From Pagrus major (taxonomy: Eukaryota > Chordata > Actinopteri > Spariformes > Sparidae): a DNA stretch of 64,000 nt. The notes under the pieces are model-generated. The model was not told the origin of the DNA. It did not search any database and saw only the letters and a list, made by a program, of their open reading frames with translations. The translations under genes and the position numbers were made by a program. Shown in pieces: positions 1 to 64,000 of this stretch; position 1 is the first letter of the stretch; each line of letters starts with the position of its first letter. The stretch covers positions 23,150,660 through 23,214,659 of the forward strand of contig NC_133235.1 in the NCBI RefSeq assembly GCF_040436345.1, given 5' to 3'.

Positions 1-116
1 TACATTAAAAGCACATTTGGACAAGAACGGTAAGGTTTGTCAAGTAATATAAAATCATGCTTCAATGATAGAAGTCACTGAAATCAAACATCATACAGCA
101 ATTATGTAAACTCTAC

Positions 117-3100
117 CAAAGCCTGTGATGAAAAGCAGGTTCTGAACTCCTTGTTGTACAGAGTCAGCTAGGGTAAGATTGACAAATGACTTGATGTTTA
201 GATGGTCCACTAGAGACAGCCAGGAGACATAACTGCTCCGCAGAGGATCAGAGGGCAACCTATCTGCAAAAATCACACACAAAGTAACACAACGTCAAAT
301 GTGTGGGAAAAAAGACCTATCATTTCTTCAAGAGCAGCATGAGTTTGTCACAGTGTGTCTGGGTGTAGCCTTGTGAAAGTATGACTGATTGGAGCATACT
401 AAGCATACGACTGGCCAACGATCATTGCATTTATACAACTGATATTTGCTTAACATTGCAGCTGTTCCTTAAAGCCTTTAGCGAGAACAGCTACAACTAT
501 CAGCTTCGAAACAGCCACCTTTAAAAGCTTTCTTTAGCTCAGTGTTTAATACTAGTAACTTTAGGTTTAATATGATCAGTTAGAAATATACTTATCCATC
601 TCCTACGTTTGTCTTACCCAGTGAACCCAGCTTTACATGTCCCAGCACATAGAGGCCACTTTTCTTCAGGTCGTTAATAAAAGTCATGAGACCTGTACAG
701 CTGCGGGGGTTTGCCACCATCAGCAGCACCTGGGGCCTCCAGAACTTCACATGATCCTTACGCACATCCAACATCAACAGGTATTTGCGCACCTAAGTGA
801 ATAAAAATGAGGTTAAAAAGAGATCTGATGATGTACTTATTAATGCAAAGTGGCACCATATTGTTACTTAATGTGAGAAAGGTGGCCCCTTTGTAACTGT
901 GCACCTGGTGGAAGATGAGAGCCTGGCTGATGTAGCCCCAGTTGCTGATGGGGCCAAGGTAGTGGATAAGCATTACGAGCAGCAGCATAAAGGCTATGCT
1001 GGCAAATGCATAAATGGCATTGATCAGGAACATCATGAGAAGGCAGCCAATAATGCCTAGAGTGCAGGTATGCCACGTAAAACAACGAAATGAGGGTCTA
1101 AATTAAAAAACGACAAGACATGACAGAATATGGAATGAAAATCACATTTTCAACCATGATTGAATGAAATCCAAAACAGAAAGCCTAACTCACTTAAACA
1201 CCCTGCACTGTACCTGAAGTTGGGTGCAGAAGCCCATTCCAGAGCCAAACAGGCCAAGTTCACAGCAGCATAGACCAACAAGAAGAAGATGCTCACAATA
1301 CCAGCAATGGTGTTCAATTTACCAGTAAATAGCACCACCTAGTGAAAGGAGTAAGGCACATTTATTTGGCAACAGATTACATTCAAAACACTCCTTGAGG
1401 AACAGCTGTTTAATAATACAGAGGTTTTAAAATAGACACTTTCCAAAAAAGGACCACCGAGTAAAAGTTCCCTGTTAAATTTAGTTTTAGTGCAGAACAG
1501 TGACAAATATAATATATAATAATCAATCATTTGTGGTGCTTAAATCTCATTCAGGTTGGAGCTACATGTTTTAAATATTAATAATTAAAATATGTAATAC
1601 TTCTAGCACTAAAAGTAACCAGACTTTGGCACAAAATTGTTTTAACAATGTATACAAACACCATCCATATATCAAGTCTACATGAAAAGTTTCTGACCCC
1701 TGAATGTCTCTTGATCCCAATGCGAACCACCACGATTAACTGGTTTAAAATTACAGCTATACTACACGTCTTATTGCTAAAAAAAAATGAAGAAATATAA
1801 CCTTGCTATAGTATCTAGCTAATATGCTGATTCTAAGTAACATAGTAGTGAAATGAAGAGTTCACTTACTGTACTAGTGTAAAAGGACACTGTCTTCCTG
1901 GCAAAACCTTTCAAGCCTTCAGTGCTCTTTATTTGACAGATGTTTAGTCAATCTGAAGCCGAGTAAAATGTTGTACAAATGTTTTTGCTCTGTGAGTGGT
2001 AGGTAAAGGATCATTAGATCCAAAATAATTACATTTCTCATTACAAAGGTACTGCTCTATACATTTCCCCACCACAAACAAATTCACAAAAAAACAAACA
2101 AGCAGTTGCAATATACAGGATAATGTCAATGATTAGTAAATTCTAACAATTGTGGATTATTCCATCAGGGCATCAAGGTTTGAACTTTGCCCACTTTATC
2201 TTCCTAATTACTAAAAAATGATGGCACCAGCAGAAAGCAAAATGGAAAACAGCAAGTAAAGACAAACAATCGGGGTGTAAATGGCTATCATTTTTCATCT
2301 TCTTATGTTGTTCAATATCAATTTAATGTTGTATTACTGTCCTTTACTGCTCATCTTTCTACTTTCGATCAATAAGGGGTTATGGGTAGCTGTCAGCAAA
2401 CTGTGGTATAAAATATCCATTTGGAAGATGGCAAAATAGTCATTTCACTGGGCAAAATATTGAACTAGGTCACGAACATGTAAGAGCTAAATGAAATCAA
2501 ATAAGCTCAAGACGAGACTCAACTTGATGCACGCAGGAAAACTGTCACCACTTCTTAAGCAGTATACCATCCTACCTGTATAAGCAACCAGGAGACAAGC
2601 ACCGAGGCCCAGGGGTTCCCGCTTCGAGATGTTTTCTTCGCCAGAGCCAGGACACCACCTACAGAGATTAATAACATTAACAAACGCAAAGTCACTCTGT
2701 CCATCATTTCACATTGTCCTAAATCAGATAAACAACTGAGTCATCCTGCACTCATCCTTAAGCCAAACACACAATGAGAGGATTTTATTTCTTCTAAGAA
2801 ATTCAACAGTGCAAGCCATCTGTTGTCAAACGAGGCTTTCCAAATTAACATGCCTCCACTCGGAAAATGAGACATGATGAAATTAATAACAAGTGTTAAC
2901 TTCTCACATTTGAGATGGAGGCCTCCTTCAACAGATGGCTGATTATTAAAATGTTGACTCAGCTTTATAGAAGGCCAGCTGGAGCTGGATATGCTTTCTT
3001 ATACTCTGGACCATTTATTTAGCCCTGATTATAACCTTAACAAGAAAGATTAGTAATTAAATCCTTCTCACTACACATATGGTCAGAGGCCAGATTAGAT

Positions 3101-6100
3101 AAAAGCCTACTGCCAATGAATAAACAATTTGCTGCTCTTTATTATGCAATTCTTAGTACTAGGCACAATAGGGGAAACAAATTGCAAACACTGGGCAGCA
3201 GAACACATGTTGTTCACGGATCTCACCAAACAGGTTGTCTTTGGAGAGGGCATACAGGATCCTAGAGGCTCCTATCAGGTTACTCATGGCAGCAGACATA
3301 GTGGAGGAGTAAACCCCAACTGTCAGCATTGGTGGCCATATATTGATGTCCCCTAGGAAACTGTAGTCTCTTTGGAGAAGGTGACTAAGGATAATGGATA
3401 AAAAAACAAGAAATTAATGAAAATAATTACTTTATCAGATTAACTGTGTTCATACAACTTCATTTGTTTAAATGACCTGATATGTGAACAAAGACGACAA
3501 TTCAGAATTAAACTCTTAAAGTACAACTACCGATATTCTATCTCTATAAAAAGACAGCAAAAATATACAAAGTGCTTAAATGCAAAAACATCTTTTGAAA
3601 ATTCCCAGATTACAAATTCAAGTGACCACAGTGAATTGTTTTTACCATTTCAGCATATTTGAACTAGCACTAGATCAGCGTGTTTGACTGTGTCAGTGTT
3701 GGTGCGTCTCACCGATCACAGGACCACGCAATCAGCAAACTAAGCAGATTGTATGTGATGAAAGTTGTAAGAACAGCTGAAATGGTTCCTCTTGGGATGG
3801 AATAGCTGGGGTTTTTCAGGTCACCTGGAAAACATATGACAAAAGTTCCCTCTTCACAAAACCTGATCTATTCACACCTTATTGAAGGTGTGAATAAAAT
3901 TATGCCTGAATTTTACACAAGAAAAATAAAAAGACACATTTAACATTCACCTGTCAAGTGTTGGAATTAAACGTCACAACTTGTGCTGTAATCTTGAATT
4001 ATTGTGAAATCTATCCCAGTTTTATTTGTACTGCATTTTATAAATTGAGGGGAACTTTTTGGTGATAAACTTGGAAATGTTGTACTTTACATGTTGATCA
4101 GGGCCCAATTAATGCACCCTTACTCTCTGATTATAAGGCCAGAGCACCTGACCATATCTGATTAGATTCAGCTAAACCTCCATAGGCTTTGTGTTTTTTG
4201 ACGGTCATGGGATCCCTCCTGCTTGAAGCGACAACTAGCTACAAAAAAAGGCCCTTGCCCTTTGCAAAACAATCTATTTAAGTAATTTTAACATCTTACC
4301 TGACATGTTGGAGCCTGCCATGATTCCAGTGCAGCCGTTGAACATGACAGCAAACACTGTGACAAAACTCATCATGGCACCAGTGGTGTAGTCTACTGTG
4401 TATTTGGCTAGAAAAGGGGAAATTGGAAGAAAAAAAAAACAGGAATCTTAAACATGCTAGGTTAATAATTAATTTTTTCTATCCTCCGCTTGAATACTGA
4501 AAGTCCTGAATCAACAAATAAGAGCTAATAATACAAAGGGTGGATCGTCTCACACAGGTTCAACATTTTTAAAATAGTTTTAAGATCATCAAACCCTATA
4601 AAATGTCCAAACTCAATCCTAATCTCTTACGCAATAGGTTGCCCTCCAAGGTGTGAAGCTGGAAGCCAGAGTAATTTGCAGTGTTCAGGCTGGTACTGTT
4701 CCAACTAGATGTCTCTGGTAAAATCACCACAATAGGCCCCATGATGAAGAAACTCATGAAGACAGAAACCAGGACTGTCGTGACTATGATGAAGACAATA
4801 AAGGCTGCTTTGGCATAGATGTGGGCTCCGACCTGTAATGACAAGCAAGTTAAATTAAGGAATTATTCAAGGGCCTCTATTATTTCTAATGTATGTAAAT
4901 GATGATGCATGCAGCTGTGAAATGCAAGCTCTTATTGTATGCTTTGCTGGTATCTTGGAATGATGTCAGTGAGATAGAGAACACTCATAAGTAATTAAAG
5001 ACTGTACAATAGTGACTCAGACAAAAAGCTTTCAATACATTTGGGTAAAACCGAGTCAATCCTGTTTGGAGCTAAGGGGAAACTCAAGAACAAATGCGTT
5101 GAAAGTCTCTTGTAATGTAGATGAAATTGAATATCAGACAAGTGTCTCATAATTAGGATAATTACAGGAACAGTCACTCTTCTGTGAATCCATTCCTGCT
5201 AAAAAAAAAAAAAGTGCCAGCAAACTCAAACTGTTGTTCAGATTTGTCTTTTCCTGTCTGCTTATCCATAAATAAAAATCAAACTAATGACATACAGTAC
5301 ACTATCTAGCACCACTCTCAAGTCCAATATTGACTGTCAATATGGCCCAAAATAAGATATCTTAAAAGCTACCAGCCAAAGATTTTGCTAGTTTATATCC
5401 ACCGCCGTAAGTGGATACTTTTAACAACTCATGATGACCTCTTGACCTTTCCTTTAGCAGCACCATTGTTGGCTCTAGATATTTATAGTCTTTCCTTTAG
5501 GGATGCAGTATTGACAAACTCTGCAGTTGTTCACATTCGTAATGAAATTCAGTTTCTATCAACAGAGCAATAAACTCTTATTACCCCTTTGTTTATTGTG
5601 CAGTGTAATAAGCAATACAGCCTAAACAGGCTGCCAGTGGGGATTTATAGTCCTTAAATGGTTGTGTATTTAGCAAAAATAGTTCTCAGAAAAAAAAAAA
5701 AGATTTACTCCCTCCATTTGTATAAGACAAAGATGAGCTAACAAGATGCATCTTAATTTAAAAAATGAAGTAGAATCTAAACAATGAAGTCTCACCAAGC
5801 AGACAATGAAACACAAGAAGAGCAGGACAGTGCCGTAAAGCAGTGACCACCAGTATCCTGAAGGCAACACCTGATGGGGACCTGCAACACCCTCTGTGAG
5901 ACAGTCAAACAGGGTTAATTATCAAAAAATATATAATTTAAAAAAATTCTTATTAAAACTTAAACAGGTATTACTATTGTGAACAAGATAGTCTGGTAAA
6001 ATCCCAAGTATAGATGTCTCAACTGTGATGCAAGGACCTTACCTTCTGGAATGCCAAAGGTAGACATGACAGCCTCGACCAGACCCAAAACATAGAGGGC

Positions 6101-8060
6101 ACTGCTGCACACATTGGCAAAGAAAAACATGATCCCAATGCTGCCACCAAACTCTGGACCCAGGGCACGACTGATCATGTCTGAGCATCTAAGTTGAGGT
6201 TTTCATATGTATATAAACCAAATAAAACTGGGCACATTATCTCACCTTAAACATGGATAAAGATCAACCAGTGGTCAGATTTAAACCAAGTGCCACTGGT
6301 GGATAAAGTAAATCATGGGAGGGAGAAACATAAAGCAGGAACATTTTAATTTTTCAATCCATTAGTCAGGCTTAATCACAGACAGACACCCAAGAGAGGC
6401 TTTTAAGCAAAGCATAATTCTCTCTCAGCAGTAAAGGATACAGTAGGCACCTCCAGCATCTAAAGCCCCGTTGGTGGAGATGGCACAGACCGAAAGCACG
6501 GTCATTGTGATGATAAAGTAGGCCACAAGGAACATGAGTATGGATTGATAGAGCCCTGCTTGACCCACAACAAATCCTGCAAGAGGTAGGAACACTTGAT
6601 GTAATGTAGTGTCGTCGAGGATCGAAGCGGTTTCAAAAATTCAGTATTGATATTTATTTATTTTTCGACACCAATATAATGTAGTCCAAGGTTGACCTCA
6701 GGCCCGTAACATCACTGTTGCTTGTAAAGTAGTTAGTAGTAGGAATATTTTTCTACTGATATTTTCTATTAACTTACAGTATGGACACAACAGATGTCAA
6801 CCAATTAAAAAAAATAAACATTGCTTTATATCACTGTAAACTAGTGTTGTAGTACTCGAGATCAGTCTTGGTCTCAAGCCCTTTTTTTGAGGTTCTTTGT
6901 CTCATCTTGGAATCGAGGTCATTTTTACTTGGTCTTGTCTCGTCTCGGACTGGGCGGACTCGGGTTTTTTGAATGAGACCGGTCAAGACCACCGCTGATA
7001 GGCTTTTTGTCCATGCCTTACTGATAAGAGCGAAAAAGGACCCTCTCAAAAACAGCCAATGACTTAAAATCATTGGTAGTGTAGAGATTTCCCCCAGCTA
7101 AAAAAAAAGAAGAACTCACATTTTGATGTTTTGTTATGATTTTCCTTTGATATATATATATGGTCTTGGTCTTGTCTCGGTCTCGACCTCCAAATGTCTT
7201 GGCCTTGTCTCGGTCTCGGTACTCTCTGGTCTCGGTAATGTCTTGGTCTCGGTTGGTGCGGTCTTGACTACAACACTACTGTAAACTAAATTTTATCTAC
7301 ATTTTAAGATTTTGGGCAGCCGGACAAAATTAAAGCGCTCACCTTGAGGCTCTGGGAAATTGTTATGGGCATTTTTAACTTTTAAGACATTTAATAATAA
7401 TAAAAAAAACAGATTAATGTAGGTGGTGGCGGTAATTGTGCTGCAAAATATGCCACCGGTTGAGATTTTATACTTGCTACATCTCAATAGGTAGGTTAGG
7501 ATAAGGAGGGAGGTTAGCGAGTGTTATCATTTAGCATTAAGGTAGCTAGCATTTTTGACAAAACAGCATTAGCTACAGCGCTTGGAAAAGGCATGCCAGG
7601 AACATTAAATTAATAATAATACTATAATGATGACCAATGTTGAGGTGACAGGAACTGACATGACTTTAATGTTTACATTTCATTTGGACTCACCTGAATG
7701 GCTCAGAGGCTAGCCGCCATCAACCTGACTGCTAAACTAATCCGGTACAAATTAAACTGAGTGACTTTATTCAGAAGATTTATCCATTTGTATTTTTTCA
7801 GTTTGCTCTAATGCGTCTCTTTTTTCAGGAGACTTTCTCCGGCCGCACTCACCGATTCGCAGGAACACAACGACGCTAAACATGGAGAGCAAAGTCGGCA
7901 CGACCACGCCGAACACCACTCCGAGCTTCCGGGCGGGTTTGTCGTCGGACCGTCGGCCGCCTCTGCCCGCCTTGGTCCCGCTGTGTTTGGACGCATCTCT
8001 GGGCTCGGAGCAGGTGCTGGCGGTGAGTCGGTAATGAAGAAGCGGCCTCTTCTCCGACAT
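117..8060 (-). CDS. slc12a9: slc12a9, cation-chloride cotransporter family member 9 (3' part outside window)
   Basis: SLC12-family multi-pass membrane transporter; human SLC12A9 is linked to lysosomal ion handling. Thirteen coding exons are readable on the minus strand, all with GT-AG borders and consistent phase: 7853-8060, 6442-6576, 6043-6180, 5796-5893, 4631-4832, 4300-4407, 3713-3824, 3227-3384, 2576-2658, 1214-1338, 905-1097, 618-792, 117-263. Together they give 1,882 nt (about 627 residues; human protein about 914), so the C-terminal third is missing. Hallmarks: [20 protein letters not shown] (TM1), [20 protein letters not shown] across exons 2-3, [19 protein letters not shown] across exons 6-7, [16 protein letters not shown] in exon 8, [10 protein letters not shown] in exon 10, [14 protein letters not shown] in exon 12. 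The exon-5 loop has N-glycosylation sequons (NST, NYS). The start ATG at 8060 is followed by EKRPLL, an acidic-dileucine motif. Identification is from remembered family sequence; very secure. Confidence 0.95.
6842..7278. mobile_element. hAT-type MITE with intact 8-bp target duplication
   Basis: A 437-bp non-autonomous element in slc12a9 intron 1. Its ends are perfect 11-bp inverted repeats (TAGTGTTGTAG at 6842-6852 and CTACAACACTA at 7268-7278). It is flanked by identical 8-bp direct repeats CTGTAAAC (6834-6841 and 7279-7286), the duplication length made by hAT transposases. The interior consists of simple variants of 'ggtcttgtctcggtctcg' and has no transposase frame. Confidence 0.85.
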
Positions 8061-8091
8061 GTTGGTGATGTTGACGGTTGATTCCGCTCGC

Positions 8092-8157
8092 TGACGTCAC
8101 CCGCTTCAGTTGAAAAGCACGGTTTTAAGTGCACGTGCGCAATCTGCGTCTGACGTC
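8092..8157 (-). promoter_or_regulatory. slc12a9 proximal promoter: two CRE-like sites and a CACGTG E-box
   Basis: A perfect palindromic CRE (TGACGTCA, 8092-8099) lies 32 bp upstream of the slc12a9 start codon. A CACGTG E-box follows at 8132-8137 and a TGACGTC half-palindrome at 8151-8157. The surroundings are CpG-containing, and no TATA box is evident. The motifs are seen directly; a regulatory role is inferred. CACGTG is the core bound by MiT/TFE factors, which would suit a lysosomal transporter, but it is also bound by many other bHLH factors. Confidence 0.45.
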
Positions 8158-8501
8158 TTCTGTTGCTAAGGGTCCGCGTTTAGCTCATTAAATGGCCGCC
8201 GTCCACCTCCACCTCCACCTGTGCAGGTAATGAGCTTTGTTATTGGATAAAATGACGTTACTTCCTGTTACTGACCATTCAATTTGCAGTTTCTCACTGA
8301 TTGTGTCATTGATTAGTTCAGCAGCAAATGTGTTTATATTCATTGAGCAGATAACTAAGCTAGCTTAACGAAAATAGAGTTGGCTAACTATCTACACCAC
8401 CAACTAGCTAAGTAACCAAACAAATAAGTAACCTGATTAAAGAGGTTTGTGTTTGAAATCAGTTTATTGCATATTATACGACAAAGGTTATGTATCATAA
8501 G

Positions 8502-9084
8502 CAGCGGTGTTGTAAAAAAAAAAAGTGCTCAAAAGACATACTTGAGTTAAAGTAAAGATACTGTGTTTAAACATTACTTTGGTAAAAGTGAAAGTCACCC
8601 GTAAGTATCACACTTGAGTGAAAGTCTTGAAGGTGCGCAATGTAGTTTGGGGAAAGAAATTTTAATCAGAAGAGAAAGATCTTCATTGATACATTTTGTT
8701 ATGTTTAAACAAGCTAAATAAACAAACTTTCTTCACTTTCATGACTGAATAAACAAACTGATATTAAAGGATAAGACAATTTCATACTGTTTTACTTTTT
8801 ATTATTGTTATTGTTATTATTTATATGTGGCGGACCCTGCCACCTTTCTAGCTTCAAACAGTGTTCTGGGGACCTTATTTTCCTCCGAGAACAGCTTGTT
8901 TATTCAGTTATGGAAAAGATAAATATTTCTGAGTTTGAATTATTCTTTAAGGTTCATAGTAAGAGAGTAAAAAGTACAATATTTGCCTCCAAAATGTAAT
9001 GAAGTGGAAGTATAAAATAGCAGAAAAGTTCCTCAAAATTGTACTTAAGTACAGTACTTGAGTAAATGTTACATTCCCTCACTG
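8502..9084. mobile_element. Old hAT-like dispersed repeat (teleost 'ACTTAAGTAC' family)
   Basis: The right part, read on the minus strand, shows the very common teleost repeat that opens CAGTGAGGGAATGT and continues 'atttactcaagtactgtacttaagtacaattttgagg'. The left end at 8502 starts CAGCGGTGTTG, a plausible partner of a CAGTGGTGG-type terminus. The 8-bp flanks (8494-8501, 9085-9092) do not match convincingly, so the outer limits are approximate. It lies between slc12a9 and thpo and has no coding potential. Confidence 0.6.
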
Positions 9085-10599
9085 ATAAACAATATTCTTT
9101 AACATAAAGTGTCGCAAAAATGTCCTCTTAAATGCAAAATATGATTATTTACACACATAAATTCACAAAGACGCCAAAGATTTCCTGAATCGAAAAAAGC
9201 GAAACATAGAAACACATCTACAGCAATAGAATTTTAAGATAAAAATGTAAACAGAGATAAGATCTAAAAGTGCAATGAGAAAAGCAAAAAAAATCTACTC
9301 ACAAAATTCAAACCAGAAACATATATCAACACTTTACAGTCCCCTACTACTCTTCAGTCAGTGTCTTTGATAAATATGTATGATTTTGTAATCGAGCTAA
9401 TGTGCACAGGCCGTCTAGAAGTATCTGCATAATAACCAGAATAAAATTAAAAACAAAACAATGTTGGAACTGAATATGAACTGTGAGCAAAACAAATCTG
9501 GCATTAAACATGAAAAAGTGAAGGATGACTTTTATGATAATTTTGATATGGTAATTTTGCACAGTGGAGACTAGGAGAAGCTGCCTGTAGGCTATATAAA
9601 ATAAAAAATATATTGTAGACTTGCATTGGTTTTATAATCCCGCAACCATTAGGCAATATGAGGGAGGATGCCATACCCCTACTTAGCAAAATGATCCGCT
9701 TGTTAACATGTGATTCCCCACTCTCCATCCCCTAGTAGCAGAGAGAGTGTAGGGGTTTGTTTAGTTGAATATGTTACTCTAGTATGCCTGACTCATTGAT
9801 CCTTTATCTGACTGAGGTTTGTGCAAGTTAGAGTCTATGGCCCCAGTCATGGCTCTGAAATATCAATGGCCCAGCTTTACTGTGTATTGATAAATCCATG
9901 GAACTGTCCTCGGTACTGAAGTAGCAGACGGATTTGTATTTTTTTTTCCCTCTTTCAGTCAGTTTTGTCTTGAATCTATAATATTCTCTGTACTTTGTAT
10001 TCTAAATACTGAATTCTATTATATGTTGTAGCCTATATACTCTATGGACTAGTGTCACCTTCATGATTGAGAGCGAGAGGATCATAAAGACACACAGCCG
10101 CCTATAGTAACAAAATATTTTTGGGGAAACATGACTTAGATGATGAAGATGTAGTTTTTAGTTAGAGTTAGTGTTTGGGCCATCCTCCCATTAAAAAGTT
10201 TACAAATCACCTGCTGCTCAAAACTAAATTTAAAGTATCCTTAGTTTTATGTAGAATTGTCCTAAAAATGCCTTCCTATTATACATTCAATCATCCGTGA
10301 TGCTCATCAGTGCAGTCACATTGCTCTTTCATTTTCCTTCTCCAGCTGTAGTTCCTCTTAATGACCAGCAGAGAAGGGTGCATTGCTACTTTTTACTCCT
10401 GATCAGTATGAGTCTACACATCATACTATGCAAAAGCAGACTTTTCGCAAATAAGAAAGGCAGCATGGTGAGAAGAAAATCCAGATCCGCTCAGCTGCTT
10501 TGCTCTGGTGGATTCTCATTGTTCTTTGTTGACCTGGGGCTTTAGTTGAACTCATCCCCCTGTTGATAAGGAAAATTGGGTCCACTGAAGCTGTTCTTG
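9085..10599. other. Non-coding spacer between slc12a9 and thpo
   Basis: AT-rich sequence with only short frames that lack splice-supported or family-like content. It must contain the 3' UTR of thpo, whose stop codon is at 10600-10602, but I could not place a poly(A) signal with confidence. Confidence 0.5.
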
Positions 10600-12118
10600 T
10601 CACTGGGAAGTGCATCTGTCTTCCAGGTCAACCATGAACCACTCCAGTTTGCCTGAGATCAGTTGGTTGTACTTCAGCAGGACTGTGTTCAGACTCAAGG
10701 TGCTTCGAGGAACACAAGACAGTGCTGGACTCACCGCTGGCCCCTGCTGGTCCAAACAGAAAACACAACAATGAAGACGGTATTAGAAATGAATAAGAAC
10801 ATGAATAAATGTGAGAGGCTGGAACTGAAACCAAAAAAGATTGTGACACAACACCCAACACGGGTGTCAAAAATGGCACTATTTATTAACAGAAACACTG
10901 ATATAAATGTTTTTTTTGCCAACAGAAATTCACAGATTAACTTCCTAAATTTTAGGATATTATGTAAAACACAAATCACAGGACACCCATCTTGCAGTCT
11001 GTCTCACTGGGAAAGTATGCACTGCTATCTTCCTTCTCATCCTGAGGAAGGAAGGCTCGGGGTGACACAACATAACATCATCACTCCCGGGGCACAGATA
11101 TTCCAGCAAGCGACACATTTATGAGAAACCAGGATATTTCCACACCAGAGGAAACTGATAATGCCTCTCATTCAGATGCAAAACCAGCGAGAGAGAAGCC
11201 CATTAACACGTCTACACTCACTTCGTGTGAATATTCATTGTCACACTGATGAATTTTACTTGGCTCTGTTTGTTGTGATGTGTTTGTGTGTGAGTGTAAG
11301 AAGACTGACTGCGCCCAGTTAGCTTTGATTTGGTTATTTGCAGGTCATTAAAGCAGCCACGTGAAAGCTCCTTACAAGCCAAGGATGTTTAAAAAGTATT
11401 TTATAGTCTTTTTCCTTCTTAACAGCTATTTAAATGGTTATGTGAATACAAGAAAAAAAATTTGCATCCCTATTTAGAGTGATTTTAACCTTGACATGTA
11501 CTTGTTTCTGTCACTGTGAGCACTTCTTACACTCAGCTGGAGGTGTGTGAGTATGAGCAGGTAGTTGTTGATGTTGTTTTCCAGTCTCTGCAGTGGCAAA
11601 GAGGCACATCCTGGCTGGATCTGGGCCCTTACAACCTTCACACCTTCAATAAGAAGCCTCAAGGATGCAACTATGTCCCCTCTTATCCCTTGATGCTGAG
11701 GTAACACACACACACAAACACGTTAAGAAAAAGAAAAGCATTGTGTTATAAAAGCAGAAGTAAGCAAGTAAAAAAATTACATTTTGGAATCAAAATGCCA
11801 ACATACTGATTTGTTCCTCCAAGATGCTACATGGAGCTCGGTGCAGGGTAGCTGAACCAGTGTGGAGAAGGTTTTGGCGTCATTACACTCACTCTGCAAG
11901 AAGACGGACAGAATAGGTGGACTACAGAGAGACAGACTGATGATGGACTACAGATAACAACAGACAGACAGAAAGAGAGAGTCATATCCTCACCAGTGCA
12001 CTCTCCGTCTCTGCCACAATATTCAAAGCCCTCCTGGCGCCTTTATTACACACAAAATCTATGGGTTTGGTCTCAGCATCCCACACCTCAGAGGCTACCA
12101 TACAGAGCAGCAGGAGTC
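10600..12118 (-). CDS. thpo: thpo, thrombopoietin-like four-helix cytokine (first coding exon not found)
   Basis: Secreted EPO/TPO-family cytokine, known in vertebrates to drive thrombocyte and progenitor growth through Mpl. Four minus-strand exons with GT-AG borders and matching phase: 11994-12118, 11807-11893, 11531-11695, 10600-10746 (TGA at 10600-10602), about 174 residues plus a missing exon 1. Exon 2 ends the signal peptide (LLLLCMVASEVWDA) and carries DFVCNKGARRALNIVAETE (helix A). Exon 4 (GDIVASLRLLIEGVKVVRAQ, then IQPGCASL) aligns with human TPO [20 protein letters not shown], including the Cys that EPO lacks. Exon 5 ends in helix D (LLKYNQLISGKLEWFMVDLE, then DRC) and stops, so there is no mucin-like tail. 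One sequon (NKS) ends exon 3. The neighbour clcn2 matches human THPO-CLCN2 linkage. epo is the alternative but fits less well. Confidence 0.82.
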
Positions 12119-13555
12119 CTGGACAAACACACCACAAGCCAGCCTGTTCAGCTCATAACAAGTGCATTTAAGTCCTCACAAGTCAAACTTTTTATGTTCA
12201 CTACTCACTGCTTAACGCCATGCCCTGTTAGGCCGCTCCCGAAGAATCCACATTTGTTCCATTAAGAAATGTGCCAGGTGGAAAATGCCCCTTTGTCCAC
12301 TGTAGAGGAGCTGTGTGTCCTTTTTGTCTTCTCACCACTTGATTTCCCACCTTCTCATACAGGAGTGGGAAGTGCGAGTGTTATCTAGCCCGAGTGCAGG
12401 ATGCGCTCCAACTTCCCTGCGGCTCAGCATAACAAAATGTTATAGACTGAAAATGGCATTTCATTGATATTAGCGGGGCTGTTTTTGCTTCTCGTTTTGG
12501 CCGGAGCTGGCTTTTTCGGGGCGTTCAGGGGACAGCGTGCTTGCTGACTAAAAGGTTAATGATTTATTATTGTGAAAGACTCCATTTACACAGCTGACAT
12601 CATATCCAGTCACCACTGCTGGAGGCTATTTACTTTTTTGTCAAGGTTTGCTCTGGCCAATACAGGTAGCAGCTTGGGTTTATAATACTCACAACATTGG
12701 AGTCAGAGGGATACACAGCCCACACACAGCATGTAGGTGTGTCCAAGGTACAAGCTGGTGTGTAGCCTGTTTGTGGTGACTGACATAATGCACCTAAAGG
12801 ACTTGGAAATAGTGTTTATGTAGGATTTCAGAGACCCACATTCCCATGTGGACTGTTGTTGAAGTATCACCAAGCCAGATGTTCACATGTGCTCACAAAA
12901 TCTGAAAGAAAATGTCCAAATTGTGCAAAGATTTTTATTTTGTTTATTTAAAGTTTTTGGTAATAACTACACCTTATTTTGACTACAGCTGCTCCATGCA
13001 CTCTTGCATGTAGTCTTTGCAGATAGGACAAGGTGACAAGGTGATTACCCATCCGAGGATCGTTTAATAGCCTCATTTGCTGTATTTATCACCCAGGAGG
13101 AGAGGTGAACAAGCGGTCCTCACCCGGATACACTGCAATCATACATCGGGTTGTAATGCCTGCGGGGCGCAGCTGGAAGAGGCAGTGAGCTCCAATTCAA
13201 TTGCCATGTGGGGGGTAGAGGAGGTATAATAGCTGTCAAAGGCATGGGTAAGAGAAAACATGGGGGAATGCACCATCCATCCTCATCTCAGACACACGTG
13301 GTCCACACCATCATCACCCCAGCCTGGACATTGACTGAGCCCCTGTCCTCTTCTATTTGCGCCCAAGCTGTTCATGCGTGCCATTATCAAGGCGCATGAC
13401 GTCTAATATTAGACCCCAAGAGTGAGTGTGTGCGGGGTGTCACATACAAGGAGAGAGAGGGGGACGCACAGAGTGAGTGAGTGAGAGAGAGGGAGAGAGA
13501 GAGAGAGAGAGAGCACGAACATTAAACACATGCTTTCTTCTTTTCCCTCCAAGCC
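12119..13555. other. Region upstream of thpo exon 2, non-coding
   Basis: This should hold the short first coding exon and promoter of thpo on the minus strand. That exon must end in phase 1. I found no convincing candidate: a minus-strand ATG at 13050-13052 followed by G and a weak GTAATC donor fits the phase, but codes only one residue plus one base and is not persuasive. No other gene is recognisable. Confidence 0.4.
13484..13513. repeat. GA/AG microsatellite
   Basis: Uninterrupted or nearly uninterrupted (GA)n tract immediately before the CpG-rich block. It probably marks the edge of an open-chromatin region. No coding role. Confidence 0.8.
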
Positions 13556-13559
13556 TCCT

Positions 13560-14214
13560 CCTATCTCTGCAGACAATCCCGACCGCCGGTAATTAAGACG
13601 AATGTGCGCCGCGGCTCGGCAGATAATGACCGGAGCGCCTGGATTTCTGCACACAAGGAGGAAACTGCGGGCCATGGCACTGACGGTACCCGCATTGCAT
13701 CACGGACACGACACCCGGTACCCCGCTGTCTCCCTCCCACCTCAACTGGAGCCGATGAGGAGACTGTAGCATCTCATCATAGAGTTTCTCTGCCTCGCAG
13801 TCCCATGCAGCCGCGCTCTCACACGGCTGGCTTTTCTCGCTCCTGGTCTCCAAAGCGAGCCAGCCACTGCCTGCTCCGCTGTGCGCTGCTCTGGAGGCGC
13901 AAAACCGGTAATTACGCGCCGCGTTGACAACTTTGGCGCGGTGCTGTAGCCTATGGATTGCGCATCAGCAACAGAGCAGTCTCCGGGATCCACTGAGATT
14001 TCCCTCCGCTGGAGTGAAGTGTGATCCCCGGGAGTCATCCGCTTCCCCGACCACATCATCGATTAGGCGTGCGCTGCAACCTGTAGCTGTGTGCCCCTTT
14101 ATTTCAGTCATCGTTTCCTCCAAGGCGCAATGGAGGGACACAGCTGACGATTTTGAATCCGTAGCCCGAGGAGGAGAGAAGAAAAAAGAGAAGGAAGCAG
14201 ACTCAGGGGAAACC
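13560..14214 (+). promoter_or_regulatory. CpG-rich block ending in a strong splice donor: candidate untranslated first exon
   Basis: About 650 bp rich in CpG and G+C compared with the AT-rich surroundings. It ends at a consensus plus-strand donor (ACC|GTAAGT, GT at 14215). Frames of 105-163 codons occur on both strands but show no family resemblance and look like by-products of GC-richness. The best reading is a promoter plus non-coding first exon, perhaps a distal alternative start for clcn2 (coding start 4.7 kb downstream) or a non-coding RNA divergent from thpo. Confidence 0.35.
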
Positions 14215-14220
14215 GTAAGT

Positions 14221-17200
14221 ATCCTGCGTCCTGACAGGATGAATCACTGTCTCTATTCTCGCTCCAAAGTGTCAAATCCATGCGTGTGTGCTGAACTGTG
14301 CCCATATCTTGCTCAAGGGCAAATGGTAATTGAAGGTCTGATTGGGTTATGGTGTATTTGCTGGTATACAGGTGTCATTTTGATGTTATTGCCGAGTATT
14401 TTCCGACAGCTGTAGCCAACTGGAATGAATGATAATTGAGAAACTTGCCGCACAAAACAAAAAGGTGCACAGGTGGTTGTATATCCTAATGCATCAAGGA
14501 CTCAAGGTCCTTGTAATACTGTAGATGAATTGCAGTAAAATAACTGTGTGAGAAAAGGCACATATTCATTTTATAGTATAATAGTATCAGATATAACAAT
14601 ACAATTGTTTTACGATTACTTTTAGACACATGATTAATTATAAAAGGTAAGAAAATGAGATTATTTCTCTGATTACCTAATTTTAAGACTTAACTTTCTC
14701 TACAATGGCTTCTACCATTGATTAAGAATTACACTAAACTAAATCAAAACTGCATTTAATTCGAATTGCAGCCCTGTTTGCTTTAAACATTTTTTACAAC
14801 AAGGTCTGGAAAAATACATTCTCTTAAGCTGTGTCATCATGTGGACATTGGACAATTGATCTTTCTCTTCGCTGTCACACAGGACGGGGGACATGTTGTT
14901 TTTCCTCTTGTATTTTGGTAACAAACTGGCCTCCACGCAGAGGTGGGTGGTATATTTCTAAAGAATCCTGTGGAGATGAAGAGATGTGGGTCAGTGTGCT
15001 GGTGCTCGGGGCTGCAGAGCACCCAGTTCCTCAGCTGTCGGGGCCACCGTACCCCTGCTTGACTACAGCTGCCAGCTCCCTGATAAAATGAAGTCGGTGG
15101 CACTCTTTGTGATGATTTGAGGGCCGGTTGTAAAGGCCTAAGGTGCATGTGAACCTGAGGTGCATGAATGATGAGATTTGTGAATGGAAACATATACTTG
15201 AGTGAGTATGCTTTTGGGTGAAATCCCTCCCATCGCTCAGTGGTCTCAGAGGCCCGGGCTGATTCTGGTGCCTGTGGTCCAGTGCTTTGAACTGGTTGCC
15301 TTGCCAACAACCAATCAGCTGCGGTCTTGTGCAGGACTGTTTTATCCATCAGCCAGTCAGAGGCTTTGACTCCCAGGGGAATTAAGTCTTTTAACTTGTA
15401 ATGGATCAGAGTTTGATATTCAAATGCACTCTGGCCTGAGACTGCTTTAAATTGTTTAATGTGATGCCATCGATTTAAATCTTGATTTAATCAGTGATCT
15501 GCTGCCTTGGTGGCACAATTTTGAAACCATGGCAGGGATGGGTAAGGTAAGCATATTTGATTTGGCCTGAGAAAGTTCTCAACTTCCTGAATTTCCCATC
15601 CAATAGATGCATATATTGGCAAACATGAGGGATGTTTGGTCCTGACGAAGCAGCTGCAAATCCTCGGATCAGCGGTTATCTTTCAGGTGCGTGTCTCACT
15701 TGGCAGCACATCTTTCAGTGCAATAGATTTCACTGCCATGAGTAGCATCTTCGAAAATCCCTTTAGTGAAAGCCCAAAGAGGTGCGCTCACGGTGTTATA
15801 ATACATGTGTCATCTGAGGAAAGGAAATGATCTGAGAGGACCTTCAAGTGAACTTTTAGTGTTGGATGAAATCGAAATGCTTCTGCATGCACACACACAT
15901 AAACACAAGTTTTATGGGCCTCAACGGTGATTGTTGTGGTGCCCGTGAGCACAATACTTCACTGCAAAATGCTTCCTTATAGAGCTGTTTGGCAGACAAT
16001 AGTAGAAGACTGCGGTTCTCTTGTTTTAAAATACAGTTGAATATGAGGAAATGTATAAATTCTGGCTAAATCTATTGGGGCCACAGACCAATCTTTTACA
16101 TACAAATGGGTGACAAGGAAAAGCCACCATAAGGAGTTTTAGTAAGGTACTGGACCACCATGAACAGCTTCAGTGCTCCCCTGCATGTTTGTCTAAGACA
16201 TCTGCCCAAAATCACCCATAGGTGTTCATGAAGAGTGAGATGTGGTTGCGCTGAAGATAATTGCATGTAATTGACATCATTTTCATTTTCATTCATTGAC
16301 CCCTTGTACCCTGAAGATAGGGCTATTGCTGGAAGAGACCACTCTCATCATGTTTTCACTTGAATTTGTTTTATCACTGGTGGAAGAAGTATAAAAGCCT
16401 AGAGAGAAAAAGAACGTGAGAGAGTAAATACGAGATGGTTCTGTAATGCATTCAATGATCACTTATATTGTCCCCTGAAAGCAATGAGTATCTATTGCTT
16501 CCCTTCTTCAAAAGGAACAAAAACCTGAGAGTTACTTTCATTCCTGTTCTGATTGCATCATAATCTCAGTTAATTCATCATGGAGAGTAACCTGTGAAAT
16601 CAGTTGTAACTCTTCTGTGGGTCTAGAAGGATCCTTTCCAAGGTCTGAGCGAATAACATTGATGATGTTGTCAGGGATATTTTATGTTGGACTCTGAGAC
16701 TTGAAATTTTAAAAAGACAGCCTGTGTCACAAATTGGGGGCAAGGAGTTTGAAAGACATAAACCAAGCAGACAGGGTGTGATTAAACACATTGAGTTGCA
16801 TGAGTCGGATACAAACGCTGCATTGTACTGGTGTTGCTGTCATAAAAAAGTGCTCTTCATTTTTCCTTTTAGATGTATCTACCCCTGCATTGTGCGACCA
16901 CATACTCAACTGTTGGAGCGCCCTTTTAAGAACACCTTACTAAAAAGAACAACAGGTAAAAATAATGTAATGAGATTTATATTATCCGAAATCAAATCCA
17001 GAAATTATGATCGTACAAAATACTTAACGAGTTTTCAAAATCACCTCCTGTAGCGTTTCCCTGTGGTATTACTTTTGTCACCGCTGTTGCATAGCCCGCA
17101 TTAGCAACATGGCTACCGCTAGAAGCCTGGCTACTTTCCAAGCAGTATCACTATCAGTCTACACCTTCTTTACCTCCTCAATCAGCTGGGTCCTTTTTAT

Positions 17201-18490
17201 TTTGCAGTGTAGAGTTTCCACAGTTATTCCAGTTGTTCCACCGTTACCTGAGGATCGCGACTGGGGAAATCAATGCCTCTTCCTTTTTTGGTTGCACAAT
17301 GACCAACGCGCTTCCCTTGTGCCGTATTCCAGCCCAATGGCAGATCGAATAGCGTAGTGAAAGCGATGCTTATAGGGAACCAATCTATACGTGGATGGTG
17401 TCATTTTTCTACAGCCACTGTGCATCAGTATTTACGTCAGAATGACAAATTAAAGAAAAAATGTTGTCTATTGCCAGTTTAAGCCACTTAACCTGAAACT
17501 ACTTATCCTGTTAGACTACATGACAGTCAGGCACCGTGATCAAAGAGCCATTATCAGACACTGACATTTACTAAAGCTGGAAGAGTCATGAAGGAGGTAG
17601 ATAAAGAAATGAGTAAAGTTGATCTTGCCACATAAAATATGGTGTATATGACATATGACAAGGCATATTTTGTTAATTCAGTGTCCTGTACATGAGATAA
17701 TAATGTACCTAATGGCAGCTCATACACTAATGTTTATTCATTCCTGTTATTGGGCTGTTGTAAAGTATAAGGGAGTCAAAAAAATATGGTATCGACATGT
17801 TGGACATTTTTTTTTGCAATTATCCCAGAATGTCTTTATAAAACACTTGATACATATCTGGTGGATTCACTTGTGGACTGAACATGGGGGCATCATGTCA
17901 TTAAAGGACCCTCTTAGATGCTCCTATGGAAGATAAAACATAATAACGTGCCCAAAACATGATAAAATGCCCTCTGGGTGCCCTTTTAGTTATAAATATA
18001 TCACAATTTTCTGGACACTGGTGCCCTTTTTCTTCCACCCCTGCCCCTCAAACATCCTGAGTACACCACTGGATATTTTACAGTTTAACAATCAGCTGTT
18101 TTGTCCAAAAAAACTGAAAAAGTATACTTCACTGGGAATTTAACAACTATAACAACCTACGCATCTTTTCAGCATTACGCTCTGTAAAAAGCGAAGGTTT
18201 CATTTATTTCACAACATATCGATAATGATGTATCTGTGAAGGTCAATATCGGCCTATCAGATACATCAGTCAGGCTTCTTCATGACATTGACACAGCCAC
18301 ATTCCAGCCTCAGCCTTGTGAATTACTCATCACATTTGATCAATGGAGTGATGACTCAAACCAGGAGCAAAAGACAGTTGAGTCTTTCAGAAACACGAGA
18401 ATAAAAACATACACTACATATCATCATTATCCAAAACGGCCACTTATCACACCTGCACACGCCTCCGCACCAAAAAAAATAAAAAAAATA
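14221..18490. other. Non-coding spacer upstream of clcn2
   Basis: AT-rich sequence without splice-supported exons. A minus-strand frame of 170 codons (14837-15349) has no recognisable content. The stretch around 16070-16240 (tacaaatgggtgacaagg, then ggaccaccatgaacagcttc) resembles dispersed teleost DNA-transposon debris. Nothing else could be identified. Confidence 0.5.
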
Positions 18491-18499
18491 AAAAAATCC

Positions 18500-18869
18500 C
18501 GAACATCATCAAGTCCAGTAAGTCCACGGAGAGACAGCAGCTCAGTGAGAGTGGAGGAGGGAGGCGGTGTTTCGCAGTCAAACCGCACCAGCGCTGCTTC
18601 GAGGCGACATCCAGCTACTCTCTCATCTGGCTCACGCACACACGCACATTCGCGCACGCACACACCGCGGCGGCGACGGCGCTTTGCATCATGCGGGAGG
18701 GCTCATGATATGAAACCTGTTACACGCACATGTGATGGCAGTCCGCTGCGCCGAGTCCTTCCTCTCCTCCTCCTCCTCCTCGTCCTCCTCTTCATCCGCA
18801 GATTAATCAGCGGGCGACTTGCACTCCTGAGAGTCTCGGATCGGGTGTCTTAATGAGGATATTGCGGCA
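18500..18869 (+). promoter_or_regulatory. CpG-rich promoter / 5' UTR of clcn2
   Basis: A CpG-dense segment with CG-rich repeats (cacgcacacaccgcggcggcgacggcg) and a CCT-rich run (18765-18795) sits directly before the clcn2 start codon. A 205-codon frame crossing it (18236-18853) is in another frame from clcn2, is compositionally biased and is rejected as a gene. The likely transcription start lies here; there is no clear TATA box. Confidence 0.55.
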
Positions 18870-21800
18870 ATGGTGAAGGACAAGGCCGAAGACCGGACGC
18901 TTCAGTATCAGCAAACTTTGGTGAGTTTCGGATGAGGTCATAGATGGCGTTTGGCGTCATGTGTCGGCGCATGTCGGGGTTTTGCGGATGCGTTGTCGGG
19001 CCGGGGAGGATGCAGCTGCTGGCTGCTCAGCTGTGTCCTGAATGAGAACAGGAGGAGACTGTGTGTGGCTTTTTATTAAATATTCTCATATGTTATCTTT
19101 ACTGGCTGGTTTTAGCGTCTTTGTGTCTGCTTTCTCTTCACTTGCTTCCTTCCCTTCCTTCACCTTGATCCACAGGTGTTGCATCACTCCCAGCCTGTGC
19201 CTGGCCCACCTCCATAATTAAGTCTTATCAATTTAGATTTCACCAAACCATGTCAGATTAATTTGTTCAGCTTGAAGGAATGCATGTACAACTATCTCTG
19301 ATCACTTTATGTATGGCCTAATGGGTCATTATTAAGATGTTAATATCCTTGAAATATAAGATTAGAGCCCCCTCTCTGCCCGCTGAGCCCTAATGTATTT
19401 CGCTCACGTCCTGCGTCTTCCTTATCTGCCCCTTATTCTCCTGCAGATCTTGTCCCTCATCGTGCCCCCTCATCTATTCCCTCTGTCATCCTCCCATCAG
19501 CCCTTCCTGTTTGCTAGAGCGGCCTTTCTTGTGAACCAAAAGTGGAGTGTTTCTGAATATTAATTGCCTCATGCACCAGTTTCCCCCACTCGTGTCACTG
19601 CAGGAGTGACAAGTGATACCCTGGAGCACTTTACACAGGGATATCTATCTATATTCAGATAGAGGGACAGAAAGACTGATGTGTCCTTCCACCCTGATTT
19701 GTATGCCTCTCTCTTCTCTTTGTGCCTGTGCACGCTTGTGTTTTGTGCACTATCTGCCGGTCCTGCAGCTGTGTTGGGCCCAAGTGCTACAGAGGTGTTC
19801 TTCTGCTCTTGTAGGTGTGAAGATCGATGCCGTTCTGTGTGTCTCAGTGCAAAGATCAATAGTAATGTAAAATGGCAGTCCGAGTCTCTGAGGATTGGAA
19901 CGTGCTGTCTGCCCCGCTCCCTCTCCTCTGACCATCGCGCTCAGATCAATGGCTTTATCATTTACTCCCAGCACACCAGTCCATTATCCAAAAATAGATG
20001 CAAGTGTGTGCCAGTGTGGTTCGGCACATGCAAGCGTTTCTAAGTACTTTCTAAGTACAAAGTGGCAGCACTATTCATCAAAAACCTGAGAAAACCGAGT
20101 GGCGTGTCGAGATAGATATTAGCCCCACGTTTAAATCAGATAAGCAAAGGATTTACAGAGGTTCTCGCCGCTGTAGCTGCGCTCTAAAATTGAATTCAAA
20201 TGTTGACAAAAGGATCCTCTGTGTTTGATTGTTTGCCATCAGCAAGATTCAGGGACTTTCAGTCATGTGGTCGCTTGAGTTTTGGCAGCACGGAACAGAA
20301 CCACTGGTGCCGAAGAGATGACACGGAGCCGATAGAGAAAAATAAAGATCTGTCTGATAACTTCTCCAGGAGGGAAGAGGCACAGAAATGTCATCTCCTC
20401 ATTCACAGATGCACTTAAAAAAATGCCATTCCCCTCCTGTATTCATACAATCATTTCAACAATCCTTTTATAGAATAGGCAGCTGATTGACTGTAGTGTT
20501 TGCCAAGACAGTGGAACAAAAACAACCCTTTAATTTATGGCTGCTGTTGGTGCTCGAGTTTTACACTGAGTGAGCATTTGCTGTGACAATCCATTAAGAT
20601 CAAATGTGGAGGGCATCATAAACATATCATAAAAACGAGCCAACGACTGAATAATTTATATAATTATTCCGCAAGTGGCCGTGATTACATTTCCCTCTGC
20701 AAAATCAAAGAAACAATTATTTGATATGCAAATATCCATTCATATATCGAGCACAGCAGCGCTTATACGGAAATTTTCAGCTACTGCTGCACCAAACAGA
20801 TTTCCTAGAAAGCGCTAACCTCTCTGAACTCATTATCCAAAGGGAATAGTAAAACAGAGAATAAACAAGCTATTTATAACCAGCAAGATGTTGATAACCA
20901 GAGCAGAGTAGAGGAACTCTTTACAGTATTTTAGGCGGCAGCTGTTATTTTCTGGGTCCTGTGTGGAGATGCAGGAAGAGATCCTGTGAGCAGCGACTGA
21001 CAAGCAACCAGGGGCCGGTGCATGGGTCACTGGCTCCTACAACTGCTGTCAGGTGCAGTGCATGCTGGGACAGCAGGCAGTGGCCGGCTGCTTCTCGTGG
21101 GATGGAGGTATGGAGCAGGTAAAGCGGAGAAGTGACAGGTCCGAGATTGAAAAGAAAGGAGACAGACGGTGTTGACTTGGTGTCGAAGTGCTGCAGCTGA
21201 AGCTCTTTCAAAAGAGGTGTGGGAGGTCTGGATGTGTCACAGGGTTTTGCGTGTGTGCATCATGTGTTTTCTCCTCTCAGAAGCGTGGGCAAGTTTGCTC
21301 CATAGGTCTTGCGTGTGCATTTAGTGTGTGTGTGTGTGTGTGTGCACTGCACCCACGCTTTTGTACCTGTATGCCCACACATACATGCTTAAATGGGCGT
21401 GTGGTAACTCTCTGTCGGAGCAGATGTTAGAGACGGCTTGTTCTTGTCCTTCCAGCAGCAGGAGGTTTGAGGATTTGGCTGCCGCAGGGATCAAAGTCAT
21501 CATCCACCTGAAGAGGAAAAGCTGCCGCCCCACACTTCCCCTCTACCCCACCCCTTCCAACCCTCACCACAGGGCACTGCAGCACCGCAGATAGGATATA
21601 CACAATACACAGGCTGCCGGGCTTTCTGAATGTGTGTTCTGAGCAACCTGCTGCACCGACTGTCAAGACTCACCACTGAGATAATCCACTTCTCACTCTC
21701 CCATAAGTCTGCGGTTGATTAATATTTAAAGAAATGCTGCTGCAACAAAAAAATATGTAAAAATACAATGCAGGAGGTTAGAACACCGACTTATAGTCCC

Positions 21801-24800
21801 TCGCTGAGACAAGGAATTGGCAGCCATTAAAGAATTTAAAGGAAAAATTCAAAATATCTGACTTGTACATTCTGAATATTTGTGCACAAACATTTTTACT
21901 ACTTGGTACTGAGACTGCACATACTGTTAGTTTGCACAATGCAGCATTCGGACACAGATTGTCTCAGTGAGAAAGCGCTCTGTCCACAGAAAACTGGACT
22001 GTGAGATCTGCTGCCTCTCTCTTTTCTATTGTTCCGCGTAAAGTGTCACAGACCAGTTGGGTTGGTGAATATGGGCATGCTGTTTGCAGTTTAGTGCCAT
22101 CAGTTTGAAGGATTTTTTGAAATTACACAATGTTACCGTACATCACCATTTGGTGCAACTCTCATGAGAAGTTTTCCCCGTGCTTTATGACGAAAACTCA
22201 CACATTTGAGTAGAGTTTGACTATCATACATATATCTGCGTATCTCAGCATCTTTCTCTCCCTCTGTCGCTGTCGCACACACACATTCACACACACACTC
22301 ACACATAAAAGCGCTGTCTCTTCAGGGGGGTCTAGTTCCTTATAGTCAGCATTCTGTCCGTTCTCCCACACAGAGGCTGGCGCGAGTCCATTTCACGTCC
22401 TGTCACTTCCAAATAGTGCTGTTACCTGCGCACTATTGAACGGGTCACTGCAGAGGCTGCAGACAGAAAAAAAATCTGTCAAATCTCAATTCATTTGACT
22501 GGTAAAATAGACCACGCTCACTGCAGAGTGTGTTCACTAACCGGAGAGCTACATTTTCAAAATGGCATAGCTGCCATTTAGAGGATACATTATACTTGAA
22601 CACTCTGTTATACAACATCTCAGAGGGTGTGGGGCTGAGTACTTTGTAATAATAGACATTAGTTGACAATCCAGAATTCAGGATTTAGGGAGTTGTATAT
22701 TATATCATTGTCCTTAATACTGACTATTATTAGATTTAGATGCATTGACACATTAGCAGTATTTCAGTGCTGTAGTGTGAAGATCGTGTGAACTATGTTA
22801 TGGTTGGTTAGTTTATTCTTTAATGATGTATGATATTTAAGAAAATTACCATATGTTTTGTACGTTAGTGGCTACAGCTGTCAGCTAGGGCTACCACTGT
22901 TATTCTATAATTTATTAAAGCATCTATAAATAATTATAATCAGTTATTTATTTTCTCTTGACTGACTGACTGGTTGATCATCTACTTGGTTCAGCTCTTC
23001 TGTCAAATAGAGTAAAAAAATTCAGTATTTTTTTTTCTAAATTGAGGACCGCTGTGGCTCAGGAGGCAGAGCAGGTCGTCCATTAATCACAGAATTGGTG
23101 GTTCGATGTCGAGGTGTCCTTAAGCAAAACGCTGTTGCTTCTGATGGAAATCACTGCCGTCGGTGTGAGTGGCAATATGTTACAGTTGTGCCAAAGCTAC
23201 AGTTGGGTACAATTGGGTGCTGGTAACGATTCCTAACGGTACCTGTTTTTTGTTATTTTAGTTGTAAAAAAATGTTTGGTGACTCATGATTCACCAAATA
23301 CATTGTAACACCGACATTGATTCAAAGGAGGAAGCTCTTCAAAGCCCTAAGTTTCAGCCCCAAAGTACTTTCGGTACAGTACCCTTTGAATCCGTACGTA
23401 ACCCGTGGTAAGTGTACCTAAACATGAGATTGGTTTTGTGTTTCCATACAGTAATCTTAAATGTAGGCGGGGTTCTTCTTGGCTCTGTTTCAGGGTTAAC
23501 CCCTTTCAGAAACTGATCTTGACTCTTGAGAAACTCATTAATTTATTATGCGTTACTGCTAATCCTTTACAGGGTCGCGGGGGGCTGGAGCCGATCCCAG
23601 CTGACATTGGGCGAGCAGCGGGGTACACCCTGAACAAGTTGCCAGACAAACCACCATTCACACTTACATTCGCACCTTCGGGCAATTTAGAGTGGCTGAT
23701 TAACCTCACTTGCATGTCTTTGAATTGAAGCCAGAGTACCCGGAGACAATCCACGCGAGCCTGGGGAGAACGTGCCAGCCCCTCACAGAAAGGCCATGCT
23801 AAAGAGACTTCTCCATTTTAATTTACAGACACATGGACCTATACTGTACATTAATGCCAGACTGAACACGTACAAACTACCAGCCTTTTATTCTTAGCTC
23901 TCCTCACATTCACCATCACTCTGCTGCTGCTTTGCAGGTAGCAAGACAAAAGCCTACTGAAACAAAGAACACTGGGAAATCCTACATCACAACAAGATGA
24001 CTCTGGTTGAACAATCAGTGCTCGGCAGTTATTAACTCCACCTTTTTAGTATTGGATTAGTGTGCAGTGTAGGAGATACACTAATAATAAACACAATTTA
24101 TCAATCACTGGGATTAATAAAACACTCGTTAATGGGGCACCACCTCCGATGTTTTATCTATTTGAATAATCCGGAGGTAATTAATCAAATTCGACTAAAC
24201 AAGGTTAACTTGTATCAATTCTAATCAATTTCAGAACAATTTATTCAATCTCAAAAATGAAGAAGTGAGATTCTACACATATCCATCGGTTCTCCACATT
24301 AAAACAAACCTGCACAGACAACGACGTACGGTTAAATTTGTTTATTTACTAAATAAATCAAGGTGAATAAATGAAAGGATGATTCAAACAAACAATAATG
24401 ATAACATAAAATGTAGAGGCTAAATGATCATGGTAATGAATGGATGGAGATGAGCGGATGGTAAAGTCACGAGTCTGGGAAGCATTCAAAGATTACTATA
24501 GTAATTTTGACACTAACGAGACCTAACCGGATTTCTTATTAATTAAAGATTACTATGAATCAAAAGAAAAGAGACACCACCAACTCAAGAACATGCGTGC
24601 GACTCCAGCAGTGTGCGTGGGTGTTTAGCCTACTTTGCCTGAAGACTGGGAGATGTTCACCACTTTGGACCTCTCCGGAGCTGATAGCTTGACCTCGGCT
24701 TGAGGTGTCGGTCCAGGAGAAGGAGCTGAGTCGCGGATCGTCTGCGGCTTGAAGATGCCGCTCGAGCCGGATGGATGTCGCAGCTCGTCCGGTCTCCCAG

Positions 24801-27800
24801 TGGGTTTCTCTCGTCCAGGTGTCGGAGGGAGAGCGCAGTCTGTCCAGTACCCGGCAGGAAGTCCCGGTCCGCTGCCCAGCGGGATGGCACCGCTCGTGAG
24901 CGTTGAAGGCAGGCCGGTCGGCTTGGCAAAATGTCTGTTCGTTGCAAACCGTTCACACGGTTTGTTGATGCAGGCAATTACTGCACAATGTTATTAACGC
25001 TGGTGGTCGGATTAAAGGTCTTCTTCTTGCATGGAGTGATGGCTCTGAACTTTTGATCGAACTAATTCAACTTTCTTGACGAAAATAACTAGAGAATAAC
25101 GCTGGCCGGGCGAGTCCTCAGTTATTACTCAAAACAAGACGAATTAAGTCAAATTAACTTCTACTGAGTAAAATAATGATACTTAGCAAAACAAAACAAA
25201 AGCACTTAGAGTCAGTGCGTCCTCAAATTAGGGTATTGAGGTAAAAATCGCACGTGGTCAATTGTGCGGAGATTTCTGCCTAAGAGCGTGTCGCAAAAAT
25301 ACAAAAAGTAAAGGTTTAAAAGTGAAGTGAAGAAAAATTTAGAGAAGAGAGAGACAGAATAGCTGTCCCTTGGTTTTTGTAGTCCATACCAGAAGGCGGT
25401 TCCTAAGGGCGGGCTGACGGTTATTACTGTGTATCATATCAATCGTCTACACTTACGAAACTCATAATTAAATTAAACCGATTTAATGTTTCGCGATCGT
25501 GCTTCACCTTTCTCAGGACCTTACCATGGCAAAATAAATGGACTTAATGAAATAATATGACCTGATTAAATTCGCTGAACGAATAAAAGAAATTAACACT
25601 GGATCAAACATGAAAACACTTAAAGGTACAGTAGAACTGATAGAATCTGACCACATATATAAGCATTTCTTATAGTTCTAATACCTGTAAATGAAGAAAC
25701 ATATTACAGAGTTTTAATCAGGAAAACATATTAAAACATAGATATCTTGAAAGTTTAATTTCTTTGTACCCGGACTCACCACTGGAGGGCACTGTGGTTC
25801 CACCAAACACATGACACAATTAAACATTAAATTTGATTTTAGCCAAATTTCATCACAGAGAAACGGGAGAAAGATCAGTTTTATGAGCTTCTCTTACTGA
25901 CCCTTAATCTGTTGGAATTAAGAGAATGAGATCCTGACTTAATGGTTAATTAGAAATGGTCTGAAATCTGGAGGAACACAGAGACCATTTGGTGTGGAAT
26001 GTGATCCAGATTACCTCCAGACGGGTAATAAATTCAGACCTGAAGTGTTTGCATAGAACAAGTCAGAAGGTTTCCAGTGTTCTCTTAAAAGCTAATGTGT
26101 GCTTTAGAAGTTAGAGGTGAGGAGAGAGACACAGGTAAAGAGAGAGATACTCTAAAACAAAGAAAGAAAAACATTTGATGTGAGTTAATTTACATATATA
26201 AAGACTCTGTATTGACACCTTCCGATGGCCAGTTGTCCCTCCTGGTAAGCTTCACAGAGGCCTCCCCATGACCTGTGAAAGAGGATATGTGTGCTTGCAA
26301 GGGAGAGGAGGTTCATCCAAAGGCTTTGAGTTGTAAATTAATTAAAAGTGTCTTCATATGAAGTATTTACAACCAAGAAAAACACTGTCCTCTCATGCCA
26401 GGCGATAAGATGGCGCCCCTCTTCCTGTAGAACTGCTTCATCCAGAAAAACAGAGGTGATAACAACACAGAGCCTCAACATCAAAGGGGAAGGAACACAG
26501 GCCCGAGTTCCTACATATCCCCCACTTCGATCTGAATGACCGTAGTAGCGGGAACTTTGGATCGATGAAGTCATGATGTCCCTCGTCGAGGAAACTGAAC
26601 TGGTACACTTCATGTTCAGAGTTGGTGTCTGTCTTTATCATGTGCTGAGGTCTATTATATAACAAAAATCGTATATATATCAAAAGAAAAAAAACGATAA
26701 TAATACTGACGACCCTAACTCTTCCTAAGGGTTAATAGGAGGTGCTAATCTTATAGGTTTACAGGGCCTATACTAAAGCTAGTAACTGTCGTCAACTAAC
26801 TGTAAAAGGGTCGGAGTCATTACTACCACTTGGTCACTGCTCTCACTGACTTCATCAGCAACTTCGAGTCCAGTACCAGGGTAGTTTGGTGCTGACCTTC
26901 CACGCCTGACTAGTCGAGCCAGTCCGTTCGTGCATCTGTCAAGTTTACACTGTAAGACCTGAGTGCGCTTGAGGTAGAAGAAAGCTATGCCGAAAGTCAC
27001 TAGATATCCTAAGGCTACGACGCATGCTAAGACCGTGTCAGGTGTTGACCAAGCGTAGGTGATGGGTTGACTGGGGGTGTTACTTTTGGAGACTATTTCT
27101 TTAAGTACATCATCGACGGGGGTTATGTCGATGGTCTGGGTACCCTCGTACTGCACTTGGGTGATTGTGCTTGGGTTTAACTCGAGTGTGTGCTTGCTGA
27201 AGAAGTCAGACACCTCGATTTCGCTTTCATACTGATTTGGATCTAAATGATAGAGAGCTAGGTCTTCAATGTGCAAGATAGCGTTCTCTGGCACGCTAAT
27301 CCATAAGGTTTGGTCGGGCAAAGTTAAGCGTGTGGCAGTGTCGTGTTGATCATATGACAAGGTAGCTGTCCTCGCTGGGGTGTTAACCAACCAGCGACCT
27401 CCTACAATCTCAGCCTGAGTCGTAAGGACTTGGGATCGGGGCGTGATTTGAGTCGGGCAACGAGAGTCAGATGCCATGGGTTTGAGTCCACAGATCCCGT
27501 CTGTGTTGTCTCGAATGAATGGTTTACTCGGACATAAGTAGTGAATGTCTTTCGTGAGAGTACACATGCGCAGGTTTGGGGCCAAATACAAATCAGGGTT
27601 GTTGTCGTGATATGCAATGAGCGACGGAGTCTGCACTTTAACGTGTGTGTCGCCTTGCCAAAATCCTACATTCACCACGTCTTTGAGCCGGTAAATGTTT
27701 TCTGCAGAGACTATTGGCAGATTGATGATAAAGCCTATTTCTCTTCTCTCAGGATTGACGTATATGGGGACAGCACTGCCTAATGTATAAGCTAAGTGAG

Positions 27801-30800
27801 CCTGGATTGGTGTGACTACATCCCTGGTAGTGGTGGACAAAACGTCCTGTACCAAAGACAATGGAATAAGATATGGTGGAATCTTACCCATTGCTAAGCT
27901 GTCCACTGAGGATCCAATGTCGCGCAACATATCTGTCATTAACATGCTGACCAATTGTGTGTGGGCATAGTCGACCGAGACTACAGAGAGGAGCGTGTTT
28001 ACTGCGTTGATGGTCTTATTAAGGGCTTCACTATGGGTATTGACTACCAGAATAGTGCCCTTCAGTGATTGCCCAATTGTTTGGAGCTCCTCCTGTTGCT
28101 GGAGAATTTGTTTTCTGATATCTGGCATTTCAGCCTGTAGCTCACCTACATGACGCCTTACAGTGGATAAACTGACAGCATTGACTGACGAGAGTCCCAA
28201 ATTGAAAAGAGTTCCGACAACAGCTGCTGCTGTCAGAAGTCCTGCAATAAAGCGCTTAGGCCTGCGACTAAGCCCACTCAGCTCTGCCTGTGTGACTGTG
28301 AACTTTTGCAACTGCTGCAACATGTGAGTGGTGTCTGCTTCAGCGTGTTCTATTACCTCCCTGCTCCACCTCTGGCCTGCCCAACCGGTAAGCTCGGCTG
28401 TGGTTGGAACGTTCCTTCTACATACCTCCCGGGGGTTCAGTCTGACAAACACCTTTTGTGTGTGCAGACGGCAGTTGGTAATGAGGAGTCCTGATTGTTC
28501 CTTTAAAACGATTCCCGAGTTTGGTCCTGGTTCGACTATCTCAGGAAGGGCAGCGGTTATTACCGAACCGAGGGTCAGGAAGATTAGCAGCCACGTCATC
28601 CTGATGAGGAGAACGCACATGATTAGGGACACCATCAAATTACTGTACAATTTAGACCAAAGGGGTAATCGTTTTAGATTACCCCCACTTTGAATCAAAT
28701 GGTTTGGGTGAGTTGAACACTGTACTTAGTTAGAAAGGTTAAGTTAGTAGGTTAATTCACACCACTTTGTTTCTCAAGTCAGCTTTTGTAAATGACACGA
28801 ACAACAGTGAAATTTTGTTTGAGGGAAATATTTTATTTATGCTTTTTCGGTCTGGCACCTTTAAGTTTTTAAAGGATTTGTTTGGTTTTTCTTTTCTTAT
28901 TTATGACCTAATAGAGACATTGGCGTCCCCGTCAATTCCCATGGGGGTTTTGTGTGGTTTAATCTGGTTGCGATGGACCCATTTAAGCGTTGGCTCTTTC
29001 TTGCCTTTGCTAACCTTGATCTGGTACACAACGGGTGAGAGTTTTTCGGTGACTACATAAGGACCTGTCCAGTGCGGCAGAAGCTTGCGGGCAAGCCTCC
29101 CAGCGTTCTGGTTGTCTTTCTTAGTCAGGGGAGCAAAAATGTAGTACCACACCTTGTCCCCCACTTGGAGTTCGTCATGGGATGCTTTTTGGTCGTAGTA
29201 GGCCTTGCGTCCTTCAGCGCTTTTTCCCAAATGCTTCTGGGCGAACGCGAAGGTGGCTTTGAGGTGTTCACTCAGATCGGTCATATACTGGTGAGTGGTA
29301 TATGCCGTGGCGATGTTAGCCTCGCCTGGCTGGTAGAGCAGGTGCAGTGGAAGCGTCATCTGTCTACCTGTCATCATCTCGAAAGGGGAGAAGCCCGTTG
29401 ACTTGTGTGAGGTGGCTCTGATGGCCATCAAGACCAACGGTAGCTTAACGTCCCAGTCTCTTTGGTTGAATGCTACATACTTTCTCAGTATGCTGATCAC
29501 TGTTCGGTTTGCCCGTTCTACTTGGCCTGAGGACTGAGGGTGGTAGCTGATGTGGAGGTCAGCTTTCACACCCAGTAGTTGCCAAAGTTGCTGCATGACA
29601 TCAGCAGTGAAGTGTGTTCCTCGGTCTGAATCGACGCGACTTGGCAGGCCGAACCGTGAGAAGATGTGGTTCATTAGTAGGTAGGCGGTTGTTTGAGCCG
29701 TGTCATTAGGGGCTGGCAAGCCTTCCACCCACTTGGTGAATGCACAAGTGACTGTGAGGAAGTACTTATTGCCTCTGGTCGATTTGGCTAACGGTCCTAC
29801 CCAGTCGATTTGGAGGTTTGACCAGGGGAAAGAGATGCCCCTTCGTTGTAAGGGAGCTCTGTGAAGCGGGTTTGCCGGTTGGAACTGGCAGCAAACTAGA
29901 CAGCCTTTGATGTAGTCTGCTACATCTTTTTGCATGTGTGGCCAATAGGCCACTTGTTGGAGTGCCTGGCATGTTGCTTTGACTCCTTTATGTCCTGCAC
30001 ACGGAGAGTCATGGGCATGCATCAACATCACCCCCCTGTGGCTCTGAGGCACCACGAATGCAGGAGAAGTGAGAGCATCGGAGACATGCACAAGGAGGCC
30101 CTTGACGATCTGCAGGGAAGGACGTGCATTATACAGGTGTCTCAAGCCTGGAACGGAGTCGAGGTCAGCTGAGGAGATAGCATGGTTCAAGGGGTCAGAC
30201 AGAGACAGGAAAATCCGGCGGATAGCCGGATCAAGGGCTTGAAGTGCTACAAGATCGGTGTCAGTGAAACGGGGAGCAACTGAGATAGCTGCCGACTCAG
30301 AAGGGTTACTGAGAGGAGCGGCTGCTGCCTGAGCTCGAGTGACAACGCCAACCATCGGGTCGGGAGGGTTGGGAAGAGATTCTGGGTTGAACTGCCAAGG
30401 AGTTCCATCCAGAGCACCTTGTTTGGCCAATGTGTCTGTCAAGTCATTGAGCTCCTTGTCCTGTCCGGGGACACGAGAGTGGCCTCTGACCTTTTTCCAG
30501 TAGACTTGCATGTCGTGTTTGTCCACCAGGTGATCGCATGCCATGAACAATTCTTTGTGTTTGACTGGTTTCCTGTTGGAGGTAGTGAAGCCGTTGCGTT
30601 TCCACACGGGCAGGTGACAGGAAAAACTCAGACGTGCATAGTTAGAGTCAGTGCAAATGACAAGTGTTTTCACTTCGTGTAGCACAGCCATCTCTAGCGT
30701 GATCAGAACGCCTGCGATTTCGGCGTATTGGGAAGTTTGAGAGCCCAGATTGAACCGTTGGGGTTCATTTGGAGTGTTGTGGACCCACACCAAACCTACG

Positions 30801-33800
30801 CCTGCTCGAACTTTAAGTTCATGGTGGAAGGAGCACCCGTCCACATAGGCGGTGACCATGTCTTGGCAGACATTTTGGTCAAAGTAGTGGTGGCGTGATG
30901 GTTCTGTAGGTATGGGGTCTGGGATCAGAGTGGTGTTTAGGGGCATGTCGTTGGTGCACCGACAGCATTTCGCAAGCCCAGTGCCAAGGGGCGTTTTGTT
31001 GTTCTGTGCGTATCGCACTTCCATGTCAAAACTTTGCAGAGCCATTAACCAAGATGCGACTCGAGCATTGGTTACCACACCTTCTCTGATCCGTTGACTG
31101 TTGAGGAAGGTTACTGGTTGGTGGTGTGTTTCCACAATCACTTTCTGGCCACCAAGATAGTTAGAAAAGTGTTTGACAGCCCACACGGTTGCCAACAGTG
31201 CTTTTTCACAATCAGTGTATTTGAGCTCGGGAGCCAGTAGTGTTTTGCTCGCATAAGCCACCACGCGTTTGTCACGATCGTGAATCTGATACAGGCCTGC
31301 ACTCATGCAACCAGTAGAGAATCCAACTTCCAGGTGGAATTCTTTGGTGCAATCTGGATAGGCCAAGCATGGGGCTGTACAGAGTTTGTCTTTTAGGGCT
31401 TGCATCGCCTGTTCTTGTGGCTCACCCCAAGCAAATGGAGTGTCCTTTTTGAGCAGTTCTGTTAGCGGTTTGGCCAAGTCTGCATAGTTCTCGATGAACT
31501 GGCGGGAGTAGTTGCAAACCCCCAAGAAGCTGCGGAGCTCAGATATGTTTGTGGGTGCCTTGATGTTTGCAATACCCTGAACACGCTCAGCTTGAGGCTC
31601 GACGCCGTGAGATCCTACAAGAAGGCCCACGTAGTTCACTTTGGTTTTGCACCATTGACACTTTGAAAGTGAGACCTTCGCTCCAGCTGCTGTGAGCTGC
31701 GCAAGTACATGGTCCATTTCCTCCAGGTGGGAGTCCAGATTGGGACTCCGTATCAAGATATCGTCAACATATATCAAAGTGCCACGATCAAGAGCATCTG
31801 GGCATGCTTTGTTCAAGAAGATGTTGAACTCGGCGGGTGAGTTAGCATAGCCGAATGGGCACCTGGTGAAAGTGTATTGCCTGTTTGCGAAGGTAAAGGC
31901 TAATTTGTGCTGGTCCTCAACATGTACTGGCAAGGTCCAGAACCCTGATGCTATGTCCATGGAGGAGAAGTATTTTGCGTCCCTGACTTTAGGGAGCTCT
32001 TGTCCCAGTTGGGTCATGGGCCATCTGGATAATGGGACTTGCTGGTTGAGTTTACGGTAGTCAATGGTCAGTCTCCACTTTCCATTTGGTTTTAGCACTG
32101 GCCAGAGAGGGGCTGAGTAGGTGCTATTGCATGGTCGGACAATACCCTTATCCAATAGGTCATCTATGATCTCCTGTACAGGTTCATAAGATGCCAGTGG
32201 GATCTTGTATTGTCGCACATAGGTTGGAGGTGCGTCATGTGGAGTTGGGATGCGCACCGTGTGGACTGTGGTCAGACCACAATCAAGAGAGTCTTTCGCG
32301 AAAGATGTCTTGTATTTACAGAGGACATTGCGAAGTTTTTCACGTTCCATTTCATTGTTTAAGGCATCGGCCTGTGTTATCACTTGTTCTACTTGGGCTG
32401 TGAACATTGCCTCTGATTCCTCTTTAGTGTCAAGTGTGTTCACTGAGGACATTTCTCTGAGGTCATTCAAGGATGACTCGGAGGTGGACCTCTGTGAAGA
32501 GTCAAGAGACAATGTGTCGACCGTTTGGATAACCATCTCTTCGTGGTTGGCAAGGTCGATTCGACAGATAGCATCTCCAGTGAGTTTCAAGGATGGGAAT
32601 AAGGCGATAGCCCTTGAGGGTTTAGTGTACACTATATCTCCCTCCAAGTGGTTTTGGAGCAAGGCAGGAGGCATAGGCCCTATCACTGGGATTCTCAATT
32701 CGAAATCATGAAACTTGGTACTGATCATCCAACCCAAGGAGGTGGATTTTGGAATCAGTATGTCTTCTGTGGTATTGTTATGTACCAACAGATGGGCTGA
32801 TCTGGAGCGCAGATTCAACAAGGGCGTTGCTTCAAGAGACAATCCTAGTTCGAAGAACAAGGGAGAGGGTTGGAAGAACGCTTGTGAATGGTTGGGACGT
32901 TGGCCGGGTTTTACGTTCATGTGTATGGCCACGTTTCTGGTTTTGGCCGGTGCAATCATGTGACGTTCATTGATTACCTGGCAAGCTTCAGGGATAGTTT
33001 GTCCTGACTTCATGTTTTCAGAATCATGAGTGATGTCCTCATCCTGGGTTTTTGTCAGTGACCACAAGATGTTATTGATCATGTCCACCTGAACGTCTAA
33101 CCGTGCCAGCACATCGCTGCCGACATAGACTTGATGTGGCAGATCGGGAATGACCAAAAAGAGATGAGTCAAGTTCCTCTGGTTCCATTGCATCTTCAAA
33201 GTGCAAACACCGTCAGCAGTCCATGTTGACTGTGGCACGGGGTCTGAAGGAAAACGGAAAGGTTTCTTCACAAGCTCAATCTTTGGATCTTTTTGTGACA
33301 ATGACTCGTACAACTCTCGGCTGATGGCCGATTTGTCGGCCCAGAGGGCCAAGACCACATCGTCAAAGTTGATGTCTTCAAGTTTGATGCCGCTTATGAT
33401 CTGTGGGCAGAACTCATGTGTCATGGGGGAGTTGGTCAATGAGCACAAGAAGTTGTCTCGTTGGGTCAGAGCTTCTTTTCGAGGCCATGTCAATGTTGGC
33501 AGAGTGTCTTCACTTGTATCTGGCTCTCCGTACATGTCGGTTGGTCGTTGTTGACCAGCGACGGCATCGGGTGCCAAGACATCTGTCTCCAGTGCATAAC
33601 ATTGAGCTTCAGTGGCTCGGGGAAGATCTATGGGAAGAGGGTTGCGGACCTGTGCCCAAATCTTCAAGCGTTTGAAGTCAATCAGTGGCTCAAATCGGTT
33701 GAGGAGATCTTTACCGATGAGAAGAGGGATTGAATCAAAGGAGGACACGTACACGGGGTGGACGAGATTCATCGGTCCAATAGTGAATTTAATCACTGCC

Positions 33801-36800
33801 CTGGTTGTCAATGTAGTGCCAGTAGGCGAGTAAGGTTGGACTTCAAGTGAGCAGTGTTGCAGCTTCAAGTTCCTGTTTGATTGGTTTGCCATTGCTCGTA
33901 GTTTGTTGAAAAGCCGTGGTGACATGAGAGTCACATCTGCCCCTGTGTCAAGAAGTGCTTCATGTTCAAGCTCATTTTCAAGTGTGGCAGAAAGATAGAA
34001 CTTGCGAGCAACCCCCTTTTCTTTAAGATCGCCCAAGAAATGTTGAAATGGTGATTCGCCCTGAAAGATTGGCGGGCCTTCATTGGGGGGAGTCTCGTTT
34101 GAATTTAACTGAACCACAAGGATTGCGCTAGAGGCTGGCTCTCCACGCGTTTGGACCGATTGTTCAGATGCCTCATTCTGGACCACTGGGTTTTGGTTCT
34201 GAGGCAGTGCCTGTTCTGGTTCAGTGAAACCTGAAGACCACTCCTCTTCAATAACCACGTTGGGTTGGTCGGATGAGGTTTCTGGAGGAGAAGGAGCTGG
34301 CTCCTCAGGGGCTGTCAAGCGAGCAGCCACTGAGAAGAGGTTAGCTTTCTCTTTATCCTCTTGGCGCATGCGTTCAATCATCCGTTCGATAGCGTCAAGG
34401 TCTTCTTTGCTCATACCTGAATGATTCAACTTACCACTGGTGTTTTTCTTTGTCGTTTCCTCATCAGAAGAGCTTCGGTGCTGTCTGTTCCTGGATGGAT
34501 AGCTTTGAGACCCACGTCTGTCATGTTCCCTGCCATTATGATTTTGACGACTTTTCCATTGGCTTGATTGGGATTTGTTTCGGTGGGAGTCAGAAAAGTG
34601 ACGTTTAGCACCAAATCGGGGTTGGTACTGACTTTTGTCAGACCGAAATGTTTGTGGGTATTTTCGACCTGACTCAGATCGGTGGGGTGAAGACTTTTTC
34701 TGATCCTTTGGAGGTTTGTCAGGTTTAGAAGAGGATTTGGCTGGCTGGAGCGGTTTGACACCTGAAGCTCCTTCCAACTCCAGAGGAGGTGTCTTAGTAG
34801 AAACACTCAAGATATTTGTTTCTGTGGACTTGATCATTGTTTGTCTTTGTTTAGCAAAACCTTTGGTGGCCAGTTCACGTAGTTGTTGGCTAGTGAGTGT
34901 TTCTGGACATGCCATGACACCAAGGTGGTGACTGGTCGTGGGATGGAGGTTTTGTACAAACAGTGACTTGAAGTGTAACTCTTCCTCCATTTCTGTCTCG
35001 TTCCTGGGTCCGAAGTAGGCTTCATGGAGCCTCTCATAGTACTCTTGAGGGGATTCTTGCCTTCCCTGTCTGACAGCTAATGCGGCGGTTAGGCCTGTTT
35101 TTGGTGTGTAGCTTTTAAATTCATCTGTTAGTGCTCTACTGAGGGCTTCATAGCTCTCTTTGACACGGCGAGGTTGTCGCTCGATGAATTTGCTGACTCT
35201 CTGATTAGAGGTGACTCTAATTAGGTAGATTTTGTCATCAACGGTGGCGTCTGGGAATCTCCTCAGATAGAACTCTATGTCTTTTAGATAAGCGCTGGTG
35301 TCGTGAGTGCCACCAGGCTTGGGTTCGAAACGGTTTATGTTTCGAGCCATTTTGTCTAGGTCCCTGTCGGAGGGACTTCGCGGATAGTGCGCGCTTGAAC
35401 GAGGGGGATGTTGAGGAGAGGTAGACCTTTTATTTAGGTCATGTAGGTCATGTAGGTCCCTGTCAGTCCGATTGCGGACAGCAGGACCTATGGGCGACAA
35501 AGATCGCGGCGAGGATACGCCTATTTGAGCGTCTCTGTGGAATCTGCTCTCTCTCCTTTCCTCACGGGCGCTTGCATTTGCAGGCGTTCTTTGGAATGAA
35601 CTATACTCAAGAGAATGTTCTAATTCCCTTTTAACCTCATTGAGCTCTGCTTCTTTCTCCATCTGTTCAAGATGGGATTTGTCAGCTTGGGCTTTGGCCT
35701 CTGTTAGGTCCCGTTGCATGTCTTGAAAAGTTTTTCTGTCATTTTCTCTGGCCCTGTCCCAGACTTTGAGCTTAGAGTTTAGATCCTTATTTGCTTTGGT
35801 TGCTTCTTCCAAGTCTTTGTTAGCCTTTTGAAGATCTCTAGTTACTTCTTCAAGCTCATATTCCTTTTGATCTAGCTCTAGCCTTTTGGCGTTTAGGATC
35901 TGTTTTAGCTCTGAGTTTTCGTTCTGCAGTGTAGCTTGTTCATACTCCTTTTTATCTAGCTCTAGCCTTTTGGCGTTTAGGATCTGTTTTAGCTCTGAGT
36001 TTTCGTTCTGCAGTGTAGCTTGTTCATACTCCTTTTTATCTAGCTCTAGCCCTTGGGCTGTTAGGATCTGTTTTAGCTCTGAGTTTTTATCCTGCAGTGT
36101 AGCTTGTTCATCCTCTGATGCTTTAACTTGAGACTCCAGCTGTTTATTGTAATCTTTTGCTCTAGCTAAAGATTCCACTGACTCAGTTAAGGATGCCTCC
36201 ATTTCCTCATGTTGCTTTTTAAGAGCTCTGTGGTTTTCTTTTCTGACCCTCATTTCAGCTACAGCTTTGTCTAGCAATCCATCTCTATGTTTTTGTTGCG
36301 CAGCCATAACAACGATCATGCTCCCTAACATTTTCTCTCTGGTTTTTCCTTTCATTGGTTCGGTTAGGGATTGGCATATTAGCGCGGTCATTATATTTTG
36401 TAGTTCATTAGGGTCGGCTTTCTGGATGTCGTCTACGTAACCTGGCAGCAAATCTGTTGTGAGCTCCTTTATTACTGCATCTTGTTCGGCTAGGGGATTC
36501 AAAGTTGCGGTTAGGGGATTCAAATTTGCGGCTAGTGAACTGCCAGGACTCTTTGGATCGGTCATTGTTTAAGTTTGTTTTGAGAGAGGGAAAAAAATTA
36601 TAAATAAATAAATAAATCTTTAAATTTATTTAAATTTTGTTTTGTTTCATCTATTTATTTTATTTGGGCTTTAAATGTTTAATTGTTTTCAATTAGAGGT
36701 AGGATTCACCTTTATTTGAATTAACTTGTGAAGTTCAAAACAAGTAAGTGTTTGGATTTTAAAGGATCTAACAGCTAATGTGTTAACAACAAAACTAAAG

Positions 36801-39800
36801 TATTTGATCTAAATGTGGCTTTCAATTGAAACTACTTGGATGTGTAGTTAACAGCTTAATTATTTGACTTGCATGAGCGTAGCATCAGAGTCAGATTTCA
36901 AATAGTACACTAAAAATAAAATTTTTAATTGACTTGGATTGAACTTGTTGAATCTGGTTAAAGTTGTCAAATTTGTATTTAACAGCTAAATTAAAATTTT
37001 ATTTATCTGAATAATGAGACACACTAATTTACTATGGTAGTTATTGCAGTATTACAAGTTTCCAATAATACAATTTAGCAAGTATCTGTGTAAAAAAAAT
37101 TTAATTTTGTTTATTAAAGCTGAAGGATCAAATTCAGTTAAACAAGTTAGCCAGCAGAGTATGCTGTTTAGTCGTATTTGTTGTTAACAGAATCATTCAC
37201 CATGGGTGTTGTCACAAATTTGATAATCACAGATTTGGTCATTAGAGGAAGCTATCACAAATTAAAAATCTTTTACCGAATCGTCCTATAGAGGAAGCTA
37301 TCACAAACTTTGAGGTTTTAACAGAGTCGAGCAACAGAGGGCGCTAGTACAAATTTAATAAAGTCGAGCAACAGGGGGCGCTATTACAAATTTAGGAGTT
37401 TTAATAGAGTCGAGCACTAGGGGCGCTGTCTCGGAATTGACTTTTAACAAGGCTACCTGAAGAAGAGTCTAGAGGAGGGACTTTTTAGCTCCACCCACTG
37501 ATATACCCCCTTGTGTTAGCAGGATTTAGCTCAGTGGTGATTTGGGCTCTGAAGCGTTCACTTCTCAGCTGTAAAAAGGGCAGCAGTTGAGTTCACTTTT
37601 CACACAAACAGAATCTGGGCGCGGCGGCCGGCACTGATTTCTTATCACAGACAGCTTTCCAGCACATCAGAAAACATTCAACCAGCAACTAGCATTGCAT
37701 TCATTTACTTGTGTTTCCAAAATTTGAGCTGATAGAGGTTTTCTGTCCTCCTTTACACAGTCAAATATACTGTCTTTGATCGGATGGTTGCCACAGCAAC
37801 CGATCTTGATACTACGGGAGTAGATCAAATAAAAGCCTCTCACTGTCTATACAGCTGTTTTCTGTTTAGGTAGCTAATCTAAGTCAGAAAACACGAGGGT
37901 CTGAGCAAGTTACAAATATTCCTGGAACTATCGCAGTAAATACAACTTCATCTCAGAATGAATTTCTAAGCTTTGGCACAGCGCAACAGCTCATGATTCA
38001 TCAAACCGGTTAAATTTAGAAGTGTGCGGCGACACTTATGCATGCAAATAAATCACAGACCTGGTTCAACACAGCGTCTGTACATGAGATATTAACGCAC
38101 GGCGGCGTTTAACAATTTTAACTCACAGATCTGGTGATTACAGCGCAGAATCTGTACATGAAGCATTAACGCACGGCGGCGTCAAACAACCTTTTAACTC
38201 ACAGATCTGGTGATTACAGCGCAGAATCTGTACATGAAGCATTAACGCACGGCGGCGCTGAACAACTCTTTAAATCATAGGTCTGGTGCGACGCAGCATC
38301 TACACATTAATTTCCAACATGCAGCGATGTTGAAGGCTCTTTATCACACGCGGATCTGGTTACAACGCAGCATCCATACACATTAATTTCATATTAAGCA
38401 GCGCGATCACAGCTCGGCGGAGTTTATGCTCACACACAATTCAAGGTGTATACAGTCAAGAATATAAAGTTAAGTATCGCATTAATCACTCAGTGGACAG
38501 CTAAACAACATGAAACAGCTTGGGTTTTGATTTTAAAACCGATGTTTGTCTGTACACATCAATTTAATGCAGAGAACTGTGGTTTTAGGTGGCCTCGCAC
38601 GGACGGCACCATATAATATGTAGGAGATACACTAATAATAAACACAATTTATCAATCACTGGGATTAATAAAACACTCGTTAATGGGGCACCACCTCCGA
38701 TGTTTTATCTATTTGAATAATCCGGAGGTAATTAATCAAATTCGACTAAACAAGGTTAACTTGTATCAATTCTAATCAATTTCAGAACAATTTATTCAAT
38801 CTCAAAAATGAAGAAGTGAGATTCTACACATATCCATCGGTTCTCCACATTAAAACAAACCTGCACAGACAACGACGTACGGTTAAATTTGTTTATTTAC
38901 TAAATAAATCAAGGTGAATAAATGAAAGGATGATTCAAACAAACAATAATGATAACATAAAATGTAGAGGCTAAATGATCATGGTAATGAATGGATGGAG
39001 ATGAGCGGATGGTAAAGTCACGAGTCTGGGAAGCATTCAAAGATTACTATAGTAATTTTGACACTAACGAGACCTAACCGGATTTCTTATTAATTAAAGA
39101 TTACTATGAATCAAAAGAAAAGAGACACCACCAACTCAAGAACATGCGTGCGACTCCAGCAGTGTGCGTGGGTGTTTAGCCTACTTTGCCTGAAGACTGG
39201 GAGATGTTCACCACTTTGGACCTCTCCGGAGCTGATAGCTTGACCTCGGCTTGAGGTGTCGGTCCAGGAGAAGGAGCTGAGTCGCGGATCGTCTGCGGCT
39301 TGAAGATGCCGCTCGAGCCGGATGGATGTCGCAGCTCGTCCGGTCTCCCAGTGGGTTTCTCTCGTCCAGGTGTCGGAGGGAGAGCGCAGTCTGTCCAGTA
39401 CCCGGCAGGAAGTCCCGGTCCGCTGCCCAGCGGGATGGCACCGCTCGTGAGCGTTGAAGGCAGGCCGGTCGGCTTGGCAAAATGTCTGTTCGTTGCAAAC
39501 CGTTCACACGGTTTGTTGATGCAGGCAATTACTGCACAATGTTATTAACGCTGGTGGTCGGATTAAAGGTCTTCTTCTTGCATGGAGTGATGGCTCTGAA
39601 CTTTTGATCGAACTAATTCAACTTTCTTGACGAAAATAACTAGAGAATAACGCTGGCCGGGCGAGTCCTCAGTTATTACTCAAAACAAGACGAATTAAGT
39701 CAAATTAACTTCTACTGAGTAAAATAATGATACTTAGCAAAACAAAACAAAAGCACTTAGAGTCAGTGCGTCCTCAAATTAGGGTATTGAGGTAAAAATC

Positions 39801-42800
39801 GCACGTGGTCAATTGTGCGGAGATTTCTGCCTAAGAGCGTGTCGCAAAAATACAAAAAGTAAAGGTTTAAAAGTGAAGTGAAGAAAAATTTAGAGAAGAG
39901 AGAGACAGAATAGCTGTCCCTTGGTTTTTGTAGTCCATACCAGAAGGCGGTTCCTAAGGGCGGGCTGACGGTTATTACTGTGTATCATATCAATCGTCTA
40001 CACTTACGAAACTCATAATTAAATTAAACCGATTTAATGTTTCGCGATCGTGCTTCACCTTTCTCAGGACCTTACCATGGCAAAATAAATGGACTTAATG
40101 AAATAATATGACCTGATTAAATTCGCTGAACGAATAAAAGAAATTAACACTGGATCAAACATGAAAACACTTAAAGGTACAGTAGAACTGATAGAATCTG
40201 ACCACATATATAAGCATTTCTTATAGTTCTAATACCTGTAAATGAAGAAACATATTACAGAGTTTTAATCAGGAAAACATATTAAAACATAGATATCTTG
40301 AAAGTTTAATTTCTTTGTACCCGGACTCACCACTGGAGGGCACTGTGGTTCCACCAAACACATGACACAATTAAACATTAAATTTGATTTTAGCCAAATT
40401 TCATCACAGAGAAACGGGAGAAAGATCAGTTTTATGAGCTTCTCTTACTGACCCTTAATCTGTTGGAATTAAGAGAATGAGATCCTGACTTAATGGTTAA
40501 TTAGAAATGGTCTGAAATCTGGAGGAACACAGAGACCATTTGGTGTGGAATGTGATCCAGATTACCTCCAGACGGGTAATAAATTCAGACCTGAAGTGTT
40601 TGCATAGAACAAGTCAGAAGGTTTCCAGTGTTCTCTTAAAAGCTAATGTGTGCTTTAGAAGTTAGAGGTGAGGAGAGAGACACAGGTAAAGAGAGAGATA
40701 CTCTAAAACAAAGAAAGAAAAACATTTGATGTGAGTTAATTTACATATATAAAGACTCTGTATTGACACCTTCCGATGGCCAGTTGTCCCTCCTGGTAAG
40801 CTTCACAGAGGCCTCCCCATGACCTGTGAAAGAGGATATGTGTGCTTGCAAGGGAGAGGAGGTTCATCCAAAGGCTTTGAGTTGTAAATTAATTAAAAGT
40901 GTCTTCATATGAAGTATTTACAACCAAGAAAAACACTGTCCTCTCATGCCAGGCGATAAGATGGCGCCCCTCTTCCTGTAGAACTGCTTCATCCAGAAAA
41001 ACAGAGGTGATAACAACACAGAGCCTCAACATCAAAGGGGAAGGAACACAGGCCCGAGTTCCTACAGCAGGTACCTCAACAGAAGGATAACTAAAAAACA
41101 GGCTAGCATGGAGCGATTCTTTTTGGTACTATTCATGACATTTGATAATGGAAACACAAAAATAACTGGTTTAATGTGTAACTGAACTGCACCAGGCTGG
41201 TTGGTCGAAACGAGGCTTTAGGTTGGCTGAAAAAGCATCTGGTACAGATAATGTACTTTTAATGGAAAGAGCCTTGTTAGCTCCAACAACAGTTTATCCA
41301 ACTAATTAAATAATTACCTAAAGATGTCCATGAAGTTGTCAATATATCACTTAAAGTTTTGCCATCCATGGAGGGTTCAGCTTCTTCTGCACTGGCTGCA
41401 GGCGTGCCAACATCAGCTGTGACTGCAGTTGGGGAGCTGGCTTTCAGGCTTTCACATGGTGCACTCTACAGCTTTAGATATATTTTGTTTTTGGCTACGT
41501 GTTAGGTTAGACGTCTCGCCCTGGCCATCTTTGCGTTTTTGAAACCTACTAACAAAACCTACTGTCGAAACCACAGACAGACTTTTAGTGTCTTTTTTCC
41601 TGCTGGTTAGACTCCATTAATACGCATTTTAAACCTGTTGCAACATAATCCCTGTGGATGAGTGTCATGATGTACACAAAACAGCCAGCTCATCCCGTCA
41701 AGTCTTTATCTGACAAGCAGCTTGATCCTTCGGTCTCTCTGACATCAGGACGCCCGACCCAACATGATCAGAGTGTGTGTTGGTGTATTTTTACTTGTCT
41801 GGGTTTCACACGTGTGCAGGTCTGCCTCGGCAGCATCAAGGTTTTTCATGTTTATTTTAACGTCTGTTTGTGTATGTGTGTGTGTGTGTGTGTGTCAGCG
41901 CATGAGCTCTGACTCATAGGTAACTACTCTAAAGGCAGCCTCCGCTACCTATATTAATGCAAATGTAGACAGCGGGATGAGTCAAATTTGTCGCTTCCTC
42001 CTCTAATTCAATTTTCAATCTTGTCCCTGGAGGGTTCAGGGCTGAGATTAGCCCGAGTGCTTTAGTCCTCCTGTTATTCCCCTGGTCTCATCAATACACA
42101 CTCAGCGCGCGTTTAAGTAATCACACTGGCACAACACTACACGGCAGTTTAAGGGTCTAAAACATCCATCTTTCTCTCTCCGCAGTGATGGCTCCCTTCA
42201 CTCTAAAACCCTGCAAAATTTGAAGAGATTAAAATCGTCTTATGAATATGTATTATTAAAGAGAAACGAGGATGAAAGTTGTAGATGTTCAAGCCTTCAT
42301 CACTAGAGTGTCAAATATTTGTCCTTGCTGTCGCCTCACAGTGAATAAATTATGCTGCAGTGCCTTGGGAATTGCTGAATAATAGAGAACTTTTTATCTC
42401 ATCTGTTGTGCTAGGCCTGCACATGGCCTGATTTAGAAAGGTGGCAGAGTGAGTGATGTGGCAGTGAAGTGGGGGGTCTTACGCAGTAGAGAGATGGTGG
42501 ACGTGGTGCTCTCTCCATGATGCTGAAAAGTTTTCAATCTGGTAAATGAACCTGTGCAGCAAGGCGTGTTGTAGGGTGAAATATAATTGCTGCAGGAAAG
42601 CTGGAAGGGTGCGCCGCTTGTGAGTAGTCAGAAGTGTTGAAAAAATAAACATGTATGAGGTGCTTATCCCTCGTCAATGTCTTCCCTGCAGTAGATGACT
42701 GTCAGCTCTCCCCCTGTGCGGAGAAGCGGTGAGTAGCGCCGGCAGGAAGCAGAGCATTGTGCTGCTGTAAACCAAACGAGTAGCAAGACGAATTATAGCA

Positions 42801-45800
42801 CCTAAAATAAGTCCCACCTAAAAAATAAATATCGTTTATAATGTGCGCTATGTTTTGAACATATTTGATGCTTTACGTTGCCGTCAAATAGCCTTTTTCT
42901 TTGGCACTACGTCTGTTTTCCTGCAGGTACAGCTGCGCACTGTATTACACCACACACACGCACAGTTGCAGTAATACTACGTCATCTGACTTCCTCCTTT
43001 GCTCCCATCATAGTTAAAACAGCCACTATAGGTCGCCAGGAAACAATAACAGTAAATATGGATCGTGATAAGCTGCCTGCACGGACAACCTATGGCCATT
43101 TTTTTTGCAGAGAAAGGGCTGTATATTTGGGAATGATATACTTTGGGGGGTTTTTTCCAAACAAAAACACAATAGATTCACAAATTATCTTCTTACAAAC
43201 CCATTAGTTTTGTGTTTCCGCAAGCAAGCATCATGAGCAAGATACATATTGAGCAGGACATTAACCTCAAACCTGGTGCGGCTTCTCTGTATTTGGGAGG
43301 TTTTGCAAAAAAGGACCCAAATGCAAGAAACCCATGCAGGCAGGTTAAAAAAAGACAATCTCTGAAATTGTCTCATGGTGTATATTGTCTTTACAATCCA
43401 TAGCAGAAGTATTGGGGCCATGCCATTGTTCCCATGGCCCATCGTTCCAAAACCCCAGGAGACAAAAGAAATGTCCCATTTGCCCGTTATGCCGAGAACA
43501 AACGCCCACTGCTCCAAAGGCCCATTGCTCTGAAAATACACACTCTCATTGGAGTTGTTACTTCAGTGACTACCGGTATTGTCTATGGTGCTGAATCGGC
43601 AGGGGTTTTATTAAGCTATGTCTCTGCCCTTACACCAAACAACATACCCTAACCCTAACCAAGAAATGTTAGGGCAAAATACTCCAGGGAGTGTCTATTT
43701 TCAGAACAAAGGGTCTTCGAAGCAGTCAGCTTTTTTTTTTTTCAGGATAACATGCTGTTGGACAAATGGGCTTTCAGTCCAGTGGGACATTTTCTGGACT
43801 ATTGGGGTTTAAGAATAATTGGCTGTCGGAGCAATGGGCAGTCCCAGAAATATTGAAGTGAAGGCTCCAGTCAAAAGTTTAGCAAGAAGGAAGGAAGACT
43901 GTTCGTTCATTTTGGAAAATATTAAGATAAAAGCTCAGTGATCATCTGAATATCCTCATCCTCATGTCAAAAAAGAGTCTCAGTTTGCAGTTTCTCGCCA
44001 GGTGCAAAAGTTTGGATCTTAATAGTTCATTTCACTTTTTCGTATTTGTTTCTAGATGGCAGCTATTTGAACCACGGCTCAGATAAACGAGATATTCAGG
44101 AGGATGAATTTGTGTCATGTTTGATTGATTGACAGTTGACTCAGCCTATCACAGTCAACCATGACAGCTGCGACTTACATAACCCTTGACGACAAAACTG
44201 AGGCTGCCTCTTCTTTGTGTGCAAATTTGGACTCTCTGGAGTTTCAGTCTGTGACTGCACAATTGAATTAATAAAACAAATGTGAGTTTGATCATCTTCC
44301 AGGTTTTATAGCCAATACATTTGTGGTCATTTCTTCCCTTGTGAAACCATTTTGCACCGAACTGAAACACTAGTCTCTGCATTCGTCACTTTCTACGACA
44401 AACCATTAAACCAGCAACCTGTGGGAGTTGAACTAGTGTAGCGGGTTGTGATGTGGGAGGTAAACTGACTAATGTAGATGCAGAAATTGGTCATGTGGGA
44501 GGTAAACCGGTTACAGATAACAGCTCATTTAACCCACAGGGTCCCAACTGCTGCTCTCCCAGGGGGCCGTGCTCCAGATGGCCAGTGATTGCTTCCATAC
44601 AGGCCAAAGAAACACTGAGGCCCTGTTTATAGTCATGGTGGGTGTTTGTCTGGTGCTGGTGGTGGGTTTGTGTGCGTCTATACTGTATGTGTGGGTGCAT
44701 GAAAATTAGCTGCCAACAAATAAAATACTGGGAGAAAAAAAAAATGGTGTGGCTGTTAATAGATTAATAGAAATAGAAATATATACCAGTTACTGACCAG
44801 GAATGTCTGTCACATTCCTCCATGCTTCACATCGCTAGTCAAACATCTTAAGAAGTGGGCATATGGGTAATTCAATTTAGGAAATACTACCATGATGAAG
44901 AAAACGTGGCACTGTCCTCTAGACTGTCAATTTTGGGGGGTTTTCAGATTCAGTGTGAATGCTTTTTTTCCAACTGTGCAAAATTGGATTTTTGTATTGA
45001 ATTTGGCAGTTCTGTTCTTCAAGGTGCAGTGTGTTGGATTCAGAGTGATTTATGAAGATCTATTGGCAGAAATTAAATATAGTATTAATAATAATTATGT
45101 TTTTATTGATCTATTTTTGTTACATTTGAACAGGCTTTGTTTTTTCAGTCCTGGTCCCTGCCCAGCATGATTTAAGGGTACGTTTTTCTCTTTACTTTTA
45201 GTACGTACTGCAGCTTTCCTTACAAAGTACATTCTGTTGCATGTGGTATGCATACAATTGGGACAGACTACTTTGTCATGACCGTGCGCTTGAACTTTAG
45301 CCCTATGGCTCTTATATCTGCTGAGGCCTTAGCATGACATTTTGGAACACAGTACTTCCACTTAAATGTGCTTTCATGTGTCATTGCGGTTTCTGTCATT
45401 TTCTCAAATGAGCTGTGAAATGTTTGTTCTCTCTCTGCTCTGCTGCTCTGTTTATATTTGCTTGACACACTGTGACGTATCGTCTGCTGCACAGGATTGT
45501 GGGTCAGAATAGCCAGAAAAGGACGCTGGCTTGCAAACTGCGACTGGATGTAGTAGGACATCCTGGTATTTTTGGCATCCTGCATTTCACATACTTTGTA
45601 TTGGGACATACTAAATCTTTTTCTGGCATGCTAAATAGTACAGTAGGATGGGTATTGGAACATAGGGTCAATGTCTTCCTGGTCCAACACACCTGATTCA
45701 AATGATCAGCTCGTTATCAAGCTCCACTGAAGTCTGATAATGAAAAACTCATTTGAAGCAGGCAGGGATACGTCTCAAACATAGAGAGCAGGGGGGCTGC

Positions 45801-48800
45801 CATGAGCAGGATTGAAAACACTGCCTTAGAATGAGCTTTTTATTTCTAGAGGGAGTGGGTCCTCTTCCACAGAGTTCACCATGTTGCACTTCCATGTAGC
45901 CCAGAATAGACAAACCAGTCACTTGCTTTAGAGTGGGCCTTTCTTGTTTGTTGCTGTTTTAGCAGCCGCCATATAGGAGGGTGAGATGAGGGGTATTTTG
46001 TTAGTTGCAATCTGCTACATTGCCCTAGATGCCACTACAACCTACACACTGGACCTTTAGGTGTTCGATGCATGTATGAACAAATGTTGAACGCTGAATG
46101 TTAGGGATGGTATTATTAGATTTGATACGCCTGCTCTTACTGATACTCCTCAGTTATTTATTTATACTCTTATTGCTTTTTAAAAGTAAGATATTTGTGT
46201 TTTAAATATATTGTCTCTAAAGCAGCAACAGTAATGTTTACTAAAATCACTATAAACTCAATAATATGTCACTGGAAACAAACCTAAAATGTCAAAACAA
46301 TAAAAGATATTCCTGACATTAAGATGCTGAGTGAAGTTTAGAAAGAATGAAAAACACAGACATCAGTCAGTATCAGTCCTTATACCTCTGCTGATGTGAT
46401 TCACTGCCCGCAGACACCTCTCCTAGAGGAAGGAGGGGCTGGTTTGTCTCAGCCTGCAGCTAAGGTTACAAGAATTGACCAAATTTTCTGTCATTTTTGG
46501 TACCCATCCCTACTGAATCTTCAACTGACTACAATGAATCACTATCATCACAGAATCAGAAGCTTTTAGTAGTAGACCTTCCCTCACTGGTCACTGAGTG
46601 TATCGTGTTAACTTGTTAAAAGCTTACTTAAATGCTGCAGAAGCCACAGAGACAAATACTCATCTGCTGGAACAGGAAACAGACTGAACTTGCACTGAAC
46701 TGGAGACAGTCTGAATCGATGCGGGGCGGTGATGCAGTAATGTGGCCGCTTAGCTTGAAAAAGTAGGCGAACTACATAATCAAAGTGATTCATATTCCTT
46801 CCATCTGGTTGCCCAATGTTTAAGACATATACACACATTTGGGACACTTGGGACCTTTGTTGCTCTTTTTCCTTGTTTCCTGTAATTTTTCCAATAAAAT
46901 GCCTTACTGAGTTTTCGAAATTATGTTGACCACTGGTGTGAAGATTGTGTTGTTGGATTGAAAGTGCCACAAAGTTGGAATATTAAGGTTCATTACTCAA
47001 TTTTCTTTGTCATTGCAGTTTAAAACAGAATCCACCTCATGAATAGCTCTAACGTATTGTACAACACTGATGATTTGCCAGTTCTTCTATTCAATTGAAT
47101 ACAGTACAAAGACAAGATATTTAATATTCAGTGGTTAATGTTGTAGGCAAAAGGCTTGAATTTGTATTTTATGCCCTTATCATTTCTATTAATGACAAGA
47201 TCCTCCATTTTGTACAAAGTAATAATTTGTTCAAATACAATGACTGAAGAGTCCAGTTTTCAGTGTGCAACACATTTGTTTAGATTCTTAATTTTCCCAA
47301 ATATTTAGTATTCCACACATGCTACTGTCTGCTCTGCATCCACCACCTTGTTCTAATTGACAGCATTTTTAACCAGTGGCAAAACTTGTTTACATTCATA
47401 CTTTGCTGACATGTTTATGCATGTCCACACAGCAGCTGCTGTTAGTTCTTGTCAGCTGGCACCTATTGGCCGATTCCTCTGGGATTTTGGAGTGCGGCTT
47501 ATGGATGAGGCTGCTGTCTGAATGTGATGTATAGCTGGGGTTTTGCTTAAATGCTTCCCAGCAGGTTGGAGGTTAAGGTGGAGGGAGATGAGCATCCTGA
47601 CAGCACAGTCCATCCCTTTGCTTGTCAGTCAGACTGAAGCTATACGGCTGCTCTGCTTTCTCTCTGCACCTCCTGTTCATGCGAGCAGAAAGAGCGAGTC
47701 TGGAGGAGTCGTGATGCCCATCTCAATGAGAGGAGGGGGTGGAGGAGTTGGAGTGGGACAAAGAGGGAGGTGGTGCGCAGCGCAGTGGAGGAGAGATGTT
47801 GCGAGTTGTAGCATACAGAGAAAAACCTAGAGGGACTGTTATCAAAAAATAAAGAGGGGGAGAAGAGCAGCAAGCCTGGAGGAGTCGTGATGCTCATCCT
47901 AATGTGGCATGCTAGAAAGAGATCTGTTTGAGAAGGTAAAAATAAAAGGTTTGAATCATGCCCATACCACCAGGACTGCAGAACTAGTGCTGCTAGTTAA
48001 GCACAGATACCACTTTAAAGTCATTTTTCTCAGCTAATAACCAGTGTGTGCATCAGCTTACTGTTACATTTATCAGATAAGCATGACTTGCAGCAAAGCG
48101 CCCATTTGTAATGCAACCTTGTGATTTCTCAGCACAAAAATCAGGAAGAGGGGGTTGCATTACTTGCACGACTTCACTGCCTCTGCACAAAATCTACCTC
48201 AGCAAAAAAAGTATAGCGAGCGACCTTCAAACAGCAATTCAGACAAGACTCTGTAATAAGCATGAGCTTTTGTCAAGCTTTTAATAAAAGTCACGGCCAG
48301 AAATGGCTGCCAGTGGATCATCATCTTTTTGATTTGGTGTTGGGAACAGATGGAGTCAGGATCACCTCGCCGCTCGAGACCAGAGCCCTCTGACTCAAGG
48401 AAACTTCAGTGACTGCAGCTCTTCCTGCAAAGGAGGATGGCAATCACCTTAGATTTGACAGGTTTTAAAAATGAGACAGATCATTTGTCAAGCAAGAATT
48501 TTCATGTTCCTCCAGGGTGATTTTTCACCTTGTACTTTGTAAACAAAATTTATGATGCACCGATTAAATTTTTATCTGCAGATAAAGATCCCTGGTCGAT
48601 TTTTACCTCCAAATTTAAAATTCATGTAAAGATAATGTAGGAATCCTGATTTTTTATTACACTAATGAAGCTCTGGTTGTCACAACTTTAAAATTAAGAG
48701 CCTAAACAATTACAAAAGCTGGTAATAGAATGATCGAAATTGTAAAATTTAAACCATGTGTTACAGTTAACGAGCTACTCACGTTGCCGGTGGCATGGCT

Positions 48801-51695
48801 GTTCACAAGAGTTTGTGCTGCTGGGATAACACACTGCTGTAGCACAATGGAGGAACACCTGAAAAAGATTGCAAGTTGCTTATTTGTCATTGAAACTCCA
48901 GACTGTCACTTAAGGACTTTTAAAAAAAGGGACTGATGTGAATAATTGTACCGTGTCTTTCTGAGGAGAATAGGTGTTTTGATCCACAAACGTGAACATT
49001 TTAACAGCAAAACGTTTGTGGTGCGTTGGATAGAGGAGCCCAGAGGAGCCATCTACAGGCACCACTGTGGTCAAGTAACGGTCATCATGGTAGGAACACC
49101 TGGAACCAACAAGAGCTCATGTTAAACATAATGCAAGAATTTTTTTATAACCATGTTTTAAGAGACATGTTTTTATATACCCGTCAACCAGAATGTCCCA
49201 CTGTGGCAGGCTGTTAGGATTAGGGGAAGAAGTGGCCCAGCAGTGCTCCAGGTTCAGGACGATGTTCGGATCAGACCTCTCCAGGATGTTCACCTCCACA
49301 TAGATTGGCTCCCTCAGCACTTTAGTGATTGGATAGTCTGCTGGAGTGTAGAAGGAGCTGTACGCTGCCTCGACTGCAATCAAATGGTCCAGTTTTAGTA
49401 AACAAAAAGATCCTGGACGAGCTGGTGTGACAAGGCTCTTGACCCACTCACCCTCAAAACATCCCTTCGAGTGACATTGTCCGTTGCCCAGTTTCAGCTC
49501 CACTCTGAGGGGTCCTAGAGCAGCAACAGGCATGGGTGGAGGAACCGCATTCACCTCCATGACAAGAGCCTCCACCGCTGTGCCAGAATATCGACATTGG
49601 AACAATAACCTGTCAGGAGAGCATGAGGACTTTTACATGTCAGGAAAGCTCAGGGTCACAAAAGCAATCAGAGATTGATTTTATGCAAACTCACTCAAAA
49701 TGGCTGTCCCTGGTAATTGAGCCTCTGGGTCCAACTCCCACTTCATATGAAGAGGACATGTGGTTCTCATATACCACGTAATCCTCTTCCTCCTGCAGGT
49801 GGAAACAGTCAAACAAGAAAATTGAGAATGTTGAACCGATAACATGGCAAAAGTTGTTTCAGACTTCTAAAACTGGCTTTTTTCCCCCCGCCACTTTAAG
49901 TCAGTACTTTGGGTTTTGGACCATTTAAGTTGTAATGATAGGCTGGACTTCAACCATGTAAGTGCTCACATTAGCTAAAGTAAAAACTGCACTAGCTACC
50001 TTTAATGTTGTACCACATGCAGTCACAGGGAACTGGAAGATGGCAAAAGCAGCTGTGAAGTCGACAGGGGTACAGGAGGGGTCGTTTGTTTCCAGCAGGC
50101 TGACTGAATCCACATCTATGTGGGGCACAGTGGCATCTCGAGCCACCACCACCACAAACTGGCCATCCCTGGTACACTGCACAGTCACTGGGTGAGAGGA
50201 AAACAGATGAATTGCTGTGTTGCAGTGCATATTTACACTCATCACGTAGCATTTGCACGTGAGGCTATAGACACTAATTAAATACCTGCTTTCCCGTAGT
50301 AGCACTGCCGCCCATCAAAGCAGCAGTTTATGTTTTCACATTGCTCGGCTGTGATATCTTCAGTCCCGCACTGGATCTTCTCATGCCGCTCCACCTGGCA
50401 TTTATCAAAGGGAGCTGCAGGTGGAGGGACCTTCGGCTGTTGTGGTTGGTGTTTCTGCACGGGCAGCATCCAGTGAGGCTGGGCAGCAACATCACAAACC
50501 AAAACAACAACCACCACAACACTAAACAGACGCTGGAAAAGCTCCATTATGGTATTAAGAGCTACACACTGGCCAAAACTGCAAAAACAGCACCTCTGGC
50601 TCAGACGCAGGCTTTATACATGATTGATTGTGTGTAGTTTGCTAAGAAGTCCGCCTCTCATCGTTAGGAGTCAATTGTGTGGCAGCCCTGCAGAGTTAAT
50701 CAGCTGGGAGCTGACAGGTGGAGCTTATTGTCTGCTCATCTGTCTGAAAAGAAGTCATTACACGACTGTTGAGTCAAAGCTGAGTGGGGTGTTTTTTTCT
50801 AAAAGAGGCTTCAGACGAGCTGTGAACAGTGTGGAGCTGCAGGCAGTGAACATTCTGACACCTGTCCCTGTTTACTGTGACCTGATACTGTATACATCTT
50901 TTAACTGAAAAACCTGCTGCATCACTTTGACACTTCTTTCACTGCCTCCCACTTGCACCACCTGTATAAAAGCTGTCTTTTTCTGTCTTTCAAAAACACA
51001 GATGTATGGGCGGTACACCCAGGAGCTGGGTGTGTATGCCAAGGAGGAAGCGGCCCGCCTACGGGATGGAGGAGTGCGGGATGGTGGAGGACTGCGGAGG
51101 AACACCAGCGTTCGTAGTCGTGCTGCAGATCTGCTCGAGTATGAGAAAGACCCCTGTGCAAAGTGCCAATGTAAGTGATGATCATGCAACACAAGAGCGT
51201 GTTTGCCGAGACAAAGTGTGCAGGTAGTGTTGAGCTCCGACATGCTGTGAAGGTCAGAGCACAGCAGTGTTTTAAGTGCTCATAAACAAAGTGGATCTGG
51301 TGTGTGTGCGTGTGTGTGATCCAGCCAAGTGAGATAGTTGTGTGAAAACATTGACTTCTTAAAGTACAGCAGAGCGGCTACTTGACACAAGGGAGCAGGA
51401 GAGGATGTGAACACGATTAAATGTGACTGATCAGAGCAATGACCTCCAGCCAACAAGGGCTGTCTCAATGTCAGACAAAGAAAGCCCCCTCTGCTGGCTG
51501 CCAATGGCCCGCCGCATACACTGTGTGTGTGTGTGCGCGCGCCTGTGTGTGTGTGTATTTTTGTTTGTGTGAACAGAACTCAGATCTGAACTGTCAGATT
51601 ATTTTAAGTCTAGTCGTCCCAGATGACTGCAGATAAGGGAGTGGCACCAGAGGAGAGCTTCACTTCAGATTCATGTACGCAACAATAAAGTGATA

Positions 51696-51784
<89 letters not shown>

Positions 51785-53335
51785 CCCACAGATGTTCGTA
51801 TTTTCATTTTGAACTTCATTTAAACCTTCATTCAATCAATCAGGGGATTTTTTGAAAGTCAACAGAGCAGCGATGCATTTATTAAAGAGTCAGTTCACCC
51901 AAATTGAAACATTAGAGCTACTCTCTGCTGCAGAATTAGTCCCGATTTATTAAAAAAAAAAAAAAAAATCATTTACACATTTACACTCACGTCTTGGGAT
52001 TATCCTCAATAACAAGGACACTGTTTTTGGAAAGACACGTTTCAATGTCATTTTTAAATTCTGTGAGCTCCACAAATGAAATCCTCCTCCCTTGTATTAT
52101 ATTGACGTGACGGATGAGACTTAGAGATGTATATTTAATAAGTGGATGAAATGACGCAGAAGCTACTGCCTGGTTATATAGTACTAGAGGAGAGTTGGAA
52201 CAAAAATGTTGACTGTGCTATTTTGCTTAGAACTGAAATGTGTAGTTTTAATTGATTAGTTGATTAGTCCATACAAAGAGAATTAGTTGAAATTAGACTG
52301 CGATCATTTGCCATTGATTGTGCAAAAATGCCAAAAGGTCACTAGTTCCAGCTCTTTGAATGTGAGAGTGTCCTGATTTTCTTAGTGCTCTATGATAGCA
52401 AACTTAATGTTGTTTTAGACTTTTAGGTTTTAGACTGTTAAATCCACTAGAAAATCGTTGAAAAAAGCACTCTCCTGAAGTCAGAAATTGCTTGACAATT
52501 ATCCATTTTTTAGGTTTTCTTCAGTATCAAAGTAATCCAGTGGTAGTTGTCTGTACATCCATGGCTACATTGCACACAGGGACTGGGTTATAGGTTAATA
52601 GGTTAATAGGTTTACAACATAGGGCTCAAGTTTAAGCCCACAGTCCAATCTATGGTGACATTATAGTTCCTGTTTACATCCCTGAAATCATTGGACATGT
52701 TGTCCAATTTTAGGTTTTAGACTGTTAAATCAAAGTAATCCAGTGAAAGTTGTCTGTACATTTATGGGTACATTGCACCCAGGAACTGATACTAGCTAAT
52801 TTGGCATACTTTTAACGTGTTAAGTTGCCCTAATGTAAACAAAAGAGGCTAAAAAACAGGTCATAAACACGTGGCTCATGTTTTAGCCCACAGTGTAACT
52901 CCCTGATCCATTATATTTCCAGTTTATATTGCCCAAAATATGAGACATGTTGTCTCAATTCTGTCTTAAAGTGTAAGACTTTATAAGCCCCTGTTATCCT
53001 CCAAATGATTAACTGGGAAGAAAACTCAAGATTCGAGGCTCTTTATTTGTCACATACACAGAGCATACAATACAATCTACAGTCAAATAGAGATTATCTA
53101 TCTATAATATCTATCAGTAGGTAATAGAAAAAGAAAACAGTAATAAGATAAATAGCTTATAATGAAAATATCAGTTAGTTGCACTCTATATTTGGTTGAA
53201 CTGGCCTATTACATACAGAAATCGATACAGAAAGTCTAAAAATATACTCGATAATCTCAGCAAAAGTGAGAAAAGCCTGAGCGTTTGTTTTCACACGTGC
53301 TTGCACAAGTGAGCCAATGTGGCTGTTTTCCAGCA

Positions 53336-53371
<36 letters not shown>

Positions 53372-54238
53372 TGCCTCTTTGCCCTTGTGACTAGTGATCT
53401 GATTAGAGCTCGATAGATTGCACCATAGGTGAAAGCCACACTATATCAGGCCAGCCTCGCTTGCTCGCTGTAATGAAAGCCATTTAAAACAATCATTCTC
53501 AGATCAGAAGCCAGCCGGAGTGATTTGTGTGCTGTGCGTGCTCGTAGATCAAGACACGTGTTTGTATTTTTAGCCATGTCTTCAGATAGGAGCTCAGGCT
53601 GGACAGGTTCTGCTGTTGTCCTGTTAAGTGTAAGCAAAGAAGCTTCAGATTTGGTGGGAGTGGGAGTTTTAGTGTTTTCCTCTCATGTATCTGTGTGGGA
53701 ACATCATATCTGTGGGTGATGGACTACGAGTGTGTGCCTCGGTTCAGATCAGTAACTGGAGCCGCAGCTTTTGAACAAGGCAGCCTACACACGCTGCCAA
53801 AGGCTCTGCTGCCGGTCGTGATGGAGAGCTAAAAACATACACTGCCTCACTGTGTTTATTTTGACTCACAGAGTGAATCTTTCTGCAGTTTTATAGCTGA
53901 CGTTACTCAGATCACAGTCAACCAGTTACTCCAGGGAGAGGCATTAACGTATTATGTCACATGCTGTGTTGGGCTTTGTATATTTAGTGGCTTTGAATAT
54001 GCTGTTTATAGGTGAAAAATCTCCTGTATTTTTAGTATTATTCCTGATTACAGCTATTTGTCTTCAGGTGATGCAGTGCAGGACTAGCAGAGGTGGAGAA
54101 AATGTCTGGCGTTGGGTGTGAAATTTTTTTCTTTTTATTACGGGATCAAGAGAAGACATCTGTGAACGCCACTGAGCCTGCGGATGTGAGCTCGAGCCAA
54201 GATGCACACACAAGTATGTGGTTGTGCAGGTGCCAGAC

Positions 54239-54331
<93 letters not shown>

Positions 54332-57300
54332 TAGGAATAAAGAAGGAGAAGCTGTGGGAATATTCCCAGCTTCTTCCACAAGGTAATGTCCAGTGAACTA
54401 AAATAAAAATGATACGTCCAGTGACGAACGTGGCAGTTTAAGTTGCACAGATATCTTTAAATATATCTCTTTCAAAATCAAAAATACATCTATTTCCTCT
54501 TGCATGTCGTGCTATTTCTTCATCTAGATTGTTTTGGTATGAGTTATAAGAAAGACAAGATATAATAAAACTAGATGGCGCTTGGCTTATGTTGCTTAAA
54601 GTGCCAAAAAAAATTTTTTAAAAACTGCATCAAACAGCAATTTCTCTTTCCAGAAATCATGACCTGGTTATCCACAGATCTTGTTGCGAGCATGTAGGAA
54701 CTATTTTCTTTCAACCGTATCACCACAAGCATGCATCTACTCATGGATGAGAAGCTTGTGCTTGCGACAGCCCGGTATGTGACGTTGCTATAACGTTGGC
54801 TAGCTTAATTAGCTTAGATCGCTCCTAGAGCCTCATGAATATATCGACATTGGTGTATATATTGTCCGATATACTGCAATTATAAAAAAACAAGCCGTCA
54901 CGCTCCATTCTATTCAAGAGAAGGCAGACATCTCCACAGCCGCTATCTCTAAAACTCAGCAACTCACACCAAAACAATCCGGATGGACGAATAGCACTAC
55001 AGGTAAGAGGAAAAATATGCATCTTCAATTTTTGGGTGAACTGTCCCTTTAACGTGCCGTGTGTCCACTGTGTGACGGGCGTGTCTGAACATGAGGGTGT
55101 GTTTCCCTTATGCACGTATCCGTCATCTGTTGGCAACCCTCCATCCAGCAGGTGGCCTGTCTGCACGGCAGCTTGTCCCGTCATACACTCAGTTGTGCCC
55201 CGCCTCCCTCGGGAGACCCGTGACCTGAATCCTGCACCAGGAAGACTGGTGCAATTTATGGCATCGTTATTATGTCCAGCAAGGTCATTCAAACAGCAAG
55301 AGCAGTTTGTGAACATGATCATGAAGGGGGCAGTATGACTTTTTTTCCTATGATTAGAAATATATTGCACAAGCAGCAGAGTCACAGATTTGATCAATTA
55401 TAGAACAAAAGTACCATCAATAAGCAAAATATCATCAGTGTCAGATGGCAGCATTTATTGAAGACATAGCCAAAGAGGAAGGGAGGATCTCTCTCTAAAT
55501 ACTCGAGGACTTCCTGTCTGTGGCACTTAGATCTAAACATTTAAAACTGGCCACAAACATATAATTAGATTTTTTTAAGAGGCTCCATAATTTCCCTAAA
55601 CAGCTGGGCGCTGCAGCTTATAGCAAATGTTACTCAAACAGGAGTAACTTGTGCACTTGCTGGGGACTAGTTTCCGCTGTGGATTAATACACATTTGTTG
55701 TATGAGTGGGTATAAATGACAGGTGTATGTGGGAGTCACTCAACATGTGCATCAGTGCCCATGTCACTAGAGTTTCAACAATTAGTTGATCAACCAGCTG
55801 GATGATTGACAGAAAATTAATCAGCAGATGAAGTCATTTGTCGAGCAAAAATGCCAAACATTTGACTGTTTCAGCGTCTTTATAAGAAACATTTTAATGG
55901 CTTTTCTATGAGAGAAAACTGAATGACTTTTCAGTTTTCAGAAGCAGACTAGACAGCTAAACAATAAGTTAAAACTCACTCTAAGGCCTAGGACAGCTGC
56001 AGATTCATTGTCTGTAGATTCATTGGTACCTTTCACATTGTTATTTGACACATTGTTATTATGAATATATTGATAATAGCTGGTTTAAAGTGCAATATTT
56101 GAACTTCCTGTTTAATTTTTGGATTCGGTTTTATTATACTGCTCCCCACTCTTCCTTTCCCCCAGCAGTTTGGGGAGAAAATAGCACCTGGCAAAACTGG
56201 ACTGGATGTATTTTTGCATTCACTAGACCAGAATTATCCCCAAACTCTCATGTGCTGTCAGAAACCGTGCCCATACATACAAACCATGTAACCATAAGAA
56301 CATTTCTGTTTGAGAGCAACCATGTCTCCTAAAAAATCATTTTAGGATATCTTTGAGGAAAGAGGAAGTGTTTTTAAAAATGATCTGGCAACAAAAATGT
56401 TGATACTAATCAGAACAATGTTCACTGAGAATATTTAACTGCTGCAAAACAGATACCAGATGATGAAAATAAGGAGAAAGTAAATGTCTAGAAGGGCAGC
56501 GGCATGAGTCATTGATGTGTTTGTATTAGTAGGTGTAAGTAATTATTGTTGTTGTTTTGTCTTTTCATGGACAAAAAGAGAAACCGATAATATCACCAAC
56601 CTATTGTTCCTCTCTCTCCACACGTGTCGATCTCTTGGTTTCTCCTGAAATGCGCAGTTTTCTCAATGGCAAATGTCACTGCATTATACGAGTGTATGTG
56701 ACGACTGCAGCGTTTTTATGAAATATGGATCTGGTAAATGTGTTAGTGGCACATGTTGAGCTCCTCGAGGGACGGGCACATCTATGAATGCTCTGGATGT
56801 TGAAGTGAATTCCAGGCTTTGGCAATGTCCGCAGACAAGAGAGAAAGAAATGAGTCCAGTGATGCTTCTTTTAGCTGACCCAGCTCAGAGTTATAGATTA
56901 TAATGTAATGGTAGAATTTATAACCATGACCTGGCTTTGTTTTGTGTCTGTGTTCTCACGTTTAAGGCGGATGAAGATAAAGTCATGCTCTCTCTCTCTC
57001 TCAACACGTTCATCACACCATAACCTGCTTTAGTTTGTTCTTTCTGTTTTGAATTCTTTTATTCACACAGCATGAGGATCTTATTTGTCTGATGATTCAT
57101 GTCCTGGCATGATAAACCAGTTATTGATGCTTTTATTTCCACCATATTAGACCAGTGTAGTGATGTTTTCGCAATGACGTTGCTAGAGTGGAGTAGAATA
57201 GAGTAAGAAGTGATTTTTATACCATTTTACCAGTTAAAAAAACGTAATCTGGAAGCAGCACGTAGTAACGACGCACCACAGAGATGAAACAAACCTCCAG

Positions 57301-60300
57301 AAGATATAAAACGTGCCCTTATTTTGGCAATCAAGGCTGAAAACTGCTTTTGAACTGTAAAGATCCTCTCCAGACTTGTTTCAAATCATTAAAAAGTACC
57401 CCTCTTTTAATAGTAACTTGCAAGATGTGGTTTTCAAACAAAAAATAACAATTACGTCATTCAAAATTCTTAAAATTATGTCCGCTGCTCACGTGAGTAT
57501 GTGTTGAACTCACACAGCAGATTAATTTGCAAACAGCCTTCAAGTGTTCTTGTGTGAAGGTCAAACATCTGAGGGAAGAAACAATACACACCACACATTA
57601 TTGAGTGGAGAGGGACTTAAAAGCACTCCTTATTTTCCACATTGCACTAGAGGTGGATGTTAGGGATAAAATCATCTATCACAAACAAAATATGAATGTT
57701 ATATCACATAAATGATAGACATCATGATGAAGTCCCCTTTATTTCAATCAAGCCTGATCCAAAGTCAAACCTTATAGCCCCGTATCACTCTGCATTTTAA
57801 ACCACCCGTAACTGCTTACCTATAAGCTCACCAGATCTAGAATCTACTCACTCATAGATACCAGCCACCAAAATACGCCTGATATATTTTTTTTTCTCAT
57901 CAAGATCAATGTATTATTCTGTGAGAAACAAAAAAATGCTGCAACGGAAAATTTAGAAAAACGTCCTCGAAATTCGAAAAAGAATCTCGCAAATTTAAAG
58001 AAAGTGAGAATAAAAAAATCCTTTTTCCGGATCCACACTAAAAGTTAATGGGCTCTATTCTGGGCCGAGACACATCTTCCATTGACGTTTGATGGAAATC
58101 TTTTCAGTAGTTTTCATGTGATCCTGCTGACAAACCAACAAACAAACAAACAAACAAACAAACAAACAAACAAACAAATGGACACGGGTGAAAACATGAC
58201 CTCTTTGGCGGAGGTAAATATGGGAATATTTCTAGACATTAACTGTGATGTCTCTTTTTGGCAATTTAATATGTGACAATTGTACATTGATGCACTTCAA
58301 ATCCAGTTCTGTGTATTTTAGCACTGCCTTTACTCGCCTGATTTAACTGGAGATATTAAACAGAGAGTGACCACGACGTGGTGGAACTGTATAGATTAAA
58401 TTTTAACCTACTTTATATTTATTTTATAGATTTTATCGTTTAAAACTAAACTAAACTGGTTTGCATCCTTTTTAATTTGTGTTTCAATGTTATACATATT
58501 ATATGAATTTTGTTATTATGTTTAATTTGTGTACACTACAGTAAGTGAAAGAATTTAAATTGTCATGCAGTTAGTCAAATTGTAATGAAATATGATCAAC
58601 AGGATTTGTGTACTTGGACACAAATTTTAAATTGTTTTCATGACTCTCGAGCTATTATCTTTTGTCTTTTTGCTGGAGTTGCAGGGATGAGGTCAGGGTG
58701 TGTGGACACCAGAATCCAGGCTTTGCATCCTTTTTGTTTGTGGTTCTGTTTAGGCAACAAAAGCAGTTTGGTTGATTTTAAGAAAACATATTTTCATTGT
58801 GTGAAATGGTCACAAATGTAAATCTACAGGATTCACTTTGGTTATGGTTAGAGAAAGATTGTGAAGTTATATGCTAACAAAAATCTTGAAATTTTTTTTA
58901 ATTTTTTTTTTAATGTAAACTATTTTGAGTGTCACAGAAAAAGGGGAGAATTCGTGCCCATGCACATGAATCCTAAAGCTCAAATTTCGTGAACTACCGT
59001 GATATTGGGTTGGTATGAAATATACCCGCCTTGGGTCCCCCGGCCTAAATCCTTCCATTTATTCCTGTCTCCTCTGCCACCAAATATCCACTTCTTTTTA
59101 CCTCTTTGACACCGCTGGTCCTTTACAGTCTCACACCAACAAATATCTCTTGTCACGCTGTGAACATTCATTTCAGACGTTTCCACTTTCTGTCTCTGTG
59201 TCCTCAGTGTGTGCGTCTCGCTGCCAGAAGTTCCTGATCTCGCGGGTGGGAGAGGACTGGATCTTCCTCATTCTGCTGGGGCTGCTCATGGCTCTGGTCA
59301 GCTGGGTCATGGACTACGCCATCGCCTTCTGCCAAGAAGGTAGGAAAGAGACAGAGAGCCAGAAAGAGAGAGGAAAGAGCCGCAAAGACAGTGAATGATG
59401 AACTGTCCTCGCAGAGGCAGCAAAGTTGTAAAAGCATTAATCCGTGAGGAGCAGTGCTTTATAAAAAATTGTCAGGTGTGATGTGAAAGTAGATATTAAA
59501 ATATTAATACAAATTGACCGTCATTCTGCCGCCGAGTTATATTGATTTTGAACAGAAGCTGACAAACTGGCTTTCATTAATATTTAAAGGATCAATAAAT
59601 ACATTTTGTACTCCCACAACATGTCAAATGTACCATTCTCAACACTTGAATTAACACACCAGGTGCTGATTTTTGTTTTTAATTTAACACTAAAGAAAAT
59701 CTGGAAAGAAATCTTAAACGATAAACCCTCAACAGAACATTCCTGAAGAGATAACGTAACAGATGACAATAAAATTTCTGTCAATAATGAAAAGACCACA
59801 ACCACAGAAACACAACTGTGAGTTTTTGAAGATTGAATGTACACCCACGAATATATTTGTTTATCTGAACAGACTTAAGCAGTTTTTCGCTGTGTGTATT
59901 GTCTGTACAGACAATACAAAAGAGAAAGTAAAGAGAAGTAGAAAATGGTAACAAGAGAAAATTCTTCTTGGGATATTTTATGACTTTTCTGTAGAGATCA
60001 TTCACTCGTGTATCAGGAGTACCGTTTACATCCAACAACACAACTGTTGAGTGGTTCCTCTGGTACATTGCAGCTGGTTAAACCTCCTATTACTCCCCTG
60101 TGATCACCTGCACTGTGTATTAATGCAGCCAAAGTCACGATTTAGTGGTTCTAATCTACATATTTATGTGTTGTCGACTGCTGAATGAGCAGAAAAAGGT
60201 CATTTGCTTGCAGCTCAGAAATACTTCCAGTTAACAAGTGCTGAGATATCCATCATATCACTCTCTCTCTCTCTCTCACCTCAGTTTTTCTTGAACCAGT

Positions 60301-63129
60301 GATGAAAATTAACTAGGTACTCTTACTCAAGGAGCTACTTGTACTCCAGTACATGAAGCCTGAATGTGGAAAATTCAATCATATTTCACATAAAAGAAAA
60401 ATACAAAAAACCAAAAAAAAATGCCTCACAACTTGTTTTTTTCTTTTTTCCTCCTCCATTAATCATCATTTACCCTTGAGATTTCTTTTGAGCCTTTAGA
60501 GCTCACAAAATAACCTAGAGGCCCGTCCTCTAGGTCGAAACCACTGGACTGAATAGAGTAGTTAAAGGAGACCTAGATCAACAGAAGCTCCTCTCTCCCA
60601 CAGAAAACACTGCTCCTGAATGCCACGTCAGTAGTCCCGCCTCTAATTCCATGACTTTGTGACATCACAGCAGCTAGACACAGCCAAACTAGCGAAGCTA
60701 AGCTAAGACAACGGTGTATAAAAACGGCATGACTGAGAGAAACAGCGCCCGCAAGAAAATAAACACTGCTGCCACAAATTTACCGGGTGTCTTGGGTTCG
60801 CCTAACCGAGCTGGTTCAATAAGAAAATAATAAACGGGTCATGGAGACGTGATGTTAGTGCACTGAGCAGCAGCATACTTCTTTTCATTTCCTCTCCCCA
60901 CATATCACAAACAACAACTCTTGCCCTACGGCAACTCTGAGGGGACACGCCACGTAATTGTGCTCTCTGGTGGGGAGCCTGTCGATGTCAGCCATAGGCG
61001 ACTGGACTGAAGACTGAGCATGCGAAAGGGTAGTCCTCCTGTCTGAACCTTCGCTAGAGCTTCATTAGTAGCCCTAGATAAAAAGATGAACCTGATAATG
61101 AACATAATATGTCTTCTTTAAAACTCGTTCCACCCTGGCAGCTACAATATTAAAATTCTGTTTACACATTGTTGCATCAGCATTAACAATGGACTAAAAT
61201 GACTGGTGCATATGGATAATTACTCTCTAGAAGTTGTTGTGTTTGGACCTCTAGAAAGTGGTCCACAGCAGCAATCACGTCAAAATGGCGACCGCTGAGC
61301 TCCTTCTTTATTTCTGGGAAGAGGCGCAAAACCAGTCCTAATCCGCATTCCTGTATAGTGTCCATTGCCACTGTGGACTTGTGGGCTTGTCCATGTTCTC
61401 AGACGGTGCTGACTTTTAATTACCTGGAACAGAAATTCTACAAAAGTTATTAACTTCAGACTTTTTGCATAATCACTCGAAGAGTTGAACTGCACATGCA
61501 TGGGATCAATCGCCCATCACACTATAAGAACGTTGTTTTGATAATACTTCTGCACTTTTACTGAAGTATGATTTTGAACTTTTACATGTATTTGAGTAAA
61601 TTTTCTTTGTTTTATTCGTACTTTTAGGTTATTTAAAGATCTGAGTACTTTTTCCTGCGCTGCCCTGTTGTTTTTGTGTTTTTTTAAATTCATCCACTGT
61701 GATTTTAAGTGAGAAAAATGTTGCCGTAATGTGGACAAAGGGTAGACAATAATGCTTTATGTATGTAGACAGTTCCCTTTTATCCAAGAAGCGCTTTCCT
61801 TTGTTGTGTTTTGTTATATGGTAAATTTGATACTAAGCGAGTTAAATGATGAATGAGGAGCAGAAGGCCACTGAACTGCTAAAATGAAGAAAAATTCATG
61901 AATAAGGCAGAGGTGGAAGGAGGTCAAAGGGAGATAATGAAGAGAAGAATCAGGTGAATCTGTTCACAACAGGTAAATCTTGATACGTAGTCGTTATACT
62001 GAGATGAAGTTGTGTGTGTGTGTGTGTTTGTGTGCAGCACAGAATTGGATGTATGGTGGACTGGACAGTAACCTGCTTCTGCAGTACATCGCCTGGGTCA
62101 CCTACCCTGTGGTGCTCATCACTTTCTCAGCAGGATTCACACAGATACTGGCACCTCAGGCTGTGGGTAAGACACACACGCACACACACACACACACACA
62201 CACTTAAGCAGTTTATGCACAAACATGTATTAAAATCTGAAATTCACGGCCACATTTCTGTGTTTGAATAGTATCATCCGCTCTATAATGCACCATAGGG
62301 CCTCCAAGGACATGTTCTATACGTCTATTAGTGGTCACGTCTGCAGGAAATCTATAAAATATACCTCTGATGCGATGTGCATACAGAAAACCATATGAAT
62401 ATCAATCAGCCTTTCCCCCTCACCCTCCACCCCCCTTGGCTCTTCATTTATTCTCTTCATCCCTCTCTCTCTGTAATTGCTTTCTTTCAACTCATCTTTC
62501 CTCTGCACTCCATCATCCCACCTGGCATCTCTCTCTTTTCATTTTCCAGGTTCAGGTATTCCTGAGATGAAGACGATCCTGAGGGGGGTGGTCCTCAAGG
62601 AGTATCTGACCTTTAAGACATTCGTGGCCAAAGTCATCGGTCTGACCTGCGCCCTGGGCAGTGGGATGCCTCTGGGGAAGGAGGTAGAGGCTTTATTCTT
62701 CCTTCATCTCCTCCCGTCACAGTCTTCTTGGCTGTGAGAAACTGCACATGAAGGATTGCTTGACAGTTTTTTTGAAGTTTCTTGTCGGGAGGATATAATA
62801 ATCTTGCTTCTTTGAGTCTCATTAAAGTCGTGGCTGGGAAAATAAAAAATGTGATTTACTGCTAATAACACTTGCATTTCCCATTTGGGGGGTTATAAAG
62901 TTGTTTGATTCTGATTCTGAGCAGGGTTTAATCGTTTTTGAATAATGCCCCTGAACTTGAGTGCATCATGCTCCACTCGGTGATAAAATGTGCTCTCAGT
63001 CGTATCCTGTCTGCCAACATCCTAATCTCTCTCCATCATCTCTCCCAGGGACCCTTCGTTCACGTTGCCAGTCTGTGCGCCGCTCTTCTGAGCAAATTCA
63101 TGGCAGCTCTGTTTGGGGGGATTTTCATG
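18870..63129 (+). CDS. clcn2: clcn2, ClC-2 voltage-gated chloride channel (5' part; continues past window)
   Basis: Plasma-membrane, inwardly rectifying Cl- channel of the CLC family. Six plus-strand coding exons with clean GT-AG borders and phase: 18870-18920, 51002-51170, 59208-59339, 62038-62166, 62550-62683, 63049-63129, giving 232 codons of an expected ~900. Exon 1 reads [17 protein letters not shown]; exon 2 starts [20 protein letters not shown], matching human ClC-2. Exon 3 holds [20 protein letters not shown] (helix B) and exon 4 [20 protein letters not shown]. Exon 5 carries the GSGIPE selectivity motif and ends in GKE; exon 6 continues GPFVH, so the gating glutamate is the last codon of exon 5. 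Exon 6 reads LFGGIFM before GTAGGA; a second donor 12 nt further on (GTAACT) is possible. Start chosen by match to the human exon 1/2 junction. Intron 1 is 32 kb and contains a retrovirus and a zona pellucida gene, both antisense. Confidence 0.95.
18921..23040. other. clcn2 intron 1, proximal part, non-coding
   Basis: No splice-supported exon seen. It contains a short TG microsatellite near 21322-21343 and several CA-rich runs near 22270-22305. Frames up to 120 codons lack family features. Confidence 0.55.
23048..23200 (+). mobile_element. tRNA-derived SINE-like fragment
   Basis: The sequence gctgtggctcaggaggcagagcaggtcgtc resembles a Pol III A-box region, and ggtggttcgatgtc (23098-23111) a B-box. 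It is followed by 'gaggtgtccttaagcaaaacgctg', the usual continuation of a widespread teleost SINE-like repeat. Limits are approximate and no target duplication was established. Confidence 0.6.
23565..23790 (+). repeat. Common teleost dispersed repeat fragment
   Basis: Contains the wording familiar from many fish genomes: cagggtcgcggggggctggagccgatcccagctgacattgggcg, then ggggtacaccctgaacaagttgccagacaa and gggcaatttagagtggctgattaacct. I do not assign a class. The 107-codon frame across it is spurious. Confidence 0.6.
24068..26515 (-). repeat. 3' LTR of the endogenous retrovirus
   Basis: 2,448 bp, the same length as the 5' LTR at a constant offset of 14,551 bp. Short inverted repeats TGTAGGA/TCCTACA mark its ends. 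A GC- and CpG-rich core lies at about 24650-24960 in an otherwise AT-rich LTR. The core carries open frames on both strands (minus 24657-24977, 106 codons; plus 24749-24997, 82 codons), present unchanged in the other LTR. Minus-strand AATAAA hexamers occur near 24240 and 24340. The coding value of these frames is doubtful; the core is more likely promoter or U5-type sequence. Confidence 0.93.
26516..26528 (-). other. Polypurine tract of the retrovirus
   Basis: Read on the minus strand, GAAGTGGGGGATA directly abuts the 3' LTR. This is the expected primer for plus-strand DNA synthesis. Only the T near its end is not a purine apart from the internal T. Confidence 0.75.
26779..28698 (-). CDS. env: Retroviral Env resembling a paramyxovirus-type class I fusion protein
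   Basis: 639 codons, intact. A hydrophobic N-terminal stretch near residues 20-50 acts as signal or anchor. A small N-terminal subunit of about 100 residues follows, with NCR and EVC cysteines. A furin-type site RRPKR (145-149) is followed at once by the hydrophobic [16 protein letters not shown] (fusion peptide), then a long helical heptad segment to about residue 250. A Cys-bearing middle region ([20 protein letters not shown]) follows. A membrane anchor ([20 protein letters not shown]) lies about 64 residues before the C-terminus. The layout mirrors F2-F1 of Mononegavirales fusion proteins; a large separate receptor-binding subunit is absent. The frame starts 202 nt after the pol stop, so a spliced mRNA is expected. 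Function is inferred from architecture only. Confidence 0.85.
   Translation of the reverse strand: MIQSGGNLKRLPLWSKLYSNLMVSLIMCVLLIRMTWLLIFLTLGSVITAALPEIVEPGPNSGIVLKEQSGLLITNCRLHTQKVFVRLNPREVCRRNVPTTAELTGWAGQRWSREVIEHAEADTTHMLQQLQKFTVTQAELSGLSRRPKRFIAGLLTAAAVVGTLFNLGLSSVNAVSLSTVRRHVGELQAEMPDIRKQILQQQEELQTIGQSLKGTILVVNTHSEALNKTINAVNTLLSVVSVDYAHTQLVSMLMTDMLRDIGSSVDSLAMGKIPPYLIPLSLVQDVLSTTTRDVVTPIQAHLAYTLGSAVPIYVNPERREIGFIINLPIVSAENIYRLKDVVNVGFWQGDTHVKVQTPSLIAYHDNNPDLYLAPNLRMCTLTKDIHYLCPSKPFIRDNTDGICGLKPMASDSRCPTQITPRSQVLTTQAEIVGGRWLVNTPARTATLSYDQHDTATRLTLPDQTLWISVPENAILHIEDLALYHLDPNQYESEIEVSDFFSKHTLELNPSTITQVQYEGTQTIDITPVDDVLKEIVSKSNTPSQPITYAWSTPDTVLACVVALGYLVTFGIAFFYLKRTQVLQCKLDRCTNGLARLVRRGRSAPNYPGTGLEVADEVSESSDQVVVMTPTLLQLVDDSY
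28901..36565 (-). CDS. gag-pro-pol: Single gag-pro-pol polyprotein frame of the retrovirus
   Basis: 2,554 codons without interruption. Gag: N-terminal helical region, a long coiled coil (about 90-330) holding three 28-residue repeats (153-236), a capsid-like region (about 410-600), then a basic R/S/K-rich segment without a CCHC knuckle. Protease: [10 protein letters not shown] with catalytic Asp at 873. Reverse transcriptase: [27 protein letters not shown] at 1599-1602. A first RNase H-like region (about 1740-1850) has lost its catalytic Asp (LEVGFS, ETHHQP). A second RNase H follows with AYVDG (Asp 1909), YAEIAGV, CTDSN and DLTDTLAK, all acidic residues present. Integrase: H-H-C-C zinc region (GHKG, CLVC), catalytic D2254, D2314, E2350 (DD35E) and a C-terminal WTGPY motif. 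Every enzymatic motif is intact. No separate frame or readthrough stop divides gag from pol. Confidence 0.93.
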   Translation of the reverse strand: MTDPKSPGSSLAANLNPLTATLNPLAEQDAVIKELTTDLLPGYVDDIQKADPNELQNIMTALICQSLTEPMKGKTREKMLGSMIVVMAAQQKHRDGLLDKAVAEMRVRKENHRALKKQHEEMEASLTESVESLARAKDYNKQLESQVKASEDEQATLQDKNSELKQILTAQGLELDKKEYEQATLQNENSELKQILNAKRLELDKKEYEQATLQNENSELKQILNAKRLELDQKEYELEEVTRDLQKANKDLEEATKANKDLNSKLKVWDRARENDRKTFQDMQRDLTEAKAQADKSHLEQMEKEAELNEVKRELEHSLEYSSFQRTPANASAREERRESRFHRDAQIGVSSPRSLSPIGPAVRNRTDRDLHDLHDLNKRSTSPQHPPRSSAHYPRSPSDRDLDKMARNINRFEPKPGGTHDTSAYLKDIEFYLRRFPDATVDDKIYLIRVTSNQRVSKFIERQPRRVKESYEALSRALTDEFKSYTPKTGLTAALAVRQGRQESPQEYYERLHEAYFGPRNETEMEEELHFKSLFVQNLHPTTSHHLGVMACPETLTSQQLRELATKGFAKQRQTMIKSTETNILSVSTKTPPLELEGASGVKPLQPAKSSSKPDKPPKDQKKSSPHRSESGRKYPQTFRSDKSQYQPRFGAKRHFSDSHRNKSQSSQWKSRQNHNGREHDRRGSQSYPSRNRQHRSSSDEETTKKNTSGKLNHSGMSKEDLDAIERMIERMRQEDKEKANLFSVAARLTAPEEPAPSPPETSSDQPNVVIEEEWSSGFTEPEQALPQNQNPVVQNEASEQSVQTRGEPASSAILVVQLNSNETPPNEGPPIFQGESPFQHFLGDLKEKGVARKFYLSATLENELEHEALLDTGADVTLMSPRLFNKLRAMANQSNRNLKLQHCSLEVQPYSPTGTTLTTRAVIKFTIGPMNLVHPVYVSSFDSIPLLIGKDLLNRFEPLIDFKRLKIWAQVRNPLPIDLPRATEAQCYALETDVLAPDAVAGQQRPTDMYGEPDTSEDTLPTLTWPRKEALTQRDNFLCSLTNSPMTHEFCPQIISGIKLEDINFDDVVLALWADKSAISRELYESLSQKDPKIELVKKPFRFPSDPVPQSTWTADGVCTLKMQWNQRNLTHLFLVIPDLPHQVYVGSDVLARLDVQVDMINNILWSLTKTQDEDITHDSENMKSGQTIPEACQVINERHMIAPAKTRNVAIHMNVKPGQRPNHSQAFFQPSPLFFELGLSLEATPLLNLRSRSAHLLVHNNTTEDILIPKSTSLGWMISTKFHDFELRIPVIGPMPPALLQNHLEGDIVYTKPSRAIALFPSLKLTGDAICRIDLANHEEMVIQTVDTLSLDSSQRSTSESSLNDLREMSSVNTLDTKEESEAMFTAQVEQVITQADALNNEMEREKLRNVLCKYKTSFAKDSLDCGLTTVHTVRIPTPHDAPPTYVRQYKIPLASYEPVQEIIDDLLDKGIVRPCNSTYSAPLWPVLKPNGKWRLTIDYRKLNQQVPLSRWPMTQLGQELPKVRDAKYFSSMDIASGFWTLPVHVEDQHKLAFTFANRQYTFTRCPFGYANSPAEFNIFLNKACPDALDRGTLIYVDDILIRSPNLDSHLEEMDHVLAQLTAAGAKVSLSKCQWCKTKVNYVGLLVGSHGVEPQAERVQGIANIKAPTNISELRSFLGVCNYSRQFIENYADLAKPLTELLKKDTPFAWGEPQEQAMQALKDKLCTAPCLAYPDCTKEFHLEVGFSTGCMSAGLYQIHDRDKRVVAYASKTLLAPELKYTDCEKALLATVWAVKHFSNYLGGQKVIVETHHQPVTFLNSQRIREGVVTNARVASWLMALQSFDMEVRYAQNNKTPLGTGLAKCCRCTNDMPLNTTLIPDPIPTEPSRHHYFDQNVCQDMVTAYVDGCSFHHELKVRAGVGLVWVHNTPNEPQRFNLGSQTSQYAEIAGVLITLEMAVLHEVKTLVICTDSNYARLSFSCHLPVWKRNGFTTSNRKPVKHKELFMACDHLVDKHDMQVYWKKVRGHSRVPGQDKELNDLTDTLAKQGALDGTPWQFNPESLPNPPDPMVGVVTRAQAAAAPLSNPSESAAISVAPRFTDTDLVALQALDPAIRRIFLSLSDPLNHAISSADLDSVPGLRHLYNARPSLQIVKGLLVHVSDALTSPAFVVPQSHRGVMLMHAHDSPCAGHKGVKATCQALQQVAYWPHMQKDVADYIKGCLVCCQFQPANPLHRAPLQRRGISFPWSNLQIDWVGPLAKSTRGNKYFLTVTCAFTKWVEGLPAPNDTAQTTAYLLMNHIFSRFGLPSRVDSDRGTHFTADVMQQLWQLLGVKADLHISYHPQSSGQVERANRTVISILRKYVAFNQRDWDVKLPLVLMAIRATSHKSTGFSPFEMMTGRQMTLPLHLLYQPGEANIATAYTTHQYMTDLSEHLKATFAFAQKHLGKSAEGRKAYYDQKASHDELQVGDKVWYYIFAPLTKKDNQNAGRLARKLLPHWTGPYVVTEKLSPVVYQIKVSKGKKEPTLKWVHRNQIKPHKTPMGIDGDANVSIRS
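35858..36109 (-). repeat. Three in-frame 84-bp tandem repeats in gag
   Basis: Codons 153-180, 181-208 and 209-236 each encode a variant of [20 protein letters not shown] followed by LELDKKEY. Copies 2 and 3 are nearly identical, copy 1 more diverged. 28 residues is exactly four heptads, so copy number can change without breaking the coiled-coil register. Confidence 0.9.
37229..37436 (-). repeat. Tandem array of about 46 bp in the retroviral leader
   Basis: Five degenerate copies share a core of the form agRGGVRGCTatYACAAA. They start near 37244, 37290, 37336, 37372 and 37419, with a period of about 46 bp and one shorter step. Neighbouring words such as 'gagtcgagca' recur with them. Confidence 0.75.
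38052..38390 (-). repeat. Tandem array of about 75 bp in the retroviral leader
   Basis: Five copies of a unit containing 'cacagatctggtgattacagcgcagaatctgtacatgaagcattaacgcacggcggcg', degenerate at both ends. The core CGCACGGCGGCG is at 38096, 38170 and 38246 (steps of 74 and 76 bp). Two more diverged copies follow up to about 38390. The array lies just downstream of the 5' LTR in element orientation. Confidence 0.85.
38594..38611 (-). other. Candidate primer-binding site
   Basis: Seven bases inside the 5' LTR, read on the minus strand, the sequence is TGGTGCCGTCCGTGCGAG. It begins with the TGG complementary to the tRNA CCA end. I could not match it to a standard vertebrate tRNA: elongator Met and Phe share only the first seven or eight bases. 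Confidence 0.55.
38619..41066 (-). repeat. 5' LTR of the endogenous retrovirus
   Basis: The provirus lies on the minus strand, so this right-hand copy is the 5' LTR and should hold the active promoter. It corresponds position by position to the copy at 24068-26515 with no length difference. I saw no base difference in any segment compared by eye, though I could not run a full alignment. The CpG-rich core is at 39208-39548. Confidence 0.93.
41067..43380. other. clcn2 intron 1, distal to the retrovirus, non-coding
   Basis: No exons recognised. The first 150 bp after the provirus resemble dispersed fish repeat sequence. A short TG tract is at 41873-41896. Frames of up to 109 codons lack family features. 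Confidence 0.5.
43385..43845. mobile_element. Palindromic MITE-like repeat
   Basis: Two arms in opposite orientation, about 43385-43545 (minus) and 43700-43845 (plus), share phrases such as ATTTTCAGARCAAWGGG, GGACAAATGGG, GGGACATTT and GGAGCAATGGGC. The short frames they encode are recognisably similar (YFQSNG/YFQNKG, QWDIF-like), as expected of an inverted repeat rather than of a gene. Exact ends and target duplication are not resolved. Confidence 0.55.
43846..48270. other. clcn2 intron 1, non-coding stretch before the ZP gene
   Basis: No exons recognised on either strand. It contains a dispersed repeat at 45650-45830. A small direct duplication pairs ctggaggagtcgtgatgcccatc (about 47699) with ctggaggagtcgtgatgctcatc (about 47876), 177 bp apart. 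Confidence 0.5.
45650..45830. repeat. Dispersed teleost repeat fragment
   Basis: Contains the recurrent fish phrase cctggtccaacacacctgattcaaatgatcagctcgttatcaagc, then a partly complementary 'aaaactcatttgaagcaggcaggga'. This fits a fold-back DNA-transposon derivative. The family name is not assigned. Confidence 0.5.
48280..48285 (-). terminator. Poly(A) signal of the ZP gene
   Basis: ATTAAA on the minus strand, about 36 nt downstream of the TGA stop codon of the zona pellucida gene. It is the nearest poly(A)-type hexamer. Confidence 0.6.
48321..50547 (-). CDS. Zona pellucida (egg envelope) protein, ZP1/ZP4 (ZPB) type
   Basis: Structural glycoprotein of the egg envelope. Eight minus-strand exons with GT-AG borders and matching phase: 50286-50547, 50000-50187, 49695-49792, 49452-49609, 49181-49373, 48952-49099, 48783-48858, 48321-48424 (stop 48321-48323), encoding 408 residues. 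Order: signal peptide (1 to about 22), short P/Q-rich stretch (to about 48), six-Cys trefoil domain (ending GRQCYYG), ZP domain from about 88 ([75 protein letters not shown]). It ends with a consensus furin site RQRR (373-376) and a 32-residue tail without a membrane span. Trefoil plus ZP defines the ZP1/ZP4 group; orthology to one fish paralogue is not decided. The gene is complete and nested antisense in clcn2 intron 1, with its start only 455 bp from clcn2 exon 2. Confidence 0.93.
50613..50618 (-). promoter_or_regulatory. TATA box of the ZP gene
   Basis: TATAAA on the minus strand, 66 bp upstream of the ZP start codon, which predicts a 5' UTR of roughly 35 nt. Two E-box type CANNTG motifs lie further up (CAGCTG near 50700 and CAGGTG near 50716). 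They could be read by the oocyte factor FIGLA known to drive ZP genes; that link is inference. Confidence 0.65.
51171..51698. other. clcn2 intron 2, first part, non-coding
   Basis: No gene recognised. It contains TG/CG alternating runs near 51521-51556. The 5' splice site GTAAGT of clcn2 exon 2 is at 51171. Confidence 0.5.
51699..51778. repeat. (GT)40 microsatellite
   Basis: About 80 bp of perfect GT dinucleotides in clcn2 intron 2. The His-Thr and Cys-Val frames across it are artefacts. Confidence 0.97.
51882..52020 (+). mobile_element. Terminus of a TTAA-ended MITE
   Basis: Starts TTAAAGAGTCAGTTCACCCAAATTG, a variant of the same terminal sequence that closes the element at 54457-55052 (its right end read backwards is TTAAAGGGACAGTTCACCCAAA). 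A matching far end was not found nearby, so this looks like a truncated copy. The 3' limit is approximate. Confidence 0.45.
52424..52960. repeat. Diverged tandem duplication
   Basis: Words recur in the same order about 200-290 bp apart: 'taggttttagactgttaaatc', 'tatcaaagtaatccagtg', 'agttgtctgtacat', 'tacattgcac', 'agcccacagt' and 'gacatgttgt'. This suggests an old duplication with later indels. Non-coding. Confidence 0.55.
53340..53366. repeat. (CT)n microsatellite
   Basis: Perfect CT dinucleotide run of about 27 bp in clcn2 intron 2. Confidence 0.9.
54240..54324. repeat. (TG)42 microsatellite
   Basis: About 85 bp of perfect TG dinucleotides, the second long tract of this type in clcn2 intron 2 (the first is at 51699-51778). 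The coding frames across it are artefacts. Confidence 0.97.
54457..55052. mobile_element. TTAA-ended MITE with long inverted arms
   Basis: About 596 bp. The right end reads AATTTTTGGGTGAACTGTCCCTTTAA. The left arm (about 54457-54560: caaaatcaaaaatacatctatttcctcttgcatgtcgtgctatttcttcatctagattgttttgg) is an imperfect inverted copy of the right arm (54950-55052). Both ends carry TTAA, the target of piggyBac-type elements. The interior resembles a repeat seen widely in teleosts. The 190-codon minus frame partly inside it is spurious. Confidence 0.6.
55053..58020. other. clcn2 intron 2, non-coding stretch
   Basis: AT-rich with no recognised exons, RNA genes or well-delimited repeats. Frames up to 100 codons have no family features. 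Confidence 0.5.
58025..58218 (+). mobile_element. LINE/SINE 3'-end fragment with CAAA repeat
   Basis: Contains the familiar fish repeat text: ttttccggatccacactaaaagttaatgggctc, then agtagttttcatgtgatcctgctgacaaaccaac, a (CAAA)n run at 58131-58178, and gaaaacatgacctctttggcggaggtaa. The same family appears in reverse orientation at 63860-64000. Which autonomous element it derives from is not settled. Confidence 0.6.
60297..61662 (+). mobile_element. Old hAT-like repeat split by a younger MITE
   Basis: The left end CAGTGATGAAAATTAACTAGGTACTCTTACTCAAG (60297 on) and the right end 'aatacttctgcacttttactgaagtatgattttgaac ... gatctgagtactttttcctgcgctg' (about 61540-61662) match the two termini of the family also seen at 8502-9084. 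A TTAA-flanked MITE sits between them. The 8-bp flanks do not match, so it is an old copy. Confidence 0.5.
60562..61121. mobile_element. TTAA-flanked MITE nested in an older repeat
   Basis: 560 bp bounded by TTAAAGGAGAC (60562-60572) and GTCTTCTTTAA (61111-61121). These are inverted repeats matching at 10 of 11 positions, with TTAA at both ends as in piggyBac-type insertions. There is no transposase frame. It sits inside the hAT-like repeat at 60297-61662. Confidence 0.65.
62172..62203. repeat. (CA)n microsatellite
   Basis: Short CA run a few bases after the donor of clcn2 exon 4 (GT at 62167). Its closeness to the splice site is worth noting for allele-length effects. Confidence 0.85.
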
Positions 63130-63859
63130 GTAGGAATGGTAACTACATGCAAACACACTGATACACACACTCACACTTGTTTTTTCAATTATTGAACCTT
63201 TGTGGATATTCAGATGTCTCTAACCCTTTCTCAATTAACATATCCAGATGATGATGTTTTTTGGTTCATATTTGTCCTGTTGACATTAGAAAATACAAGA
63301 TGTCTCCTAACTTAATTCAGTTCAAACAGTCTCCTTGCTCTACCACAAGGCCGAGGCGAGACTAATTCAAAAATCCAGCATCACATTTCAGACTGCAGTT
63401 TTAATGGAGTAGTTCACCAATTTAACCAAATTTTTGCTCAATGTCCAAGAGTGAGAAGATCGATATCACTCTCATGTCTCTGCTTCGGAGTCAGAAATCC
63501 ATTTAAGGTTACAACTTTGATGCACCTCTGGTATCTGCCTCGTCTACTATATTTTTCAGAGTCCTTGTTAACCTGTTCTGAACTTGTCTAAATACTTACA
63601 ATTAAATCGGATGGGGGCATGTGACAACATCCAGAAACAAACAGATGTCATCGCAGTTACATGTATATGTAGTATATGTCGTAAAGCATTCGATCACCAG
63701 GAAGCCTGAATGCTTTTTAACCTTTTTTCATCGAGGGTAATTAGGACCAAAGCTTTCTCTTTCAGGATCGCCCGATTTGAACACATTCACACCACAAAGC
63801 TGGAGAGCTGCCGTTGAGCGTTTAGGGGGACAATCACATCTCAAGCCCACTTCTCTAAC

Positions 63860-64000
63860 CTTTTATGCTATTGCCAAGGAGGTTATGTTTTCTCACATGT
63901 CTGTCGGTTGGTTGGTTGTTTGGTTTGTCAGCAGGATTACACAAAAACAACTGAACAAATTTCCATGAAACTTGGATGGACGATGGGACTCAGCCCAGAA
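63860..64000 (-). mobile_element. LINE/SINE 3'-end fragment, reverse copy
   Basis: Reads 'gccaaggaggttatgttttctcacatgtctgtcggttggttggttgtttggtttgtcagcaggattacacaaaaac ... tttccatgaaacttggatgg'. This is the reverse-strand version of the family at 58025-58218, and the window ends inside it. Confidence 0.55.

What the first reader, a model, noticed from the sequence alone, without database searches (positions are those of the whole stretch)
24068..41066. Complete, apparently intact lokiretrovirus-like provirus in a fish gene
Both LTRs, target duplication, polypurine tract, an uninterrupted gag-pro-pol frame and env are all present in 17.0 kb. The combination of RT/IN wording intermediate between Ty3/gypsy and retroviruses, a second intact RNase H, and an F-protein-like Env matches the vertebrate lineage I know as lokiretroviruses, proposed as sister to the sampled retroviruses. 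Intact full-length members would be valuable for studying early retrovirus evolution.
Basis: partly seen in the sequence, partly recalled or inferred. Interest (0 to 1): 0.88.

Follow-up and report, generated by a model that had tools for sequence, protein, structure and literature searches.

The report
Fish lokiretrovirus with a dead protease
A young, structurally complete retrovirus of the little-known lokiretrovirus lineage sits in a fish genome; its polyprotein carries a second protease domain that has lost its active site but appears to be kept by selection.

Summary
A 17.0 kb provirus lies on the minus strand at 24068-41066, with identical 2,448 bp LTRs, a 4 bp target duplication, one open gag-pro-pol frame of 2,554 codons and an open env. 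RT trees place it in a fish/lamprey/frog clade beside canonical retroviruses and outside Ty3/gypsy. The first RNase H is degenerate, the second intact. Env resembles paramyxovirus F. It fits lokiretroviruses, although no labelled lokiretrovirus sequence was available. I found no gene spanning it.

Beyond the finding: (1) A second retropepsin domain (33056-33451) lies between protease and RT. Its DTG reads ALW; it is found in 43 of 66 rows compared and is under purifying selection. My searches found no description of it. (2) The genome has four full-length RT copies and shorter gag-protease copies. I examined ten of eleven; all ten lack the stretch from PR2 to RNase H at one shared join. (3) The window's LTR is a mosaic of both families, suggesting co-packaging.

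The parts
38619..41066 (-). 5' LTR (2,448 bp)
   Evidence: 100% identical to the other LTR; AATAAA at element positions 2170 and 2271
24068..26515 (-). 3' LTR (2,448 bp); mosaic between the long and short families
24064..24067 (.). target-site duplication GCAG, left
41067..41070 (.). target-site duplication GCAG, right
38594..38611 (-). PBS-like stretch starting TGG, 7 nt inside the LTR; tRNA not assigned
36569..38618 (-). 5' leader of about 2 kb with tandem repeats (period 76 at 38077-38288; period 37 near 37303-37427)
28901..36565 (-). single gag-pro-pol frame, 2,554 codons
35856..36115 (-). 84 bp x 3 tandem repeat in the charged N-terminal part of Gag
   Evidence: weak coiled-coil-type profile hits, best E 0.005
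34769..35383 (-). Gag capsid-like conserved core; no CCHC knuckle found in Gag
33674..34015 (-). PR1, retropepsin with DTG
   Evidence: Pfam gag-asp_proteas below cut-off
33056..33451 (-). PR2, second retropepsin domain with DTG replaced by ALW
   Evidence: profile comparison, active-site columns, PDB profile hits, dN/dS 0.15 (90)
32669..33007 (-). conserved domain between PR2 and RT, similar to the stretch upstream of RT in gypsy elements
   Evidence: probability 89; no PDB or Pfam match
31319..32218 (-). reverse transcriptase (YVDD)
   Evidence: RVT_1 E 1.7e-28; trees
31028..31429 (-). tether: degenerate ancestral RNase H
30413..30859 (-). second RNase H with D-E-D-D
   Evidence: RNase_H E 1.2e-20
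29537..30052 (-). integrase: H2C2 zinc domain and DDE core
28955..29065 (-). integrase p58 C-terminal domain
26779..28635 (-). env, 618 codons from ATG: RPKR site, hydrophobic fusion-peptide-like stretch, one C-terminal membrane segment
26516..26532 (-). polypurine-tract-like stretch next to the 3' LTR

Best explanation
It is a recently integrated endogenous lokiretrovirus, with open frames for all its own proteins, in a fish genome. Shown: identical LTRs, 4 bp target duplication, one uninterrupted Gag-Pro-Pol frame and an open env. Inferred: the LTR drives a genomic RNA read as one Gag-Pro-Pol polyprotein and a spliced env RNA. PR1 cuts the polyprotein. RT with the second RNase H copies the RNA, while the dead first RNase H serves as tether. 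Integrase inserts the DNA, and an F-type Env mediates entry. PR2 is a retropepsin that has lost its active site but is kept by selection. I think it is a structural or regulatory partner of PR1, because Gag and protease are made one to one with no recoding step. Shorter gag-PR1 copies that lack RT are probably moved in trans; the window's LTR carries a patch like theirs, as expected if the two RNAs were packaged together.
For: LTRs, duplication and frames. Domains. RT trees. Tether: at the first catalytic Asp of RNase H 1, 44 of 44 L (loki) rows and 11 of 11 C (NYNRIN-like) rows have another residue, and 34 of 34 gypsy rows have Asp. At the second Asp, 34 of 34 gypsy rows have Asp and 11 of 11 C rows do not; of 44 L rows the 41 printed do not. 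Each of the four RNase H 2 positions holds its acid in 43 of 44 L rows. Env: PF00523 in 27 of 38 members, best 1e-8. Gag-core and RT matches in one protein in 26 of 120 RT-hit proteins. PR2 against PR1: probability 98.2, E 5.7e-14; 13 control comparisons 0.5 or less. Repeated with the 38 rows that have both domains, without the basal rows: 96.5, E 8.6e-10. A PR2-only profile against the PDB: 10 of 12 hits with E up to 1 are retropepsins. dN/dS of PR2 0.15, PR1 0.20, CA 0.18 against a decayed copy. Copies. LTR mosaic.
Against: No labelled lokiretrovirus or epsilonretrovirus sequence was available. The loki clade has SH-aLRT 52 in one of two RT trees. The window's Env match to PF00523 is below the Pfam cut-off, and neither the Env sequence nor its profile found an F structure in the PDB. 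PR2 matches no protease family in Pfam in 12 of 12 members; its PDB hits are not significant alone (best E 0.043); against the frog NYNRIN-like proteases it scores only 29.5. Of 66 rows, 23 have spacers outside 400-520 aa; the lamprey model P0059 has 208 aa and one protease.
Confidence: 0.87

Rival explanations
1. PR2 is not a protease relative but another beta-rich domain, for example a dUTPase, as happened with the retroviral 'pseudo-proteases'.
For: Retroviral dUTPases were first called pseudo-proteases (PMC4531489, passages only). Pfam finds no protease family in PR2.
Against: PR1 and PR2 align over 103-105 columns; reversed controls of that pair score below 0.4. The PR2 profile's PDB hits are DDI1/DDI2-type and ASPRV1 retropepsins and no dUTPase is among the 12. 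The PR1 model alone hits the PR2 region in 24 of 37 rows.
Confidence: 0.05
2. PR2 has no function of its own and is a remnant of a duplication.
For: The Asp of the active site is absent in 38 of 39 distinct rows. The ten short copies examined do without it.
Against: dN/dS 0.15 against a decayed copy, 7 nonsynonymous of 19 changes, p 0.0001-0.003 for nonsynonymous shares of 0.70-0.78; 0.13 against the C18 copy, on 6 changes. It is kept in fish and frog relatives.
Confidence: 0.12
3. It is an ordinary Ty3/gypsy element with a captured env.
For: RT and integrase still match general gypsy-type Pfam models; gypsy-like rows are found by the same search.
Against: RT tree separation from gypsy 100/100; the degenerate first RNase H and the second RNase H of the window are not seen in the 34 gypsy rows.
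Confidence: 0.03
4. It belongs to canonical Retroviridae, as an outlying spuma- or epsilon-like ERV.
For: The best PDB hits of the RT are foamy viruses. The Gag has a charged, coiled-coil-like N terminus and no CCHC knuckle, as described for foamy-like Bik-1 Gag.
Against: Foamy and gamma RTs group with NYNRIN-like elements (100/99) apart from this clade (97/96). Forcing foamy into the clade is rejected, though weakly (p-AU 0.039). Env is F-like.
Confidence: 0.05

Closest known systems
Lokiretroviruses / proposed Lokiorterviridae (PMC9040795, parts 1-3 of 4 read)
   Same: Vertebrate hosts, tether plus new RNase H, Env similar to mononegaviral F, RT beside canonical retroviruses
   Different: A second, inactive retropepsin domain between protease and RT is not mentioned in the parts read; a single gag-pro-pol frame is not discussed there
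Zebrafish BHIKHARI (Bik-1, Bik-2) elements (PMC10996621, section 5 and passages)
   Same: Lokiretrovirus relatives; Gag with N-terminal coiled coil; many young copies without pol, so needing help in trans
   Different: Here the short copies examined keep gag plus PR1 and remnants, and a complete coding copy with near-identical relatives is present in the same genome
Odin retrotransposons of sea anemones (PMC9040795)
   Same: Tether and second RNase H
   Different: No env; cnidarian hosts; protease region not compared here
Foamy viruses (Spumaretrovirinae)
   Same: Closest solved RTs; knuckle-less Gag (foamy side recalled)
   Different: Their RT groups with canonical retroviruses; separate pol expression in foamy viruses is recalled, not tested
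Retroviral dUTPase ('pseudo-protease'; PMC4531489, passages)
   Same: A conserved domain once read as protease-like
   Different: PR2 aligns with retropepsins over about 105 columns, and no dUTPase is among its PDB hits

Membership tests
Lokiretroviruses | RT sister to canonical retroviruses and outside Ty3/gypsy | tested here: met
   97/96 for the clade, 100/100 for clade plus canonical against gypsy; SH-aLRT 52, UFBoot 96 for the clade in the other tree
Lokiretroviruses | RT clusters with published lokiretrovirus sequences | not testable with these tools
   No labelled sequence held; original paper not held; fish, lamprey and frog relatives fit the published host range
Lokiretroviruses | Degenerate first RNase H (tether) followed by a new intact RNase H | tested here: met
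Lokiretroviruses | Env similar to mononegaviral fusion glycoprotein | tested here: met
   PF00523 in 27 of 38 members, best 1e-8; window E 1.4e-4, below cut-off; RPKR site and fusion-peptide-like stretch; no PDB hit
Ty3/gypsy (Metaviridae) | RT inside the gypsy diversity, single active RNase H | tested here: not met
Canonical Retroviridae (epsilonretroviruses and others) | RT inside a known genus | tested here: inconclusive
   Outside foamy and gamma, p-AU 0.039 against joining foamy; no epsilonretrovirus sampled
Retropepsins (for PR2) | Retropepsin fold by profile | tested here: met
   no Pfam support
Retropepsins (for PR2) | Catalytic D-T/S-G | tested here: not met
   ALW in 29 of 39 distinct rows; Asp at the first position in 1

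The most novel reading that the evidence does not exclude
Lokiretroviruses repeated for the protease what retroviruses did for RNase H: the copy next to RT lost its catalysis and became a structural or regulatory domain, while an active copy works on its outer side. PR2 pairs with PR1 in cis and holds it inactive until assembly. That would let a virus with no frameshift or stop between gag and pol make protease one to one with Gag without cutting itself too early.
Probability: 0.25. Interest if true: 0.82.

Novelty: new variant of a known kind. Interest (0 to 1): 0.62.

Why it matters
Lokiretroviruses bear on how retroviruses arose from LTR retrotransposons. A young, fully open member shows the complete plan of the lineage. 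The inactive second protease is a second case, beside the tether, of an enzyme domain kept for something other than catalysis in the same polyprotein. It also raises a testable question: how a virus with gag, protease and RT in one frame controls its protease. Long and short families in one genome, with a mosaic LTR, give a natural record of packaging in trans; for zebrafish Bik-1 such help had to be assumed because no copy with pol was seen (PMC10996621, section 5).

Tried and rejected
Host gene: no gene with exons on both sides was seen, so 'in a gene' is not adopted. Viral contigs: the profile scan found 19 pattern matches, none a relative; a motif scan gave five contigs that I did not examine. 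LTR open frames overlap in three frames and were taken as chance, untested. Env against the PDB: no F protein by sequence or profile. Gag against the PDB: coiled coils and chance hits, best E 0.005. The domain after PR2: no PDB or Pfam match. The first PR1 profile contained four basal rows intermediate between PR1 and PR2, so the comparison was repeated without them; the score weakened but held. Counts of PR2 by HMM are not used, because the PR2 model also hits PR1. PR tree: 119 columns and long branches; it groups the basal rows with PR2 (99/92), so which copy is older is left open; PR1 with gypsy proteases as one clade is rejected only at p-AU 0.025. tRNA of the PBS: not assigned; the edge comparison had two copies in the wrong orientation and is not used. 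Original lokiretrovirus paper: not held. Literature on a duplicated or inactive protease in LTR elements: by titles and abstract starts, none among the 20 listed of 39 and 7 listed of 7; loki papers: 5 listed of 6, 8 listed of 1,613. One search failed on a term, on my wrong frame. The script stopped on a formatting error after printing the figures cited; the rest was rerun.
Full report
WHAT IS THERE. The element lies on the minus strand at 24068-41066. Its LTRs (24068-26515, 38619-41066) are 2,448 bp with no difference and are flanked by GCAG on both sides. Assuming 3e-9 to 1e-8 changes per site and year (recalled rates), zero differences give an upper age of about 61,000-204,000 years. Gene conversion or an assembly effect could also make LTRs identical; two other copies with 0 of 2,363 and 2 of 2,400 differences and their own 4 bp duplications make an assembly artefact less likely. 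The frame 28901-36565 is open for 2,554 codons from its first ATG; env follows in another frame, with its first ATG at 28635.

DOMAINS. The long frame was searched in pieces only. In order: Gag with a charged N terminus carrying an 84 bp x 3 repeat, a conserved capsid-like core and no CCHC knuckle; PR1; a 485-residue stretch up to RT; RT; tether; RNase H; integrase. In one search the window has Gly and His at two catalytic Asp positions of RNase H 1. Both are Asp in 34 of 34 gypsy rows and in none of 11 C rows. For the 44 L rows, none has Asp at the first position, and the 41 printed of 44 have none at the second. The glutamate and the fourth position did not align informatively with gypsy. 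Each of the four RNase H 2 positions holds its acid in 43 of 44 L rows. Env has an RPKR site followed by a hydrophobic stretch and one C-terminal membrane segment. Fusion_gly PF00523 matches the window at E 1.4e-4, below the cut-off, and 27 of 38 family members at E 0.01 or better, best 1e-8. PDB searches found no F protein.

PLACEMENT. Of 119 proteins with an RT match, 106 covered at least 88% and entered the first tree, with five PDB stretches and the window (112 rows). There the loki clade has SH-aLRT 52 and UFBoot 96, and loki plus canonical 98.9 and 100. A 68-row subset with a site-heterogeneous model gave UFBoot/SH-aLRT 97/96 for the clade with the window, 100/99 for canonical plus NYNRIN-like, 100/100 for both together, and gypsy on the other side; the program warned that the foamy and gamma branches are long and joined. 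Named hosts in the window's clade include teleosts, a lamprey (P0059) and frogs (P0046, P0069). The integrase tree (56 rows) agrees with SH-aLRT 87 for the loki group, but its seven canonical rows are not one clade. The label 'canonical' for the NYNRIN-like rows rests on their grouping with foamy and gamma RTs. A published tree gives the union of lokiretroviruses and Retroviridae only 35-45% support (PMC12440569, part 1 of 5 and passages).

A SECOND, DEAD PROTEASE. Between PR1 and RT, 43 of 66 rows (the window plus 65 proteins with PR and RT matches) have 400-520 residues. Within it, 33056-33451 aligns with PR1 over 105 columns (probability 98.2, E 5.7e-14); 13 control comparisons with reversed or other profiles gave 0.5 or less. 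Because that PR1 profile held four rows of a basal group, I repeated it with only the 38 rows that have both domains: 96.5, E 8.6e-10, reversed controls of that pair 0.3 or less, all six reversed controls 2.2 or less. PR2 against 13 gypsy proteases gave 96.9, E 2e-10, but against the frog NYNRIN-like proteases only 29.5. The PR1 model hits the PR2 region at E below 0.01 in 24 of 37 rows. A profile of 12 PR2 sequences against the PDB returned 12 chains with E up to 1, ten of them retropepsins (DDI1/2 and relatives, ASPRV1), best E 0.043. None is significant alone; their identity is the point. Pfam finds no protease family in 12 of 12. The DTG position reads ALW in 29 of 39 distinct rows and carries Asp in one. 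PR1, four basal DLG rows included, reads DTG in 28 and DTA in 13 of 56 distinct rows.

PR2 IS SELECTED. Against a decayed copy on C4 (92.5% identical, L030), dN/dS is 0.15 for PR2 (12 synonymous, 7 nonsynonymous), 0.20 for PR1, 0.18 for the capsid core, 0.21 for the following domain, and 0.37-0.39 for two linkers. Against the closer C18 copy it is 0.13 for PR2 on 6 changes and 0.58 for the capsid core on 6 changes, too few to weigh. Under neutrality with 75% nonsynonymous sites the PR2 count has p about 5e-4 (0.003 at 70%). This argues against a useless remnant. The four basal rows have a single protease-like domain with DLG that matches PR1 and PR2 models within about 11 bits but groups with PR2 in the tree (99/92); the history is unresolved. 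The lamprey model P0059 has one protease and a 208-residue spacer, and several fish rows also have short spacers; some may be annotation splices.

ONE FRAME. Gag-core and RT matches lie in one protein in 26 of 120 RT-hit proteins, including the lamprey model; in seven of the 26 the gag match is under 75 residues. Some are annotated gene models, so an annotated splice may have joined frames. If general, the lineage has no stop or frameshift between gag and pol. That is why I favour a regulatory role for PR2; it is inference.

COPIES IN THE GENOME. The genome has 785.9 Mb in 25 contigs; the window is C21:23150660-23214659. The RT piece has six matches, all candidates scored: four full-length at 99-100% and two pieces, presumably of one broken copy. 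The env piece is full-length at 99-100% in the same four and at 88% in one older copy (40 of 80 candidates scored). Of the three other copies, C1 and C5 have two LTRs each; on C18 the fetched right end held only a short LTR match of about 610 bp. The LTR piece gave 57 matches with 40 of 719 candidates scored, so counts are lower bounds; I read eleven LTR pairs 8.7-10.4 kb apart, against 14.55 kb in the window. Ten of the eleven interiors were fetched. All ten lack window 30410-33562 (PR2 to RNase H) at one shared join and keep gag and PR1. Nine of ten have an open frame of 1,196-1,203 codons and one of 812. For two of them, dN/dS against the window is 0.12 (capsid) and 0.09 (PR1). So the short family seems to keep making Gag and PR1 while depending on others for RT.

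MOSAIC LTR. In LTR columns 1-750 the window differs from a short copy at 3 of 745 sites and from copy C1 at 32 of 696; in columns 751-1500 it differs at 53 of 615 and 7 of 638 (Fisher p 9e-8 and 1e-10; block borders chosen after seeing the data). The leader next to it is like C1 and C5 (98.9-99.3%) and less like C18 (94.5%) or the ten short copies (90.6-93.8% for the stretch nearest the LTR). A patch ending at the LTR edge is what strand transfer between two packaged RNAs would leave; this is inference, and gene conversion between integrated copies is possible.

KNOWN AND NEW. The element is a new member of a known lineage. PR2, in searches (listings only), is not described; the original lokiretrovirus paper could not be read, so it may be mentioned there. 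The old reading of dUTPases as pseudo-proteases (PMC4531489, passages) is a warning that I tested against.

Noticed in passing
window 758-8096 (minus), 49117-50613 (minus), 62477-62734 (plus): Host genes beside the provirus: a permease-like transporter (SLC12A9-like by recall), a zona pellucida protein with trefoil, ZP-N and ZP-C domains, and a CLC chloride channel.
   Followed up: partly
P0078, P0081, P0082, P0083, P0085, P0087, P0088, P0094: NYNRIN-like elements (two of named birds) group with foamy and gamma RTs (P0083, P0085, P0087 and P0088 are not in the smaller tree); 8 of 11 rows of this class have Ser and Gly at RT active-site aspartate positions.
   Followed up: no
G000:C4 about 10.09-10.13 Mb: One or two older, interrupted copies with RT, gag and env pieces 87-92% identical to the window.
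   Followed up: partly
G000, 17 sites: Seventeen partial gag matches at 81-82% with the same query bounds (612-999), perhaps a further short family.
   Followed up: no
window 36569-38618: A leader of about 2 kb with two tandem-repeat arrays precedes gag; purpose unknown.
   Followed up: no
P0051, P0053, P0071, P0073: A basal loki-clade group whose only detected protease-like domain carries DLG, between the active DTG and the dead ALW.
   Followed up: partly
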